Positions 1 to 57,947 are shown, counted from the first letter of the stretch. The stretch: DNA of 57,947 nucleotides from Armatimonadota bacterium (GCA_030649165.1 JAUSGG010000161.1:1-57947); one strand, 5' to 3'. Made by a program: numbers and translations. Notes: generated by a model from the sequence alone, not told the origin.

Positions 1-32
1 GCCCTGGAGGACGTCATTCCGAGGAGGAACGA

Positions 33-82
33 CGAGGAATCTGCTTTTTCCGGAACTTGCCACAGCAAAAGCAGATTTCTCG
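33..82. repeat. Imperfect inverted repeat at left edge
   Basis: An arm reading CGAGGAATCTGCTTTT (33-48) is answered by AAAAGCAGATTTCTCG (67-82), so the stretch can fold into a long hairpin. No gene is seen between position 1 and the URO-D gene; the interval is filled with this hairpin and the repeats listed next. Function unknown. Confidence 0.7.
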
Positions 83-98
83 ACTCCGCTCCGCTCCG

Positions 99-200
99 CT
101 CCTAAGAAAGCGCCCCGTTTCGGGATTTCCGGGTTGGGACCCGAAGTTGTCCGCTATAGCACGCGTATGGCGCCCAACCCTCAAATCCCGAAACAACGGG
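99..200. repeat. Interspersed ~102-bp repeat with inverted ends (family A, copy 1)
   Basis: The ends are imperfect inverted repeats built on GTTTCGGGATTT and GGTTGGG at the left and CCCAACCC and AAATCCCGAAAC at the right. A second copy with the same layout lies at 37739-37841. The conserved ends and diverged centre look like a small non-autonomous element, but no transposase is present in the window. Confidence 0.8.
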
Positions 201-280
201 GTGGTTTCTTTCCGAAATAACCCCGCCTGCGGGGTCGGTTGCTCGAAACGAACACGTTGTTGGCTGGGGCCGCAATAGAG

Positions 281-338
281 AGAGTGGAGAGAGTGGAGGG
301 AGTGGAAGGAGTGGAAGGAGTGGAAGGAGTGGAGTGGG
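281..338. repeat. 9-bp tandem repeat (GAGTGGAAG type), about six units
   Basis: Six successive units of about 9 bp read GAGTGGAGA, GAGTGGAGG, GAGTGGAAG (three times) and GAGTGGAGT. The array lies between repeat family A and a family B hairpin, upstream of the URO-D gene. It is likely prone to copy-number change; no coding role is supported. Confidence 0.8.
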
Positions 339-340
339 GG

Positions 341-388
341 GGCAAAAGCCCCCTCTCCCTGGAAGGGAGAGGGTTGGGGTGAGGGTTG
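341..388. repeat. C-rich/G-rich hairpin repeat (family B)
   Basis: The core CCCTCTCCCTGGAAGGGAGAGGG is an inverted repeat, extended by TTGGGGTGAGGGTTGAA. Related copies occur near 4805-4880, 6828-6865, 11960-12030, 13504-13543, 17069-17106, 28206-28266, 31213-31335, 32731-32765, 42461-42496, 48891-48930, 51293-51335 and 53645-53682, all outside genes. Confidence 0.85.
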
Positions 389-484
389 AAGTCCGTGGAA
401 AGCAGCGAACTGAACTCCGACCGAATGGGGCGCAAGACGCAGGAGCTTGAGATCGGAGGCAGGAATGAAACAGAGGAAGACAGC

Positions 485-1615
485 TTGAACCGAAAGGCGA
501 TTGAATTGACCCGTAGACAACGAATGCTGGCGGCGATACGGCGCGAAGCGGTGGATTGCTGTCCGCGCGCTACCTATAACATTCACCCGTACACGGACAA
601 CGCGCATACGCGCGATCCTTCGTACGCGGAAATCCTGGAGTTGATCGCGGCTCACGCGGGCGTGGCTGCGAAGGTCGGCGCGTCCGGCGAGGGAGTCGCG
701 TTGTCGGAGACGGCGCCGGGCGTAGTGGAGACAAGCTCCGCCGACGATGGCGAAATGACGGTCCTGAACACCGTCCTGCACACCCCCAGAGGCGATTTGA
801 CCAGCGTCTACCGCGGTGAGCCGGGCAAGCCGGGGAGGCAGACCAAAAGCCTCGTTGAGTCGGATGACGATATCGAGAAGTTCCTCTCGTTGCCGTACGA
901 GCCGCCGGAGTACGACGTGACGGCGGTGACGACTCTGTGCGAAGCCGTCGGCGACAGGGGGCTCGTGTTTGTCTATATGTCCGCGCCCGTGGAGCACGTG
1001 GTTCCTCTCTTCAACTACGAGGATTTCTGCGTGCGCGCGCTGACCGACCTCCAGACTGTCAAGCGCATGATGGACTGGACGTTCGAGCGCTGTTTCAATA
1101 ATGCGCGTCTGCTCGCGCGAGCGTGCTCCGGCCTGGATTGCGTTTTTCACGTCGTCGGGCCGGAATACGTCACGCCTCCGATGATCGCGCCGCGGCTGTT
1201 TGGCGAGCTCGTCACTCCACACCTGCGCCGGCTCGTGGAAGTGGCCCACGAAGCGGGTTTTCCCGTGGTTGTCCATTGCCACGGACGGGTGCGCGACGCC
1301 GTGCCGGAACTGATCGCGGCGGGCGTTGACGCGCTGGAGCCTATCGAGCCGATTCCGCAGGGGGATATCGACCTGGCGGAGCTTCTCGACACGTACGGCA
1401 GCGACATCTCATTCATGGGGCACGTGCAGGACCAGGAGTTCTACACGGCCGCGCCGGGACATTTCACCAGGTGGGTAGAGTCAGTAGCCCGCGCTGTCAA
1501 CGGACGCTCCGGCTACATTATGAGCCCCACGTGCACGCCGTTCGATTTCCCCTGCACGGACACTTACCGAAAGAACTACGTGGAATGGCTCGAGGCGGCG
1601 GAGAGGATTCTCTAG
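485..1615 (+). CDS. Uroporphyrinogen decarboxylase (URO-D) family protein, probably not HemE
   Basis: The predicted 376-aa protein looks like a member of the broad URO-D/methyltransferase TIM-barrel family. Family-like features are the opening RQRMLAAIRRE, a middle stretch with VVHCHGRV, and a C-terminal segment with FMGHVQDQEF and SGYIMSPTCTPFD. It lacks the HemE-type GRYLPEY-like opening, so haem synthesis is not supported. Many such homologues act in corrinoid-dependent methyl transfer or are uncharacterised. I chose TTG at 485 because GAGGAAG lies just upstream and the family usually begins close to the RML motif. ATG at 386 is in frame, but it lies inside a family B repeat tail. The gene is alone on this strand and converges on pgeF. 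Confidence 0.8.
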   Translation: MNRKAIELTRRQRMLAAIRREAVDCCPRATYNIHPYTDNAHTRDPSYAEILELIAAHAGVAAKVGASGEGVALSETAPGVVETSSADDGEMTVLNTVLHTPRGDLTSVYRGEPGKPGRQTKSLVESDDDIEKFLSLPYEPPEYDVTAVTTLCEAVGDRGLVFVYMSAPVEHVVPLFNYEDFCVRALTDLQTVKRMMDWTFERCFNNARLLARACSGLDCVFHVVGPEYVTPPMIAPRLFGELVTPHLRRLVEVAHEAGFPVVVHCHGRVRDAVPELIAAGVDALEPIEPIPQGDIDLAELLDTYGSDISFMGHVQDQEFYTAAPGHFTRWVESVARAVNGRSGYIMSPTCTPFDFPCTDTYRKNYVEWLEAAERIL

Positions 1616-1639
1616 GGTTTTAGGGTTCTGAGGGCCTCC

Positions 1640-1672
1640 ACCGTTCACTGTTCACCGCTCACCGCTCACTCG
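1640..1672. repeat. Heptanucleotide tandem array (GTGAGCG/GTGAACA type)
   Basis: Read on the minus strand the array is GTGAGCGGTGAGCGGTGAAC and continues with the same 7-base period. It lies between the convergent URO-D and pgeF genes and supplies the pgeF stop codon. Related arrays are at 4714-4803, 28016-28034, 32662-32730, 36541-36625, 37843-37876 and 42592-42655. Confidence 0.8.
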
Positions 1673-2486
1673 TAATGGCCATTATCGCCGCCATGCGGCC
1701 TGTCCGGCCGTCGCGCCTGTAGCTGAAGAAGTCTTGCTCGTTACACGCGGTGCACCGAAGGCAAATCGCGATCCGTTCTTCCGGCACTCCCGCTTTGCGC
1801 AGAAGACACCAGTTGGCCACCTGTAGGTCGACCTTGAACTTGCCGCCCGATCCGCGCGTGATTGGACGCTGGTCGTCGCAGCATTTCCACACCGCCTCTG
1901 CCACATCGATCCCCACGTCGTAGCAGCAGCGTCCTATCGCTGGTCCGATTGCCGCCTGGCAGTCCCGCGGTTCTGTGCCAAACTCTTCGGCCATCGTCCG
2001 GAGCGTTTCCGTCGCGACGTCCGCGGCGGAGCCCTTCCAGCCGGCGTGAGCAAGCCCTATCGCTCTATGTGCGGGATCGACGATGTACACAGGAGCGCAG
2101 TCAGCGAAGAACAACCCCAGCGCAACGCCCGATATATTCGTCACCATCGCGTCCGCGCCCTCGATCGCGGCGGCAAGATCCCGCGAGCCCGCGCCGGCGT
2201 CGTCATGGCCGATCACCGCTACACGGCAGCCGTGGACTTGCTCGACTGTTGTCAGGTTTCCGATATCGAGCCCAAGCGCGCGCAGACACCGCTCACGGTT
2301 TTCCAAAACCAGTTCCCGGCGGTCGTCAACGTGCAGACCGAGGTTGAGAGATTCAAATGGAGAAGAGCTTGCGCCCCCGATGCGCGTTGTGAAGCCGTGG
2401 GTTACGAATCCGGTCTGTTCAAGGTTCCAGGCTTTGTAGAAGGTGAGCCCCGCGGAGTCCCATCTATGCCAACTGCGCAATTCCAT
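1659..2486 (-). CDS. pgeF: PgeF/YfiH family protein (laccase-domain, peptidoglycan editing factor)
   Basis: This 275-aa protein has the hallmarks of the YfiH/PgeF family. They are VEQVHG, the metal-site stretch FFADCAPVYIVDP followed by AHAGWKG, and the AIGPAIGRCCYDVG segment, ending with FFSYRRDGRTGRMAA. In characterised members the conserved His-Cys-His set binds zinc or copper, and purine nucleoside phosphorylase or polyphenol oxidase activity has been reported. The name PgeF comes from a role in keeping wrong amino acids out of peptidoglycan stems. The length is normal. It is the last gene of the long minus-strand run, 11 bp after the phosphoesterase gene. Its stop codon lies inside a heptanucleotide array. 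Confidence 0.92.
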   Translation of the reverse strand: MELRSWHRWDSAGLTFYKAWNLEQTGFVTHGFTTRIGGASSSPFESLNLGLHVDDRRELVLENRERCLRALGLDIGNLTTVEQVHGCRVAVIGHDDAGAGSRDLAAAIEGADAMVTNISGVALGLFFADCAPVYIVDPAHRAIGLAHAGWKGSAADVATETLRTMAEEFGTEPRDCQAAIGPAIGRCCYDVGIDVAEAVWKCCDDQRPITRGSGGKFKVDLQVANWCLLRKAGVPEERIAICLRCTACNEQDFFSYRRDGRTGRMAAIMAITSER

Positions 2487-2497
2487 AGGCTTCGTAG

Positions 2498-3058
2498 TTA
2501 CCAGCCAAGCTCGAATAGGACCGTCCCATCCTCGATACTGAGAACTCGGATGCCCTCATTGGTGATGATCCCGATGCTCCCGATCAGTTTGCCGTCCTTC
2601 TCGAACTTCGGAATGGCGGCGCTGCCCGGGTTCAACAGCACAACCCCCTCCACCCTCTCCAGAGAAGGAATATGAGTATGTCCTGAGACGAACACCGAAG
2701 CCCCGTACTTCTTTCCAAGGCGGACCATCGCGTCGCGGTCGGTCAAATGCCCGTGTCCTACGACAATGCGCGTATTCCCATGCTGCACGAGCGCGTACGG
2801 CGACTGAACGGGGACCTGCAGCAGCTCTTCGTATACCTCCGAATCGCAGTTGCCGCGCGCGATTATGACGGGAATCGGGCTCTCGTTGATCAGCCTCGCC
2901 AGTTCCGGCAAATCGTATTCGCGGTCCGGGCGCAGCCGGGGCGGGTGATAAAGCACGTCGCCGGCGTGGACTATCAGATCCGCGCCCTCGAACAGCCGCA
3001 TCGCCTTATGCCACGCCTCCGGCGCTCCGTGCGTATCGCTGATCGCGCCGATCTTCAA
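2498..3058 (-). CDS. YfcE/MJ0936-type metallophosphoesterase
   Basis: The 186-aa protein carries the ordered metal-binding motifs of calcineurin-like phosphoesterases. These are SDTHG near residue 7, HAGDV, RGNCD, VGHGHLTD and SGHTHIP, followed by NPGSAAIPKF. This arrangement matches the YfcE subgroup, which are manganese-dependent phosphodiesterases with broad activity in vitro and unclear physiological substrates. It lies 8 bp downstream of the HtrA gene and 11 bp upstream of pgeF, so cotranscription is likely. No signal peptide is visible, so it is probably cytoplasmic. Confidence 0.9.
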   Translation of the reverse strand: MKIGAISDTHGAPEAWHKAMRLFEGADLIVHAGDVLYHPPRLRPDREYDLPELARLINESPIPVIIARGNCDSEVYEELLQVPVQSPYALVQHGNTRIVVGHGHLTDRDAMVRLGKKYGASVFVSGHTHIPSLERVEGVVLLNPGSAAIPKFEKDGKLIGSIGIITNEGIRVLSIEDGTVLFELGW

Positions 3059-3066
3059 TCCGGCTC

Positions 3067-4212
3067 CTATCCCACTCCGGGCGGCATCTCGCCAAGCGTG
3101 ACGCCTGTCAGCCGCCTCTGGCCGCCGCGCCAGATGAGGAGTAGTATCTTCTGGCCAGCCTTTTGCTTTCGGATTTCATCGGCGACGGTCTTATCGCTTT
3201 TCACTCGTCGCTTGTTGATTTCCAGTATGACGTCGTAGGGCCGGATACCCGCCTTTTCCGCGGGGCTGCCCGGGACGACCTGGGATACGATCACTCCACC
3301 CGAAGGAGGCTCCGGGCCCTGAGAGGCGAGAGCCTGTCTGATATTCTCCGTAACGGGGGTGTAGTAGATGCCAAGCCACGGACGGACGACGCGACCCTTG
3401 GAAATGAGCTGGTCGGCTATCTTCTTGGCCGTATTGCTCGGAATCGCGAACCCGATGCCGATATTCCCGCCACCAGGGCTGGTTGAGGCAATAGCAGTGT
3501 TGATTCCGATCACGGCGCCGTTGAGATCTGCAAGCGCGCCGCCGCTGTTGCCGCGGTTGATCGCCGCGTCGGTCTGGATGGCGTTTTCCAGGGTCCTGCC
3601 CCCGATCTCCAGAGCGCGCTGCGTGGCGCTGACGACTCCGACCGTAACTGTGGGACCGAGACCGAGCGCGTTGCCTATCGCCAAGACCCAGTCCCCGACG
3701 ACCAGATTGTCGGAATCGCCGAACCTCGCCGCCGGCAGACTGCGCGCATTGATCCTGATGACGGCCAGATCGCTGCTTGCGTCCGTCCCGACGACTTTAC
3801 CCGAGTATTTCCTCCCGTCGTGCAGCGTCACTGTCATGGACTGCGCATCCGCCACGACGTGGTTATTGGTCAAAATGTACCCGTCCGACCTGATGATCAC
3901 CCCGGACGCCGTCCCCTGAACGGGAACCGCGGGCGGCGCTTCTCCGAACGGGAACCCAAAGATATCGAACGGAAATCCCGGCGCGCGCGCCTGGCCGCGA
4001 GTGTCGATGTTCACGACCTCCGGAGCGACTACCGCGGCCGCTTGCGATACGGTCTTGCTGCCGGCGGACGCTATGGGTGGCGCCGGCCTGACCGACACGG
4101 GCTGCATCGGCGCCGAGGCGCCGATCGGAAACCCGTAGAACTGTCGCAAAACAAGCGCGCAGACGATAAAACCGAGCACGAATGCGAGCACGTGAGGTAT
4201 GGTTTTCTTCAT
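3067..4212 (-). CDS. HtrA/DegP-type trypsin-like serine protease with one PDZ domain
   Basis: The 381-aa protein begins with an uncleaved signal or membrane anchor (residues 5-27, a hydrophobic run after MKK) and a Pro/Ala-rich linker. The trypsin-like domain follows with a complete triad: His118 in TNNHVVAD, Asp148 in SSDLAVIR and Ser223 in RGNSGGAL. A single PDZ domain occupies roughly residues 275-365, with GGVIVSQVVPGSPAEKAG. By family it should degrade or chaperone misfolded envelope proteins. The DegS-like size with one PDZ suggests a membrane-tethered form. It follows ribH by 7 bp and precedes the phosphoesterase gene. Confidence 0.95.
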   Translation of the reverse strand: MKKTIPHVLAFVLGFIVCALVLRQFYGFPIGASAPMQPVSVRPAPPIASAGSKTVSQAAAVVAPEVVNIDTRGQARAPGFPFDIFGFPFGEAPPAVPVQGTASGVIIRSDGYILTNNHVVADAQSMTVTLHDGRKYSGKVVGTDASSDLAVIRINARSLPAARFGDSDNLVVGDWVLAIGNALGLGPTVTVGVVSATQRALEIGGRTLENAIQTDAAINRGNSGGALADLNGAVIGINTAIASTSPGGGNIGIGFAIPSNTAKKIADQLISKGRVVRPWLGIYYTPVTENIRQALASQGPEPPSGGVIVSQVVPGSPAEKAGIRPYDVILEINKRRVKSDKTVADEIRKQKAGQKILLLIWRGGQRRLTGVTLGEMPPGVG

Positions 4213-4219
4213 TCTATAT

Positions 4220-4690
4220 CTAAACTCCCATCTCGCGGAGCAGGTTTGCCATCTCGATGGCCGCTTCCGCGGCCTGGTAGCCCTTATTCCCGGCCTTGGT
4301 TCCTGACCGCTCGATCGCCTGCTCCAGGTTGTCAGTTGTTATTACCCCGTAAAGGGTCGGAATTCCGCTTGCAAGCCCTACCTGAGCAATGCCTTTGGTG
4401 ACCTCTCCCGCGATATAGTCGAAGTGCGGGGTCGAGCCGCGTATCAACGCGCCCAGGCAGATAATAGCGTTGTACTTCCCGGACAAGGCCATCTTCTGCG
4501 CCACGAGCGGTATCTCGAACGTGCCGGGCGTCCAGCACACGTCGATGCTCTCCTCGTCCGCGCCGTGGCGCCGCAGACCGTCCATCGCGCCCTCCAGCAG
4601 TTTCCCCGTGAAGAACTCATTGAACCTGCTCACGACTACGCCGAACTTCAAGCCGGCGGCCAAGAGCTTGCCCTGGTATGTCTTTGCCAT
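4220..4690 (-). CDS. ribH: 6,7-dimethyl-8-ribityllumazine synthase
   Basis: The 156-aa protein matches lumazine synthase. It has [11 protein letters not shown] at the N-terminus, [28 protein letters not shown] and the C-terminal [17 protein letters not shown]. It condenses 5-amino-6-ribitylaminouracil with 3,4-dihydroxybutanone phosphate, the penultimate riboflavin step. Length and active-site segments are normal. A strong GGGAGG Shine-Dalgarno stands about 8 bases before the ATG. A 227-bp spacer holding a heptad array and a family B hairpin separates it from ribBA, so expression may be partly uncoupled from the rest of the rib operon. Confidence 0.96.
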
Positions 4691-4713
4691 TTTCCTTTTC
4701 CTCCCTTAAGAGT

Positions 4714-4803
4714 TATCAGTGATCAGTGATCAGTGATCGGTGAACAGTGATCAGTAAACAGTGATCGGTGAACAGTGATCGGTGAACAGTGATCAGTAAA
4801 CAG
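4714..4803. repeat. Heptanucleotide tandem array (GTGATCA/GTGAACA), about 13 units
   Basis: About 90 bp repeat with a 7-base period, alternating CAGTGAT, CAGTGAA and CGGTGAA units. It is the longest of the heptad arrays in the window. Units containing TGATCA are self-complementary. The array sits between ribBA and ribH on the noncoding spacer, next to a double family B hairpin (about 4805-4880). Confidence 0.9.
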
Positions 4804-4917
4804 AACCTCCCCCTGGCCCTCTCCTAAGAGGAGGGGGGACTTGGCTCCCTCCCCTTTCAGGGGAGGGTTGGGGAGGGGTCTCTCTGAACACTCAACCTTC
4901 AACTTCCCCATCACCCA

Positions 4918-6165
4918 TCAACTGTCTTTCATGCCTTTTGGGTCGAACAGTTCCTCAGCCAGCAAATGTCCCATCTTATCTCGCTTTGTGCGCAGGTAGC
5001 GGCGGTTGGCCGAAGTCGGTTCCACAACCAGCGGCACGCGCTCCACTATCTCCAGATCGAAACCCGCCAGCGCGACGTACTTGGCCGGATTATTGGTCAT
5101 CAGCCGGATCTTCTTCAGTCCCAGGTCAACCAGAACCTGCGCGCCGATGCTGTAGTCGCGCATGTCCGGCGGGAAACCCAGAAGCACGTTCGCCTCCACC
5201 GTATCCGCGCCGTGGTCCTGCAGCATATATGCTTTCAGTTTATTCACCAGCCCTATGCCGCGTCCCTCCTGGTGGATATACAGCAGAACGCCGCGGCCTT
5301 CGTCGGCTATGGCTTTCATGGCGAGCCGGAGCTGCTGGCCGCAATCGCACCGGAGGGAGCCGAGGACGTCGCCCGTAAGGCATCCCGAATGGATTCGCAC
5401 CAGCGCCGGCTTGCCGTCGGCCACGTCGCCCATCACCATAGCGATGTAGGGATTTGCCTCCACGGACGCGCTGTAGCCGTGGGCAATGAACTCGCCGAAC
5501 TCCGTCGGAAGCTTGGTGGTCACGAACCGCGTGACCAGCTTCTCGGTGTGACGGCGGAACTTGATGAGGTCGGCGATCGTTATCATCTTCATGCCGAATT
5601 GGCGCGCCAGCTTCTGCAGTTCGGGCACGCGGGCCATAGTCCCGTCCTCGTTCAGTATTTCGCACAGCGCCCCGCTGGGCCGCAGCCCCGCCAGTTTCAC
5701 CAGATCGACCACTGCTTCCGTGTGCCCCGCCCGGACCAGCACGCCGCCGTCCTCCGCGCGCAGGGGGAAAACGTGACCCGGCCTGCAGAAGTCCTCCGAA
5801 CCGGAATCCGGATTGGCAAAGGTCTTTATAGTCTGCGCGCGGTCGTGGGCCGATATTCCGGTCGTGGTCCCGTGCGCCGCGTCGACGCTTATCGTAAAAG
5901 GCGTGCCCATCTTCGACGTGTTGTTCTCGACCATCATCGGCAGCCCAAGTTCGTGGAGCCGTTGCGCGGTGGTCGGAATGCAGATCATCCCCCGCCCGTG
6001 ACGCGCCATGAAGTTTATCGCCTCGGGCGTGGCCTTCTCCGCCGCCATGATGAAGTCGCCCTCGTTCTCGCGGTCCTCATCATCGACGACTATAACCATC
6101 TTGCCGTCACTTATGTCCTGGACGGCTTCCGGTATGGTGCTGAAACGAAAGTCTTCCGACATCAC
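4918..6165 (-). CDS. ribBA: Bifunctional 3,4-dihydroxy-2-butanone 4-phosphate synthase / GTP cyclohydrolase II
   Basis: The 415-aa fusion has an N-terminal DHBP synthase half (about residues 1-200) with [10 protein letters not shown] at 28-37 and [13 protein letters not shown]. The C-terminal GTP cyclohydrolase II half has the zinc ligands in [15 protein letters not shown], then [12 protein letters not shown]-like [12 protein letters not shown] and LMTNNPAKY. It starts both branches of riboflavin synthesis, from ribulose 5-phosphate and from GTP. All key motifs of both halves are present, so both activities are expected. It overlaps the end of ribE by 4 bp, which suggests translational coupling. 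Confidence 0.97.
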
Positions 6166-6824
6166 ATGAACCCGGACTCACGGAGCAAATCCTCCGTAAG
6201 CTCCTTCTGCGTCCGCGGTCGCCCCCTCAGAAGCGCCTGCGCGTATTTACCAAGTATGTCCGTCTCCAGGTTGACGCTGTCCCCCGGCTTTGCGGAGCCC
6301 AGCGTCGTATTCTCTAACGTGTGCGGGATTATGGCGACAGTGAACCCTTCCCCGCGCCTGCGCGCCACCGTCAGGCTGATTCCGTCAACCGCTATGGAGC
6401 CTTTCGGAACGATCAGCTCCAGGACCTCCCGCGGGGCCGATATTTCCACCTCTGTTGCACCGCCGCTCCGGTGGATCCGCGAAATCCGGCCAACTCCATC
6501 GACGTGCCCCTGCACGAAGTGTCCGCCCAACCTGCCATCGGCTCTCAGAGCGCGTTCGATATTGACACGTTCGCCCACGGCGAGGCGCGCCAGCGCGCTG
6601 CGGCTCAGGGTCTCCCGAACCACGTCAAATGCCGCTTCGGTTCCGCTTATGGCTACCACGGTCAAGCACACCCCGTTCACCGACACGCTTTCGCCGACGA
6701 CCAGTTCGGAGGCGATGTCGCCCAAATCCACCGTCAGCCGCGCCGCGCCGGCCCCCTGGCGGAGGTCCTTGACTGTGCCGATTTGCTCGATCAATCCTGT
6801 AAACAAAGCGAAACCCTGAAACAA
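6162..6824 (-). CDS. ribE: Riboflavin synthase, alpha subunit
   Basis: The protein (220 aa from TTG at 6824) has two lumazine-binding repeats. The first opens with [10 protein letters not shown] and the second lies around [12 protein letters not shown]. The family normally starts at MFTGLIE, so TTG at 6806 is a credible alternative start. The upstream TTG has an AGGAGG sequence about 11 bases before it, and that sequence is part of a family B repeat. The enzyme dismutates two lumazine molecules to riboflavin. It sits between ribD and ribBA in the rib operon; the 43-bp gap to ribD is filled by the repeat. Confidence 0.94.
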
Positions 6825-6826
6825 AG

Positions 6827-6865
6827 GTGATCCCCCCTCCTTTCAGGAGGGGGTTAGAGGTCATC
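6827..6865. repeat. Family B hairpin providing the ribE ribosome-binding site
   Basis: The hairpin CCCCCCTCC-TTTCA-GGAGGGGG fills the ribD-ribE spacer. On the minus strand it presents AAAGGAGGGGGG upstream of the ribE TTG start, so the repeat seems to supply the Shine-Dalgarno. In a stem, that site could be partly hidden. Confidence 0.65.
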
Positions 6866-6867
6866 TC

Positions 6868-7953
6868 TCAGCCCTCAGCCCTTATACTATACTCCGGCCG
6901 GGCGGTTATCATCACGTCTTCGCCGCACCTGCGGGCTTTCAGGTCCGTCAGCCGCAGCGCTCCGGCCATCGTGGCGGTCCCGCGTCCTTCGACGGGAGTT
7001 TTCGCCGCGCGCCCACCTATTATCTTCGGCGCAACGAACACTACCACCTTGTCAACCAATCGAGCTTCCAGAGCGCCGGCGTTCAACTCGCCGCCGCCCT
7101 CCAGAAGTATGTCGATCATTCCCAGTTCCGCCAGCGACCGGAACAGCGCGGCCAAGTCCACAAGCCCGTCCTTCTCGTCGACAACTAATATACGGGATCC
7201 CGCCGCCTCCAGTTTCCGGACGTCGGCCTCGGCGGCCGACCTGGTAGTTGCGATAATCGCTGGCCCCCCGTCCGATTGGAAGATTCGCGCGTCCGGGGAT
7301 ATGCGCGCGCTCTCGTCCACGATTATCCTCGCCGGCTGCCATTTCGGCCTCCCGTGCCTCGCCGTAAGCTGGGGATCGTCCGCCAGCGCGGCGCCGGCGC
7401 CGACCACCACGGCGTCGGCTTTCGATCTCAGCCGGTGCGCGAGGCATCGGGACTGCTCTCCGCTCACCCACCTCGATTCGCCCGTGTGCGTGGCGATCTT
7501 TCCATCCAGGCTCATCGCCATCTTAAGCGTTACAAGCGGAAAGCCGGTCGTGATATATTTGATATAGGCTTCGTTCAGTGCGCGCGCTTCACGTTCCAAC
7601 ACGCCGACGAAGACTTCGATCCCCGCCTTGCGCAGCGCCGCCAGCCCCCGTCCCGCCACTTTCGGATTTGGGTCCGTCATCGCCGCGACCACTCGACTCA
7701 CGCCGGACTCTATCACGGTATCTACGCAGGGTGGAGTCCGGCCAAAGTGGCAGCAGGGCTCCAGCGTAACATAGAGCGCCGCCCCGCTTGCCTGTTCTCC
7801 CGCCCGGCGCAGCGCGAGGACCTCCGCGTGCGGCTCGCCCGCCTTGGGGTGAAAGCCCTGTCCCGCTACGACGCCGTCCTTGACGACCACCGCGCCGACC
7901 ATGGGGTTTGGGCTCGTTCGGCCTCGTCGGGCCAGCCGCAGGGCCAGGCGCAT
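6868..7953 (-). CDS. ribD: Bifunctional diaminohydroxyphosphoribosylaminopyrimidine deaminase / 5-amino-6-(5-phosphoribosylamino)uracil reductase
   Basis: The 361-aa protein has an N-terminal cytidine-deaminase-like zinc domain, with HAE at residues 42-44 and PCCHFGRTPPC at 66-76. A reductase domain (about 140-355) follows, with KMAMSLDGKIAT and LLEGGGELNAG. It carries out the second and third steps of the GTP branch of riboflavin synthesis. The ATG at 7953 is preceded by codons that would read DERY, a family-like extension, but no usable start was found further upstream. The first residues may therefore be slightly short. The gene starts 11 bp after the membrane-protein gene. Confidence 0.96.
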   Translation of the reverse strand: MRLALRLARRGRTSPNPMVGAVVVKDGVVAGQGFHPKAGEPHAEVLALRRAGEQASGAALYVTLEPCCHFGRTPPCVDTVIESGVSRVVAAMTDPNPKVAGRGLAALRKAGIEVFVGVLEREARALNEAYIKYITTGFPLVTLKMAMSLDGKIATHTGESRWVSGEQSRCLAHRLRSKADAVVVGAGAALADDPQLTARHGRPKWQPARIIVDESARISPDARIFQSDGGPAIIATTRSAAEADVRKLEAAGSRILVVDEKDGLVDLAALFRSLAELGMIDILLEGGGELNAGALEARLVDKVVVFVAPKIIGGRAAKTPVEGRGTATMAGALRLTDLKARRCGEDVMITARPEYSIRAEG

Positions 7954-7964
7954 GTATCTCTCGT

Positions 7965-8363
7965 CTATTGGCCTTGCCCGTCCTTCCTCTTCAGGTCGGA
8001 TACCATGCCTCTCCTGGCGTTTTTGCGGTCCTCTTTGTAAGACGTGAGGACTTCACGAATGTCCAGAAGAGCCAGGAGGACGAGGAGACACGCCAAGCCG
8101 AGCGCCAGCGACGCGTACACAATCGTCACTCCTATCATGTGCCGGTTTCTTACCAACGTATCGGTGTCGGATGTGAAAACGATGCCGAGGATGTTCCCCG
8201 CAAGAACGAGGCCGAGCAGGACGATAAGCGTGATCCCCGAGCTTATCCGCAGCAGCCTTTGGCGGGGCGAAATGCCGGCGTTGCCGCGTCGCCGGATTTG
8301 GTTCACCACGAGGTATCCGACGAAAAGTATCCCGATCAGCAGGATTATCCTGAAGATGTACAT
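7965..8363 (-). CDS. Small membrane protein of unknown function, about three membrane segments
   Basis: I do not recognise this 132-aa protein. It has three hydrophobic segments, around residues 3-20, 42-65 and 80-98. The loop between the first two is basic (RRRGN, RQRLLR), and the cytoplasmic-type C-terminus is Lys/Arg-rich (SYKEDRKNARRG). Its first 19 bp overlap the end of rpe, and ribD follows 11 bp later, so it is very likely a translated operon member. A helper role for the rib genes or the kinase locus cannot be claimed from sequence. Confidence 0.75.
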   Translation of the reverse strand: MYIFRIILLIGILFVGYLVVNQIRRRGNAGISPRQRLLRISSGITLIVLLGLVLAGNILGIVFTSDTDTLVRNRHMIGVTIVYASLALGLACLLVLLALLDIREVLTSYKEDRKNARRGMVSDLKRKDGQGQ

Positions 8364-9040
8364 ATCCAGCTCGCACTCGCGGCTTCGGCAAGCTTCCGCA
8401 GTTCGCCCACGGCCCTCTGCGCGCCTTCGGGATTGGTGAAGACCGAGTTGCCCGCGATGAGAACATTAGCTCCGGCCTCGACCACGCGCCGCACCGTCTC
8501 TCTGCTCACGCCTCCGTCAACCGCCAGGTCTATCTCGCGCCCGGTCCGGTCCAGCATAGCGCGCGTCCTGGCGATCTTGTCCGGCATCGACTCGATGAAC
8601 TCCTGCGCGCCGAAGCCCGGATTGACCGTCATGACCAGGACCGCGTCAATGTAATCGACTATCTCTTCCAGAGCGCCGACCGGCGTGGCCGGGTTCAGCA
8701 CGACCGTCGCCTGCGCTCCGAGCGATTTGATTCTCTGCACGGTTCGGTGAAGATGGGGACACGTTTCCACGTGGACTCCCACTGCGTCCGCGCCCGCGTC
8801 CACGAATTCCTCGATGTAATCGTCCGGGTTGCTGATCATCAGGTGCGTTTCAAATGGGATGCGGGCAAGCGGCCGCACTGCTCGCACGACCATCGGCCCG
8901 AACGTGATGTTCGGGACGAAATGGCCGTCCATAATGTCGAAGTGCAGCAGGTCCGCTCCGGCGTCTTCCGCCTCGCGCGCTGCCCGGCCAAGGTTGCTGA
9001 AGTCCGCGGAAAGCAGCGAAGGCGCAATCTTTATCTTCAT
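8345..9040 (-). CDS. rpe: Ribulose-phosphate 3-epimerase
   Basis: The 231-aa TIM-barrel protein has the standard family motifs. They are PSLLSADFSNLG, HFDIMDGHFVPNITFG with the catalytic Asp and metal-binding His, the loop MTVNPGFGAQ, and the phosphate-binding AVDGGV and IAGNSVF. It interconverts ribulose 5-phosphate and xylulose 5-phosphate; ribulose 5-phosphate also feeds the RibB reaction of this operon. It overlaps the upstream kinase gene by 4 bp. A PASTA kinase next to rpe recalls the prkC-rsgA-rpe order known in Firmicutes, here without rsgA. Confidence 0.96.
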   Translation of the reverse strand: MKIKIAPSLLSADFSNLGRAAREAEDAGADLLHFDIMDGHFVPNITFGPMVVRAVRPLARIPFETHLMISNPDDYIEEFVDAGADAVGVHVETCPHLHRTVQRIKSLGAQATVVLNPATPVGALEEIVDYIDAVLVMTVNPGFGAQEFIESMPDKIARTRAMLDRTGREIDLAVDGGVSRETVRRVVEAGANVLIAGNSVFTNPEGAQRAVGELRKLAEAASASWICTSSG

Positions 9041-10767
9041 CGCCTTTGCGCGCCTTTCGCCTTGTCGAAGATGTAAGTGCGGATCAGGTTATCGTTGACA
9101 AAAGTGCGGATCGTGACTATCTGTCCGCTCCCCGTGACGACCTGATCGAAAACGTCGCCCGGTTCGTGCTCCTGTTCGTAGGCGACTGACTCGCCGATGT
9201 CGTCCTCGACTGTTATCCTCACGGTCTGCGGCCCGTTCCCGTCGGTGGGCACTTTGACCGTGACCTTGAACTCCCTCTGCTCGCCTGGATCGTAAGCTCC
9301 TGTGCTGTCGGGGGGCGTTATCTCTCCGGTTACGGTCTCGGGTTTTGGCTCAGGCCCCATGCTCACAGTCAGTTTCACGGGCTGACCGCGTTCCAGTTGC
9401 GTTCCGGGCGCGGGAGATTGCTTCACCACGGACCCCAGCGGCACGGTCTCACTGTAAGCCCGCGCGCTGCTGCCCACGATCAGCCCCGAGTCGGTAATCT
9501 CCGTCCGGGCCTTATCCTCCGTCATCTCCGCCACGTCCGGCGCGCGGACAAATCGGGACCCCCGGCTGATCCATATCTTTACGGTCTGGCCTCTCTTGAC
9601 GCGCATTCCCGCCTCCGGGACCGTCAGGTATATCTGTCCCGGCGGATACTCCTCGTTAACCTCCTCACCCACCGGCGTCAGGCTGACACCCGCTTCCCGC
9701 GCCAGGGTTTCCGCTTCGGTCTGCGTCTTGCCCAGCATCAGAGGTATTGCCACCTCCGCGGGGCTGCCGAGCCCAAAGAAGAGATAGAGTATCATCAAGA
9801 CGAGTCCCACAAGGCCGGCGGCAAACAGGACGAACCCGATCTTCAGAGCGCCGCTGAGAAAACCCGGGGTGTCTTTGTGTTCGACGCCCAGGTCGATGGC
9901 TTCCGTCATCTCCGGCTCATCCTGCGTTCGCGTCGAGACCGGCGCGTCCAACTGCTGGCGCACCGCCCGCAGGTCCTGAAGCATCTCCTGCACATTCCGG
10001 TATCGAGCTTCCGGCGCTTTCGCCAGCGCCTTCAGGACGATGCTCTCCACGGCTTTGGGGACTCCGGCATTCAGCGAACGCGGCGGAGGCGGCGGGTCCT
10101 TGGCGTGCCGCAGCGCGACGGCAATCGCGGTGTCTCCGTCAAACGGCACGGCGCCGGTGAGCATCTCATAGAGGATTACGCCCAGCGAGTATATATCCGA
10201 CGCCGGCCTCGCCACTTTCCCTTCAGCGACCTCCGGAGACATATAGTGAACGGACCGCAGCACACAATTGGTCTGAATGTTCGGGAACAGGCTTACCGCC
10301 GCCGCCATGCCGAAGTCGGTGAGCTTCACCTGCGAATCGGAGCTGACAATGACGTTCTTGGGGCGCAAATCTCCGTGGGTTATCGTTTGATGATGGGCGC
10401 TGTCCAACGCCTCGGCGATGGCGATCGCCATGTCCACGGCCAGCGCCGGTGAGAACGGGGCGAGCCGTCGAACCCTGTCTTTGAGGTTCAGCCCACGGAT
10501 GTACTCGAGGGCAATGAAATACGTATCGTCCTGATGGTCGGCCTCGTACACTTTCGCGATGTTCTGGTGCGAAAGGCCCGACGCCGCCTGCGCTTCGGCG
10601 ATCACGCGCTCGGCGAAATCCCTGTTGGCGGCATAATGCGGCAGCAGTATCTTCACGGCGACAAGGCGGTTCAGCACCTTGTCCCGCGCCTTATACACGG
10701 TAAAGAAGTTGCCGTCGCCGCACTTCTCCAGTATCTCGTAACGGTAGTTAACTACCTGTCCTATCAC
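9037..10767 (-). CDS. PASTA-domain Ser/Thr protein kinase (PknB/PrkC type) with HGD catalytic loop
   Basis: The 576-aa protein has an N-terminal kinase domain (about 10-275). Its P-loop is GDGNFFTV, with Lys39 in VAVKIL, the catalytic loop HGDLRPKN (131-138) and the DFG motif at 151-153. One membrane helix (about 313-336) follows, then two PASTA-type repeats (about 340-475) and a final extracytoplasmic domain. PASTA kinases sense cell-wall fragments and phosphorylate cytoplasmic targets. The usual HRD is HGD, so this is a non-RD kinase, although the catalytic Asp is kept. I take GTG at 10767 as the start (GGGAGA upstream); it overlaps the end of the DUF362 gene by 4 bp. Confidence 0.93.
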   Translation of the reverse strand: MIGQVVNYRYEILEKCGDGNFFTVYKARDKVLNRLVAVKILLPHYAANRDFAERVIAEAQAASGLSHQNIAKVYEADHQDDTYFIALEYIRGLNLKDRVRRLAPFSPALAVDMAIAIAEALDSAHHQTITHGDLRPKNVIVSSDSQVKLTDFGMAAAVSLFPNIQTNCVLRSVHYMSPEVAEGKVARPASDIYSLGVILYEMLTGAVPFDGDTAIAVALRHAKDPPPPPRSLNAGVPKAVESIVLKALAKAPEARYRNVQEMLQDLRAVRQQLDAPVSTRTQDEPEMTEAIDLGVEHKDTPGFLSGALKIGFVLFAAGLVGLVLMILYLFFGLGSPAEVAIPLMLGKTQTEAETLAREAGVSLTPVGEEVNEEYPPGQIYLTVPEAGMRVKRGQTVKIWISRGSRFVRAPDVAEMTEDKARTEITDSGLIVGSSARAYSETVPLGSVVKQSPAPGTQLERGQPVKLTVSMGPEPKPETVTGEITPPDSTGAYDPGEQREFKVTVKVPTDGNGPQTVRITVEDDIGESVAYEQEHEPGDVFDQVVTGSGQIVTIRTFVNDNLIRTYIFDKAKGAQRR

Positions 10768-11858
10768 GAAGGTTGTCTCCCATATTTTTCAAACAGCTTA
10801 CCCCATTCCGTGCGCAGTATCTGCTTCACGCGGGGTTTGCCGATGAACGGATACCAGTAAGCGTCATGATACAACCTTGAGGCATAGTACGACCAGGGGG
10901 CAATCGGGCTGCGAAGCAGGAAGTTCTCCAGTGGCTTGAGCGGCCCGTGGTATATCAGCTTCTGCCCTCGGCTGGCAAACGTGTCCTGCTTGCCGTGGAA
11001 GTGGAAATTCACGTCGGCTATGTCCTCGCCGGCTATCTCCAGCTCCTTAACGTCGCCGCATCCCAAACCGGCTTCGTGCGCAAGGCGGATGAACTTCAGC
11101 CCCATCGGGTCGAACCCCATCATCTTCGCCGCCACCGCGTCGATAGCGACCTGGTCGGCGCTCGCCAGTATGTAGTTCTTGACGTGCGGGACCATAGCTC
11201 GCGGACCGGGACCGTCGCCGGCTATCGTGCCGTCCGTCACGGCGAATATGCCGGGGTGGATTTCCTTCTGTATCGCGAGCAGGTCCACCAATGTCTCGTG
11301 GATCACCGCGTGCGTCCAGTGTCGATTCTCACGCAGCAATCCGCCGAATGCGTTCTTCATCGCTCCAGTCATAGTTGTGAAAACGTGCGTCTTGAGCGTC
11401 GGCAAATGGACCGCGTTCTTTCCAACGAACATTTCGGGGATGTAGATTCCGTCCGGGAAGATTCTGTCCAGGACGAGCATCGGCGATTTCGGCTCGTATC
11501 TGATCCACTTCACGCCCGGCTCGTAGAGGTAGACAAACTCCAATCCGTACTTTTCGACCACGGATTCGAGGTGGTTCCTCCGAGCGCCCAACTTCGGGTC
11601 AACTACGACAGTCCTGTTCTGCGCGGGTATGAGGTTTCCGTAACCCGCGTCCCGCAGGGCTTTGGTGACTCCCTCCATCTGCCACGGTGTGGTCGAGCAA
11701 GCCGGGAAATAGTGGTGCCACGAGATGTTTATCTTGAGGATAGTATCCTTATCCGCGGGCAAATGCGCGCGGAAGCCGGCCAGGTCCATGAGGCGGGCAT
11801 AGTCTTCTACCACAGACTCAGGGGTCGTTTTCAAAACCGCTACTACGGATTTTGGCAT
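10764..11858 (-). CDS. DUF362 domain protein
   Basis: The predicted 364-aa protein fits the DUF362 family. It has KINISWHHYFPA near the start, KNAVHLPTLKTHVFTTMTGAMKN in the middle (cited in two parts: HLPTLKTH and TMTGAMKN), then VTDGTIAGDGPGP and SADQVAIDAVAAKMMGFDP. DUF362 members are often fused to 4Fe-4S ferredoxin domains. This one has no CxxCxxC cluster, so a stand-alone form is inferred. The function of the family is not established. ATG at 11858 is preferred because GAGAGAAAG lies upstream; an in-frame start 54 bp earlier exists. It is followed by the kinase gene with a 4-bp overlap. Confidence 0.88.
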   Translation of the reverse strand: MPKSVVAVLKTTPESVVEDYARLMDLAGFRAHLPADKDTILKINISWHHYFPACSTTPWQMEGVTKALRDAGYGNLIPAQNRTVVVDPKLGARRNHLESVVEKYGLEFVYLYEPGVKWIRYEPKSPMLVLDRIFPDGIYIPEMFVGKNAVHLPTLKTHVFTTMTGAMKNAFGGLLRENRHWTHAVIHETLVDLLAIQKEIHPGIFAVTDGTIAGDGPGPRAMVPHVKNYILASADQVAIDAVAAKMMGFDPMGLKFIRLAHEAGLGCGDVKELEIAGEDIADVNFHFHGKQDTFASRGQKLIYHGPLKPLENFLLRSPIAPWSYYASRLYHDAYWYPFIGKPRVKQILRTEWGKLFEKYGRQPS

Positions 11859-11956
11859 TGCTACAGCTTTCTCTCGGCGGTTCGCTCTGGGCCACTCCGC
11901 GTCCGGCCACAAGGGTCGGGATTAGCAGGGACCGGATAAAATCCAATCACCAAGCA

Positions 11957-12030
11957 AGACCTCACCCCAACACTCTCCTAAAAGGAGAGGGAGTTTCCCC
12001 TCCTCTTAGGAGGGGGTTAGGGGGAGGTCA
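11957..12030. repeat. Double family B hairpin between aroB operon end and DUF362
   Basis: Two C-rich/G-rich inverted repeats lie in tandem, CTCTCCT-AAA-AGGAGAG and CCCCTCCTC-TTA-GGAGGGGG. They fill most of the space between the small membrane-protein gene and the DUF362 gene. They may mark a transcription boundary, but no clear U-tract follows. Confidence 0.75.
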
Positions 12031-12035
12031 AGGCG

Positions 12036-12272
12036 CTACCTCGACTTTACCCGACCGCTGCCGGCTCTCTTTCTTCGCACGTCGAAGACGGCGTCCGCTG
12101 CCGCCAATCCCAGGCAGAGTCCGAGCAGCGCGACGTGCGCGCCGGCGCGCTCAATGGACAGCGCCGCGCGCTCCAACCCAAAGATCGGGGCGAAGAACCG
12201 AAAGACAATCAGCGCCCCCCAGGCGGCCAATGATATATCCAACGCTCGCCGCAAAAGAGATGTTTGCCTCAT
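12036..12272 (-). CDS. Small two-helix membrane protein of unknown function
   Basis: This 78-aa protein is not recognised. Two hydrophobic segments (about residues 13-30 and 44-62) are separated by a short polar loop, and the C-terminus is very basic (DVRRKRAGSGRVKSR). Its ATG overlaps the aroB stop (ATGA, 4 bp), which argues for real, coupled translation. It is the last gene before a repeat-filled gap and may close the pilM-to-aroB operon. Confidence 0.65.
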   Translation of the reverse strand: MRQTSLLRRALDISLAAWGALIVFRFFAPIFGLERAALSIERAGAHVALLGLCLGLAAADAVFDVRRKRAGSGRVKSR

Positions 12273-13372
12273 GTCCGGGCAGCGCCGCTCTGCATTTCCC
12301 GCAGAACATCCAAAACCAATTCGGGGGCGATGTCGTCCTTCTTCACGACGCGTCCTATGGCCGCGGGCAGAACGAACCTGACCCTCCCCCGCCTCGCTTT
12401 CTTATCGAGAGCCAGCGCCGACACAACCGATTCCGGAGAAACGGTGGGAGCCAGGGTGGTGGGCAGACCGGCCGCACGGATGATCTCGCATACGTCGCCG
12501 GCCACTCCGTTAGCGGCAACACCCGATCGTTCCGCGATGAGTGTCTCGGCGATCATACCTATCGAAACTGCTTCCCCGTGTCGGTATCTGCCGTAGCCGG
12601 CGGCGGTCTCGACACCGTGCCCAATAGTGTGCCCGAAGTTGAGAATCTCCCTCAGTCCCGACTCGCGCTCGTCAGCGGCCACTACGCCGGCTTTGATGAC
12701 GCAGGAGCGGCTTATCGCCTCGGTGATCGCGCCCTCTTCCAGGGCCAGGATCGGGCCAATATTAGCCCGAAGGAACTCGAAAAACTCTTGGTCGTAGATT
12801 ATACCATGCTTGATCACCTCTGCCAAGCCGGCCCGCGCCTCGCGCCGGGGCAGAGTGCGGAGAGTGAGAGGATCGATTAGCGTTCCCACCGGCTGGTGGA
12901 ATGCTCCAACCAGGTTCTTACCTTGCGGAAGGTTAACCCCGACCTTGCCGCCGATGCTGCTGTCAACCTGAGCGAGGAGTGTCGTCGGGACCTGCAGAAA
13001 CGGCAGGCCGCGCAGAAACGTGGCTGCCGCAAATCCCGCGATGTCTCCTATAACTCCGCCGCCGAGCGCGACCACCAGCGACCCGCGGTCCAGCCGGGCG
13101 GCGAGAAAGGCGTCGTAGAGCCGTCTGCACGTTCCAAGGGTCTTGTACTTCTCGCCCTCGGGTATGAGCGCCTGCGAAACTCTGATCCCGACGGCTTCCA
13201 GGCTGTCCGCCACCGCGCGGCCGTAAAGAGCGCCGATCCTCGCATTGGTCACGACCCCGGCCGACTTCGATGGACACGCCGCCGCGGCCATCTCGCCGAC
13301 CGTTCGCAGCGAGCCAGGCTCGATCCTGATGTCGTAGCTTCGCTCTCCGAGTTCGACTCTGACAATCGCCAT
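12269..13372 (-). CDS. aroB: 3-dehydroquinate synthase
   Basis: The 367-aa protein has the DHQ synthase signatures. These are PEGEKYKTL, the NAD-binding ALGGGVIGDIAGFAA, PTTLLAQVDSSIGGKVGVN, and the metal site GLAEVIKHG together with NFGHTIGHGVE. It catalyses the second step of the shikimate pathway. It lies downstream of the secretin gene, echoing the pilMNOPQ-aroK-aroB order known in Proteobacteria, but aroK is absent here. The gap to the secretin (186 bp) holds a family B hairpin and a GC-rich hairpin, so aroB may be only partly cotranscribed with the pil genes. Confidence 0.97.
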   Translation of the reverse strand: MAIVRVELGERSYDIRIEPGSLRTVGEMAAAACPSKSAGVVTNARIGALYGRAVADSLEAVGIRVSQALIPEGEKYKTLGTCRRLYDAFLAARLDRGSLVVALGGGVIGDIAGFAAATFLRGLPFLQVPTTLLAQVDSSIGGKVGVNLPQGKNLVGAFHQPVGTLIDPLTLRTLPRREARAGLAEVIKHGIIYDQEFFEFLRANIGPILALEEGAITEAISRSCVIKAGVVAADERESGLREILNFGHTIGHGVETAAGYGRYRHGEAVSIGMIAETLIAERSGVAANGVAGDVCEIIRAAGLPTTLAPTVSPESVVSALALDKKARRGRVRFVLPAAIGRVVKKDDIAPELVLDVLREMQSGAART

Positions 13373-13440
13373 CGTTCTACCTGTTTCTACGCAAGGCAGG
13401 CCGGTTTCGTTTCCGCCGGCGCGAGCCGATGAACGCTAAA

Positions 13441-13462
13441 CGGCCCCGATGCTTCGGGGCCG
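13441..13462 (-). terminator. Possible hairpin terminator or attenuator between pilQ and aroB
   Basis: A 9-bp perfect stem, CGGCCCCGA/TCGGGGCCG, with a 4-base loop is followed on the minus strand by only TTT. The stem is strong but the U-tract is weak, so partial termination or mRNA processing is as likely as full termination. Confidence 0.5.
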
Positions 13463-13503
13463 TCAAGCTCAATACAATCACAGACGGGCGCGCTCACTCA
13501 CCA

Positions 13504-13543
13504 AAGTTCCCCCTCCTCTTAGGAGGGGGTTAGGGGGAGGTCA
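13504..13543. repeat. Family B hairpin after pilQ
   Basis: The copy CCCCCTCCTC-TTA-GGAGGGGG followed by TTAGGGGGAGGTC stands directly downstream of the secretin stop codon on the minus strand. It is almost identical to the second half of the 11957-12030 repeat. Confidence 0.8.
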
Positions 13544-13558
13544 TTTCTCAACCCTCAA

Positions 13559-15262
13559 CTAAAACTCCGGCCGCACGCCGGTTGTCGCGCCGCCCTCGTC
13601 CTGGATGATCCTCGGAGTCAGGAAGATCAACAATTCTCTGTCTTCCGCGTCACGGGACTTGCTCCTGAACAGGCCGCCGATAAAGGGAAGGCGAGAGAGC
13701 AGGGGGACCTCGTTCGTGTTTGCGTTGTCGCTTCGGCGGACAAAGCCGCCGACCACGATCGTCTCTTGGTTCCCCACACGACGGTTCGTCTGCAGAGTCT
13801 GCGTCCTGCTCTCAGGAACTTCGGTTCCGTCCGGTCCTTTGTAAATCTTACCCGTATCCTGGACCTGAGGCTGGATATACATAGTTACGGAATTGTCGCC
13901 GTTGATTCTGGGGAGCACGGACAAGCCCGTAAACACCGGCCTTGAGCCGACGGTGGTTCCGGACACGACGTTGCCCTGGCCGGTGCTGACGAGGTTGGTC
14001 AGGAATATCGGGATTTCCTGTCCGATCTGCAGCGACGCCCACATATTGTTAATGGTGGAGATGATAGGCGCGTTCACTATCTTGCCTTTTCCCGATGTCA
14101 ACTCCGCGCGAAGGTTAGCCGTTATGTTTCCGGTGGCCAGCCCGATTGCGACGTTGCCCGCCGGCGCGAAGCTGGTGCTGACGCTCTTGTTCAGGCTGTC
14201 CAGGTTCCAGTCGATGCCCATGCGGTTGACCACGTTCATGCTTACTTCTATGAACTCCGCCTTTACCTCGACCTGTTTGGGCGGCACGTCCAACATGTGA
14301 ATGAGTTCCTTGAGCTCCGCTATGCCGTCGTCGTTGCCGCGGACAATAATCGAGTTGTCCACGTCGAGCGCCTTAATCATGTCTATTCCATCCGGGAGTA
14401 ATCCCGTGCTTGCGCTTCCCGTTCCAGGGGCTCCGGGCGTTGCGCCGGGTCGGGCGGATGTCCCGCCGGGCCTCGTGGAGCTGGTCCCCGTCCCAGGCCT
14501 GTATGGGGAGTACGAGGGCGTCTGCCCGGCTTCCGAGAAGGCTCCGGCGCTTCTGTTCGCCTCGTTCCACTTGTCCGTGCCGTAGGTGCGGATGTCTTTC
14601 GTCGGAGGAACGGAATAGGTCCGGTCGTCTACGGTCGGCTGCTCGCTATCCGTTATCCGTATCCCGTTATCTGAATAATACTTGGGCTGATCGAAGCTCC
14701 CCAACGTTCGTGAATCCTTGATCTTTGGAGTTGTCAGTGACTCTTCGAACGGGTCGCCAACCAGCAATACCTTAACGATATCGCTCGCATTGGAATGCTT
14801 CAGCATTATCTTCTCGCGCCGCATCTTTCTGATGGGAGCTATCACTGGGACCGGCTCCTCAAATGCGGCCATAGGCGCCGGTTCGACGGCGTTATGAGGC
14901 GGGTCCTGCTCGGCCCGCGCGGGCGCGCCGACGAGATAAGATCCGGCCTCCGTTTTGCTGAAGCTGATGCCAGCGGCCGTGAGAATGTCCGTCAAGACCT
15001 TCTCCACCGGCTGATCGACGATGTGGGCCGAGATCTTCTTCTCGGCCGCTTCCGGATTTGCCAGAATTACATCTATGCCGGCCTGCTTTGTAAGCATCAT
15101 TATGATCTGGTCCAGGGGGGCCTTGTCCACCGAAATGCTCACGGTCCCTCCAGCCGGCTCGGCGTCGCCCGAAGTCGCGTAACCGGTAGACGCGAGCGCC
15201 ATCCCTACTATCATGATAATTGCCATTCCGGACCTGAGCCGCCGCCCCGTTTTAGTTAGCAT
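13559..15262 (-). CDS. pilQ: PilQ-like secretin of the type IV pilus, with a low-complexity insertion in its N-domain
   Basis: The 567-aa protein starts at ATG 15262, behind GGAGGATTTCGC. It has a signal sequence (about 11-28) and an STN/N0 domain (41-114, VSISVDKAPLDQIIMML). A second N-domain begins with EKIMLKHSNASDIVKVLL (about 145) and resumes near GIDMIKALDVDNSIIVRG. The C-terminal secretin pore has VEVKAEFIEVS, PIISTINN, SVLPRIN and ETIVVGGF. It should form the outer-membrane channel for the pilus fibre. About 125 residues rich in Gly, Pro, Ser and Thr split the second N-domain, which is unusual. It sits downstream of pilMNO and a PilP-like gene, as expected. Confidence 0.92.
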   Translation of the reverse strand: MLTKTGRRLRSGMAIIMIVGMALASTGYATSGDAEPAGGTVSISVDKAPLDQIIMMLTKQAGIDVILANPEAAEKKISAHIVDQPVEKVLTDILTAAGISFSKTEAGSYLVGAPARAEQDPPHNAVEPAPMAAFEEPVPVIAPIRKMRREKIMLKHSNASDIVKVLLVGDPFEESLTTPKIKDSRTLGSFDQPKYYSDNGIRITDSEQPTVDDRTYSVPPTKDIRTYGTDKWNEANRSAGAFSEAGQTPSYSPYRPGTGTSSTRPGGTSARPGATPGAPGTGSASTGLLPDGIDMIKALDVDNSIIVRGNDDGIAELKELIHMLDVPPKQVEVKAEFIEVSMNVVNRMGIDWNLDSLNKSVSTSFAPAGNVAIGLATGNITANLRAELTSGKGKIVNAPIISTINNMWASLQIGQEIPIFLTNLVSTGQGNVVSGTTVGSRPVFTGLSVLPRINGDNSVTMYIQPQVQDTGKIYKGPDGTEVPESRTQTLQTNRRVGNQETIVVGGFVRRSDNANTNEVPLLSRLPFIGGLFRSKSRDAEDRELLIFLTPRIIQDEGGATTGVRPEF

Positions 15263-15309
15263 GCGAAATCCTCCTTCGATGGATGTAGCCTGCTTAGGCC
15301 GCGTATCCA

Positions 15310-16053
<744 letters not shown>

Positions 16054-16137
16054 GACAATCAGTCCTTTCATCTACATCTTCGGTATGGAAACAACCCGTC
16101 CCTGGGCATTTGCCTTGGGATATGGGTGAAAGCTCTC

Positions 16138-16950
16138 TTACGTCCCTCCGCCGAGCGGTCTTCTATAGCCGCTTCCCGGCGTCGTGGGCTGGCTGTAACT
16201 GCCTGGAGTCGTCGTGGTCGGCGCCGGAGCGGAGTCGGCGCCCCCGGAAGTGGGAGCTCCCAGCCCCGCCGCCATCTTGACGACCACGTAACGAGCCTTA
16301 CCCCCGCCGGTCGATTTGAGCACAATCCGGTTCGGTTCTATCTTCTCCACGCGCATCGTCGAGTTCTCGACCAAATCGCCGGGCCTGACTACGACCGTCT
16401 CCGTGCCGGTCTCTAGTATAGCAGAAACTGTCTGGCCGAAAAGCACACCTGCCATGCGTCGCGGTGTCGTGTCCGGCGCCTCCCCGGGGAGATTGCCCGT
16501 CGCGTCCGTTCGCTTGAGAGGCACAATCAGCCAGGTCGGGTACGGAATAGGCTCGCGAACGACAACCTGCCGCCGTGGCGGTGGCTTCCACTGGTTCAGC
16601 ATTGCAAACGGATCGGCCCGATGCCTTTCCGCGGGTCTTGCCGGCGCGGACGGCGCAGCGGCCTGGGCGGCCCCACTTGCAGGCGGCGTTCCACCCGCCA
16701 CTCCGGGAACCGGAGACGGGACGCCGGACGCCGGCGCCGCGCGGGCCCCGGCGGTTGGCGGGGGCTGCATCCCCTGGGCCGATGGATCGACCGCGCCCGT
16801 CGGCTGAGACGCGCTCGGGTCCGACGTTGCGGTATAATCAGGCTCCTGCTGCCTCGTCACGAGATAAAAGTACACGCCGATCGCCAGTATGACCGCGACC
16901 AAGACTCCGATCACTATCGGCTGGTTCTTTTTGTCTTTGAGAAAATTCAT
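16138..16950 (-). CDS. PilP/GspC-like pilus assembly protein with a long Pro/Ala linker
   Basis: The 270-aa protein has one N-terminal membrane helix (about 11-30) and a Pro/Ala-rich linker to about residue 105. RADPFAMLN follows, then a small beta-rich domain (about 160-225) with MAGVLFGQTVSAILE and VVRPGDLVENSTMRVEKI. That order (anchor, linker, DPF, small beta domain) is typical of PilP and GspC homology regions, which link the inner-membrane PilN/PilO complex to the secretin. Its place between pilO and the secretin genes supports this role. The C-terminus is a Ser/Pro/Thr/Gly tail ending RRPLGGGT. The family call is by architecture, not by a strong motif. Confidence 0.78.
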   Translation of the reverse strand: MNFLKDKKNQPIVIGVLVAVILAIGVYFYLVTRQQEPDYTATSDPSASQPTGAVDPSAQGMQPPPTAGARAAPASGVPSPVPGVAGGTPPASGAAQAAAPSAPARPAERHRADPFAMLNQWKPPPRRQVVVREPIPYPTWLIVPLKRTDATGNLPGEAPDTTPRRMAGVLFGQTVSAILETGTETVVVRPGDLVENSTMRVEKIEPNRIVLKSTGGGKARYVVVKMAAGLGAPTSGGADSAPAPTTTTPGSYSQPTTPGSGYRRPLGGGT

Positions 16951-17068
16951 CCAATTCCTCTGATCCGGAAAACAGGTCTGCGCTCCACTGCGAATATGCG
17001 CAACCGCGAACTAAAGCCTTCTTGTTTCACCGACGCATCAACCTCACCCGAATCCCGATGCATCGGGA

Positions 17069-17106
17069 AGTCCCCCCTCCTCTCAGGAGGGGGCTAGGGG
17101 AAGTCC
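17069..17106. repeat. Family B hairpin between pilO and the PilP-like gene
   Basis: The copy CCCCCCTCCTC-TCA-GGAGGGGG followed by CTAGGGGAAGTCCCTTTTT lies just past the pilO stop codon on the minus strand. The 167-bp gap otherwise holds nothing I can recognise. Confidence 0.75.
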
Positions 17107-17117
17107 CTTTTTCGAGA

Positions 17118-17900
17118 CTAAGTGCCCATGCCGCGCCTTCCCATCCCGCCCGTGCCTTCGTTGCCTCCTCCTGCGCCGGTTGGCGGAGGAGGAGGAGCTG
17201 GCGGCGCCGTCGGCGCCGTCGGCGCCATCGCGGGAGGCATACCTGCTGTCGCCCCCGTCGCGCCACCGGCCCCGGCCATCTTTATCTCAGGGCCCGCCGC
17301 TGTCCGCGGGAAGATATACACGGTAAGATCGTAGGTTGCCGTCAGAGCCGGACTGGTGCCGCTGAGGCTGGGCCGGTCTATCTGTACGAGACGAGGGCAC
17401 GTGTTCCAACTCCGAATATGCTGCAGGATAGATCGGAAATTTCCAACAACCTCTATCTTTCCGACTGTTATTCTTATCAAATTTGTTTCCATCTGATTGG
17501 GATTTGTTGGCGGCGCGGGCAAAGTAATTGTGGAATTGGACTGTACTCCCCTTCTCGCCCACCTCTCGAGTATCGGTCCCAACATCTCGCTCTGCTCGTG
17601 CCAGAGCTGGATCATCCCCTTGTCTCGCTCGGCAAAACTCAAATTCGGCATCTTGCTCGTCTCGTAACGCGCCAGCTTCGTCTGGACGAGGTCGACCTTA
17701 CTGATCGCTTCTTCGAGTCCCTGTCTGGAGGACATCAACCGGCTTCCTACCGCCTGCGAACTCGCCAGTTCGCTCGACACCTGCGCGATCTGCAGGTCCA
17801 CCGGCCTGATGAGCAGAAAGTACAGCCCCACGCCAAACACAACGCAGGCTACGGACCCGATTATTATAACGTGCAGTCTTCGAAGCTTAGATAGATTCAT
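17118..17900 (-). CDS. pilO: PilO-like inner-membrane alignment protein
   Basis: The 260-aa protein has a short cytoplasmic start (MNLSKLRRLH), one membrane helix (about 11-31), a heptad-like coiled-coil region (about 35-80) and an alpha/beta domain (about 125-210) with ITVGKIEVVGNF. This layout fits PilO, which pairs with PilN in the periplasm. Position between pilN and the PilP-like gene agrees. The C-terminus carries a long Gly/Ala/Pro tail ending RRGMGT that ordinary PilO proteins lack. ATG 17900 is used; TTG at 17912 with GGAG close upstream is an alternative. Confidence 0.85.
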   Translation of the reverse strand: MNLSKLRRLHVIIIGSVACVVFGVGLYFLLIRPVDLQIAQVSSELASSQAVGSRLMSSRQGLEEAISKVDLVQTKLARYETSKMPNLSFAERDKGMIQLWHEQSEMLGPILERWARRGVQSNSTITLPAPPTNPNQMETNLIRITVGKIEVVGNFRSILQHIRSWNTCPRLVQIDRPSLSGTSPALTATYDLTVYIFPRTAAGPEIKMAGAGGATGATAGMPPAMAPTAPTAPPAPPPPPTGAGGGNEGTGGMGRRGMGT

Positions 17901-17952
17901 CGAACTAAACAACTACTCCGTCGATTTTGTTCGCTTACGAGCGCCTTGCGTT

Positions 17953-18005
17953 GAAGCTTGCTTCAGCATGCTTCGACTGATCAGCGTGAGGCTTCAGCCT
18001 CACGC
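17953..18005. repeat. Two-part repeat (family E, copy 1) between pilN and pilO
   Basis: AAGCTTGCTTCAGCATGCTT is followed by the hairpin GCGTGAGGCTTCAGCCTCACGC. The same pair occurs at 27306-27375 and, in opposite orientation, at 49138-49187. All three copies are next to pilus genes. Confidence 0.8.
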
Positions 18006-18014
18006 ATACAAACC

Positions 18015-18722
18015 CTACGTGCCTCTTGTACGCATCGGAGGCATACCGGGAGCGGGAGTCGCGCCGGGGATTACCCCCGGGGTGCCCGCCGCCGGCGCCG
18101 CTCCGCCATACGTCGGAGCGCTCAGCGGCTGGGCCAGAACGCAAGTGACCTTGAAATCAAAGCCGCGTACCCTCGCCGGACGCACGATAACTACGCCTCC
18201 GCCGCGCGTCCCTGACGACCCGCCGCCTGAACCCGCATTGTACGCTGGAACTTCGGACATAGAGACCTGCGAAAACAGATCGGTCGCCCTGTAAAGATTG
18301 AGCAGGTACCGGCCCGCATCCGACAAGGAAGGCGCGTACGCCTCGATCTCCATCTGCGTGTCCGTCAGCGTAATGTTGCGGTAGCGGACCTTCTCATAAG
18401 TAAATCTCGTGAGGTCCTCATACAGCGCCGGGCCTCTCAGGTTATAGCTCATTACGTCTTCGATAAACTTGACTTTGCCGTTGATCGGATCGATCTTGGC
18501 CAGCTCTTCCTTCGCCCGGGTCTCGTTACTTATGACCTCGTTCTCCGTCATCTTAGCGCTTTCCAGTTCAACCCGCAGGTTTGCCAGCGCCGCGCCCCGC
18601 TGAATACGCCACGCCACGCCCGCCACGACAACGAATGCCAGCAGCGCGGCGAAGATGACCATCAGCCGGCGGACAACTTGACGCTCCAGGACGTATCCGG
18701 GCAGCAGGTTTATCTTGATCAT
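18015..18722 (-). CDS. pilN: PilN-like inner-membrane alignment protein
   Basis: The 235-aa protein begins MIKINLLPGY. The INLLP motif is the segment by which PilN tails bind the cytoplasmic groove of PilM. A membrane helix (about 20-41), a coiled coil (about 45-80) and a small alpha/beta domain (about 105-165) follow. The C-terminal third is low-complexity, with GGG repeats and a Pro/Gly/Ala tail ending RTRGT. It overlaps pilM by 4 bp, a classic coupled pair. With PilM and PilO it should form the inner-membrane alignment platform of the pilus. Confidence 0.92.
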   Translation of the reverse strand: MIKINLLPGYVLERQVVRRLMVIFAALLAFVVVAGVAWRIQRGAALANLRVELESAKMTENEVISNETRAKEELAKIDPINGKVKFIEDVMSYNLRGPALYEDLTRFTYEKVRYRNITLTDTQMEIEAYAPSLSDAGRYLLNLYRATDLFSQVSMSEVPAYNAGSGGGSSGTRGGGVVIVRPARVRGFDFKVTCVLAQPLSAPTYGGAAPAAGTPGVIPGATPAPGMPPMRTRGT

Positions 18723-20167
18723 GACAGCATATCCCTTACCGCCAGCCCTATGCTGACCGTAAACAAAGGCGATAGTTCGGACAGATATTGCGCGGAGTAT
18801 CGTTGAGATGTCACCGTGACGTTTCCTATCGGATCCGCGACCACGACCGGAATACCGAGCTCGTTCGCCAGAAACTTGTCCAGGTTGGGCAGCCGGGCCG
18901 TTCCGCCCGACAGCAGGATTGCCTCCGGCTGGTTTTGGTATCTGGTTCTGTAGTAATCCAGCGACAGGCGAAGCTGGCTGACCAGGTCGAGAAGCACCGG
19001 AGCGATAGCGTCTCCGACGCGCGTTCGCAGATCGCCCGCGTCCGCGGTCCCGGCGAAATCTTCCGGCTCGGCCTGCGCGCCGGGCGCGGGAGTCGGGGCC
19101 TCGTTCTCGTCGGACAGGTCAAATGTGGGAGCGACCGGCTCGAACGCGCTCTCCTCTCCGCCTAGATCGAATACCGGACCGTCCACCGTGTCCGTAAACT
19201 GTTTCGAGGCGGGTCCGGGCGTCCAATCGGACAGATCGAAAGGCGATGCCGGCGTTTCCTGAGCGGGCGACTCCTCTTCAGGAGCGGCGGGAGCAGGAGT
19301 GTCAAAGGGAGTCGGCGTCCCGTAGGCCGTGGCGCCGAAGTCCGGAGCCTCGTCCTGCGCGGGCTCCGCGGCCTCCATTCCCGTGGCGCCGGCCGCTATG
19401 CGTGACAGATCGACCTTTCCCAATTCCTTTTTCAGCCGTTCGGACTGGTTGAGGTCCTCGCCCAGGTCTTCACTGATGGCGCGAGTGATGTTCACTCCGG
19501 CCACAGCCATCGGCGGACTCGGAAAAGCGAGAAGGCCCTTCTCGAATATGCCCATGTCCGCGTTGACGTCGCCTATGTCCAGAATAGCTACTATGTGCTC
19601 TTTGGCCTCGGTGTCCGCCAGGTCGATCAAAGCTCGCCCGGCGGCCAGCGGCACTACGTCGATTGCCGTCAATTTCAGGCCCGCGGCCATGAGCGTCTCG
19701 ACGTGCCTGTCGATCATGTCCTGCTGCGCGACCGCCAGAAGCACTTCCATGTTCTGAGCGTCGGGGGCCTGGTCCGGCTTGTCGAGCGGCTGGAAGTCCA
19801 TCACCACTTCCGTCGGCGAGAACGGCACCTGCCGTTCGACTTCCCACTTCATCGTCTCGGCCATCTCGTCGCGAGTCATTTTCGGCACTTCGATCACGCG
19901 CAAAACAACTGACGATTGCCCCGATACCGCGCTGACGCACTGCCGGGCTTTTATCCCGTTCTCGTTCAGGAGCTTCTTGATATGCGCGCCCAACCCCGCC
20001 GGGTCTGTTATCACGCCGTTCTCGATCATGCCCTCGGGCGTGGGAGCGATGGCCAAGGCGCTGACCTGGACGCCGGTCCTGGTCGCTTTCGCTTCCACCA
20101 CTTTGATTGCCTGGGAGCCTATGTCGATGCCGACAACCGGCGTCCCTTTTTTGCTATTTAGAGACAT
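18719..20167 (-). CDS. pilM: PilM actin-like ATPase with a ~115-residue acidic insertion
   Basis: The 482-aa protein is PilM, a cytoplasmic actin-fold protein that binds PilN. It has GIDIGSQAIKVVEAK at 13-27, MKWEVERQVPFSPTEVVMDF, ILDIGDVNADMGIFEKG, and near the end ILLSGGTARLPNLDKFL. Usual PilM proteins have about 350 residues. The extra length is one acidic, Pro-rich insertion at about 262-378, containing three copies of a short motif (FDLSD at 310, FDLGG at 333, FDLSD at 349). All conserved blocks flank the insertion, so the fold should be intact. The start is ATG 20167, with only a weak GGGA upstream. Confidence 0.95.
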   Translation of the reverse strand: MSLNSKKGTPVVGIDIGSQAIKVVEAKATRTGVQVSALAIAPTPEGMIENGVITDPAGLGAHIKKLLNENGIKARQCVSAVSGQSSVVLRVIEVPKMTRDEMAETMKWEVERQVPFSPTEVVMDFQPLDKPDQAPDAQNMEVLLAVAQQDMIDRHVETLMAAGLKLTAIDVVPLAAGRALIDLADTEAKEHIVAILDIGDVNADMGIFEKGLLAFPSPPMAVAGVNITRAISEDLGEDLNQSERLKKELGKVDLSRIAAGATGMEAAEPAQDEAPDFGATAYGTPTPFDTPAPAAPEEESPAQETPASPFDLSDWTPGPASKQFTDTVDGPVFDLGGEESAFEPVAPTFDLSDENEAPTPAPGAQAEPEDFAGTADAGDLRTRVGDAIAPVLLDLVSQLRLSLDYYRTRYQNQPEAILLSGGTARLPNLDKFLANELGIPVVVADPIGNVTVTSQRYSAQYLSELSPLFTVSIGLAVRDMLS

Positions 20168-20263
20168 GCGATGGTTCCCAACTTATTAGCTGCCAATGCA
20201 GAGCTACATCCTTCATCGTAGCATCTACGATTTCAGCTTGTCAATCGAATTGACTGTTACTTT

Positions 20264-20330
20264 GGAGTGCGGCGGCTTGACGCCGCTTTATACTATCGGC
20301 TCAAAAAGCGGCGTCGAGCCGCCGCACTCC
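20264..20330. repeat. Long GC-rich palindrome between the giant propeller gene and pilM
   Basis: GGAGTGCGGCGGCTTGACGC and the complementary GCGTCGAGCCGCCGCACTCC form a nearly perfect stem of about 26 bp around a 15-base loop. It begins 3 bp after the stop codon of the giant gene. On the transcript it could slow polymerase or protect mRNA ends, setting different levels for the giant protein and for PilM/N/O. Confidence 0.85.
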
Positions 20331-20333
20331 AGA

Positions 20334-23300
20334 TCAGGGTCTGAACACCGGGCAGAGCGTCTCGTAGAACAAGTCCGTCTGACCGGTCCGCGTGCTCGCC
20401 CAGAACACCCACATCTTACTCATGGTTATTCCAAGCGGCCAGGTCTTGCCGTACCAGGTTCCGCCCGGAGCAACAAGGTCCTCGGGTTCTGTAAACGCGC
20501 ACACCTGGCCTTCGTTCACCATGGCCTCCGCCGCGTTCCCCAGCAGCGCCGTGTCCTGAAGCTCCGGCTGCCAGAATATCGTGTCGAAAGTCTCCGTATC
20601 GGTGATTCCGCCGCTGCCGACGGAGTCATAAGAGATAGTGATCGGCAACGGGTCCGGGACCGGCTGTCCAGGCAACCCGGCATATCTTTCATCGGCTTCG
20701 GTAAAGTAAACTCGACCGCGCGCCCAGTCTATCTCGAACGGGCCCCTATTGTTCTTCACCTCGAAGGCTGCGGACGACGGAAGCTCCTGGTTCTGGTCGT
20801 AGGTCCTTATAGGCTTGGACAACTGCACGCCGAGTCTCATCGTCTTGTAGAAAATGGTGGTGGCGCGCACTCCGCTGGCGGGTTTCCGCCAGAACAGCCA
20901 CATCCTGTCTATCGGTCCGGGCGCGCCGGACACGGAGCCGGAGCCGACAGTCAGCATCGTATTCGGTGTCTTGTCGAGCATCACGAACGACGACGTGTCC
21001 GAATCGGCGCTGCCGGCCAGCCGTAGAGCTCTCGGCGTGTAAGAGACCGTCACTTTGGTGTGCGACGGCAGCGGCTTGCCGAAGCGTATTGTCCCCGAGC
21101 CGGCGTCAACGATCATCTGCTTGAGTTTGACCGCGGCATCGCCGCCCGTGTACGTGAAAACGTGCATTCCCGTCGCCCGGTCACGATCGAGCCTCGCGTT
21201 CGCCGGGTCGGTCGCGTCTATAGGAGGACCGCTTGACTGAGGAATCTCGACCATCACGGTGGGCCTGTCCGTATCGGTCGCGGTCAGGCTCGGCCTCCGC
21301 CACCAGATGTGTTTGGCGGTATACAGGTCGCGCTTCTCGTCGCGACTCATAACTTCATCGCGCACTCTCGGGAAATCGACGCGGCGCAGCCGTACCGACA
21401 GCGGCGACGCGCTCTGCTGTATGATGGAATAGCGGCTCATATAGACGTCGCTGTTCTGACCTTCCTTGGAGACTCCCGTGTAGGTTACGTCCAGGTAGTC
21501 TTCTCCGTTGATTCGCCGCCTGAGAGCCATTGGCTCCGAAACAGACGTGAGGCTGTCCGGCGTTTCCAGTTTTGTATCGGCCGACCACGGATTGGTTTGG
21601 GGATTGTGAGCTGCGCCTGTCGGATCGGCATGCGCGTTGTAGAAAATACCCCAGCGGCCCGCGTCGCCTCCGTAGTAGAACACCCAGAGCCACTCTTTGC
21701 CGCCGGACAGGTAGACCACTCCCCGCGGCGCGTACTTGATCATCGAGAAATCGCCCGTGAAGCTCCACGGTGTATTGTCGGTGGTGACATCGACGGTGCC
21801 ATCGGTTATTTTGGTGTAGAATACGCGGTTCTCCTGGACCGGCGGGCCCGCGGTTGGTTTAATGCTGACTTGCGCCTGCCAGAAAAGCCACGTGTTCCCG
21901 GTGACCGGGTCCTGCGCGACCGACGGGCTGAGGTGCTTGTAAGTGTTGGGTATGATGTTCCCGGACGGCCCCGGAAGCCCGGCGCCCGGCCACGTGAAGT
22001 CCGGTAACCGCTGAAGAAGGTCCGAAGTATCCATCTCGACGCTCCACCATCGACCGGGCATACCGCTGGGGCCGGGGATGCCGGGAACACCAAGCTTCCA
22101 CCCCGCGGCCGCGTCGTACGACAGTTTCGCCTTGTACATGTACCAAGGCTCGTTCGGGTTGCGGGGTTCCGCCGGAGTGGTCGTGATGTCCGGGCTGCGG
22201 TCGCTCGACCAGAACATGTGGATATTGCCCTTCCACGTGGGATGGTCCTTATCTATCTCGCGGAAGACGGCCGGCTGAACGTCTCCGGCCTGGGCTTTCG
22301 GCACGAACGCCGGATTGTCGATCTGAGGAAGCGCGCCCTCGGTCAGTCCGTCGGTCAGACGGTCTTCTCTCACCGTGACCTTCAGGACGAACGTCGGGTC
22401 CGCGTAGGCGTACGGATTCGATGAGCCGGGCGGCACGCTGGCCATTATTGGCACCTGTTGCGCGTAAGTCCCTATCGGCTGCGTCAGCGGAGCAACGACG
22501 GTGACTTTAGGCTTCATAGGCTCCGTCAACCCCATCAGACCAAGCAGCATAAGATTCGTCTCGCAGCGCCGCGAGTCCGGGATGGTCAAGATCGTAGGTT
22601 CGGTGTCGCCGACTCGGGCCTTTGAAATCGTGTGGCCGTAGTCGTCCGGTAGGTCATCGATTCCGTTGAGGGCGTCGTAGCGGTCATCGAGAGAGGTCAG
22701 GATATTCGGGGTTCCCGTCAATGGATTGACGGCGAACAACGGAACGCCGCTCTGTGGGCTGTACATATCCCACTTTGCCGCGCGCGCGTTCTTGACGTTG
22801 ACGTTGCCGAGGTTCTTCACCGTGAACTCGCGGAACCACGGGCCGTTGGGGAACGGACTCCAGCCCATCGAATCCCCCAGCCCATGCGGGGCCTTGCCGA
22901 GATCGACGATTGACTCCTCGACCCTGATCCTGTAATCCGGCGCCACCTGGACTCGCACCCTGAACGGGCGATACGGCTCGACGTACGCGGTCGGCTGCCC
23001 CATGATGAAGTTCCCGTCATCGAACCCGCCGTTGTTCGTTACGTCCAGGTACGCTTCCATCTTGGAGGAGTACCCCTCCATAGGCTTGTAGTTCGCCGGC
23101 TGGAACCTGGGAACGTTAACGTAAATCTGTACCGGGTCCGGAATGCACTCGCGCGATGGCGGGGTCACGGACGCATTGACGAGTTTAGCCGGGATCAGGC
23201 GCGTATGCGCGGTGACCGGATTGCCGCCGTCCGACAACTTTTTGAAGCTCTCATATCTCTGCCGGATGTCCGGATAGTCCTTTTGCGAGCCAACGTAGGC

Positions 23301-26300
23301 GTTGGGCAGGCCGGTGAACAGATCTTGCCAGTTCCCCCGCTGGCCGGTCGGCGGCCAGTCCCAGTCCAGAGGATTTACGACCGCCCCCGGACCGCCGCGC
23401 CAGTACAGGTCGGCCGCGTCTATCCGAAACTTGTCGATCCGCTGCCCAACCGACCCCATCGCGCTGCGGTCGATAACGCCCAGCAGGAGTTGATCGGTGT
23501 TGGTTCCATGATTGACCAGGCCGAAGTCGATGGCCGGTGTCGTCAGGGACACGGTAGACCCGGTTACGAGCCCCCGCGCTCCGTTCCCATTGACTCGCGC
23601 CATCGGGTCGAACCGCGACGGATCGACGTAACTCGACGGCCAGGCAAGTCCCACGTCAGCCTTGATCGCCAGCGGGTTGTTTATGGACACGAACTGCTGC
23701 TTATATCTCGACGCGCCCGCTTGGGTGGAAGTCATCGACACCGGTTGCCCGCTGCCGTCCAACTCGGGAACCACTGTAATGATCGATGTGCCGGTGCCCC
23801 TCTTTTGGGTGTCCGGGTCTATTTCTCCAACCACTTTCATGGTGACGTTTATCACCCAGGCCGAGCCGGCGCCCGGCGGCCTGCCGGAACTCGAGGTCGT
23901 CCAGGCCTGAGGAATGCGAAATTCGCGAGTGGTGTAGCTCTTCGTGACGCCGTCCTTGGTCACATAGTCTATGCAGTTGGACGAGTTAAAGGGAACCGAC
24001 TGCGGGGCGCTCCCTGCCTCCACGCCCCCGGAACCGGGTGTGATCGGGGTTCCGGCCCCGCCGACAGCCGTCCCGCCGCGTCGTGAAGAGGAGAATATCT
24101 CGATCTTCCCACTCTCTATATCCGCCTTCTTGTTGAGGTTCCAGATCACCACGTTGATGCTCTCGCCCCATTCATAGATGACCTCGCTCGTATTCCCGGG
24201 TACGCCCTGGCTTGTCCGCAAGTAACGCCCAATGGTGTGACCGTCTTGGGTTTGATCCTCGTCCACGGTCGTGACGATATTCAACAACGGGTTGGTCCCC
24301 GCGGTTCCGTCCGGGTCCGTTTGTATCTGAGCGTACGTCGAGCCGGGTGAGCCCGCGTCCACGATCTGCGCCTGAACGCTGCCGGCGGGGTCGGGCTGTT
24401 GCAGGTTCGCCGAGCCGGGCGGCTCGGGAATTCCCATGTCTTCGCCAATCCAGCCCCCGGTGTTCACCGTGCTGGAGAATGCGTACAGCCTGCCGTCGTC
24501 GCTTCCTACATACATGTAGGCATCGCTCTGGGTGACCTGGGCGACGCCCGGCGATGAGAAGACCGACTCCCCTATGCGCCTCCCCGCCCATCGCGGCATC
24601 GCGCCGGTGTTTGAGTTGATCCACCACACGTTCCCGTTCATTGTGGCGCAGAATATGGTGGAGTAATTGGCGGCGCCCAGCTGGCTTTCGTCCACCGCGC
24701 AGGAGGACTGTATCGGGCCGCCGAGGAGCTGGGCCGTGGACTGTGGATCGTTCCCCGCCCCGGTGAAGTCCCATTGCCAAGCCGGATCCCACGAGGCCCC
24801 GCTCTTGTTTATCGCGTAGATATTGCCGTCGCTGCAGCCGGCGTACAGGAACTCGCCCCTGATCGATGGGGTGGAATACCGGAACGCGCCTACCGTGGTG
24901 GACGATCCCTCCGGAAGAGGAGCGCCGCTCGCATCAGTGCTCCCGGGGAAGGTCCAGATCAGGTCTAGATTCTTGCCCAGCTTGAACAACTCTCCGTCCA
25001 CCGAAGCGGCGTACACATAAGCATTGTTCAGGGGAAGGCTCTCGATCGCCGGCGTGGAGCTGAAGCCGCCCTTTTCCTCAAGAAGCGTACGCGCGTTGGT
25101 AACGGGGTCCGTCACGTATCCCGGAAACTGGTCCGTATCATTCCACGTTGGTGTATTCAGGATACTGCTCAGCCTGTAAATGCGACCGTCCATCGAGGCG
25201 ATATAGGCGTCCTCGTTGTGGATCGCCGGCGCGGCGACTATCGGTCCCCACGGCGGCATATCGTCGGTGGTCGAGGTCGGAACTCTGTCCGTATGGACCG
25301 TGGGATAGACCCACTTTTCCGTCGTTGCCCCTTCCGGGTTTCCGGTGGCGGAGAGGTAAGGAGGAGCGCCGTTCAGGGCGTACACACGGCCGTTCACGTT
25401 GCCGGCAATCACCAACTGCTGTGAGCCGCTGCCCGCGAGCGCGGGACTCGAGTAGCTGAACTCTCCCAACAGGCTTGGTATGAACTCGACAACGTCGGCC
25501 ACGATCTCTCTTCCATTGGTCACATCCCCGCTATTGGGGCTCGTCTTCTTCAATCGCACGTCTACCGGGTTGAAAAGAGAGTTTGCAAGCGTGACCCACC
25601 TTCCGGCGGCGCTTGCGGTGTCCTGGTTGATGGTTACCGTGCGGATATCTTCTACGTTAGTTCCGCTCGCGTTTGTGTAGCTGCAATCGATCTCGTAGGT
25701 CGCGTTGCGGGCGCGTTCCGGATCACCGGGGAGCTTCCGCGGCAGCCACGCGCGTATGGCGTACGAACGTCCGTTGCCGCCGGTAAACAGCTTCGTATGG
25801 TCGGGGCCGGCCCATATTATCACGTCGGTGTCCGGTTGCCCTGTCGCCGGAGGAGTCCCAGCGGCGATCTTCAGGAAAGTGGCCCCGAAAGCGTCTTCGC
25901 GGTCGTCAATCGGGATCCAGGGAGCCTGCGATGTCGGCTCGCTCAGTGTCTTGCCCGGGCCTCGCCAGATCAACGCGCCCGTGTTGGCATTGAGCGCGTA
26001 TATCTGCCGGTCCATTCCGGCAAAGTATACGACCGGAGTCTCGGCGGTTCCGTCCGGTGGATTATCCAGGTCCAAGGGGTCCCCGAGAACCGGAGCGCCG
26101 TAGACGCCGCCTTCAATCGGGCCTTCCAGTGGATTCCTGTGTCTGTACAGGTTCGCGCCTGGATCCCTCCACAGCGCGTCGAGTGGGTCCGCCGGCGCGG
26201 GATACTTCCAGATCGGCTTACCGCAGTACCAAGTCGTAATCATGTTAAGAGTGCGCTGAACGGTGTCGCTGTTTATGCAGTAGACGGAACCGTAGTCCGT

Positions 26301-27146
26301 GTTGGCGCTGGTGGCCCATCTCGGGCTGTCCACGGTGCCTATGTAAGCCACCGGTATGCCTGCCGGCTCCCATACCCAGTCATAGTTGGGCATTCTGGCT
26401 TGGTAGTTGTAGATCCCGGAAATGGGCGATGAGTATATCGCCTGGTTCAGAGTGGGGGCGAACATGACGGCGTCGGCGCAGACGACGACAGGGTTGGCAT
26501 CGGCGTCCGCTGCGTAGTTGGTTATCGAAACGCAGTGATTGTTTCCGGCCGCGAACCCAAATCCTCTTTCTCCGATCTCCACCCAGTTGCCGCCGTTGGT
26601 CTGATCTACTTCGAACGTCTGCGTTCCGTCGTTACTGAAAACTGTGTAAACCGCTTTGGTCGTGTGGGTCTTGCCGGGAGGGGCGGGTGACGACGGATAC
26701 CATACGAATACTCTGTACTCGCCCTGAGGCAGAAAGCCGGGGAAAAACCACTTTGCCTCAGACGCCGCCGCTGTCGCGGTCGCTACGCCGTCTTCCCAGA
26801 TGAAGTCGCCGTTGAACGCTTCGGTCGCCCCGCCGCGGTTCCACAGCCCATTGCTCCAGAAGGACGGGTCGTCGTCGTCCACGGTGCGCTCGGAATCTGT
26901 GAGCGCGTCGGCCTCGGGCATTGGAAACGTCCAGACCAGGCCGATGTTGGCGCGGTCTGTGCCGGTGTCGGCCGTGGCGCAGAGCGTTCGCTCCTGCGCG
27001 TTATAACCTGAATGTTGATTGTCGAAGTGAAACGCCGGCCAGTGCTGTATGGTGGCTTGGGCGAAGGCCGAGCCGGCCGAGGCATAAGCAAATGCCAGGA
27101 CGAAAAGGCAGATCGAAACTACCTTTCCAATCACAATACGGTTCAA
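20334..27146 (-). CDS. Giant (about 2270 aa) secreted two-propeller protein with golvesin-like and ASH-like domains
   Basis: A signal peptide (VVSICLFVLAFAYASAGS) opens the protein. A golvesin-C-like domain (about 92-230, with GEYRVFVWYPSS and VDQTNGGNWVEIG) follows. PQQ-type propeller blades run over about 370-900 (YFAGMDRQIYALNANTG, GRVYALNG, DGRIYRLS, DGNIYAINKSG, DDGRLYAFSS), with a second golvesin-like domain inside (about 449-559). Two Ig-like ASH-type segments come next (IDFGLVNHG, VDLGKAPHGLG). The C-terminal third repeats a WLFW...FYKT blade pattern (MFWSSDRS, TWLFWQAQ, WLFWRKPASG, WVFWASTRTG). It precedes pilM, so a pilus-linked surface role is inferred. TTG 27146 is my start guess; no clear Shine-Dalgarno is seen, and the frame stays open to 27521. 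Confidence 0.85.
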   Translation of the reverse strand: MNRIVIGKVVSICLFVLAFAYASAGSAFAQATIQHWPAFHFDNQHSGYNAQERTLCATADTGTDRANIGLVWTFPMPEADALTDSERTVDDDDPSFWSNGLWNRGGATEAFNGDFIWEDGVATATAAASEAKWFFPGFLPQGEYRVFVWYPSSPAPPGKTHTTKAVYTVFSNDGTQTFEVDQTNGGNWVEIGERGFGFAAGNNHCVSITNYAADADANPVVVCADAVMFAPTLNQAIYSSPISGIYNYQARMPNYDWVWEPAGIPVAYIGTVDSPRWATSANTDYGSVYCINSDTVQRTLNMITTWYCGKPIWKYPAPADPLDALWRDPGANLYRHRNPLEGPIEGGVYGAPVLGDPLDLDNPPDGTAETPVVYFAGMDRQIYALNANTGALIWRGPGKTLSEPTSQAPWIPIDDREDAFGATFLKIAAGTPPATGQPDTDVIIWAGPDHTKLFTGGNGRSYAIRAWLPRKLPGDPERARNATYEIDCSYTNASGTNVEDIRTVTINQDTASAAGRWVTLANSLFNPVDVRLKKTSPNSGDVTNGREIVADVVEFIPSLLGEFSYSSPALAGSGSQQLVIAGNVNGRVYALNGAPPYLSATGNPEGATTEKWVYPTVHTDRVPTSTTDDMPPWGPIVAAPAIHNEDAYIASMDGRIYRLSSILNTPTWNDTDQFPGYVTDPVTNARTLLEEKGGFSSTPAIESLPLNNAYVYAASVDGELFKLGKNLDLIWTFPGSTDASGAPLPEGSSTTVGAFRYSTPSIRGEFLYAGCSDGNIYAINKSGASWDPAWQWDFTGAGNDPQSTAQLLGGPIQSSCAVDESQLGAANYSTIFCATMNGNVWWINSNTGAMPRWAGRRIGESVFSSPGVAQVTQSDAYMYVGSDDGRLYAFSSTVNTGGWIGEDMGIPEPPGSANLQQPDPAGSVQAQIVDAGSPGSTYAQIQTDPDGTAGTNPLLNIVTTVDEDQTQDGHTIGRYLRTSQGVPGNTSEVIYEWGESINVVIWNLNKKADIESGKIEIFSSSRRGGTAVGGAGTPITPGSGGVEAGSAPQSVPFNSSNCIDYVTKDGVTKSYTTREFRIPQAWTTSSSGRPPGAGSAWVINVTMKVVGEIDPDTQKRGTGTSIITVVPELDGSGQPVSMTSTQAGASRYKQQFVSINNPLAIKADVGLAWPSSYVDPSRFDPMARVNGNGARGLVTGSTVSLTTPAIDFGLVNHGTNTDQLLLGVIDRSAMGSVGQRIDKFRIDAADLYWRGGPGAVVNPLDWDWPPTGQRGNWQDLFTGLPNAYVGSQKDYPDIRQRYESFKKLSDGGNPVTAHTRLIPAKLVNASVTPPSRECIPDPVQIYVNVPRFQPANYKPMEGYSSKMEAYLDVTNNGGFDDGNFIMGQPTAYVEPYRPFRVRVQVAPDYRIRVEESIVDLGKAPHGLGDSMGWSPFPNGPWFREFTVKNLGNVNVKNARAAKWDMYSPQSGVPLFAVNPLTGTPNILTSLDDRYDALNGIDDLPDDYGHTISKARVGDTEPTILTIPDSRRCETNLMLLGLMGLTEPMKPKVTVVAPLTQPIGTYAQQVPIMASVPPGSSNPYAYADPTFVLKVTVREDRLTDGLTEGALPQIDNPAFVPKAQAGDVQPAVFREIDKDHPTWKGNIHMFWSSDRSPDITTTPAEPRNPNEPWYMYKAKLSYDAAAGWKLGVPGIPGPSGMPGRWWSVEMDTSDLLQRLPDFTWPGAGLPGPSGNIIPNTYKHLSPSVAQDPVTGNTWLFWQAQVSIKPTAGPPVQENRVFYTKITDGTVDVTTDNTPWSFTGDFSMIKYAPRGVVYLSGGKEWLWVFYYGGDAGRWGIFYNAHADPTGAAHNPQTNPWSADTKLETPDSLTSVSEPMALRRRINGEDYLDVTYTGVSKEGQNSDVYMSRYSIIQQSASPLSVRLRRVDFPRVRDEVMSRDEKRDLYTAKHIWWRRPSLTATDTDRPTVMVEIPQSSGPPIDATDPANARLDRDRATGMHVFTYTGGDAAVKLKQMIVDAGSGTIRFGKPLPSHTKVTVSYTPRALRLAGSADSDTSSFVMLDKTPNTMLTVGSGSVSGAPGPIDRMWLFWRKPASGVRATTIFYKTMRLGVQLSKPIRTYDQNQELPSSAAFEVKNNRGPFEIDWARGRVYFTEADERYAGLPGQPVPDPLPITISYDSVGSGGITDTETFDTIFWQPELQDTALLGNAAEAMVNEGQVCAFTEPEDLVAPGGTWYGKTWPLGITMSKMWVFWASTRTGQTDLFYETLCPVFRP

Positions 27147-27157
27147 TGGTGTGCCAG

Positions 27158-27265
27158 TTGTTTCGGGATTTGAGCGAAGCGGAAATCCCGAAACAAGTAT
27201 GTCACGCCCCGTTGGTGTTTCGGGATTTGAACGAAGCGGAAATCCCGAAACGAGCATATCACGCC
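27158..27265. repeat. Two tandem ~63-bp hairpin repeats in the leader of the giant gene
   Basis: Each unit contains TTTCGGGATTTG, a GAAGCG loop, and CGGAAATCCCGAAAC, followed by CACGCCCCGTT. The arms match the ends of repeat family A (99-200 and 37739-37841). The unit length is a multiple of three, so the open frame of the giant gene passes through both copies. They may be folded mRNA-leader elements. Confidence 0.8.
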
Positions 27266-27305
27266 CCGTTCTTTCGGGAAACCCCTTTCCCAAAACAAGC
27301 ATTTC

Positions 27306-27375
27306 CGAGCTTGCTTCAGCTTGCTTGATCAGACAGCGTGAGGCTTTAACCTCACGCGCTCTAACCTCACGCGCT
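27306..27375. repeat. Two-part repeat (family E, copy 2)
   Basis: GAGCTTGCTTCAGCTTGCTT is followed by GCGTGAGGCTTTAACCTCACGC and a partial second copy of the last arm. It matches 17953-18005 and, inverted, 49138-49187. Confidence 0.8.
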
Positions 27376-27567
27376 GGGTGAACGGCATCGCGTTTACTTG
27401 TGTTCAATCTCATGGCGTCGCCCGAATGAGAGGATTGGTGGCGCTTCCAACAGACGCGGCGTCTTCCAACCGCGCCGAACTCAATAATTCGACTTGCTCG
27501 CTCGGTCAAATGTTCCTCCACGTAAACTCTCTGCCCGCCCGCTTCATATTCGGACTACACACACACC

Positions 27568-27576
27568 ATTATACCA
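27568..27576 (-). promoter_or_regulatory. Candidate extended -10 promoter for the giant gene/pilM operon
   Basis: On the minus strand the sequence reads CTGGTATAATGG, that is an extended -10 (TGG before TATAAT). No good -35 is visible at the normal distance, which is common for extended -10 promoters. Transcription would start near 27560 and give a leader of about 400 bases containing the hairpin repeats. Confidence 0.45.
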
Positions 27577-27795
27577 GATACCAGCCCCCAATCCCCTCGC
27601 CCACATCCGGTTCACCCAGCCCGTCGGATTCGTCCGACTCCTTCGACTCCCCCGGGCCCCCGTCATACCCGAACACCTGTTCACCACAAAGAATTCTCGA
27701 AAATATACCTAAGGTACTGATGCGAAAATGCCCCCTGGCTGGGCATGTACATGGGAGACAAAAAACCCCCATTTTGGGGCGATCACGAGCGTGTA

Positions 27796-27821
27796 CGGGC
27801 CGCGGTTTTTCCAGCGGCCCG
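27796..27821. repeat. GC-rich inverted repeat in the divergent region
   Basis: CGGGCCGC and GCGGCCCG form an 8-bp perfect stem around a 10-base loop. It lies between the two divergent promoters and could be a terminator or operator; the following bases (AAAATCGG) do not give a U-tract. Confidence 0.5.
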
Positions 27822-28015
27822 AAAATCGGCAAATTCCGGCAATTTCGGCCACTGCGCAATTTGCGACAAAGCGACGACCGGAACCGGGGTATTCGACATT
27901 GTAGGTAAAACCGGCGGAAAACGTACCGAAATTCGCGGAAACATGCGCATAACTGCCCTGTCTTTGCCCGTAACTCCGGCGAAACAGCGCAAAACCGCGC
28001 GGAAACCGTCCGATG

Positions 28016-28034
28016 GAGTGAACAGTGAACAGTG
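28016..28034. repeat. Short heptanucleotide array (GTGAACA)
   Basis: GAGTGAACAGTGAACAGTGA shows nearly three units of the 7-base repeat seen elsewhere in the window. It is noncoding here. Confidence 0.65.
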
Positions 28035-28304
28035 AACGGTAAACCGCATCAGATGCCGGCCGCGGGCGATTCAGCGAGATCATCCGCTTCAGCGTTTCAG
28101 GGGTTCAAACGGGCCTGCAAACCGTCAACCAACAACCGTAACAGTTCAGGAATGGTCGGTACGACTCTCCGCGCTGCTCACCCTTTGGGAAAACACGAGC
28201 GTAATCCCCTCTCCCTTGAGGGAGAGGGTTAGAGCCTGCCCTGAGCGTAGCGAACGGGGTGAGGGTGAAAGTTCTCTCCATTTCTGAACTCTTGCCAACA
28301 ACCG

Positions 28305-28334
28305 TTTTTGCGTTTGCCCGCTTCGTGGTATAAT
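28305..28334 (+). promoter_or_regulatory. Candidate sigma-70 promoter for the UPF0182 gene
   Basis: A perfect -10 TATAAT lies at 28329-28334. A TTTTTG at 28305-28310, 18 bases upstream, can serve as a weak -35. The gene starts at 28391 with a GGAGG Shine-Dalgarno, so the leader would be about 50 bases. Confidence 0.6.
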
Positions 28335-28390
28335 CTAGCGAGCCGGCAATACATCCCCGGTTAAGAACCTTTCGATTGGAGGCGCTGAGC

Positions 28391-31180
28391 GTGGGAAGAT
28401 ATTTTTGGAAAATAGTTTTGGCCGTGGCCGTCGTGCTGTTCTTGTTCGGCGGAACCCTCTTGCGGCTGTACACCGACTGGCTGTGGTTCCAGGACGTCGG
28501 CTTCGCCGCGATATTCAGCCGAACGCTCTGGATCAAGCTCGCCTTGTTCCTGGCGAGTGCGGCCGCGTTCTTTGTCATCGTGTTTACGAACTTGCGACTG
28601 GCCCGAAGAATCGCGCCGTTTCCGACCGAGCGGCTGGTGTACGCCGACGAGCTGAGGGAGCGTCTGGCCATATACGCCAGGCGCGGGCTCGGCGCGCTCA
28701 TCACCCTCGCCGCGATTGTGCTGTCGATAATGGCCGGGCTTGCGGCAACCAGCCGCTGGGACGACCTCCTCCGTTTCGTGTACGGCGGCGCGTTCGGCGG
28801 GCAGCCGGACCCGATTTTCCACCGCGACCTGGGGTTCTACGTTTTCAAGCTTCCGTTCTTGCGCTACATATACGGCTGGCTGTTCTTCGCGCTCTTCGTC
28901 AGCGGCGCCGCCGTGGTGGCCCTGTACTATATGGGACGCGCCATAGAGTTTCTGGCGAATATCCCGCGGTTTGCCCCGCGCGTCAAGGCGCACGTCTTCA
29001 CGATCATAGCTCTGTTGTTTCTGCTGCGGGCCTGGGGATATTGGCTGGACAGGTACGGACTTCTGCTCACCGACAGCACGTTGATCCCGGGGCCGGGATA
29101 CGCGGATATCCACGGGAGGCTGCCGGCGCTGTACGTGCTGATGGCTGCGTGCGTGTTGGCCGCTCTCTTGACCCTGGTCAATATTCCCCGGCGCGGAATA
29201 TGGCTTGCCGCCGGGGGGCTGATCGGAGTACTTGTCGTCTCGTTCGCGCTCGGCGTAGCCTATCCGGGCGCGCTTCAACAGTTTGTGGTGAAGCCGAACC
29301 CGCTGGACACGGAGCGCAGGTTCATCACCTACGGAATCGATGGCACGCGCCGCGCTTATGGACTCACGAACATCGAGACGCGCAGCTATCCCGCCGCGGA
29401 CACGCTGTCCGCCGCGGAGATCGCCGCCAACCAGCCTACGATACGAAACGTGCGCCTGTGGGACTACAAACCGCTGCAGAGCGACTACGAGCAAATGCAG
29501 GAGTTGCAGCAGTACTATAAGTTCAACGACGTGGACATCGACCGGTATACCATCAACGGCGAGTATCGCCAGGTGATGCTGTCCGCCAGGGAGTTGGAGC
29601 AGCAAAGTCTGCCGGACCAGGCCAAGGTATGGCTCAACCTCCACCTGGTATACACGCACGGCTACGGCGTGGTAATGAGTCCCGTCAATGAGGTAAGCCC
29701 GCAGGGGCTGCCCGTCTATTTCATCAAGGACATTCCTCCGATTTCGAGCGTGGACCTCAAGGTCAGGGAGCCGGCCGTCTACTTTGGCGAGCTGACCGAC
29801 AGTTACGCGCTTGTCAAGACCAAGCCGCCGAGCGTCAAGTATACGTCGAAGGACGCCATGATCGAAACGGACTACCAGGCGGACCGCGGAATCCGTATCG
29901 GAAGTTATTGGAGGAAGCTGCTGTTCTCCACGCGGCTTGGCGACGTCAATATGCTGATCACTCCCAACATCACGCGCGACAGCCGCCTGTTGTTCAGACG
30001 CGCCATCAGCGAACGCGTAAGCAAGTTGTTCCCTTTCCTGCGGTTCGATAACGACCCTTACCTGGTCCTTTCCAATGGCCGCATGTTCTGGATACAGGAC
30101 GCTTACACTACGTCCAGCCAGGTTCCGTACTCGCAGCAGTCAGAGATACAGTTCAACTATACTCCTTTTATGGACTCGTTCAACTACATCAGGAACTCCG
30201 TCAAGATAACGGTGGACGCCTACACCGGCGATGTCCACGCGTACTACGACGATAGAGATCCCATCATCCAGACGTATGCCAGGGCTTTCAAAGGCGTGTT
30301 CAAGCCGTTTTCCCGAATGCCGCGGGAAGTGCGCGTGCACGTGCGATATCCGGAAGATCTTTTCAGCGTGCAGGCCGAGGTGTACAACGTCTACCACATG
30401 ACCGATCCGGCAGTCTTCTTCCAGAAGTCGGACCTCTGGGAGAGGCCCGAGTGGATGGAAATGGGCGGGAACAAGGAGGTATTAGGAAGCCGGCGCGTTG
30501 ACCCGTATTACCTGATAATGCGCCTGCCTGGCGCGAAAAACGAAGAGTTCATCCTGCTGCGGCCCTCGAAAAGAGCGGGAAAGGAGAACATGGTCGCCTG
30601 GATTTGCGCGAAATGCGATCCGGACGACTACGGCGACCTCCTGGTTTACACCTTTGGCCAGGGACGGCTCGCCTACGGTCCCAACCAGGTGGAGAGCCGG
30701 ATAAACGTTGACCCGGCGATATCCAAAGAGCTGAGCCTGTGGCGGCAGGGGGGCTCGACCGTGATCCTGGGCAATATGCTGGCCATACCGATCGAGAAAG
30801 CCATCATGTACGTTCAGCCGCTGTACCTGGAAGCCACGACCGGCGCCAGGATTCCGCAGTTCACGCGGGTAATTGTGGCGCTGGGCGATAAGATCGCGAT
30901 GGAACCTACGCTTGACGAAGCCATCGCCAGGGTGATAGGAGGCCCCGCGCCTCCCGCCGCGGCGCCCAGAGCTCCCGTCGCGGGGGCGAGGGCCCCCGTC
31001 CCGGAGCCTGCTGCTCCGGCCCCGCCCGCGGATACGAGGACGCTTGTGCGCCAAGCCGCGGACCATTTCAAGAAGGCACAAGAGGCGCAGCGAAGAGGAG
31101 ACTGGGCGGCGTACGGCGAGGAACTGCGGCGGCTGGAACGGACGTTGACAGAGATGCAGCGGCGCTCGAGCGAGAGGTAA
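28391..31180 (+). CDS. UPF0182 family integral membrane protein
   Basis: The predicted 929-aa protein matches the UPF0182 family, with about seven N-terminal membrane helices (to about residue 300). A large soluble domain follows, with RNVRLWDYKPLQ, INGEYRQVMLSARE, NLHLVYTHGYG and RVHVRYPEDLF. Ahead of the C-terminus are a Pro/Ala linker and a charged helix (DHFKKAQEAQRRGDWAAY) of the type found at the tail of many family members. The function of the family is unknown. GTG 28391 is chosen because GGAGG stands 8 bases upstream; the in-frame TTG at 28376 overlaps that site. It appears to be a single-gene unit. Confidence 0.94.
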   Translation: MGRYFWKIVLAVAVVLFLFGGTLLRLYTDWLWFQDVGFAAIFSRTLWIKLALFLASAAAFFVIVFTNLRLARRIAPFPTERLVYADELRERLAIYARRGLGALITLAAIVLSIMAGLAATSRWDDLLRFVYGGAFGGQPDPIFHRDLGFYVFKLPFLRYIYGWLFFALFVSGAAVVALYYMGRAIEFLANIPRFAPRVKAHVFTIIALLFLLRAWGYWLDRYGLLLTDSTLIPGPGYADIHGRLPALYVLMAACVLAALLTLVNIPRRGIWLAAGGLIGVLVVSFALGVAYPGALQQFVVKPNPLDTERRFITYGIDGTRRAYGLTNIETRSYPAADTLSAAEIAANQPTIRNVRLWDYKPLQSDYEQMQELQQYYKFNDVDIDRYTINGEYRQVMLSARELEQQSLPDQAKVWLNLHLVYTHGYGVVMSPVNEVSPQGLPVYFIKDIPPISSVDLKVREPAVYFGELTDSYALVKTKPPSVKYTSKDAMIETDYQADRGIRIGSYWRKLLFSTRLGDVNMLITPNITRDSRLLFRRAISERVSKLFPFLRFDNDPYLVLSNGRMFWIQDAYTTSSQVPYSQQSEIQFNYTPFMDSFNYIRNSVKITVDAYTGDVHAYYDDRDPIIQTYARAFKGVFKPFSRMPREVRVHVRYPEDLFSVQAEVYNVYHMTDPAVFFQKSDLWERPEWMEMGGNKEVLGSRRVDPYYLIMRLPGAKNEEFILLRPSKRAGKENMVAWICAKCDPDDYGDLLVYTFGQGRLAYGPNQVESRINVDPAISKELSLWRQGGSTVILGNMLAIPIEKAIMYVQPLYLEATTGARIPQFTRVIVALGDKIAMEPTLDEAIARVIGGPAPPAAAPRAPVAGARAPVPEPAAPAPPADTRTLVRQAADHFKKAQEAQRRGDWAAYGEELRRLERTLTEMQRRSSER

Positions 31181-31484
31181 GCCGGAAGGCAGCTACGAGC
31201 TGTCAGCAAGGTCACTTCAACCCTCACCCCAACCCTCTCCCTTCCAGGGAGAGGGGGTTCCCTTTCGATCGCGCCCGCACGTCCGACTCATCCCTGGACC
31301 TCCCCCTTAACCCCCTCCTCAGAGGAGGGGGGACGGCCTACCTATGTGCCGGGCCGCGCCCCTATCCCGCGGGAACGGCCTCACACAACCAACTCATCGG
31401 TTATCGTCGAAGTCAGTTCCCGCGGGAGGCCGCAACCGGTTGGCCGGCGCGGAGGGCTTGACGGCCTCATACCTCATCGCTCCC
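31181..31484. repeat. Repeat-filled noncoding stretch after the UPF0182 gene
   Basis: Two family B copies lie at about 31213-31335. The palindromic core CCCGCGGGA occurs at 31366-31376 and TTCCCGCGGGA at 31416-31426; the same core recurs at 51035-51045 and 51168-51178. No gene is supported here. Confidence 0.7.
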
Positions 31485-31612
31485 CTAGCAGCCGTCGGAT
31501 AAAGTCACCGGAGCCACGTAGGAGGCGATTCCAATCGCCGATTCCACGCCCGGCATATCGGGGTTTGGAAACCTCTCCTACGGGCGTTTCGAGTTTATCC
31601 ATTGGCTGCTAG
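31485..31612. mobile_element. MITE-like 128-bp palindromic element
   Basis: The ends are inverted repeats: CTAGCAGCCGTCGGATAAAG at the left matches, with a few mismatches, the complement of TTTATCCATTGGCTGCTAG at the right. Inner arms (CGTAGGAG... and ...CTCCTACG) are also complementary, so the whole element can fold. It has no open frame. It reaches into the 3' end of the DUF5069 gene, whose TAG stop lies in the right end. Confidence 0.7.
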
Positions 31613-31950
31613 ACCCGGCCCTCTTCCTCCGCCTGGTGGCGGAGGCTGTTGCCGCGGTTCTCGATGAACTCTCTTGTCCATGCCGCAACGGCGGGGTCCG
31701 GATTTTCCTCAGGTATGCCCAATCTCTCCAAAACCTCCACATCCGTTTCAGTTCCTCTTACGGCTGCTTCGAATTCGTCCTCAGTCACGTCCAATTCGGT
31801 GAGAACCTGCATATCTATGGGACAGGGGAAGATGTAATCGCCGAGAGACCCTTCGGTATACGCGCGGCACTTGTCTATCATGCGCGGTAACCACGGGTAA
31901 CCGGCCAGCATTTGCTCGCCGGCGCGAGGGAATTGCTTAGTAAGATCCAT
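31609..31950 (-). CDS. DUF5069 family protein
   Basis: The predicted 113-aa protein begins MDLTKQFPRAGEQMLAGYPW and continues with LPRMIDKCRAYTEGSLGDY and CPIDMQVLTELDVTEDEF, a pattern I associate with DUF5069 proteins of unknown function. ATG 31950 has an ideal GGAGG Shine-Dalgarno 5 bases upstream. The C-terminal stop codon falls inside the MITE-like element at 31485-31612, so the last residues (EEEGRV) may be altered from the ancestral form. It is the only minus-strand gene between 28391 and 36541 and is divergent from accB. Confidence 0.75.
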   Translation of the reverse strand: MDLTKQFPRAGEQMLAGYPWLPRMIDKCRAYTEGSLGDYIFPCPIDMQVLTELDVTEDEFEAAVRGTETDVEVLERLGIPEENPDPAVAAWTREFIENRGNSLRHQAEEEGRV

Positions 31951-32083
31951 TGTTGCCTCCGGAAATGCTGCAATTCGATGCAGTTCCATTGTATTTTATC
32001 CTTCGACGTCAATCCTACACCTCCTGCTCGGATTGCGCGGGGGCGTTCCGACCTGTCGGACGGGTCAGCCAACATCCGAGCAT

Positions 32084-32113
32084 TTGACACTCAAAACGCG
32101 CGGATGCTATACT
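32084..32113 (+). promoter_or_regulatory. Strong sigma-70-type promoter of accB
   Basis: A consensus -35 TTGACA (32084-32089) and a near-consensus -10 TATACT (32108-32113) are separated by 18 bases. Transcription should begin near 32120, about 76 bases before the accB GTG. It is the best-matching promoter seen in the window. Confidence 0.8.
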
Positions 32114-32145
32114 ACCCGTGACTTCAGGATGGTCAGTTGCCGCTG

Positions 32146-32177
32146 CAGAAGGACCCGCAAGTGTCCTTCTGTTTTTT
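32146..32177 (+). terminator. Intrinsic terminator in the accB leader (possible attenuator)
   Basis: CAGAAGGAC and GTCCTTCTG form a 9-bp perfect stem with an 8-base loop, followed at once by TTTTTT (32172-32177). The hairpin lies between the accB promoter and the accB start, so most transcripts should end there unless something prevents folding. No known riboswitch was recognised. Confidence 0.75.
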
Positions 32178-32195
32178 GCGCCCGGAGGCGATGTT

Positions 32196-32675
32196 GTGAG
32201 CGGGATCGAGATCGATCTCCAGCAGGTGAAAGAACTGGTCAAGCTTGTCGAGAAGTACGGGCTTGCCGAGTTGGCGATAGAGGAAGGCGGCGTGTCGATC
32301 GTCGTAAAAGGCATAGTCGCGCCAGTCCCCTCATCCGAGCCCCCCCCGACTGTGACAGCTCACGCCGCGGTACCCGCCGCTCAAGAGGAGCAGGAGGAAG
32401 AGTCCGCGGAGGTCGAGGAGCAGGGCGACGTCGTGACCATCGAAGCGCCGATGGTCGGCGTGTTCTATCGGTCTTCATCTCCCGACACTCCCAGTTTCGT
32501 GGAAGTCGGTGACCAGGTAGAGGTGGGGCAGACCGTGGGACTCATTGAAGCGATGAAAGTTTTCAGCGAGATACCCTCGGAGGTCGCCGGCGTGGTGGTC
32601 GAGATGCCCGGCCAGAACGGCAAGCTGGCGCATCAGGGGGACCCGTTGGTGCGGATACGGGTCAGTGAGCAGTGA
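32196..32675 (+). CDS. accB: Biotin carboxyl carrier protein of acetyl-CoA carboxylase
   Basis: The predicted 159-aa protein has an N-terminal segment with DLQQVKELVKLVEKYGLAEL typical of AccB, an acidic Ala/Pro/Glu linker (about 45-80), and a C-terminal biotinyl domain (about 82-157) with IEAPMVGVFYRSSSPDTPSF. The biotin-accepting lysine is in IEAMKVFSEI. It carries biotin between AccC and the carboxyltransferase in fatty-acid synthesis. accC, usually next door, is absent. GTG 32196 follows GGAGG at 7-8 bases; an in-frame GTG at 32118 lies almost at the predicted transcription start. The last four codons and the stop come from a heptad array. Confidence 0.93.
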   Translation: MSGIEIDLQQVKELVKLVEKYGLAELAIEEGGVSIVVKGIVAPVPSSEPPPTVTAHAAVPAAQEEQEEESAEVEEQGDVVTIEAPMVGVFYRSSSPDTPSFVEVGDQVEVGQTVGLIEAMKVFSEIPSEVAGVVVEMPGQNGKLAHQGDPLVRIRVSEQ

Positions 32676-32730
32676 GCAGTGAACAGTGAACGGTGAGCAG
32701 TGACAGTGAGCAGTAAACAGTGAACAGTGA
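32662..32730. repeat. Heptanucleotide array (GTGAGCA/GTGAACA) overlapping the accB stop codon
   Basis: About nine 7-base units start inside accB; GTCAGTGAGCAGTGA encodes Val-Ser-Glu-Gln-stop. The array then runs to a family B hairpin (32731-32765) just before hom. Confidence 0.85.
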
Positions 32731-32780
32731 CCTCCCCCTAGCCCCCTCCTAAAAGGAGGGGGGACGACATCGGTGGACTT

Positions 32781-34076
32781 GTGACGATGAAACCAACAAT
32801 CAACATCGGAATAATCGGATTCGGGACAGTGGGCTGCGGCGCGCTGAAGATACTGCAGGAGAACAAGGACGCGATTGAGCTGAAGGTGGGCTCCAGTATT
32901 TGCGTCAAGCGCATCGCGGACATCGACATCGAGCGCAAGCGTCCGGTTCAGTACGACCCCGCTATTTTGACCACGGACGCATATCAGATTATCAACGACC
33001 CGGAGATCGACATTGTGGTCGAGCTGATCGGCGGCGTGAACCCGGCCGGCAAGTTCATACTGGACGCAATCAAGAACGGCAAGCAGATCGTGTCCGCAAA
33101 CAAAGAGCTTATCGCTCGCGAAGGACACGGGCTGCTGTTAGAGGCCGGTAAGAGAAAGCAGGACTTCTTTTTTGAGGCGAGCGTGGGCGGGGGAATTCCG
33201 ATAATCCGGCCCCTGAAGATTTGCCTCGCGGGCAACCGGATCGAGGAAATCATCGGCATAGTCAACGGGACCACGAACTTCATCCTCACGAAAATGGCCC
33301 AGGAGGGAAGGGATTTCGGCGAGGTCCTGGCGCAGGCGCAGAGCCTGGGCTACGCGGAGGCCGATCCGACGAACGATGTGGAGGGCCACGACGCGGCGTA
33401 CAAGATAGCTATCCTGGCGTCGATCGCGTTCAACAGCAGGGTGAACGTCCAGGAGGTGTATCGCGAGGGGATAACAAAGCTCTCAGAGCGCGATATGTCG
33501 TACGCGCGGGAGCTTGGCTACTGCGTGAAGCTGCTGGCGATCGCAAAGCAGCATAACGGCTCGATGGAGATAAGGGTCCACCCGGCGTTTCTGCCGCAGT
33601 CGCATCCGCTGGCGTCCGTGAATGACGTGTACAACGGCATCTTCGTCAGGGGCGACGCGGTCGGGGACGTGATGTTCTACGGTCAGGGGGCGGGTCCGAT
33701 GGCGGCGGGCAGCGCGGTGGTGGGAGACATCATCGACGTGGCGCGGGACATAAACTGCGGGGCCACGGGGCGGATTTGCTGCACGTGCTTCGAGGATAAG
33801 GCCGCGCTGAGCATGGACGACGTGATCGCCAAGTACTACATTCGTATGCAGACGGCGGACCAGCCGGGAGTGCTGGCGGGGATTGCGAGCATATTCGGCG
33901 AAAACGAGGTAAGCATTGCATCGGTGTTGCAGAAGGGCCGCGGTGAAAATGGTGAGGCTGAAATCGTGTGGATTACGCATGAAGTAAGAGAGCTGAACTT
34001 CCGCACCGCTCTTGACGCCATAGCAAAGCTCCCGGTGGTAGCGCAGGTGAGTAACTGGATACGCGTGGAAGACTGA
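32781..34076 (+). CDS. hom: Homoserine dehydrogenase
   Basis: The 431-aa enzyme has an NAD(P)-binding start (NIGIIGFGTVGCGALKIL), the catalytic region (VSANKELIA, SVGGGIPIIRPL, GIVNGTTNFILTKM, GYAEADPTNDVEGHDAAYK) and a C-terminal ACT domain (about 350-425, DQPGVLAGIASIFGENEVSI). It reduces aspartate semialdehyde to homoserine; the ACT domain usually gives feedback control by threonine. GTG 32781 or ATG 32787 could be the start. It heads a group with thrC 450 bp downstream, so threonine synthesis is partly clustered here. thrB (homoserine kinase) is not in the window. Confidence 0.97.
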   Translation: MTMKPTINIGIIGFGTVGCGALKILQENKDAIELKVGSSICVKRIADIDIERKRPVQYDPAILTTDAYQIINDPEIDIVVELIGGVNPAGKFILDAIKNGKQIVSANKELIAREGHGLLLEAGKRKQDFFFEASVGGGIPIIRPLKICLAGNRIEEIIGIVNGTTNFILTKMAQEGRDFGEVLAQAQSLGYAEADPTNDVEGHDAAYKIAILASIAFNSRVNVQEVYREGITKLSERDMSYARELGYCVKLLAIAKQHNGSMEIRVHPAFLPQSHPLASVNDVYNGIFVRGDAVGDVMFYGQGAGPMAAGSAVVGDIIDVARDINCGATGRICCTCFEDKAALSMDDVIAKYYIRMQTADQPGVLAGIASIFGENEVSIASVLQKGRGENGEAEIVWITHEVRELNFRTALDAIAKLPVVAQVSNWIRVED

Positions 34077-34082
34077 ACTGCA

Positions 34083-34478
34083 ATGAAACCGCCGATGAAC
34101 GCAGATCAACGCAGATTGGATGAGATAACAGAGAGAGTCATTGGCTGCTCGCATACAGTCAGTAATGCGCTGGGCTGTGGTTTCCTGGAAAAGGTTTACG
34201 AGAATGCTCTTGCGCATGAGTTGATGAAAGCTGGCCTCAAGGTCGAGCAACAGAAGGAAATAGTAGTTCGTTACGACGGGCGGGTAGTGGGTGAGTATGT
34301 TTGTGATTTGTTAGTGGAAAAGTCGGTTCTCGTTGAGCTAAAAGCGGTGAAGGCGTTGGACGACGTGCATTTCGCGCAGTGCATGAATTACCTCAGAGCA
34401 ACGGAACTGCAAGTGTTATTGCTGATCAATTTCGGGCAGCCGAGAGTGAACGTCAAGCGCCTGGTCAACCATTTCTGA
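34083..34478 (+). CDS. GxxExxY family protein (PD-(D/E)XK nuclease-like)
   Basis: The 131-aa protein contains the family signature GFLEKVYENAL, preceded by IGCSHTVSNALG. A nuclease-like core follows, with VVRYDGRVVGEYVCDLLVE and VLVELKAVKAL, and it ends LLINFGQPRVNVKRLVNHF. The D...ELK arrangement recalls PD-(D/E)XK folds. Its cellular role is unknown; the family is widespread, scattered and often found alone. It sits between hom and thrC (6 bp after hom), which looks like an insertion into a threonine operon, and its base composition is visibly less GC-rich than thrC. Confidence 0.92.
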   Translation: MKPPMNADQRRLDEITERVIGCSHTVSNALGCGFLEKVYENALAHELMKAGLKVEQQKEIVVRYDGRVVGEYVCDLLVEKSVLVELKAVKALDDVHFAQCMNYLRATELQVLLLINFGQPRVNVKRLVNHF

Positions 34479-34526
34479 ATCTGCGTTTATCCGCGTTCAT
34501 CGGCGGTTTCATAAGGAGTCTGAGGT

Positions 34527-35612
34527 ATGGCGATAGTGGAAATGCGGAAGAGTTGCGGCAGGATTGGGATTATTGAGCGGTATCGGGAGTTTTTGCCGGT
34601 TTCGGCGGAGACGCCTGTTGTGACGCTGCTGGAGGGTGATACGCCGCTGATACGGGCGGACAGGCTTTCCGAGGCGATCGGCGGGAATTTGACGATCTAC
34701 CTGAAGTACGAGGGGCTGAACCCGACAGGGTCGTTCAAGGACCGCGGGATGACGATGGCCATAACCAAGGCGGTGGAGGAGGGGTCGCAGGCGGTGATCT
34801 GCGCCTCCACGGGGAACACGGCGGCCTCCGCCGCGGCGTACGCCGCCAGGGCCGGCCTGAAGTGCGCCGTCCTGCTGCCCAAGGGGGAGGTCGCGCTGGG
34901 CAAGCTGTCGCAGTCCATGATGCACGGCGCGAAGGTGATCGCCCTGGAGGGCAATTTCGACGACGCGCTGAACCTCGTGCTCGACATAACGAAGAGCTAC
35001 AAGATAACGCTGGTGAACTCGTTGAACCCTTACCGGATCGAGGGACAGAAGACCGGCGCGTTCGAGATTTGCGACACGCTGGGCGGTCCTCCGGACTATC
35101 ACGCCATACCGGTCGGCAACGCGGGGAACATAACGGCGTACTGGGCCGGCTACAAAGCGTATTATCAGGCGGGACGGATTTCGAGGCTGCCGAAGATGAT
35201 CGGCTTCCAGGCCGCCGGGGCGGCGCCCATAGTGCTCGGCAAGCCGGTGGCGAACCCGCAGACTATAGCGACGGCGATCCGCATAGGCAACCCGGCAAGC
35301 TGGAAGACCGCGGTGGCGGCGCGCGACGAGTCGGGGGGCGTGATAGACATCGTGACGGACGACGAAATCCTGGAGGCCTATTCGATGCTGGCGCGGCTGG
35401 AGGGCGTGTTCTGCGAGCCGGCTTCGGCGGCTTCGGTCGCGGGCGCGCGCAAGTTGGCGCAGGCGGGGTTCTTCAAAGGACCCGCCACAATCGCCTGCGT
35501 GTTGACAGGCCACGGTTTGAAGGACCCGGACAGGGCCATCAAATACGCTCCGGCATACGCGACTCTGCCGGCTGATCTCAAAACCGTCGTGAAGGAGATT
35601 GGACTGGAATGA
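34527..35612 (+). CDS. thrC: Threonine synthase
   Basis: The 361-aa PLP enzyme has EGDTPLIRA, then [15 protein letters not shown] with the PLP lysine at residue 71, [18 protein letters not shown], and the phosphate-binding [12 protein letters not shown]. It converts O-phosphohomoserine to threonine. The length matches the short bacterial type. ATG 34527 has AAGGAG upstream at a suitable distance. It overlaps purC by 4 bp, so the two are translated together although the pathways differ. Confidence 0.97.
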
Positions 35613-36541
35613 TCGTAACTACCACAAACATTCCCGGACTCAACAAACACATCACCGGCAAAGTAAGGGACGTTTACGACCTGGGCGAGAACCTGCTGCT
35701 GGTGGCATCCGATCGGATTTCCGCGTTCGACGTAGTGCTGCCGAACGGGATTCCCGACAAGGGCAGGGTGCTGACACAGCTTTCTCTGTTCTGGTTCGAG
35801 CTGACGAAGGGCATCACGGAGAACCATCTTATTACGGCGGACGCGGACGAAATCGTGGAGAGGCTGAGTCAGGCCGGAGTGGCGGACGCGGGCAAGTACC
35901 GTGAGACGCTGGAAGGGCGGTCTATGATCGTCAGGAAGGCCAAGCCGGCTCCGATAGAGTGCGTCGTGCGAGGCTATCTGTCGGGATCGGCGTGGAAGGA
36001 GTTCTCGCAGTTGAAGTCGCAAACGCCGGACGCGAAGATGGTAGTGCTGCACGGGGTCGCGCTGTCCGCGATTCTACGCGAGTCGGACAAGCTGCCGGCG
36101 CCGTTTTTCATGCCCGCGACCAAAGAGTTGAGCGGCCACGACGTGAATATCAGTCTGGATCGCGCAAGGGAGCTTGTCGGGAATGACATGGCCGACGAGC
36201 TGGCGGGCAAGAGCATAAGCATCTACAGAAAGGCTTCGGAGTACGCGGCGTCGAGGGGTATCATCATCTCCGACACGAAGTTCGAGTTCGGCGCGAAGGA
36301 CGGTAAACTGATCCTGATCGACGAGGTACTGACGCCGGACTCCTCACGGTTCTGGGACGTCGAACTCTATACCCCCGGCGGACCTCAGCCCAGCTTCGAC
36401 AAGCAGTACGTCAGGGACTACCTGGAAACGCTCGATTGGGACAAGACTTATCCGGGGCCGGAGCTGCCGGAGGAAGTGGTCAGGCGAACGAGCGAGAAGT
36501 ATAAAGAGGCGTATTGGAGGATTGTGGGAAGGGGACTGTGA
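35609..36541 (+). CDS. purC: Phosphoribosylaminoimidazole-succinocarboxamide (SAICAR) synthase
   Basis: The 310-aa protein has [20 protein letters not shown] near the start, [30 protein letters not shown], then DTKFEFG and [15 protein letters not shown]. It joins aspartate to CAIR in purine synthesis. It is the longer type seen in several diderm bacteria and yeast. The start overlaps the thrC stop. Its TGA stop is the first TGA of a heptad array that follows directly (36541-36625). Confidence 0.97.
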
Positions 36542-36625
36542 GCGGGGAGCAGTGGGCAGTGAACAGTGGGCAGTGAGCAGTGAGCAGTGAACAGTGAGCA
36601 GTGAGCAGTGAACAGTGAGCGGTGA
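36541..36625. repeat. Heptanucleotide array (GTGAGCA/GTGAACA), about 12 units, starting at the purC stop
   Basis: Units read GTGAGCG, GGGAGCA, GTGGGCA, GTGAACA and GTGAGCA. The array runs directly from the purC stop codon into the convergent gap before the next minus-strand gene. Confidence 0.85.
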
Positions 36626-36716
36626 GCGAGAGAGGCGCGTGTCGTTCAGGCTGACTTGACCACCCTCGCCGCATTCGCCTCCGGTCGGGGCCGATTCGAA
36701 CCTTCTACCGAGGATG

Positions 36717-37523
36717 CTATTCGTATTCAATCTGCCTCTTGGTGCGCTTGGCAACGTAGTCCACGATGTCGTAGGGATGGGATCTGGGATCCCAGAGGGA
36801 ATACCGGGGTGTCCAAACGGAACCGTCGGTGAACTCCACATAGAATCCGTCATGGCCGTCCGAAACGCCGACCTTGCGCACGTCGTTCCAGCCGTGGAAT
36901 GAAGGCTGACTGTGCCAGAGCTTGTGCAGAACGATCCCTTTTTCGGTCACTGAGGCCCCCGCAGCCAGAAAGACCGGCAGAGCCGCCAGTGATATGACGA
37001 GAATCACGGAGCTCGCCCACGTAACAGCTTTGCGCGTCATTGTGCCGGCGTGCCGGCGCCAGAGGTCGCGGCGGGGCCCGGCGAGTCGAGGAACCAGAAC
37101 GTTAGAGATCAGGATAGAAGCGGCGATAGAGCCAACGGCAAGTAGTAGGGTGGACAACGCAGAGTACTGCGCGTAATAGAAAGGAGCGTCGGGGCTTGTG
37201 ATTGCAAGAATGCGATGAGAGATCCACGGCGTGGGCCTGACGACGACGGCCCACACCCCTACAGCGCCGACGAGGCTCGCCACCGCATTCCCGACGCGCT
37301 CCACTCGGACCAGGGCGTCCACATCACCAGCGTCCATGACTGCCCTGTACCGGTCGCGTATCTTGCGGAGATTCCTTGGCAAGTACGAGAGCGCGGCGAA
37401 GGCGCCGGAAAGCGGCGGAAGGGCAAGGAGCGGGTTCATGTCCCGCATGGTGACCACGGCCGCCACGGCCCATAGACCGACATAGACAACAGAGCAGATA
37501 AGGGTGGTAAGTCCTGCGCTCAT
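36717..37523 (-). CDS. Integral membrane protein of unknown function with a C-terminal soluble domain
   Basis: I do not recognise this 268-aa protein. It has about five hydrophobic segments (around 5-25, 31-48, 85-102, 118-145 and 168-190). A C-terminal domain of about 75 residues follows, with KLWHSQPSFHGWNDVRKVGV and FYVEFTDGSVWTPRYSLWDP, which looks like a PH-like or DUF-type beta domain seen in small bacterial membrane proteins. It lies 409 bp downstream of the PilY1-like gene on the same strand, with repeats and a hairpin between, so it may be a separate unit. Confidence 0.8.
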   Translation of the reverse strand: MSAGLTTLICSVVYVGLWAVAAVVTMRDMNPLLALPPLSGAFAALSYLPRNLRKIRDRYRAVMDAGDVDALVRVERVGNAVASLVGAVGVWAVVVRPTPWISHRILAITSPDAPFYYAQYSALSTLLLAVGSIAASILISNVLVPRLAGPRRDLWRRHAGTMTRKAVTWASSVILVISLAALPVFLAAGASVTEKGIVLHKLWHSQPSFHGWNDVRKVGVSDGHDGFYVEFTDGSVWTPRYSLWDPRSHPYDIVDYVAKRTKRQIEYE

Positions 37524-37670
37524 AGGCGCACCTCTGCTTGTTGGGTTAGTAGTAACCGCCGGGAATTCCTTCGTGGCGTTGTTTCGTGGCTGACGAGGCT
37601 TCGGCAGGGAGTTGCCGAAGGAACGGACGGTGGTTGGATTCTTCGCTTCGCTCCTTCGAAAGTAGCTTTC

Positions 37671-37692
37671 AGCTATCAGCCGTCAGCCAACT
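37671..37692. repeat. Short heptad repeat (ATCAGCT/TTCAGCT type)
   Basis: AGCTTTCAGCTATCAGCCGTCAGC shows three 7-base units. A related array lies at 56815-56836. Both are in noncoding DNA. Confidence 0.6.
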
Positions 37693-37738
37693 GGCGGCTG
37701 TTTTCACTTTTAGTGACAAGCCGAGGGCCAAGTCGGGA

Positions 37739-37841
37739 TTCCTAGGCAAGCGCCCGGTTTCGGGATTTCCAGGTTGGGATGCAAGGTTGTGCCGTAACCA
37801 CACGAGTTTGAAGCCCAACCCTCAAATCCCGAAACAACGGG
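37739..37841. repeat. Interspersed ~102-bp repeat with inverted ends (family A, copy 2)
   Basis: The same inverted ends as at 99-200 (GGTTTCGGGATTTCC...AGGTTGGG and CCCAACCCTCAAATCCCG...) enclose a diverged centre. A heptad array follows directly at 37843-37876. The 37524-37932 gap otherwise holds no gene that I can support. Confidence 0.8.
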
Positions 37842-37842
37842 A

Positions 37843-37876
37843 GCAGTGAGCGGTGAGCAGTGAGCAGTGAACGGTG
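37843..37876. repeat. Heptanucleotide array (GTGAGCA/GTGAGCG)
   Basis: GAGCAGTGAGCGGTGAGCAG and onward shows five units with the 7-base period. It lies between repeat A copy 2 and the hairpin following the PilY1-like gene. Confidence 0.8.
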
Positions 37877-37905
37877 ATGGCCCCGGTTTGCGGTACCGGG
37901 GCCAT
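37877..37905 (-). terminator. Hairpin after the PilY1-like gene
   Basis: ATGGCCCCGG and CCGGGGCCAT form a 10-bp perfect stem with a 9-base loop, 28 bp past the stop codon of the PilY1-like gene. No U-tract follows on the minus strand, so the terminator call is tentative. Confidence 0.5.
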
Positions 37906-37932
37906 TATACTGGCGACTAACTACAAACCACT

Positions 37933-40900
37933 CTACTGAATCCTGTCTACGCAGGAGGGTTGTTCGAGGTTGCCGCCGTTTTCGGTCACCTGCTTGAGAA
38001 TGAACTCCGGCGCCGGCGATACTTGGGTGGCGCGGATTCTGGGCGCGTACCACATTATCTGAAGGCCGTTTGAGTCGTTCTGCACCTCGAAGACCTCGCC
38101 GGAGAACTCCATGCCGAGGAAGGGCGGGCTGGGCTGGGTGGGGCCGCTGTAGCCGTTGGAGATAAGAATCCGGTCCGCGCCGACTATTTTCGCGCTGGTG
38201 GCGATCAGCGGGGCGTTCACGTTAGCGATCCCCTGGTCGCCGTCGGCGCTTCTGGGGAGTCTTCTGTACTGCTCCGACGTGAGCCACGTCCTAGCAATAC
38301 CGGCATCGCTTCTGACCTCGTAGACGCCGCTCGACGTGCACACGAGATCGTGCCAGGGGTCAGCGGCTACCCCCGTATAGGAGCGATGGAGATATCGGAG
38401 ACCGGCCAGAGGCTCGGAGTTCGTCGGTCCCAGACCGGTTATCGCTGTATAAAGCCCGGCGCCGCCGGGGACATTCTTCACGATGTCCCCGGTTTTCATA
38501 GCCACCGAGAAATCGTTGGGGTCCACGGTCCTGTAGTCCAAGAGGGCGACGGAGCCGCCGGTCTGCTGCGTCTGCGTCTGGTATGGCGAGTCGAAGATGC
38601 TGTAGTTGGAAATGGCGGCGAGGACGAACTGCCTGCCCATATCTGCCGGATGCGCCCATAGCTGAACGTTGCGGAACTCGTAGCGTTTGCCGAGTTCGAG
38701 GGTATGGCTGACCCAGTTGAGCTGCTGACCGGGAGGCACGAGCGCGCCCGTCGCGTCGTATTTATCCACGATATCGACTATCCTGTGGTTGCCGCCGTCG
38801 GCGACAAGGTGATGGAGGACGGAGAAGGTATCGCCTCCGATCTTCTCCATCCCTGCCCAGGCGTAGACGTCGGTCGGTCCGTTGAGCTGGAGAGGATCTC
38901 CGGGCCGCAGAAGGCCCTGGGGGTCCGAAAAGCTCGTCATCCACCAGGTAACGTTGCCCGACCTGTCGATACGCAGAATCTGGTTGTTGCCGGTGTCGGC
39001 CACGATATAGTCGCCGGAGTTCATGATCTTCGCCATCGCGGGACGGTTTATGGTCTGCAATTCCATTAGCTGACTGCCGCTGGAGGTGGTGGTGGGCTTG
39101 CTGATGGATTCGACGGTCCAGGTGACTTTGCCCCCACCATCCAGCTCGACCAGCCTGCGGTTATCGGCTACGAGGGTCAGCGGGTTGTCGAAGCCGTGGA
39201 TGCCGTCCGCCGCCACCACGCCCATAAGGCCGTTCGCGGCGGCAATCGAAGCCCTTGTCGGGCCGCTCGCGCGCTGCGTCGGCCCGCCGATGGGTTCGTT
39301 CCATCTGACGTGCTTGGTCAGGCTCTGGTCAGAGGCAGCGTACATCGGCGGCACGGAGAAGACCTGGCCGCCGTTCGTAACGCCAGTTTCAACGTCAACG
39401 GAGAAGATGTAGCCGTCATCGCATTGGAAGTAGACGTAATCGCCGACGACTACGGGCGGCGCGTGTATCCCGCCGCAAGGTTTGATGCCGTCGATAATAT
39501 CGTTGTGATAGGGCGCCATATACCAGAGCAGGTTGTTCCACTGGCCGAGGTCCACCTGGGACGATGGAAGCTGCACGCCGTCCACAAACACTATAACCGG
39601 CAGAGCGGGAGTTATGGGACACCTCGCGAAGCCGCTGGATTGTGGTGTAAGGGTCGAGAAGTCGGGTATGGAAATGGTCCCACGGTCGTAGTCGATCATC
39701 TGGGACGGCACACGCGCGGCGTCGTTCGGGAGCGACAGGTTGGCGCTGGGCGCAAAGAGCGGGTCGGGCTGCCAAATCCGGACATCGCGCTTGCGCCGGG
39801 TGTTCTGGTCCGTAAGCGGCTCGTGAATCCGGATGACCATGTCCGGTTTGGCCTTGAAGCAGAGCAGCGCGCCATTCGAGAAGGGGAGGTTCTTGCCGTC
39901 CGACCACGCGGTTACGAACAACTTGCCACCCGCAAGGGCGGGCGAGGGCGAAGGCTGGAGCCCGCGGATGGCGTATCCGACAGGCGAAGCGGGCGTACCG
40001 GGACCGATGAGGTCCCGGGTATGATCGAGGACCACTCCCGGGTGCGACATAACGCCCTCGTTAGTCCCGGCGTGCAACGGGTAACGCCATTTGAGGTCCC
40101 AGTGGGAATTGGCGGTGTTTCCGGCGTATCCGAGCTGGATGGACTGGACCTCGCCGACATTCAGGCCGCCGGGCGGACGTTGAGCGCAGAGGTAGACCAG
40201 CCCGTCGCGGCCCAGCGCGGGTGCGCCGTCAAGCGTCATGCCGCCGGGAGCGCCTGGAATCAATGTGAATTCGGGTCTCAGGGTATAAAAATCAATGTTC
40301 GGGCTGGCTCCATTACCGGGAGCGGGAAAATCGAGCCGGTAGTTGGCGTAGAGAATCCAGTCCGTCGGCGGGGGCGCGGTCCCCGATAGCTTGGTTACGG
40401 CGAAGCAGCCGACTCCGGGCTGGTTAGGCGATCCGTCCGTCGGTGGATTGGCGGGCGGCCAATTTATGCCACCGCCGGGAATGGGGACGCCGTCCGAGTC
40501 CGTCGCCCATACCTGGGGATAGTCCGGATTGGTCGTGTCTCCCCCGGCGTCAAAGATCCTGCGTCCTCTGAACATCGTGTCGTAGTAGCCGAGCGTGTTG
40601 GTTCCCGACCCGAACGTGCTGGGGGCCCGCAGACGTTCGTTCTTGATGGCCAGGCCGAGCGCCAGAATATGGTCATTCGGACCGCCTGTTTGATTGCCGT
40701 TCTGGTCGTGGGGCATCGCTTTTCCGGCAATGAAAGCGACATCGATGACGGCGCCGTTATCGTCGTTCTCGATGGTCCCGATGACGGGGGCGGACTTAAA
40801 CGCGTAGGTTGTAGACCCGGGCAGACTGCCTATAACGTTCGGGCATACCCAGGACGGGCCGGCAGGACTGTAACCACGGAATACGCCGTCCACTCCGGCC

Positions 40901-42387
40901 TGGTATATCCAGCCGTTGTGGAAAGCCAGCGGATGCGGAGGTTCCTTCGAGCCTGACGGCGGCAACGGAGTGGGCCAGGCTGGAAAATCCGAGGACCGCG
41001 GCGCTATTTGGACGGGTACACGGCCAAGAATACCGGGCGGTACTGTGGGAAACGCCTGCCACGCGCGCACCCAGCCGTCGCGGCTCTGCACAGCCACTAT
41101 CTCGAAGGAGTCTCCGCCCTCCAGCCTCACTTCGGCCACCATCGGCGCCGAACATGGCCCCCCGGCTGGGGCCCCGGCTGGGGCCGTCCAGATTGTGTCA
41201 AAGGGATCGCTGGCGTTATCGGGCACACCATCGTCAGGATTGCCGTCTCCGTCGAGGTCTTCGCCGGGCACGGCGTCCAGGGCGTATACCGTGCCGCGGC
41301 CGTCGGCGTAGAAGAAGACATTCTTATACAACACCGCGCTGGTTTCGAAGTCCGGTGGGCTGCCCAGCATCTTCCACCGCTCGATCATAGCGCCGCCCAA
41401 ATCCTCGATGGAGCCCGCGGCGCGCCGGACGTCTTTGCGGAAGGTCATCCACGAAGCCGACCAGTTGCAGATGTTGTAGGCGAGTTTGAGGTCGCCCGCG
41501 GGGGCGTAGGCGAGCCCGTCTCGCACGTTCCGGTTCGTCGTGTCCATACATCCAGAGCCCGGGGCGCCGACGCCGACGCTGATAGCCTCGCCGATACCCC
41601 CGGCCGTGGCCACAATCGCGCCGCTGCCGTAGTGCGCTCCCGCGACGTAGGCGAACTTATTACCCGGATCGCCGCTGTCGGGGATATTCTTCACGATCGG
41701 CAATAGGACGGTGGGCTCGGCGGCGCCGCCATTGCCGGCTATCGCTCCGACTTGCAGATAGCAGCCCTGGAGGCGCGCCGCGCCAAGCACGTTTATCTCT
41801 CCTTCGGTCACCCAGTAGGGAGCCGAGAGCAGAGGATGGTGGCGGGACATCACGCCGGCCGGAGGCGACCCACCGCCGGTGAAGAAATCGAAGCCCCGTA
41901 TGAAGAACGATCCGCCGAAAGGCTGGGTAATGCCGCCCACGGGCCGGTCGATCCACAGAACGCCGCCCGCGTCCACGAAATTCCGCAGCTTGAGAAGGTC
42001 TTCCGTGGTGAAAGCCATGCCGACGTTGGCGCAAAGGTAGAGCAGGTCGAACTTCAGGAGATTGTCCAGGACGGTGCGGCGGAGGCTGACCTTCCAGTAC
42101 GCCGAGCAGTTCTTGAAGCTCGATGTGGACAGTGGGTTGACGAATTCCCAGCCGCGGGGTTTAAGGTCGTACCGCTGGTCCATAATGAAGAAGACGAACG
42201 GATACGGCGCTATCTGCATCATAGCGCCCCCGAAGTCGGGGTCCGGCGTGACGCCGGGCAGCACGAGGACGCCGGCTTTGATCTCGCGCTTGGAGCTGGA
42301 GTAAAGGAAGCTGCCGGCGCAGGCGGGGGAGGCGCCGGCAGCGGCGATGCTTGCTGTTAGGAATATGATTGTCAGTCGTTTGACCAT
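37933..42387 (-). CDS. PilY1-like secreted PQQ/NHL propeller protein (about 1484 aa)
   Basis: A signal peptide (LTIIFLTASIAAAGASPACAG) opens the protein. A glutamine-amidotransferase/DUF4159-like domain (about 35-260) follows, with LLYLCANVG and LRNFVDAGGVLWIDRP. PQQ-type blades run from about 350, with FFYADGRGTVYALDAVPG followed by the calcium-loop-like EDLDGDGNPDDG, then GWIYQAGVDGVFRGYSP and FQCDDGYIFSVDVETG. NHL-type blades (VADTGNNQILRIDRSGNV, VADGGNHRIVDIVDKYD) come near about 1110-1190. It ends the pilV-pilW-pilX series, exactly where pilY1 stands in Pseudomonas. PilY1 is a calcium-binding propeller at the pilus tip; the equivalent role here is inferred from position and fold, not from overall similarity. 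Confidence 0.85.
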   Translation of the reverse strand: MVKRLTIIFLTASIAAAGASPACAGSFLYSSSKREIKAGVLVLPGVTPDPDFGGAMMQIAPYPFVFFIMDQRYDLKPRGWEFVNPLSTSSFKNCSAYWKVSLRRTVLDNLLKFDLLYLCANVGMAFTTEDLLKLRNFVDAGGVLWIDRPVGGITQPFGGSFFIRGFDFFTGGGSPPAGVMSRHHPLLSAPYWVTEGEINVLGAARLQGCYLQVGAIAGNGGAAEPTVLLPIVKNIPDSGDPGNKFAYVAGAHYGSGAIVATAGGIGEAISVGVGAPGSGCMDTTNRNVRDGLAYAPAGDLKLAYNICNWSASWMTFRKDVRRAAGSIEDLGGAMIERWKMLGSPPDFETSAVLYKNVFFYADGRGTVYALDAVPGEDLDGDGNPDDGVPDNASDPFDTIWTAPAGAPAGGPCSAPMVAEVRLEGGDSFEIVAVQSRDGWVRAWQAFPTVPPGILGRVPVQIAPRSSDFPAWPTPLPPSGSKEPPHPLAFHNGWIYQAGVDGVFRGYSPAGPSWVCPNVIGSLPGSTTYAFKSAPVIGTIENDDNGAVIDVAFIAGKAMPHDQNGNQTGGPNDHILALGLAIKNERLRAPSTFGSGTNTLGYYDTMFRGRRIFDAGGDTTNPDYPQVWATDSDGVPIPGGGINWPPANPPTDGSPNQPGVGCFAVTKLSGTAPPPTDWILYANYRLDFPAPGNGASPNIDFYTLRPEFTLIPGAPGGMTLDGAPALGRDGLVYLCAQRPPGGLNVGEVQSIQLGYAGNTANSHWDLKWRYPLHAGTNEGVMSHPGVVLDHTRDLIGPGTPASPVGYAIRGLQPSPSPALAGGKLFVTAWSDGKNLPFSNGALLCFKAKPDMVIRIHEPLTDQNTRRKRDVRIWQPDPLFAPSANLSLPNDAARVPSQMIDYDRGTISIPDFSTLTPQSSGFARCPITPALPVIVFVDGVQLPSSQVDLGQWNNLLWYMAPYHNDIIDGIKPCGGIHAPPVVVGDYVYFQCDDGYIFSVDVETGVTNGGQVFSVPPMYAASDQSLTKHVRWNEPIGGPTQRASGPTRASIAAANGLMGVVAADGIHGFDNPLTLVADNRRLVELDGGGKVTWTVESISKPTTTSSGSQLMELQTINRPAMAKIMNSGDYIVADTGNNQILRIDRSGNVTWWMTSFSDPQGLLRPGDPLQLNGPTDVYAWAGMEKIGGDTFSVLHHLVADGGNHRIVDIVDKYDATGALVPPGQQLNWVSHTLELGKRYEFRNVQLWAHPADMGRQFVLAAISNYSIFDSPYQTQTQQTGGSVALLDYRTVDPNDFSVAMKTGDIVKNVPGGAGLYTAITGLGPTNSEPLAGLRYLHRSYTGVAADPWHDLVCTSSGVYEVRSDAGIARTWLTSEQYRRLPRSADGDQGIANVNAPLIATSAKIVGADRILISNGYSGPTQPSPPFLGMEFSGEVFEVQNDSNGLQIMWYAPRIRATQVSPAPEFILKQVTENGGNLEQPSCVDRIQ

Positions 42388-42591
42388 AGCGGGACTCACT
42401 CTGATTTCAGATTTTAGATTTTCAAATTTCCAATTGCAGATTTCAGCGAGATAAGTTCAACCCTCACCCCAGCCCTCTCCCTTCCAGGGAGAGGGGGTTG
42501 CCCTCGGTTTAGTCGATTCGTTCTGCTCAGACCCCAGCCCAGCCCGGTTTAGAGGTTGGAAGTCGGTTGTGCCCTCGATTCTCTCTATTCT

Positions 42592-42655
42592 CCACTGCTC
42601 ACCGCTCACCGCTCACTGCTCACTGCTCACTGCTCACTGTTCACTGTTCACTGCC
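42592..42655. repeat. Heptanucleotide array after the PilX-like gene
   Basis: On the minus strand GGCAGTGAACAGTGAACAGT and onward gives about nine units. It starts 2 bases after the TGA stop of the PilX-like gene. The rest of the 269-bp gap to the PilY1-like gene holds a family B hairpin (42461-42496) and GATTTCA-like short repeats (42400-42445). Confidence 0.85.
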
Positions 42656-42656
42656 C

Positions 42657-45377
42657 TCAGACCGGTTGGCCGTAGAAGATGAGGGTTGGGCTGACGGGCA
42701 GGTTGGGCGTTATGGGCAGCGCGCGGCCGTAGCCGTCCACTCGCAAATACAGGTTTGTGTCGGGATCGCGCGGGCAGCCGATTATCTCGTCGTACATGAA
42801 ACTGATCCCCTGGCCGGGGTGCTTGGTCCCCGTGCTGGAGCTGCCGTACTTCTCCGGAATGCCGCACCATTTCGACGCCCACTCGCTTACGTCGCCGGCA
42901 GAGGCGGGCAGGTTCTCGGTTACGGCGCCGTTGAGCGTTATCTTTATGTCCAAAGGATCGCCGAAGTACGGGAACTCGTCTCTTGTGCCGAGGGGCCTGT
43001 AGCCGCGGCTCGGGCTCGTGAAGTTCTCCGGCGTGTCGTCGGGATTCGGGTTAAACCAGGGTCCGGGGATAACGAAGAATGACTTGTTCTGAGCGTAGAT
43101 AATCGCCTCGATAACGATGTCCATCGGCTGAATGACGAACCCGGACAGCAGATAGTTGTTCCGCGCGATGCTGGTCTGGTCCAGCCCGAGTTCCATAAGG
43201 TTCATATAGCCCGCGTCAGGCGTGAGGAGACCCACGGGGGCGTCAACTCCCGCGGCGGCCATATCGAGCCTGAAGACATTGTGCTCGAAGACCGTCCCGA
43301 TGCCGACACCGGGCGGCCCTCCCTGCAAAGGATCGGCGAGCCCGTACACCCAGCTCGGCCACGGCGGCGGCGGCGCGCCTATTGGGTAATTGTTGTACAG
43401 GCCGTAATTCACGTTGATATCATCGCCGCGGTTGACCCAGAGGTTGATATATGAACTGCCGTACTGCCCAGCGTGGCGAACGCAGAGGAACGGGCTGAAA
43501 CTGGTTCCGAGCAAGTAGTCCGCCGGACCGAAGGAAAACGCGCAGCGGAAGTTGCTGGACGGCTCAGGCGTGACTATCAGGTGGAACGGCGGCTCGCCCG
43601 TTTGCGGATCAGATCCTATGGAGGTGGGCCCGGTCTCTGTCAGCAGGCTGACAAATTGGGTAGTATTGATGCAGACATAATCCTCAGCGAGCAGCGAGAT
43701 CGCACATGTCGGGTCCGGGTTCAGGCGGACGTCCCGGCTCCTCCTTGGGTCGCGATACTTCAGAATATTGCCTTCGATATAAATGGTCGCGCCGGACACG
43801 ATGGTCAACTGCGCGTCGTGGCGGTTATCATGGGGCGGGTAGGCGTGTTTCTCAGGAGGCAGCATGCCCTTGATGCGTATGTTGCCCTCGGCGAATATGA
43901 CGCCGTTGGCGGGGTAGGGCATGTTGATGGTCTGGCCCCAGCCGGGCCGCGGATTTCCTTTCGGGTCGAGCCAGACGCGCTTGACGCCGCCCCGCTCGAC
44001 GTCGGTCCTGGTCAGGGTTATGTAGTAATCTTCGTATTTCTTGCCGTTGGTGTCTTCGAACTCTGTTTTCAAGTCCCCGTTAAAAGTGATCTGCACGCCG
44101 GGCGGGACGTAGAAGGGGCCGCGCCAATAGGGTGACATCTCATTATTGGCCCTCATCCAGTCGGCCCTGAGCGTTCTGCCGCCGATAAGGGTTTCGCTCT
44201 CCCCCTGAACGTCACTGAAGTTGTCTACGTAGAGTCCGCGCCCCCAGCCGAAGAACCCGCTATTCAGGCCGGTGTAGTTTCCGCCATCGTCCTTGAGCCA
44301 TTCGCCGGAATTGCGGGTGAGCGCGCGGTATCGCATGGTTTTCGACGATTGGAGGAAGAGGTCGAGCAGCGGGGCCTCGATACGCCTGATGGCGCGGGGC
44401 CGCTTGCTGGGGAGAGGTTCGGGGTCGTCCGAACCATCGCGGTAGAAGCCGTAGAAGGTGTCAAAAGCGCCTGTGCTGGGAGGAACGTCACTGAGGTCCG
44501 GCGGGAAAGACGCATCCACCGGTTGAGTGTCGATTCTGTGGAGGTTAACGATGGTTCTGCCGCTCGGAAGGTCGGCGTGACTGATTTCACCGGCGACATC
44601 CACGGTATCTATGGGCAGCGGGGGGACGGGATCTGTGGGACGAGCGGGAGTGTTGGCCACTGACCGCAGATAGATATCGACCGACTTGCCATTCCAGACG
44701 AGGTTTCCGTTTACCCTGATCGGGGCGCCGTTGCCTTGATCTCCGAATTTCACGTCAAACCCGGGGAAGCCGAGATCGATCTGGGTAGCGCGTTTTTCCT
44801 TGTTGGTAACGAAGCGGCAGTAGTCGGTGACGCCGATGGGCTTGTATGCGGTCATCTCGTAACGCAGCAAATGCTTGGACGCGATGGCCATCGTGGTGGG
44901 GTCGGTCCGGTCCACGGCGCCGATACGACCGATGGATTCGATCTTGATGTACTTGGAGAGCGGGTCCCGCGGGTCCGGGTTGTATGACACGCGCAGCAGG
45001 AACCGGCCCTGGCCCGAGCTGATGCGGGAGAAGCGCTCGTTGAGAGGCAGGTAGACCCATTTGCCGTCCGGATCGTTCGGGTAGAGAGCCGCGGGAGCCG
45101 CAATAGTCGCAAACTCCGGCTCGGGCCGCCAATCGGCGCCCTCTTCGCTCCGGGTGAGCATCATGTCCGCGTATTCGATGCCGGCGCGCGCGAGCTGCTC
45201 GACCTTGAGCATTTCGCTGGAACGCCCGGCGCGAAAGAGGTTGCGGGTGACCATAGCGATGAAGATGACTCCGAGGAAGCTGAGCAGGAACATTATGACG
45301 ATGGCGAGGATAAGGGATTGGCCGCGACGATTGGAAGTTGAATGTTGAAGGTTGAAGGTTGAATGAGCGTTCACCAC
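42657..45377 (-). CDS. PilX-like giant minor pilin with DUF4900-like region (906 aa)
   Basis: The leader ends NRRG, followed by QSLILAIVIMFLLSFLGVIF, a class III-like N-terminal helix without Glu at position +5 (Leu instead). A long body follows, with a DUF4900-like stretch (GVIFAEGNIRIKG, LTIVSGATIYIEGNI, ISLLAEDYVCINTT) that suggests a beta-solenoid. Usual PilX proteins have under 250 residues. The closest parallel I know in size is ComZ of Thermus, a large tip pilin with an inserted beta-solenoid that binds DNA. GTG 45377 follows GTGAGG, which is the end of the upstream gene; the first 16 codons overlap a GTTGAAG heptad array. Confidence 0.85.
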   Translation of the reverse strand: MVNAHSTFNLQHSTSNRRGQSLILAIVIMFLLSFLGVIFIAMVTRNLFRAGRSSEMLKVEQLARAGIEYADMMLTRSEEGADWRPEPEFATIAAPAALYPNDPDGKWVYLPLNERFSRISSGQGRFLLRVSYNPDPRDPLSKYIKIESIGRIGAVDRTDPTTMAIASKHLLRYEMTAYKPIGVTDYCRFVTNKEKRATQIDLGFPGFDVKFGDQGNGAPIRVNGNLVWNGKSVDIYLRSVANTPARPTDPVPPLPIDTVDVAGEISHADLPSGRTIVNLHRIDTQPVDASFPPDLSDVPPSTGAFDTFYGFYRDGSDDPEPLPSKRPRAIRRIEAPLLDLFLQSSKTMRYRALTRNSGEWLKDDGGNYTGLNSGFFGWGRGLYVDNFSDVQGESETLIGGRTLRADWMRANNEMSPYWRGPFYVPPGVQITFNGDLKTEFEDTNGKKYEDYYITLTRTDVERGGVKRVWLDPKGNPRPGWGQTINMPYPANGVIFAEGNIRIKGMLPPEKHAYPPHDNRHDAQLTIVSGATIYIEGNILKYRDPRRSRDVRLNPDPTCAISLLAEDYVCINTTQFVSLLTETGPTSIGSDPQTGEPPFHLIVTPEPSSNFRCAFSFGPADYLLGTSFSPFLCVRHAGQYGSSYINLWVNRGDDINVNYGLYNNYPIGAPPPPWPSWVYGLADPLQGGPPGVGIGTVFEHNVFRLDMAAAGVDAPVGLLTPDAGYMNLMELGLDQTSIARNNYLLSGFVIQPMDIVIEAIIYAQNKSFFVIPGPWFNPNPDDTPENFTSPSRGYRPLGTRDEFPYFGDPLDIKITLNGAVTENLPASAGDVSEWASKWCGIPEKYGSSSTGTKHPGQGISFMYDEIIGCPRDPDTNLYLRVDGYGRALPITPNLPVSPTLIFYGQPV
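45336..45368. repeat. Heptanucleotide array (GTTGAAG) inside the PilX-like leader
   Basis: GAAGTTGAATGTTGAAGGTT and onward shows four 7-base units on the plus strand; the minus strand encodes STFNLQHSTS in the prepilin leader. A related noncoding array is at 56841-56860. Confidence 0.85.
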
Positions 45378-45379
45378 AG

Positions 45380-47047
45380 TTACCTCACCGTATTCCGCAC
45401 GCGCAATTTGTTGCTCAACTCGGTAGCGAACATCTTTCTGGAGACGGGATCGAAAAGCCTCACGCCGAAGGTTACGGTGATGAGGTTTTTGGTCGTATAG
45501 TCCGCCCTGACGATGTCGCCCTGCGCGTTGTTGTGGAACTTGTAGCTTATGGCCACGGTTATGTTATCGGAGTTGACCGTATCCTCCGGCAGTTTTTCGA
45601 GACCGGATGGGAACCAAATCTCCCCGGTTTCATAGTCGATCTTGTACTGGTTCAGGCCCGGCCTGCCGCCGAGCGCAAGTGGTATCCGCTGATAGCGCAC
45701 CGTTCGCGGCAGCGGAGAGGCCGGGTCCTGGTCGCGCCAGCGGATGGGGGTCTGGTCCGGCCCCATGATCTCCTCGCTTCCGGGCACGATCCGGGCGTTG
45801 GATCCCCAATTGGTCTGAATCGGGAGTTGATAGTATCCGCCGTTCCCATTTATATCATACGTGGTCAGAAGCGGCTCTGAAGCGGCAAAGACGAAGCGCA
45901 CCTCGCCGGTATTCTCCACCACGTCGAGCATCAGCTTCTGGTCATCCGCCACGCCCGCGGGGACAGCCGCCGCGAGGTTGCGGGACCTCCTGTACTCGTC
46001 TATGTTGAAGACGGCGGTGGGTGTTCCGCTGTAGAGCCACAGCCACATGTCGTTGCCGGAGGGCTGGGTGTAGTAGGTGGCGCTGAAGTTCCTTGCATAA
46101 TCCCTTCTATATACAAACACTTTGTAGTCCGGCGTCCAGTGGCCGTTAACGGCGCGGAAGACGGTCGGGATGGCCGTAGGGGTCTCGGCATCGGTATCGT
46201 TGAGGTAAGTGGGCGAGAGCGCGTCGTTCTCCACAGCCGTGGGGGTAAACCTGACGGACGAGGTGGCGACGGTTCCGCTTTCCGTAAAAACCACGAGGTT
46301 GGCGTTCCTGGCCGGACCGACGATACGGCTGATCCTTTTCCACGCGGCAGAGTACTGCGGATCGTAGAAGAAATCGGCATAGTTCAGCTGGTAGCTGCCA
46401 TCTAGCCGCTTCGGGAGCAAGTCGTTGCCTGGGTTCTCAGGGTCAGACCATGCCTTGAACTCGGCCCTGTACAGGACGTAAGTGTTGTTCTCCGGCGAGG
46501 GCGCGGTCTTGTCTTCGAAGTTATTGCTGTAAGGCTTCTGGGGATCCATCAGCCCGATGAAATAGCGGACTATACGCCGCGAGGGCATCATCGGCTGGAC
46601 GGGCCTCGCGGTGACTTCGGTGGATTTGCAGATCGGGCAAGACGGCCATGCCTCCTCGCCGGGCCAGTTGGGGTCGTCGCTGTCGCGCTCGTAGTCGCGG
46701 GGCTGATCGGACGGATGGGCGGGATTGTCGCAATGCATCATCATCCGCGGCATGACGAGGTCTATCTTGCCGTACGGCAGCGCAACGGTCGCGGTCATGG
46801 CCGTCGCTCCGGGGGGCACTACGTCGATCGGCGCGGAGTTGTCGTACACGAACATTGCGCCGGACAGTTCCCTGCTGACCCTCTCCAGGTTGAGACGCGC
46901 GGCGTCCTGGGCCTCGATCTTGACCCGGCCCTGGCGCGTCAGGTTGAGCGCCGCTATCATCGGCGTGAACAGCAGGCCGAAGAGCAGTATGGTGATCGCG
47001 ACTACGACCAGTATCTCTATTAAGGTAAAGCCGTGTTCGTTTCGCAT
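45380..47047 (-). CDS. PilW-like oversized minor pilin (555 aa)
   Basis: The prepilin start MRNEHG/FTLIEILVVVAIT has the G/F cleavage site and Glu at +5 (Glu11). The body carries two Cys clusters (MHCDNPAH and SCPICKST, about 108-148) that may bind zinc, several beta-rich segments, and near the C-terminus the module YKIDYETGEIWFP...VAISYKF. Usual PilW proteins have about 200-300 residues. It stands between the PilV-like and PilX-like genes with 1-2 bp spacing, so all three are translated together. PilD (51431-52297) should process it. Confidence 0.87.
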   Translation of the reverse strand: MRNEHGFTLIEILVVVAITILLFGLLFTPMIAALNLTRQGRVKIEAQDAARLNLERVSRELSGAMFVYDNSAPIDVVPPGATAMTATVALPYGKIDLVMPRMMMHCDNPAHPSDQPRDYERDSDDPNWPGEEAWPSCPICKSTEVTARPVQPMMPSRRIVRYFIGLMDPQKPYSNNFEDKTAPSPENNTYVLYRAEFKAWSDPENPGNDLLPKRLDGSYQLNYADFFYDPQYSAAWKRISRIVGPARNANLVVFTESGTVATSSVRFTPTAVENDALSPTYLNDTDAETPTAIPTVFRAVNGHWTPDYKVFVYRRDYARNFSATYYTQPSGNDMWLWLYSGTPTAVFNIDEYRRSRNLAAAVPAGVADDQKLMLDVVENTGEVRFVFAASEPLLTTYDINGNGGYYQLPIQTNWGSNARIVPGSEEIMGPDQTPIRWRDQDPASPLPRTVRYQRIPLALGGRPGLNQYKIDYETGEIWFPSGLEKLPEDTVNSDNITVAISYKFHNNAQGDIVRADYTTKNLITVTFGVRLFDPVSRKMFATELSNKLRVRNTVR

Positions 47048-47048
47048 A

Positions 47049-48794
47049 TCAAAGTTCCGTCGGCAGCCGCGTGAGCGACGAATCCAGGTCCACGTGGAGC
47101 CACCGTTCCTTGTCCTGCCGGGACCGCCAGAGCGCCCGGGCCTTCACGGACACGCCGACGACGGAGACGATCTCCGCCGGGACCTGGTTCAGGTTTATAA
47201 AGCAAAAGCCGGGAGGGACGGTTTCCGCCGATATCTGGTGCGTCTCGCCGGCCTGGGTTTTGAGGTCGGCGGCGTTCCATTTATAAGTCACGGCGACGGT
47301 TTTACCTGCTTCGCACGGACTGAAGTAGAGCGTTGGACCGCTGACCATGAATTGCTTATGAATCATGGTGTAAGGAACCGTGTAGGCGCGCTCGGAGTAC
47401 TGCTCGTACGCCTTGTGGAGCTGCACGGACCAGTCGTTTTCCGCCTGATAGTAGAACCGAAGGTTTCTGCCGGCGATGTTATCGCTCTTTGGTTCTTCAT
47501 TCGGATCCGGCATCATTACGGTTACGACGCCGTTGGGTGGGAACTCGATCGTGCCGGTCTTGTGGTCGATGGAATAGGAAGCGGGATCGATCTTCGCTCC
47601 GGTCCCGGGGTTGACAACGAGCACGTCCGGGACTACGAGGCCGGACCCGAAATCGACGGCCATCTTGCCGTCTCCGAGCCCACGATAGATGGAGCCGTCG
47701 GTCTGGGCCGTCTCCCCCCGCTGCTTTATATAGCGCAGAGTGAGCTTGACTTTGTACGGCGCGGACCGCGGGACCATCCGATCTTCGTGCATTATCTGCG
47801 GGTTGAGCAATTCGTAGGTTATATGAGCTTCAAGCGCGCGCGCGCCCTGCTCGGTGGTCTCCTGGTATGAATGACCGGCGGGGTTGAAGGCGAGCATCCC
47901 GACGACGGCCAAGGGGAGGTTCGTCGAATCTATCAGCTTGTACTCGTAGGGATCAGGGGGATCGATGCTCCAATTCTCGTTCAGCGCCAGGTACTTGAAA
48001 CCTCTGGCGACGGTCTCGCTGCCCTCGTCGATTACTGCCTTGGGATCGAGATCGCCGCCGTTCTCGTCCGGTAGCGAGATCCACTGATCCCCGCCCGAAA
48101 CAGGCACGGGCCGCGCTATCACCTGCCGCAGTTGAGCGGGAGCGCCGCTTATGTAGTAGGAGTAGCTGATGTTGTAAGTTACCTTCTGCCCCACGGCGAT
48201 CTGGGGGAAGCAGATCATCCTGGCGGAGTAGTCTATTGCATAGCGGGTACCGAGCCAGCGCGCGGGATCGGGTTCGTCCTCTTTATCCAGCCTTATTCCG
48301 CGCATATTGCCGCCGTAGACGCTAATGTTGCCGGGGACATCGCGGGCGTCATCATCCTTGATCCAAGTGGCGCTGATAGGGCTGAAGCCGAGGACGTAAA
48401 TCGACGCGACGTCGTCTCCGCCGGGCAGGTCGAGATATGTCCCGACGGGCACGCGCGTTACCTCGCCGACGATCTGGCGAAAGGCGGTCGCGTTCGTGTC
48501 GTTCATCGGAGGGCCTGGGAGCATGTAGGGGTCGGGGTCGAGCACGCCGTCCCCATCGATATCCCGGAGGGCCAGAACGCCTTCAGGGAGATTGGCGGCG
48601 TGGTTCTTCCAGAACTCCATTTCCTGCTGGGCGAGACGGCCTGCTATGCTGACGTTTTCGGCGTGACGGAGGGAGGCGTTGCCGGCCGGATAGGACCGCA
48701 GCACGACCAGGATGCCGACCACTAGTACAACCATGACCACGAGCACTTCGATCAAGGAAGTGCCCGCTCGTTCCCGCAGATGTCCGGAGGTCAT
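47049..48794 (-). CDS. PilV-like oversized minor pilin (581 aa)
   Basis: The start MTSGHLRERAG/TSLIEVLVVMVVLVVGI is a prepilin signal with Thr at +1 and Glu at +5 (Glu16), the TSLIEVLV pattern common in PilV. Next comes RLAQQEMEFWKN, then a calcium-loop-like DIDGDGVLDPD (about 77-87). The body has repeated beta modules of the IDYxxGxIxF type (YAIDYSARMICFPQ and YSIDHKTGTIEFPP). The usual length of PilV is under 200 residues. It is the first gene of the minor-pilin operon after a 496-bp gap containing two copies of one hairpin. Confidence 0.87.
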   Translation of the reverse strand: MTSGHLRERAGTSLIEVLVVMVVLVVGILVVLRSYPAGNASLRHAENVSIAGRLAQQEMEFWKNHAANLPEGVLALRDIDGDGVLDPDPYMLPGPPMNDTNATAFRQIVGEVTRVPVGTYLDLPGGDDVASIYVLGFSPISATWIKDDDARDVPGNISVYGGNMRGIRLDKEDEPDPARWLGTRYAIDYSARMICFPQIAVGQKVTYNISYSYYISGAPAQLRQVIARPVPVSGGDQWISLPDENGGDLDPKAVIDEGSETVARGFKYLALNENWSIDPPDPYEYKLIDSTNLPLAVVGMLAFNPAGHSYQETTEQGARALEAHITYELLNPQIMHEDRMVPRSAPYKVKLTLRYIKQRGETAQTDGSIYRGLGDGKMAVDFGSGLVVPDVLVVNPGTGAKIDPASYSIDHKTGTIEFPPNGVVTVMMPDPNEEPKSDNIAGRNLRFYYQAENDWSVQLHKAYEQYSERAYTVPYTMIHKQFMVSGPTLYFSPCEAGKTVAVTYKWNAADLKTQAGETHQISAETVPPGFCFINLNQVPAEIVSVVGVSVKARALWRSRQDKERWLHVDLDSSLTRLPTEL

Positions 48795-49290
48795 CCCCAG
48801 TTTACTCCTGAATACTCCTGAGTCCCTCCAGGTAAGATACCTGGAGGGATAGGAAAGGTCATTACGATTTCAGATTTCAGACCTCGGATTAACCCCACCC
48901 CAACCCTCCCCTGAATGGGGAGGGGGCAGGTTGCGCCCGCGGCGCGCCGGCTTGCTTACACCGATTGGTACGACTAAAGGACAAAGGCAAATGTTCCTCT
49001 TTGACTGCCCCCCACGATGGCAGAGCGCGCTTCGGGACGAAAAGCGTGTCCCGAAGCATAGGTAATACCCCTGAGTCCCTCCAGGTAAGATACCTGGAGG
49101 GATAAAGACGGTCTCCCGGGACCGGTCCTGAGTATTCGTGAGGTTAAAGCCTCACGCTGCCTGGTTCAAGCATGCTAAAGCAAGCTATGGACGTTTCCTT
49201 CGGCAGGCGCGCCACAGGACGTTGCCACGGACATCGGACTGGTCAGACGGATCGGACCGATCAGACGGATACAACAGATTGGACTAAGCC
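48795..49290. repeat. Noncoding gap with a duplicated hairpin, family B and family E repeats
   Basis: The perfect hairpin CCCTCCAGGTA-AGA-TACCTGGAGGG occurs at 48824-48848 and again at 49077-49101 with identical flanks (CCTGAGT before, ATA after). Between them are a family B copy (48891-48930) and a hairpin GCTTCGGGAC...GTCCCGAAGC (49030-49057). An inverted family E copy lies at 49138-49187. No gene is supported. Confidence 0.8.
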
Positions 49291-50049
49291 TCACTTCGGC
49301 AGGGCGCGGTAGAGCACGTTGATCTCGCCGGTTATCGTGCCTGATGAGGGCGTCATCTTCTTCATAGGAACGGCGACTACGTTGCCGCTCAGGAAAAGGA
49401 CCTGCGCTTTGTCGTCCCCGCCTCTGTGGTTCATACACCAGGTAACCACGGTGGTGGCGTCAGGATCTTTGAACCGCAACTGGCGCATATAGTCGTTCGT
49501 CTGCTTCGTGGCATCGTCCGGGTCGGTGTTGGGCGCGAACGTCGCTCCCACGAAGCCCGGGTTCATAACGCCATCGGTACCGGGCGGGGCCCACATTCTC
49601 ATGTAGGTGGCCACCTTGTCTCCCATGCCTGTCGGGTCGGTCCAGTCGTACGAATCGCCGAAGTAGTAATCGGCCGTGGCTTTGCCGCCATTGGCGTCCA
49701 TAACGGTGACCGATTGCAGAGAGTTGATGTCGCCCGCGCCCTGGGATGGGCATGTGAAATCGCCAATCGACTTGACGTATTCCGGGTAAAGGCTCGACGT
49801 GCAGGATTCTATCGGCTGGTCCACGGTGTAGTAGCCGAGCAGGCAAGTGGGGTAGCGGTTATTGTCGAGTTTGTACTCGCTCAGCGCTACGCCTATCGCG
49901 TGCATATTCGTCACGCAGGCCGTTTTCTTGGCTCTCTCTTTCGCCGCCCGGAATATGGGGAACAGCACCGCCGCCAGTATGGCGATAATCGCTACGACCG
50001 TGAGCAATTCCAAGAGAGAGAAGCCGTGTTGTTGGTCTATGCGTTTCAT
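49291..50049 (-). CDS. Type IV prepilin with H-X-DG-type C-terminus (pilin 2, 252 aa)
   Basis: The prepilin leader MKRIDQQHG is cleaved before FSLLELLTVVAIIAILAAV (Glu at +5). The body shares a block with the neighbouring pilin: KKTACVTNMHAI, YPTCLLGYYT, SLYPEYVKSIGDFTCP. The end TTVVTWCMNHRGGDD...VLFLSG resembles the H-X9-DG motif of prepilin-like proteins, with a longer spacing. Four or more Cys could form disulphides. ATG 50049 has GGAGCGGG upstream. A large exported pilin, probably a fibre subunit or pseudopilin. Confidence 0.9.
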   Translation of the reverse strand: MKRIDQQHGFSLLELLTVVAIIAILAAVLFPIFRAAKERAKKTACVTNMHAIGVALSEYKLDNNRYPTCLLGYYTVDQPIESCTSSLYPEYVKSIGDFTCPSQGAGDINSLQSVTVMDANGGKATADYYFGDSYDWTDPTGMGDKVATYMRMWAPPGTDGVMNPGFVGATFAPNTDPDDATKQTNDYMRQLRFKDPDATTVVTWCMNHRGGDDKAQVLFLSGNVVAVPMKKMTPSSGTITGEINVLYRALPK

Positions 50050-50224
50050 TTTCCCGCTCCCGTCCGCGCCTGATGCGCGCAAGTACTCATTCCATTATAC
50101 ATGCAACAACCTCCGCGGAGGTAGTAGTTTGGGCGGTTTCGGGAGCAAGCTCCCGAAACACCGGGCAATCATTTCCACGCTCAGTCGGACGTGTCGGACA
50201 GGTCTGACCTGTCCGACGCTAAGT

Positions 50225-51088
50225 TCAGGGCAATACCCGCCAGAGCACGTTGCCCGCGGCGGGGTTCATTTTGTCCGGGGCCAACGAGGCGACGCTGCCG
50301 TCCAGGAACAGTACCAGGATCGTATCGCTCCCCGTTCTGTGGTTTGCGCACCAGGTTACGACGGTTGTAGAATCGGGTGTTTTGAACCTCAACTGCCTGC
50401 CGAAGTCGCGCAGCTCTTTCTCCGGGTCGGGCGGCGGATCGCTCAGAGTGTAGCTGCCTACCAGGTCCTGAGTGTTCGCCCAGGTCAACAGGTAGGTTAT
50501 GAGAGCGCCGCCCGACGAGCCGGTGAAGTCAGTCCAACTGTATGAGTCTCCTCGGTAGTACTGCAGAGTCCAGGTGTCACCCTGAGGCGTCCGGCAGGGA
50601 GGAGGCAGATATGAGCCGCTGACGGTCGCGGGAACAGTCACGGTGACCGGGTCGTCCACGCTGCCGGAGCTGATCGCCGGGCACGTAAAGTCGTCGATGG
50701 ACCTGACGTACTCGGGGTAGAGCGACGCGGACTTGCACGAATCCATAGGCTGGTTCGGCGTGTAGTAGCCCAGGAGGCAAGCGGGATATGCGCTGTTATC
50801 GAGTCTGTACTGCTGCAAGGCGGAGGCGATCGTGTGCAGGTTGGCGATGCAGGCGGTCTTTCTGATGTTCTGCTTGGCGGACTTGAAGAGCGGGAATACC
50901 ATCGCCACCAGTATGGCCACGATGGCGACGACGGTGAGCAGCTCAAGGATGGTAAAGCCGTTCTGTTTCGACGACGCAGGCTGCCGCGGGAACTGGCTTT
51001 GCCTATGCCCAAGAGCTAGTGGCGCTATGCCGTTCCCGCGGGATAAAAAGCCGTTCCGCGTGTTGTTTTCATTCGCCGCGCGTATCAT
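50225..51088 (-). CDS. Type IV prepilin with H-X-DG-type C-terminus and a 44-residue leader (pilin 1, 287 aa)
   Basis: The prepilin motif NG/FTILELLTVVAIVAILVAM (Glu49 at +5) follows a leader of 44 residues, much longer than the usual 6-25; no closer start codon is available in frame. The body matches pilin 2 block by block (RKTACIANLHTI, YPACLLGYYTPNQP, SLYPEYVRSIDDFTCP, TTVVTWCANHRTGSD, VLFLDGSV). The leader passes through a TTCCCGCGGGA repeat. It follows pilD by 342 bp of repeat-rich DNA. Tandem duplication of one pilin is the simplest origin of the pair. Confidence 0.9.
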   Translation of the reverse strand: MIRAANENNTRNGFLSRGNGIAPLALGHRQSQFPRQPASSKQNGFTILELLTVVAIVAILVAMVFPLFKSAKQNIRKTACIANLHTIASALQQYRLDNSAYPACLLGYYTPNQPMDSCKSASLYPEYVRSIDDFTCPAISSGSVDDPVTVTVPATVSGSYLPPPCRTPQGDTWTLQYYRGDSYSWTDFTGSSGGALITYLLTWANTQDLVGSYTLSDPPPDPEKELRDFGRQLRFKTPDSTTVVTWCANHRTGSDTILVLFLDGSVASLAPDKMNPAAGNVLWRVLP

Positions 51089-51430
51089 TTACAGGCCCCC
51101 GTTCTGGTCCGGCGCCCGGCTGCGGGAACTGACCGCGCCGAGGGCCGGAACGTCTGTCGATAAGACCGTTCCCGCGGGATAGAATAGCCTCCTTCGGCAG
51201 CGACGCTGCCGCTCTGCTACCGAAGGATCAAAATGTCGTTCTGTTTCGGGCGCAATTCGGGAATTGCGCCCGATCGTGTTTCAATCAGTTCAACCCTCAC
51301 CCCTGCCCTCTCCCTCCCAGGGAGAGGGGTTTGGGGGCGAACACAGTGGTACTATGTCCGGACGAACACAGTGGTACTATGTCCGAGCGAACACAGTGGT
51401 ACTATGTCCGGGCGAACACAAGGTTCGCCC
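51089..51430. repeat. Repeat-rich gap between pilD and pilin 1
   Basis: The gap holds a TTCCCGCGGGA copy (51168-51178) and the perfect hairpin CGGGCGCAATTC/GAATTGCGCCCG (51247-51272). A family B copy (51293-51335) and a 25-bp tandem repeat (51338-51412) follow. No gene is seen. Confidence 0.8.
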
Positions 51431-51434
51431 CTAC
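51338..51434. repeat. 25-bp tandem repeat (three units) plus GGGCGAAC hairpin (family D)
   Basis: Three units begin CGAACACAGTGGTACTATGT and differ only in the last bases. They run into CGAACACAAGGTTCGCCCCTAC, an inverted repeat with arms GGGCGAAC/GTTCGCCC. The pilD stop codon is the CTA of that last unit. Other family D copies stand at 53704-53735, 54904-54932 and 54951-54983. Confidence 0.85.
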
Positions 51435-52297
51435 CTCGGCATCATGTAGCCCATGTAGGCGCTTATGATCCGCGAGCCCAGGAATATGACTACAAACGCG
51501 CCGGTGACCATCATAGGCCCAAACGGCACGTAGCTTTTGAACTCGCGGCGCATCGCGCGCATGACCAGCATCCACGCTATGCCGATAACACTGCCGAGCG
51601 CCACCGCGACAAAGAAGGAGAGCAGCGCGAGACTGATCGGCAGGTTCGCGCCTATTGCCGCGGCCAGTTTTATGTCCCCACCGCCCATTGCCTCCTTCTT
51701 GAACGCCAACTCGCCGAAAACGGCAATTGCGTAAAAGATCGCTCCGCAGATCACGATGCCGACGATCGATTGAAGCATAGGGAACGATGCCGTCGTGAAC
51801 GGCACGGGGATGGTCAATACCGGTTTGAAGAACACGGCCTCCGGGTGGCCGACCTCGATCAGAGCCAGGGCCGCCAGATCGTGCGCAACCCCCACGACGA
51901 TACCGAAGATATTCAACTGGTCGGGTATGATCCAGTGCTCCAGATCGACGAAGAAGGCGGCGATAAGGGCGGACCCGAACAGGGCGAAGGTGAAGAACTC
52001 CAGCCGCCAGCCGTAGTAGTAAACCAGCGCAATGTAAAACAGGCCGGTGAGCAACTCGACGCCGAAGTACCGCCAGCTAATCGGCGCGCCGCATCTGGCG
52101 CATTTCCTGCCCAACAGGAGATAGCTGAACAGCGGGATGAGTTCCCACGCCCTGAGCTTACCGTCGCAGTTGGGGCAGTGAGAGGGCGGACGGATGATGG
52201 ATTGGTCTCTCGGCATACGCCAAATGCAAACGTTCAGGAAGCTGCCGACCACCGTCCCATAGATGAATGCGATGGCGGCGCTCAGGTAGAAGGGCAT
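51431..52297 (-). CDS. pilD: Prepilin peptidase/N-methyltransferase (A24 family)
   Basis: The 288-aa polytopic protein has the N-terminal GSFLNVCIWRMP and a zinc ribbon (CPNCDGKL and CARCGAPIS) required by methyltransferase-type PilD. The two catalytic aspartates are in FFVDLEHWIIPD and GGGDIKL. About eight membrane segments follow the family pattern. It cleaves the leader peptides of all five prepilin-like proteins in this operon and methylates the new N-terminus. It starts 3 bp after the pilC stop codon. Confidence 0.96.
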   Translation of the reverse strand: MPFYLSAAIAFIYGTVVGSFLNVCIWRMPRDQSIIRPPSHCPNCDGKLRAWELIPLFSYLLLGRKCARCGAPISWRYFGVELLTGLFYIALVYYYGWRLEFFTFALFGSALIAAFFVDLEHWIIPDQLNIFGIVVGVAHDLAALALIEVGHPEAVFFKPVLTIPVPFTTASFPMLQSIVGIVICGAIFYAIAVFGELAFKKEAMGGGDIKLAAAIGANLPISLALLSFFVAVALGSVIGIAWMLVMRAMRREFKSYVPFGPMMVTGAFVVIFLGSRIISAYMGYMMPR

Positions 52298-52300
52298 ACG

Positions 52301-53524
52301 TTATCCTCCACCCGCCTCCGTTAGTTTGTTGACAACCGCGACAAGCGGCAGGAACATGGAGATGACGATGAACCCGACCGCTCCTCCAAGACAGATGATC
52401 ATGACCGGCTCGATCGCGGCGGTAAGGCTCTCCAGAGCGGCGTCCACTTCCGCCTCGTAGAAGTCGGCGATCTTGGAGAGCATTGGGTCCAAAGACCCGG
52501 ACTCTTCGCCGATGGAGATCATCTGCACGACCATGGGCGGAAAGATCTTGCTCTTCTGCAGCGGCTCGCCGATCTTGTCTCCTTCGCGAATTCTCGCTCT
52601 GGCCTCGAGTATGGCGTCGCCGATAATCTGATTCGCCACGGCCCCGGCCACGGTCTCAAGCGCCTGCAGGATCGGCACGCCGCTCTCAAGAAGCGTGCCG
52701 AGCGTTCTGGAGAAACGGGCCAGCGCGACTTTATGGTTGAGTTTGCCGAATACAGGCGCCTGCAGTTTTATCCTATCGTATATGCGAGTCCCGACGCGAG
52801 TCCTGATGAAAATGCGGAACGCGATAACGAACAGTATCACGAAGGCCAGCATGTAGTACCATTGCTGAAGCAGGAAGTTACTGAATCCCATAAGTATCTG
52901 AGTAGGGGCTGGAAACTCATCGACGCCCAAGTCCTTGAACAGCGTCATGAACTTGGGCAGGATGAACGTCACAAGGAGAAGCACGATGGCGACGGCTACC
53001 ACGGCGATGATGGTCGGATAGGTCATTGCCGACTTAACTTTGCGGCGCAGCTTCTGGTCCGATTCCAGGAACTGTGACAGTCTCTGAAGGCTTTCCTCCA
53101 GCACTCCACCGACTTCACCCGCGCGGATCAGCCCGATAAACAGGCTGTTGAACACGTTAGGGTATTTCTGCAGAGCGCGAGACAGCGTCTGACCGGCTTC
53201 AACTTCCGATTGAATGTCGGCAATGATACGTTTCAGTTTCGGGTTGGTGGTCTGCTCGCCCAAGACCTCCAGGCACCGGACGAGCGAGACGCCGGCGTCG
53301 ATCATCGTGGAGAACTGACGGCAGAAGATCGCCAGGTCGTTGAGCTTAACACGTCCGAGGCCGCTTGCCGCGGACTTGGCCCTTGCCTTGGTCTGTTTGA
53401 TCTCCGAGACATCGAAGCCCTGTTCGCTGAGCCGGCGCCGCAGGATGGTCTCGTTCTCAGCCTCTGACGTTCCCTGCATCACCTGGCCGGTTGCGTCACG
53501 TACCGTATAAGCGTAGTTTGGCAT
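52301..53524 (-). CDS. pilC: PilC/GspF inner-membrane platform protein
   Basis: The 407-aa protein begins MPNYAYTVRDATGQVMQG, the usual PilC opening. It has two repeated T2SF domains (about 70-195 and 275-400), each with FxxxLxxLLxxGVxxxxAL-like segments (FCRQFSTMIDAGVSLVRCLE and FSRTLGTLLESGVPILQALE). Membrane helices lie near 170-195, 220-245 and 375-400. It anchors the motor ATPases PilB and PilT. ATG 53524 follows GTGAGG; an upstream in-frame start reads through GGTTGTC heptad repeats and is less likely. Confidence 0.95.
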   Translation of the reverse strand: MPNYAYTVRDATGQVMQGTSEAENETILRRRLSEQGFDVSEIKQTKARAKSAASGLGRVKLNDLAIFCRQFSTMIDAGVSLVRCLEVLGEQTTNPKLKRIIADIQSEVEAGQTLSRALQKYPNVFNSLFIGLIRAGEVGGVLEESLQRLSQFLESDQKLRRKVKSAMTYPTIIAVVAVAIVLLLVTFILPKFMTLFKDLGVDEFPAPTQILMGFSNFLLQQWYYMLAFVILFVIAFRIFIRTRVGTRIYDRIKLQAPVFGKLNHKVALARFSRTLGTLLESGVPILQALETVAGAVANQIIGDAILEARARIREGDKIGEPLQKSKIFPPMVVQMISIGEESGSLDPMLSKIADFYEAEVDAALESLTAAIEPVMIICLGGAVGFIVISMFLPLVAVVNKLTEAGGG

Positions 53525-53537
53525 GTTCGGGCACCTC

Positions 53538-53575
53538 ACATGGTTGTCGGTTGTTAATTGTTGGTTGTCGGCCAA
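53538..53575. repeat. Heptad repeat (GGTTGTC/GGTTGTT) upstream of pilC
   Basis: Reading TGGTTGTCGGTTGTTAATTG and onward, four 7-base units are seen on the plus strand. A family B copy (53645-53682) and a family D hairpin (53704-53735) fill the rest of the gap to pilT. Confidence 0.65.
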
Positions 53576-53731
53576 AACTACCGACAACACAATCAACTTA
53601 GCCTTCACCCTCACCGGATTTAGAAGTTAGAGGTTGGATAGGCTCAACCCCACCCCAGCCCTCCCCTAAATGGGAGGGAGCAACCGTCCGCCTGGTTCAG
53701 TCGCCTGGGCGAACACAAGGTTCGCCCCTAC

Positions 53732-54877
53732 CTACCTCGACGAGGTGGTCGTGGAGATCATCTTCTTCAACTCGTCCGGGTTCATCGCCCGGAGCATCGC
53801 CTCTTCGTAGGTAATGATCCCCTTGCAATATAGCTCGCGCAGATGCTGGTCCATCGTCTGCATACCGATGTTTCCGCTGGTCTGTATGATTGACGTTATC
53901 TGGTGGGTTTTGCCTTCCCGGATCAGGTTCCGGACGGCCGCACTGGCTATCATTATCTCCATTGCGCAGACGCGGCCCGGCATACCGGCGCGCGGCAAAA
54001 GCTGCTGGCAAAGGACAGCTTCCAGGTTGTTTGAAAGCTGCACGCGAATCTGCTCCTGCTGACCCGGTGGAAACACGTCGATAATGCGGTCCACCGTCTG
54101 GGCGGCGCTGTTCGTGTGCAGGGTCGATAGAACGAGGTGACCGGTTTCCGCGCAAGTGATCGCGGTGCCTATGGTGTCCGGGTCCCGCATCTCGCCGACC
54201 AGTATGACATCCGGATCTTCGCGTAACGCGGCGCGCAGCGCGTTGCTGAAGGTCTTGGTATCGGCCAACAGCTCCCTTTGGTTGATGATGCTGTACTTAT
54301 GATTGTGCAGGTACTCGATCGGGTCCTCGATGCTGATGATGTGCAGACTGCGTTCGTTGTTCATCTGATTGATCATCGCGGCGAGGCTGGTGGACTTGCC
54401 GCTTCCGGTGGGTCCCGTTACCAGGATGAGGCCGCGCGGACGGCGGGTGAGGTCTTCCAGGACGAGTGGGAGATTGAGATCGCGAATGGTGGGTATCTTG
54501 GCCGGTATCAGGCGGAAGGCCGACGCGACGTTTCCCTTGTCTTTGTAGATATTGACTCTGAACCGGGCCGCTTTGCCCAGGGAGTATGAGAAGTCCAACT
54601 CCAGATCGCTTTCGAACCTCTGGATTTGCTCGTCGCTGAGGATGTCGTACATCAGCCGGATGGTATCCAGCGGCGCGAGTTTTGTGTAGTTCAGCGGCGT
54701 GAGCTGGCCATCTATACGCAGAATCGGGGGGACGCCCACGCAAAGGTGGAGATCCGACGATCCTTTGTCGACCACGGCCTTAAGCAGTTCGTCTACGTGG
54801 ATATCTTCAACGGGGACGGGCTGCGCGGCCCGTTTCTGCTGCCCCGCTCCCTGGACATGGGTTGTTGCTTCCTGCAC
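53732..54877 (-). CDS. pilT: PilT twitching-motility retraction ATPase
   Basis: The 381-aa protein has the PilT N-domain (about 30-130), the Walker A motif GPTGSGKST, the Asp box IEDPIEY, the Walker B motif DPDVILVGEMRD, and TGHLVLSTLHTNSA. It ends with the PilT-specific RNLIREGKTHQ. It powers pilus retraction, so twitching motility or DNA uptake by retraction is possible. GTG 54877 is chosen because GGAGG stands 7 bases upstream; the frame upstream crosses family D repeats. The stop codon is directly followed by a family D hairpin. Confidence 0.96.
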   Translation of the reverse strand: MQEATTHVQGAGQQKRAAQPVPVEDIHVDELLKAVVDKGSSDLHLCVGVPPILRIDGQLTPLNYTKLAPLDTIRLMYDILSDEQIQRFESDLELDFSYSLGKAARFRVNIYKDKGNVASAFRLIPAKIPTIRDLNLPLVLEDLTRRPRGLILVTGPTGSGKSTSLAAMINQMNNERSLHIISIEDPIEYLHNHKYSIINQRELLADTKTFSNALRAALREDPDVILVGEMRDPDTIGTAITCAETGHLVLSTLHTNSAAQTVDRIIDVFPPGQQEQIRVQLSNNLEAVLCQQLLPRAGMPGRVCAMEIMIASAAVRNLIREGKTHQITSIIQTSGNIGMQTMDQHLRELYCKGIITYEEAMLRAMNPDELKKMISTTTSSR

Positions 54878-54903
54878 TGTGGAGCCTCCGAATGGTACTG
54901 TTC

Positions 54904-54983
54904 GGGCGAACACAAGGTTCGCTCCTACACGATTGGCGAAGACAAAGTTCGGGCGAACACAAGGCGAACACAAGGTTCGCCCC
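54904..54983. repeat. Family D hairpins between pilB and pilT
   Basis: GGGCGAACACAAGGTTCGC is present at 54904 and again, partly duplicated, at 54951-54983. The arms GGGCGAAC/GTTCGCCC form an 8-bp stem. The copies fill the short gap behind the pilB stop codon. Confidence 0.85.
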
Positions 54984-54990
54984 TACGTGA

Positions 54991-56739
54991 TTAGTGACCC
55001 GCTGTGAATACGACCCTCATTACTTCTTCCGGTGTGGTGATGCCTTCGAGAACTTTCCACAGACCGTCTTCCTTGAGCTCGTGCATACCGTTTGCTTTTG
55101 CCGCTTCGCGGATATCGGCCAGAGGGGCGCGGCGCACGACCAATTCGGCGATCTCATCGTTAATCCGCATAAGCTCATAGATGCCGATTCGTCCTTTGTA
55201 GCCGGTGTGGCGGCAGGCCTCGCAGCCCTGGCCGCGATACAAGGTAACCTCGTCATCAGGATTGTTGGGTTTGAAGCCGAAGCGGCTCAACTCCGCGGTG
55301 GGAACCTGGAAGGGAACCTTGCAGTTGGAGCAATTGCGCCGGGCCAGGCGTTGAGCCAGGACACCGATAACGGTCGCCGAGATCAAATACGGCTCGACGC
55401 CCATGTCGACCATGCGATAGACGGCGGACGGGGCATCGTTTGTGTGCAGCGTCGAAAGCACCAGGTGTCCGGTCAGCGAGGCTTCGACAGCGATTTCGGC
55501 TGTTTCCAGGTCTCGCATTTCACCGACCATGATTATATCGGGGTCCTGCCGGAGGAAACTGCGCAGGGCGGTGGCGAAAGTCAGACCCGCTTTTCTGTTG
55601 ACCTGGACCTGCGAAATGCCGCCCAACTGGTATTCGACGGGGTCCTCGATTGTGATTATGTTCTTCTCCACGGAATTGATCTTGTGGAGAACTGAATACT
55701 GAGTTGTGGTTTTCCCGCTTCCCGTTGGCCCCGTGCTCAGGAACATTCCGTTCGGCTGTATTGTGAGTTCCTCGATCTGGGCCTGGTCCTCGGGGGAGAA
55801 TCCCAGCTTGGACATTCCCAGCAGCACGCTGGATTTGTCCAGGATTCTCATGACTATCTTTTCGCCGTAGATGGTGGGCAGGCAGGAGACGCGCATATCG
55901 TAGTCCTTGCCTTCGTGGCGGATCGGTATGCGTCCGTCCTGCGGCACGCGCCGCTCGGCGATGTTCATCTCGGCCATGATCTTCAGCCTGGAGATGAGAG
56001 GCGCCTGGATATACTTGGGCACGCTCATAGTCTCGTGCAGAACGCCGTCGATGCGGTATCTGACACGAACGCCGCGGCGATCGGGTTCGACGTGGATGTC
56101 ACTTGCGCCGTCTCGAATGGCCTGAAGGATGACCGTGTGCGCGATGCGAATAATGGGGGCCTCTTCGGCCACCTTCGTCATCGCCTCGACGTCTTCGTCG
56201 CTGGTGTCCTCTCGCGCGCCATAGGAGGCGATCAAGGCGCTGATATTGGAGTCGGGCGCCATGGAAGGAGATGTCATACCGACGGGGACGGGAAGACCAT
56301 CCTCTCCCGCGCGGTAATTGCGCCGAATGGCGTCCTGTATGTCTTCTTCCGTGGCGAGAGCGGGGATGATCTGGCAGCCCGTGGTCAGGCGCAGGTCCTG
56401 CATTGCGATGGGGTTATTCGGGTCGGCGATGGCGACTATCAACTTCGTGCCGTTTTTGGAGATGGCGATCAGGTTATGCTGCTTCGCCATACGTTCGGGG
56501 ACTACGTTGACGGCGGCTTGGTCGACACGGGCTGTGTTGAGATCGACGAACTGCACGCCCATGACCTCGGCGCGGGCCTTCGTGACCTGCTTGTCGGTAG
56601 CGAACCCCAAGTCGGCTATAATCCGGCCTATATCCCCGGGCGCGCTTCTCTGCACCTCCCTGGCCTGAGCCAATTGCTCCGGCGCGATCGCCTTATGAGC
56701 AACCAGCAGCTCACCAATATCTTTTCTCGTCATAACCAC
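54991..56739 (-). CDS. pilB: PilB/GspE-type pilus extension ATPase
   Basis: The 582-aa protein has an N-terminal MshEN/GspE-N domain (about 5-150). A GspE ATPase domain follows, with Walker A GPTGSGKTTT, Asp box IEDPVEYQLGG, Walker B DPDIIMVGEMRD, and LSTLHTNDAPSA. A tetracysteine zinc site (CSNCKVPF and CEACRHTGYKG) completes it. All catalytic elements are present. It energises pilus extension. GTG 56739 or ATG 56733 may be the start. The gap to aroE (156 bp) contains a family of ATCAGCT and GTTGAAG short repeats. Confidence 0.96.
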   Translation of the reverse strand: MVMTRKDIGELLVAHKAIAPEQLAQAREVQRSAPGDIGRIIADLGFATDKQVTKARAEVMGVQFVDLNTARVDQAAVNVVPERMAKQHNLIAISKNGTKLIVAIADPNNPIAMQDLRLTTGCQIIPALATEEDIQDAIRRNYRAGEDGLPVPVGMTSPSMAPDSNISALIASYGAREDTSDEDVEAMTKVAEEAPIIRIAHTVILQAIRDGASDIHVEPDRRGVRVRYRIDGVLHETMSVPKYIQAPLISRLKIMAEMNIAERRVPQDGRIPIRHEGKDYDMRVSCLPTIYGEKIVMRILDKSSVLLGMSKLGFSPEDQAQIEELTIQPNGMFLSTGPTGSGKTTTQYSVLHKINSVEKNIITIEDPVEYQLGGISQVQVNRKAGLTFATALRSFLRQDPDIIMVGEMRDLETAEIAVEASLTGHLVLSTLHTNDAPSAVYRMVDMGVEPYLISATVIGVLAQRLARRNCSNCKVPFQVPTAELSRFGFKPNNPDDEVTLYRGQGCEACRHTGYKGRIGIYELMRINDEIAELVVRRAPLADIREAAKANGMHELKEDGLWKVLEGITTPEEVMRVVFTAGH

Positions 56740-56814
56740 TGCCGCACCTATAGGACTTCAAGAAGATTATACCACAGCGGGCCGGGCCGCTTTAGCAGAC
56801 TGTTGAAATGGGAA

Positions 56815-56860
56815 GCTATCAGCTATCAGCTTTCAGCCAGTTGAAGGTTGAAAGTTGAAT
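56815..56860. repeat. Heptad repeats (ATCAGCT and GTTGAAG types) before pilB
   Basis: CTATCAGCTATCAGCTTTCAG is followed by AGTTGAAGGTTGAAAGTTGA. Both have a 7-base period and lie between aroE and pilB. They belong to the same class as the arrays elsewhere, with different unit sequences. Confidence 0.7.
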
Positions 56861-56895
56861 GATCCGGATTTCGCCCTTACGCTAACCCACGGCGC

Positions 56896-57759
56896 TCAGC
56901 GCGCGCTCATTTCCTCCAACACTGCGTTCTCCATTGTCTCTACCGGCGGGTCGATGCCGGTCCACATTTTGAATGAGGCCGCCCCCTGGTAAACCAGCAT
57001 TTTCAGCCCGCATATCGCCGTCGCTCCGGCCTTTTCGGCCTCGGCGATCAGTTTCGTTCGAAGCGGGTTGTAAACGAGATCGTAGACGAATAATCCCGAA
57101 TGGAGCAAATCCTCCGGGCAGGGAACGGCATCCGTATCCGGCCACATGCCGACTGACGTACAGTTGACCAGCAGGTCCGCCCCTTCGACAGCTTCTCTCA
57201 AACTATCCGGTCTCAGCGATGTGGCCCGCACGCTGTCCGGCGAAGTCACTTCGTTGATCCGCTTCGCCAGTTCCTCTCCGCGCTCGACCGTGCGGTTCGC
57301 CACAACGACAGACGCGCCGTGAGTCACCAGGGCATATAACACTGCCCTGGCCGAACCTCCGGCGCCGATTACGACGGCTTTCTTGCCTCTGACATCGGCT
57401 CCGGCCGCGCTGAGCGCCTGCATGAAACCTCTGCCGTCAGCGCTCTCGCCGAGCAGCCGTCCATCCCTGTTGATTATCGTATTGACCGATCCGATGAGCC
57501 TTGCTTCATGCGATATCTCATCGAGAAACGGGATCACGTTTTCCTTATGCGGGATCGTTACGTTGACCCCAACTATACCGAGCGCCCTTATGGCGCGGAC
57601 CGCGCTCTCCAGGTCCGCGGGGTCAACGTCGAAAGCGAGATAAGCGTAATCCAGACCGAGCTCTCTCAGCGCAGCGTTGTGCATCACGGGGGACAGGCTG
57701 TGTCCTATCGGGTGGCCGAACACTCCCAGAAGCCTTGTGTGTCCTGTTATGCGCTTCAA
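56896..57759 (-). CDS. aroE: Shikimate dehydrogenase
   Basis: The predicted 287-aa protein starts at TTG 57759, behind AAAGGAG. It has GHPIGHSLSPVMHNAAL, the catalytic lysine in NVTIPHKENV, the NADP site VVIGAGGSARAVLYALV, NRTVERG and the C-terminal GLKMLVYQGAASFKMW. It reduces 3-dehydroshikimate in the shikimate pathway. It overlaps the yqeG stop by 3 bp (TTG over TGA). The yqeG-aroE pair is known in Firmicutes; here it heads the pil motor cluster. Confidence 0.95.
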   Translation of the reverse strand: MKRITGHTRLLGVFGHPIGHSLSPVMHNAALRELGLDYAYLAFDVDPADLESAVRAIRALGIVGVNVTIPHKENVIPFLDEISHEARLIGSVNTIINRDGRLLGESADGRGFMQALSAAGADVRGKKAVVIGAGGSARAVLYALVTHGASVVVANRTVERGEELAKRINEVTSPDSVRATSLRPDSLREAVEGADLLVNCTSVGMWPDTDAVPCPEDLLHSGLFVYDLVYNPLRTKLIAEAEKAGATAICGLKMLVYQGAASFKMWTGIDPPVETMENAVLEEMSAR

Positions 57760-57947
57760 GCTCGCTCCTTTCTTTCTGACTGCGACGGCTTCGGCTTTGT
57801 TCCCAGCAATCCCTTTCTGCGGAGCCAGAAAAGAAGCAGCCACTCCACGATCCGGCTGAGTTTGGTGCCGATGAACTCGCGTGGGTGCATCGGTGGGACA
57901 AGAATGGTGTAAAGCCCTGCCCTGTTGCCGCCGAAAATGTCGGTCAG
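57756..57947 (-). CDS. yqeG: YqeG family HAD-IIIA phosphatase, C-terminal part (cut by the window edge)
   Basis: The 63 residues in frame begin LTDIFGGNRAGLYTILVPP and continue HPREFIGTKLSRIVEWLLLF, then a basic tail RRKGLLGTKPKPSQSERKER. The TDIFGGNRAGLYTILV stretch is the hallmark C-terminal motif of YqeG proteins. The N-terminal HAD aspartates lie beyond the window. It would be the first gene of the yqeG-aroE-pilB series. Role in other bacteria: HAD-like phosphatase, some members acting on phosphatidylglycerophosphate. Confidence 0.85.
   Translation of the reverse strand: MTDIFGGNRAGLYTILVPPMHPREFIGTKLSRIVEWLLLFWLRRKGLLGTKPKPSQSERKERA

Follow-up and report, generated by a model that had tools for sequence, protein, structure and literature searches.

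Giant PilV-, PilW- and PilX-type proteins with a PilY1-like propeller protein across Armatimonadota: a probable T4aP priming and tip complex of unusual size

Four giant genes in a pil cluster

The window, by which we mean the whole stretch of 57,947 nucleotides analysed here, carries on its minus strand four giant genes, referred to below as V, W, X and Y (Table 1). They are collinear and separated by only a few bases, with the exception of a 257-base gap between X and Y, and they continue the run aroE-pilB-pilT-pilC-pilD-pilin-pilin. A class III prepilin leader and an N-terminal hydrophobic helix are present in V (...RAG/TSLIEVLVVM, the slash marking the end of the leader), W (...EHG/FTLIEILVVV) and X (...RRG/QSLILAIVIMF), while Y is 1488 aa long when counted from a GTG and 1484 aa when counted from an ATG at codon 5. 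A first-pass annotation of this DNA had described four consecutive giant genes, the first three with prepilin N-termini, and we found these open reading frames to be real, with the coordinates, sizes, order and N-termini that it gave. It overlooked, in the same window, a fifth giant gene (Z) and the genes pilM, pilO-like and pilQ.

Table 1. Genes and repeats of the window in the order in which the minus strand is read; coordinates are counted from the first letter of the window.
Feature	Coordinates	Strand	Basis
aroE, first gene of the cluster	56896..57843	(-)	Pfam Shikimate_dh_N; adjoins pilB in relatives too
pilB, extension ATPase, 582 aa	54991..56739	(-)	TIGR02538 647.7 bits, slightly under cut-off 675.65
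pilT, retraction ATPase, 413 aa	53732..54973	(-)	TIGR01420 490.9 bits, cut-off 319.1
pilC, platform protein	52301..53614	(-)	PilC/GspF models
pilD, prepilin peptidase	51431..52297	(-)	PF06750 and PF01478 above cut-off
Dispersed repeat GGCGAACACAAGGTTCGCCCCTAC	51335-51445, 53708-53742, 54905-54997		between pil genes
p6, GspG-like pilin, normal size, 287 aa	50225..51088	(-)	N_methyl above cut-off; TIGR01710 E 1.6e-12
p5, GspG-like pilin, normal size, 263 aa	49291..50082	(-)	N_methyl above cut-off; TIGR01710 E 4.1e-13
Palindrome CCCTCCAGGTA-NNN-TACCTGGAGGG, two copies	48811-48860, 49064-49113		between p5 and V
V, PilV-type oversized minor pilin, 581 aa	48794-47049	(-)	G/TSLIEV leader; TIGR02523 at residues 10-60
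W, PilW/GspJ-type oversized minor pilin, 555 aa	47047-45380	(-)	G/FTLIEI leader; N_methyl above cut-off
X, PilX/GspK-like giant without Glu5, 906 aa	45377-42657	(-)	G/QSLILA leader; conserved GADWRPxP
Y, secreted DUF4159-PQQ-NHL propeller protein, PilY1-like position	42399-37933	(-)	PQQ_2, NHL, DUF4159; signal peptide
Intergenic arrays of 7-base units	42593-42654, 36538-36627, 32663-32730, 4711-4803		CAGTGAA/GTGAGCA type
Region between Y and Z	28376-36541	mostly (+)	hom-, thrC- and purC-like genes; 934-aa membrane protein
Z, secreted propeller protein, 2395-aa ORF	27521-20334	(-)	Golvesin_C above cut-off; PQQ-type propeller repeats
pilM	18719..20167	(-)	PF11104 above cut-off
pilO-like	17118..17912	(-)	position only, same place in relatives; no Pfam match
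pilP-like	16138..16950	(-)	position only, same place in relatives; no Pfam match
253-aa protein with long glycine-rich repeat	15310-16071		just before pilQ; position kept in some relatives
pilQ, secretin	13559..15313	(-)	PF00263 and PF03958 above cut-off

The T4aP machine parts PilB, PilT, PilC, PilD, PilM and PilQ were all found, PilB slightly below its equivalog cut-off. Downstream, the order in the window is Z, then pilM, genes in the places of pilN, pilO and pilP, the secretin gene pilQ, and aroB. Two further secretin genes lie elsewhere in the genome (G000, contigs C207:11093-11590 and C217:337-828), and therefore more filament or secretion machines may exist.

Several repeats are interspersed with these genes. 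The perfect palindrome between p5 and V was considered as a cluster-specific regulatory hairpin, an idea that was dropped because the palindrome occurs at 49 exact sites in the genome, which identifies it as a dispersed REP-like hairpin; an Rfam search with it gave no match. Arrays of 7-base units occupy intergenic positions, and the dispersed repeat that lies between pil genes runs into the start of pilT, the called start of which is therefore probably over-long.

Sequence and predicted structure of V, W, X and Y

The likeness of V to PilV lies at its N-terminus: V scores 24.0 bits against the PilV model TIGR02523, for which the cut-off is 52.2, and the same model matches V in 21 of 22 relatives, at the N-terminus only and below the cut-off. 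W is matched by PilW/GspJ-like N-terminal models in 21/22 relatives, below their curated cut-offs, and N_methyl exceeds its cut-off in W while its match to V stays below. Among relatives, Glu5 is present wherever V was found and in every W but one with a mis-called start. X, on the other hand, has a leader that ends in G or A before Q and lacks Glu5 in all relatives except one mis-called start, and PilX and GspK are likewise without Glu5 (PMC7541494). X shows no consistent family match in Pfam or NCBIfam, no family match for the window copy and no PilX_N (PF14341) in any of 29 relatives; its GADWRP motif is kept in 29/29 aligned relatives. A wide alignment of X contained no stretch conserved enough for a public scan, and a narrower X alignment was used.

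The AF2 models of W (mean pLDDT 85.4, pTM 0.76) and X (mean pLDDT 81.8, pTM 0.86) are confident, and both have a long N-terminal helix (residues 9-62 and 21-76, respectively) and a body that is mainly beta. When these models were compared with the PDB by Foldseek, no pilin was among the matches listed for either protein, those listed for X being weak CBM-like beta-sandwich matches and unrelated ones. A Foldseek comparison of W with viral models returned nothing usable, and the sequence profiles of V, W and X found nothing in the PDB beyond pilin helices. Judged by its strand pattern, W may be a pilin that has taken up a large insertion and ends in a PilW-like ...LRVRN tail, and X may be partly a solenoid into which a sandwich is inserted.

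The short module Y-x-ID-xx-G-x-I-x-F occurs two to three times in V and is also present in W, Z and some Y proteins. An HMM built from V alone matches W (best 4.6e-5) and Z (5.1e-6), with no shuffled protein below 0.02; since the instances had been selected by pattern, a module common to V, W, Z and some Y is suggestive only.

Y had been annotated as a signal-peptide PQQ/NHL propeller. In the window copy NHL exceeds its cut-off, PQQ_2 (E 2.9e-6) falls just under its own, and the start is signal-peptide-like, as it is in 41/41 Y proteins. Similarity to DUF4159 is weak in the window copy. Among the relatives of Y scanned with Pfam, DUF4159 was found in 17/24, NHL in 10/24 and PQQ_2 in 8/24, and in the PDB the Y profile finds propellers, both designed and natural, as well as BamB.

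The proposed identity of Y with PilY1 fares less well. PilY1 proteins are defined by the PF05567 propeller, with an N-terminus that is variable (PMC13190605, PMC8179133). This C-terminal propeller domain was absent by Pfam from the window copy and from all relatives (0/24), an absence that rests on the scan of Y and its relatives, since a whole-genome search was empty with its controls blank too. Y is therefore PilY1-like in position and layout but fails the sequence test that defines PilY1, and its N-terminal module is DUF4159-like where other systems have vWFA or DUF4114. An EF-hand-like calcium site is present in the PilY1 propeller (PMC13190605). Of 41 Y relatives, 30 carry a loop of the EF-hand type (33 matches vs 0.75 in shuffles), which lies at residue 381 in the window copy; through this loop Y may bind calcium.

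Spread across the phylum and a fifth giant gene

Relatives of X were found in 141 of 151 same-phylum genomes (112/116 good genomes) and relatives of Y in 115 (96/116 good genomes). The phylum was named Armatimonadota by a separate scan, in which the family turned up in Chthonomonadales, Fimbriimonadales and MAGs labelled Abditibacteriota, among others. We read 40 loci from many families and recognised all four genes in 38, V being unrecognised in the other two. In each of these 38 the order V-W-X-Y is kept on one strand, mostly with small gaps or slight overlaps between the genes and with Y directly after X in the minor-pilin cluster. A chance cluster is thereby excluded, and a read-through artefact was dropped because lengths are conserved among relatives.

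Median lengths in relatives are 640 aa for V, 665 for W, 1000 for X and 1592 for Y, the range for Y taking in one copy truncated by the end of its contig. Such lengths are the phylum's rule and not a freak, with the window copies on the small side, and the view of the mass as exceptional for this organism is not supported. Among V, W, X and Y the pairwise distances show mutual correlations of 0.87-0.90, and of 0.74-0.82 with those of PilC; shared ancestry alone would account for much of this.

Among the best 80 of 118 confirmed stretches in the X-family scan, titles name Armatimonadota groups or unnamed bacteria, with one exception (L110). This is a MAG titled Propionibacteriaceae (UBA6122) that carries an X relative at 43% identity and is probably a mislabelled Armatimonadota genome. 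No X relative was found among plasmid records. In a literature search that lay outside subscription journals and preprints, we found no description of minor pilins of this kind in Armatimonadota; the Fimbriimonas genome paper counts pil genes and pseudopilins only (PMC4072686).

The signal peptide of Z, the fifth giant, lies ~130 codons into the ORF, with a likely start at about codon 127. Z relatives were detected in 66/151 genomes, probably an undercount. Twenty regions around or downstream of Z were fetched, and in the 18 of them in which Y and Z could be placed on one contig, Z always directly follows Y, with a gap of at most about 0.2 kb except in G074, where it is about 1.6 kb. As for the remainder, Y and Z are on separate contigs in G130, and no full Y gene was read in G148; both regions are among the 12/20 regions in which pilM follows Z, and in many relatives Z precedes pilM-N-O-P-Q. 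In the window Z lies ~10 kb from Y and still adjoins pilM. The ~10 kb between them looks like an insertion or rearrangement, and we infer an older order, aroE-pilB-T-C-D-pilin-V-W-X-Y-Z-pilM-N-O-P-Q-aroB, that was broken in this lineage. Z, the neighbour of Y in most relatives, would most likely belong to the same surface assembly as V, W, X and Y.

Likeness to known systems and a proposed tip complex

The closest parallel is found in T4aP priming and tip complexes, namely M. xanthus clusters 1-3 and P. aeruginosa fimU-pilVWX-pilY1, which share with our set the order of PilV-, PilW-, PilX- and PilY1-type genes, the prepilin leaders, a PilX without Glu5 and, as far as the sequence of Y tells, a PilY1-type protein with a type I signal peptide, a variable N-terminal module and a propeller (PMC7541494, PMC13190605). 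In M. xanthus the minor pilins and PilY1 make up the priming and tip complex (PMC7541494). Unlike in these known systems, V, W and X of Armatimonadota are several times the usual size, and their cluster is continuous with pilB-T-C-D and, in many genomes, with Z-pilM-N-O-P-Q as well.

Oversized minor pilins already have precedents in ComZ (PMC6561018) and in modular pilins (PMC8179133). ComZ of Thermus thermophilus is a GspK-like minor pilin with a beta-solenoid of ~380 residues and a proposed pilus cap (PMC6561018). X is similarly GspK-like at its start and then mainly beta, but it is larger and accompanied by enlarged V, W and Y, and ComZ was not among the sequence or Foldseek matches listed for X. 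Modular pilins, of which over 1,200 have been reported (e.g., S. sanguinis PilB), carry a large functional module on a pilin, and the N-termini of PilC/PilY1 vary as modular pilins do (PMC8179133). While the extra domains of modular pilins are known ones, V, W and X match no known module, and here three neighbouring genes are enlarged together across a phylum. One further likeness is to the Verru_Chthon cassette (NCBIfam TIGR02596, TIGR02598, TIGR02599), with W matching its protein C in 21/22 relatives and V its protein B in 4/22, in the N-terminal region only and far below cut-off; X has no match in the cassette. To our knowledge, T4aP tips studied so far consist of small minor pilins and one PilY1. 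The features that appear to be new are the enlargement of all members together, the phylum-wide conservation of the set, a different stand-in for PilY1, and Z.

Taken together, V, W, X and Y are best explained as a T4aP minor-pilin/PilY1-type priming and tip complex whose subunits are several times larger than usual, a reading to which we assign a probability of roughly 0.7. The pilV-pilW-pilX-pilY1-type reading had been proposed in the first-pass annotation, and it is sustained by the PilV match of V, the PilW/GspJ-like W, X without Glu5, the secreted propeller Y and the pilB-T-C-D start of the cluster. A wider version is more tentative: Armatimonadota could possess a five-protein tip of V, W, X, Y and Z of roughly 600 kDa (~5,900 residues here), in which Z would be without counterpart in known T4aP tips and a DUF4159-PQQ-NHL protein would replace PilY1.

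Alternatively, V, W and X could be GspI-J-K-type pseudopilins of a type II-like secretion system, with Y and Z as its secreted substrates, which we regard as unlikely. The extension ATPase obtains almost equal scores with the GspE and PilB models, Armatimonadetes are reported to have a T2SS (PMC6668835), contact of GspK with T2SS substrates has been proposed (PMC7541494), and Y and Z carry signal peptides with no further hydrophobic segment; however, a pilT_fam ATPase lies well above cut-off within the operon, PilM exceeds its cut-off and Y occupies the pilY1 position of T4aP clusters. The presence of PilT in the operon is the reason why a retractile pilus is favoured over a T2SS pseudopilus. 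Lower still we rank the improbable case that V, W and X are tip pilins while Y and Z, though encoded in the operon, stay off the pilus as free or cell-surface proteins. Against such a separation speak the position of Y after X at every locus read, that of Z after Y in all testable relatives and the mutual correlation of the V, W, X and Y distances, even though Y is without the PilY1 domain, known tips contain no counterpart of Z, which in this genome lies apart from Y, and fewer genomes have Y relatives than X relatives.

Returning to the T4aP priming and tip complex, by analogy with M. xanthus (PMC7541494) V, W, X and Y would start pilus assembly and remain at the tip, their docking, assembly order and adhesion being likewise putative. 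PilD would cleave V, W and X, whose helices would come together in the inner membrane into a GspI-J-K-like wedge in which X, the member without Glu5, is outermost. Y, exported by Sec and perhaps calcium-binding, would dock on X; between PilX and PilY1 a strand complementation has been predicted (PMC13190605). With the addition of major pilin by PilB the cap would be pushed out via PilQ, and PilT would retract it. Together with the DUF4159 and propeller parts of Y, the added beta-rich bodies of V, W and X would then form a large adhesive or sensing head.

If the set does form the tip, the cap retained by an entire phylum is several times heavier and includes a different propeller protein and probably a fifth partner. 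This would bear on the size of cap that is able to pass PilQ, on the gain of adhesive modules by pilus tips and on which components the priming complex cannot do without. The isolates Chthonomonas calidirosea and Fimbriimonas ginsengisoli bring the tip reading within experimental reach.
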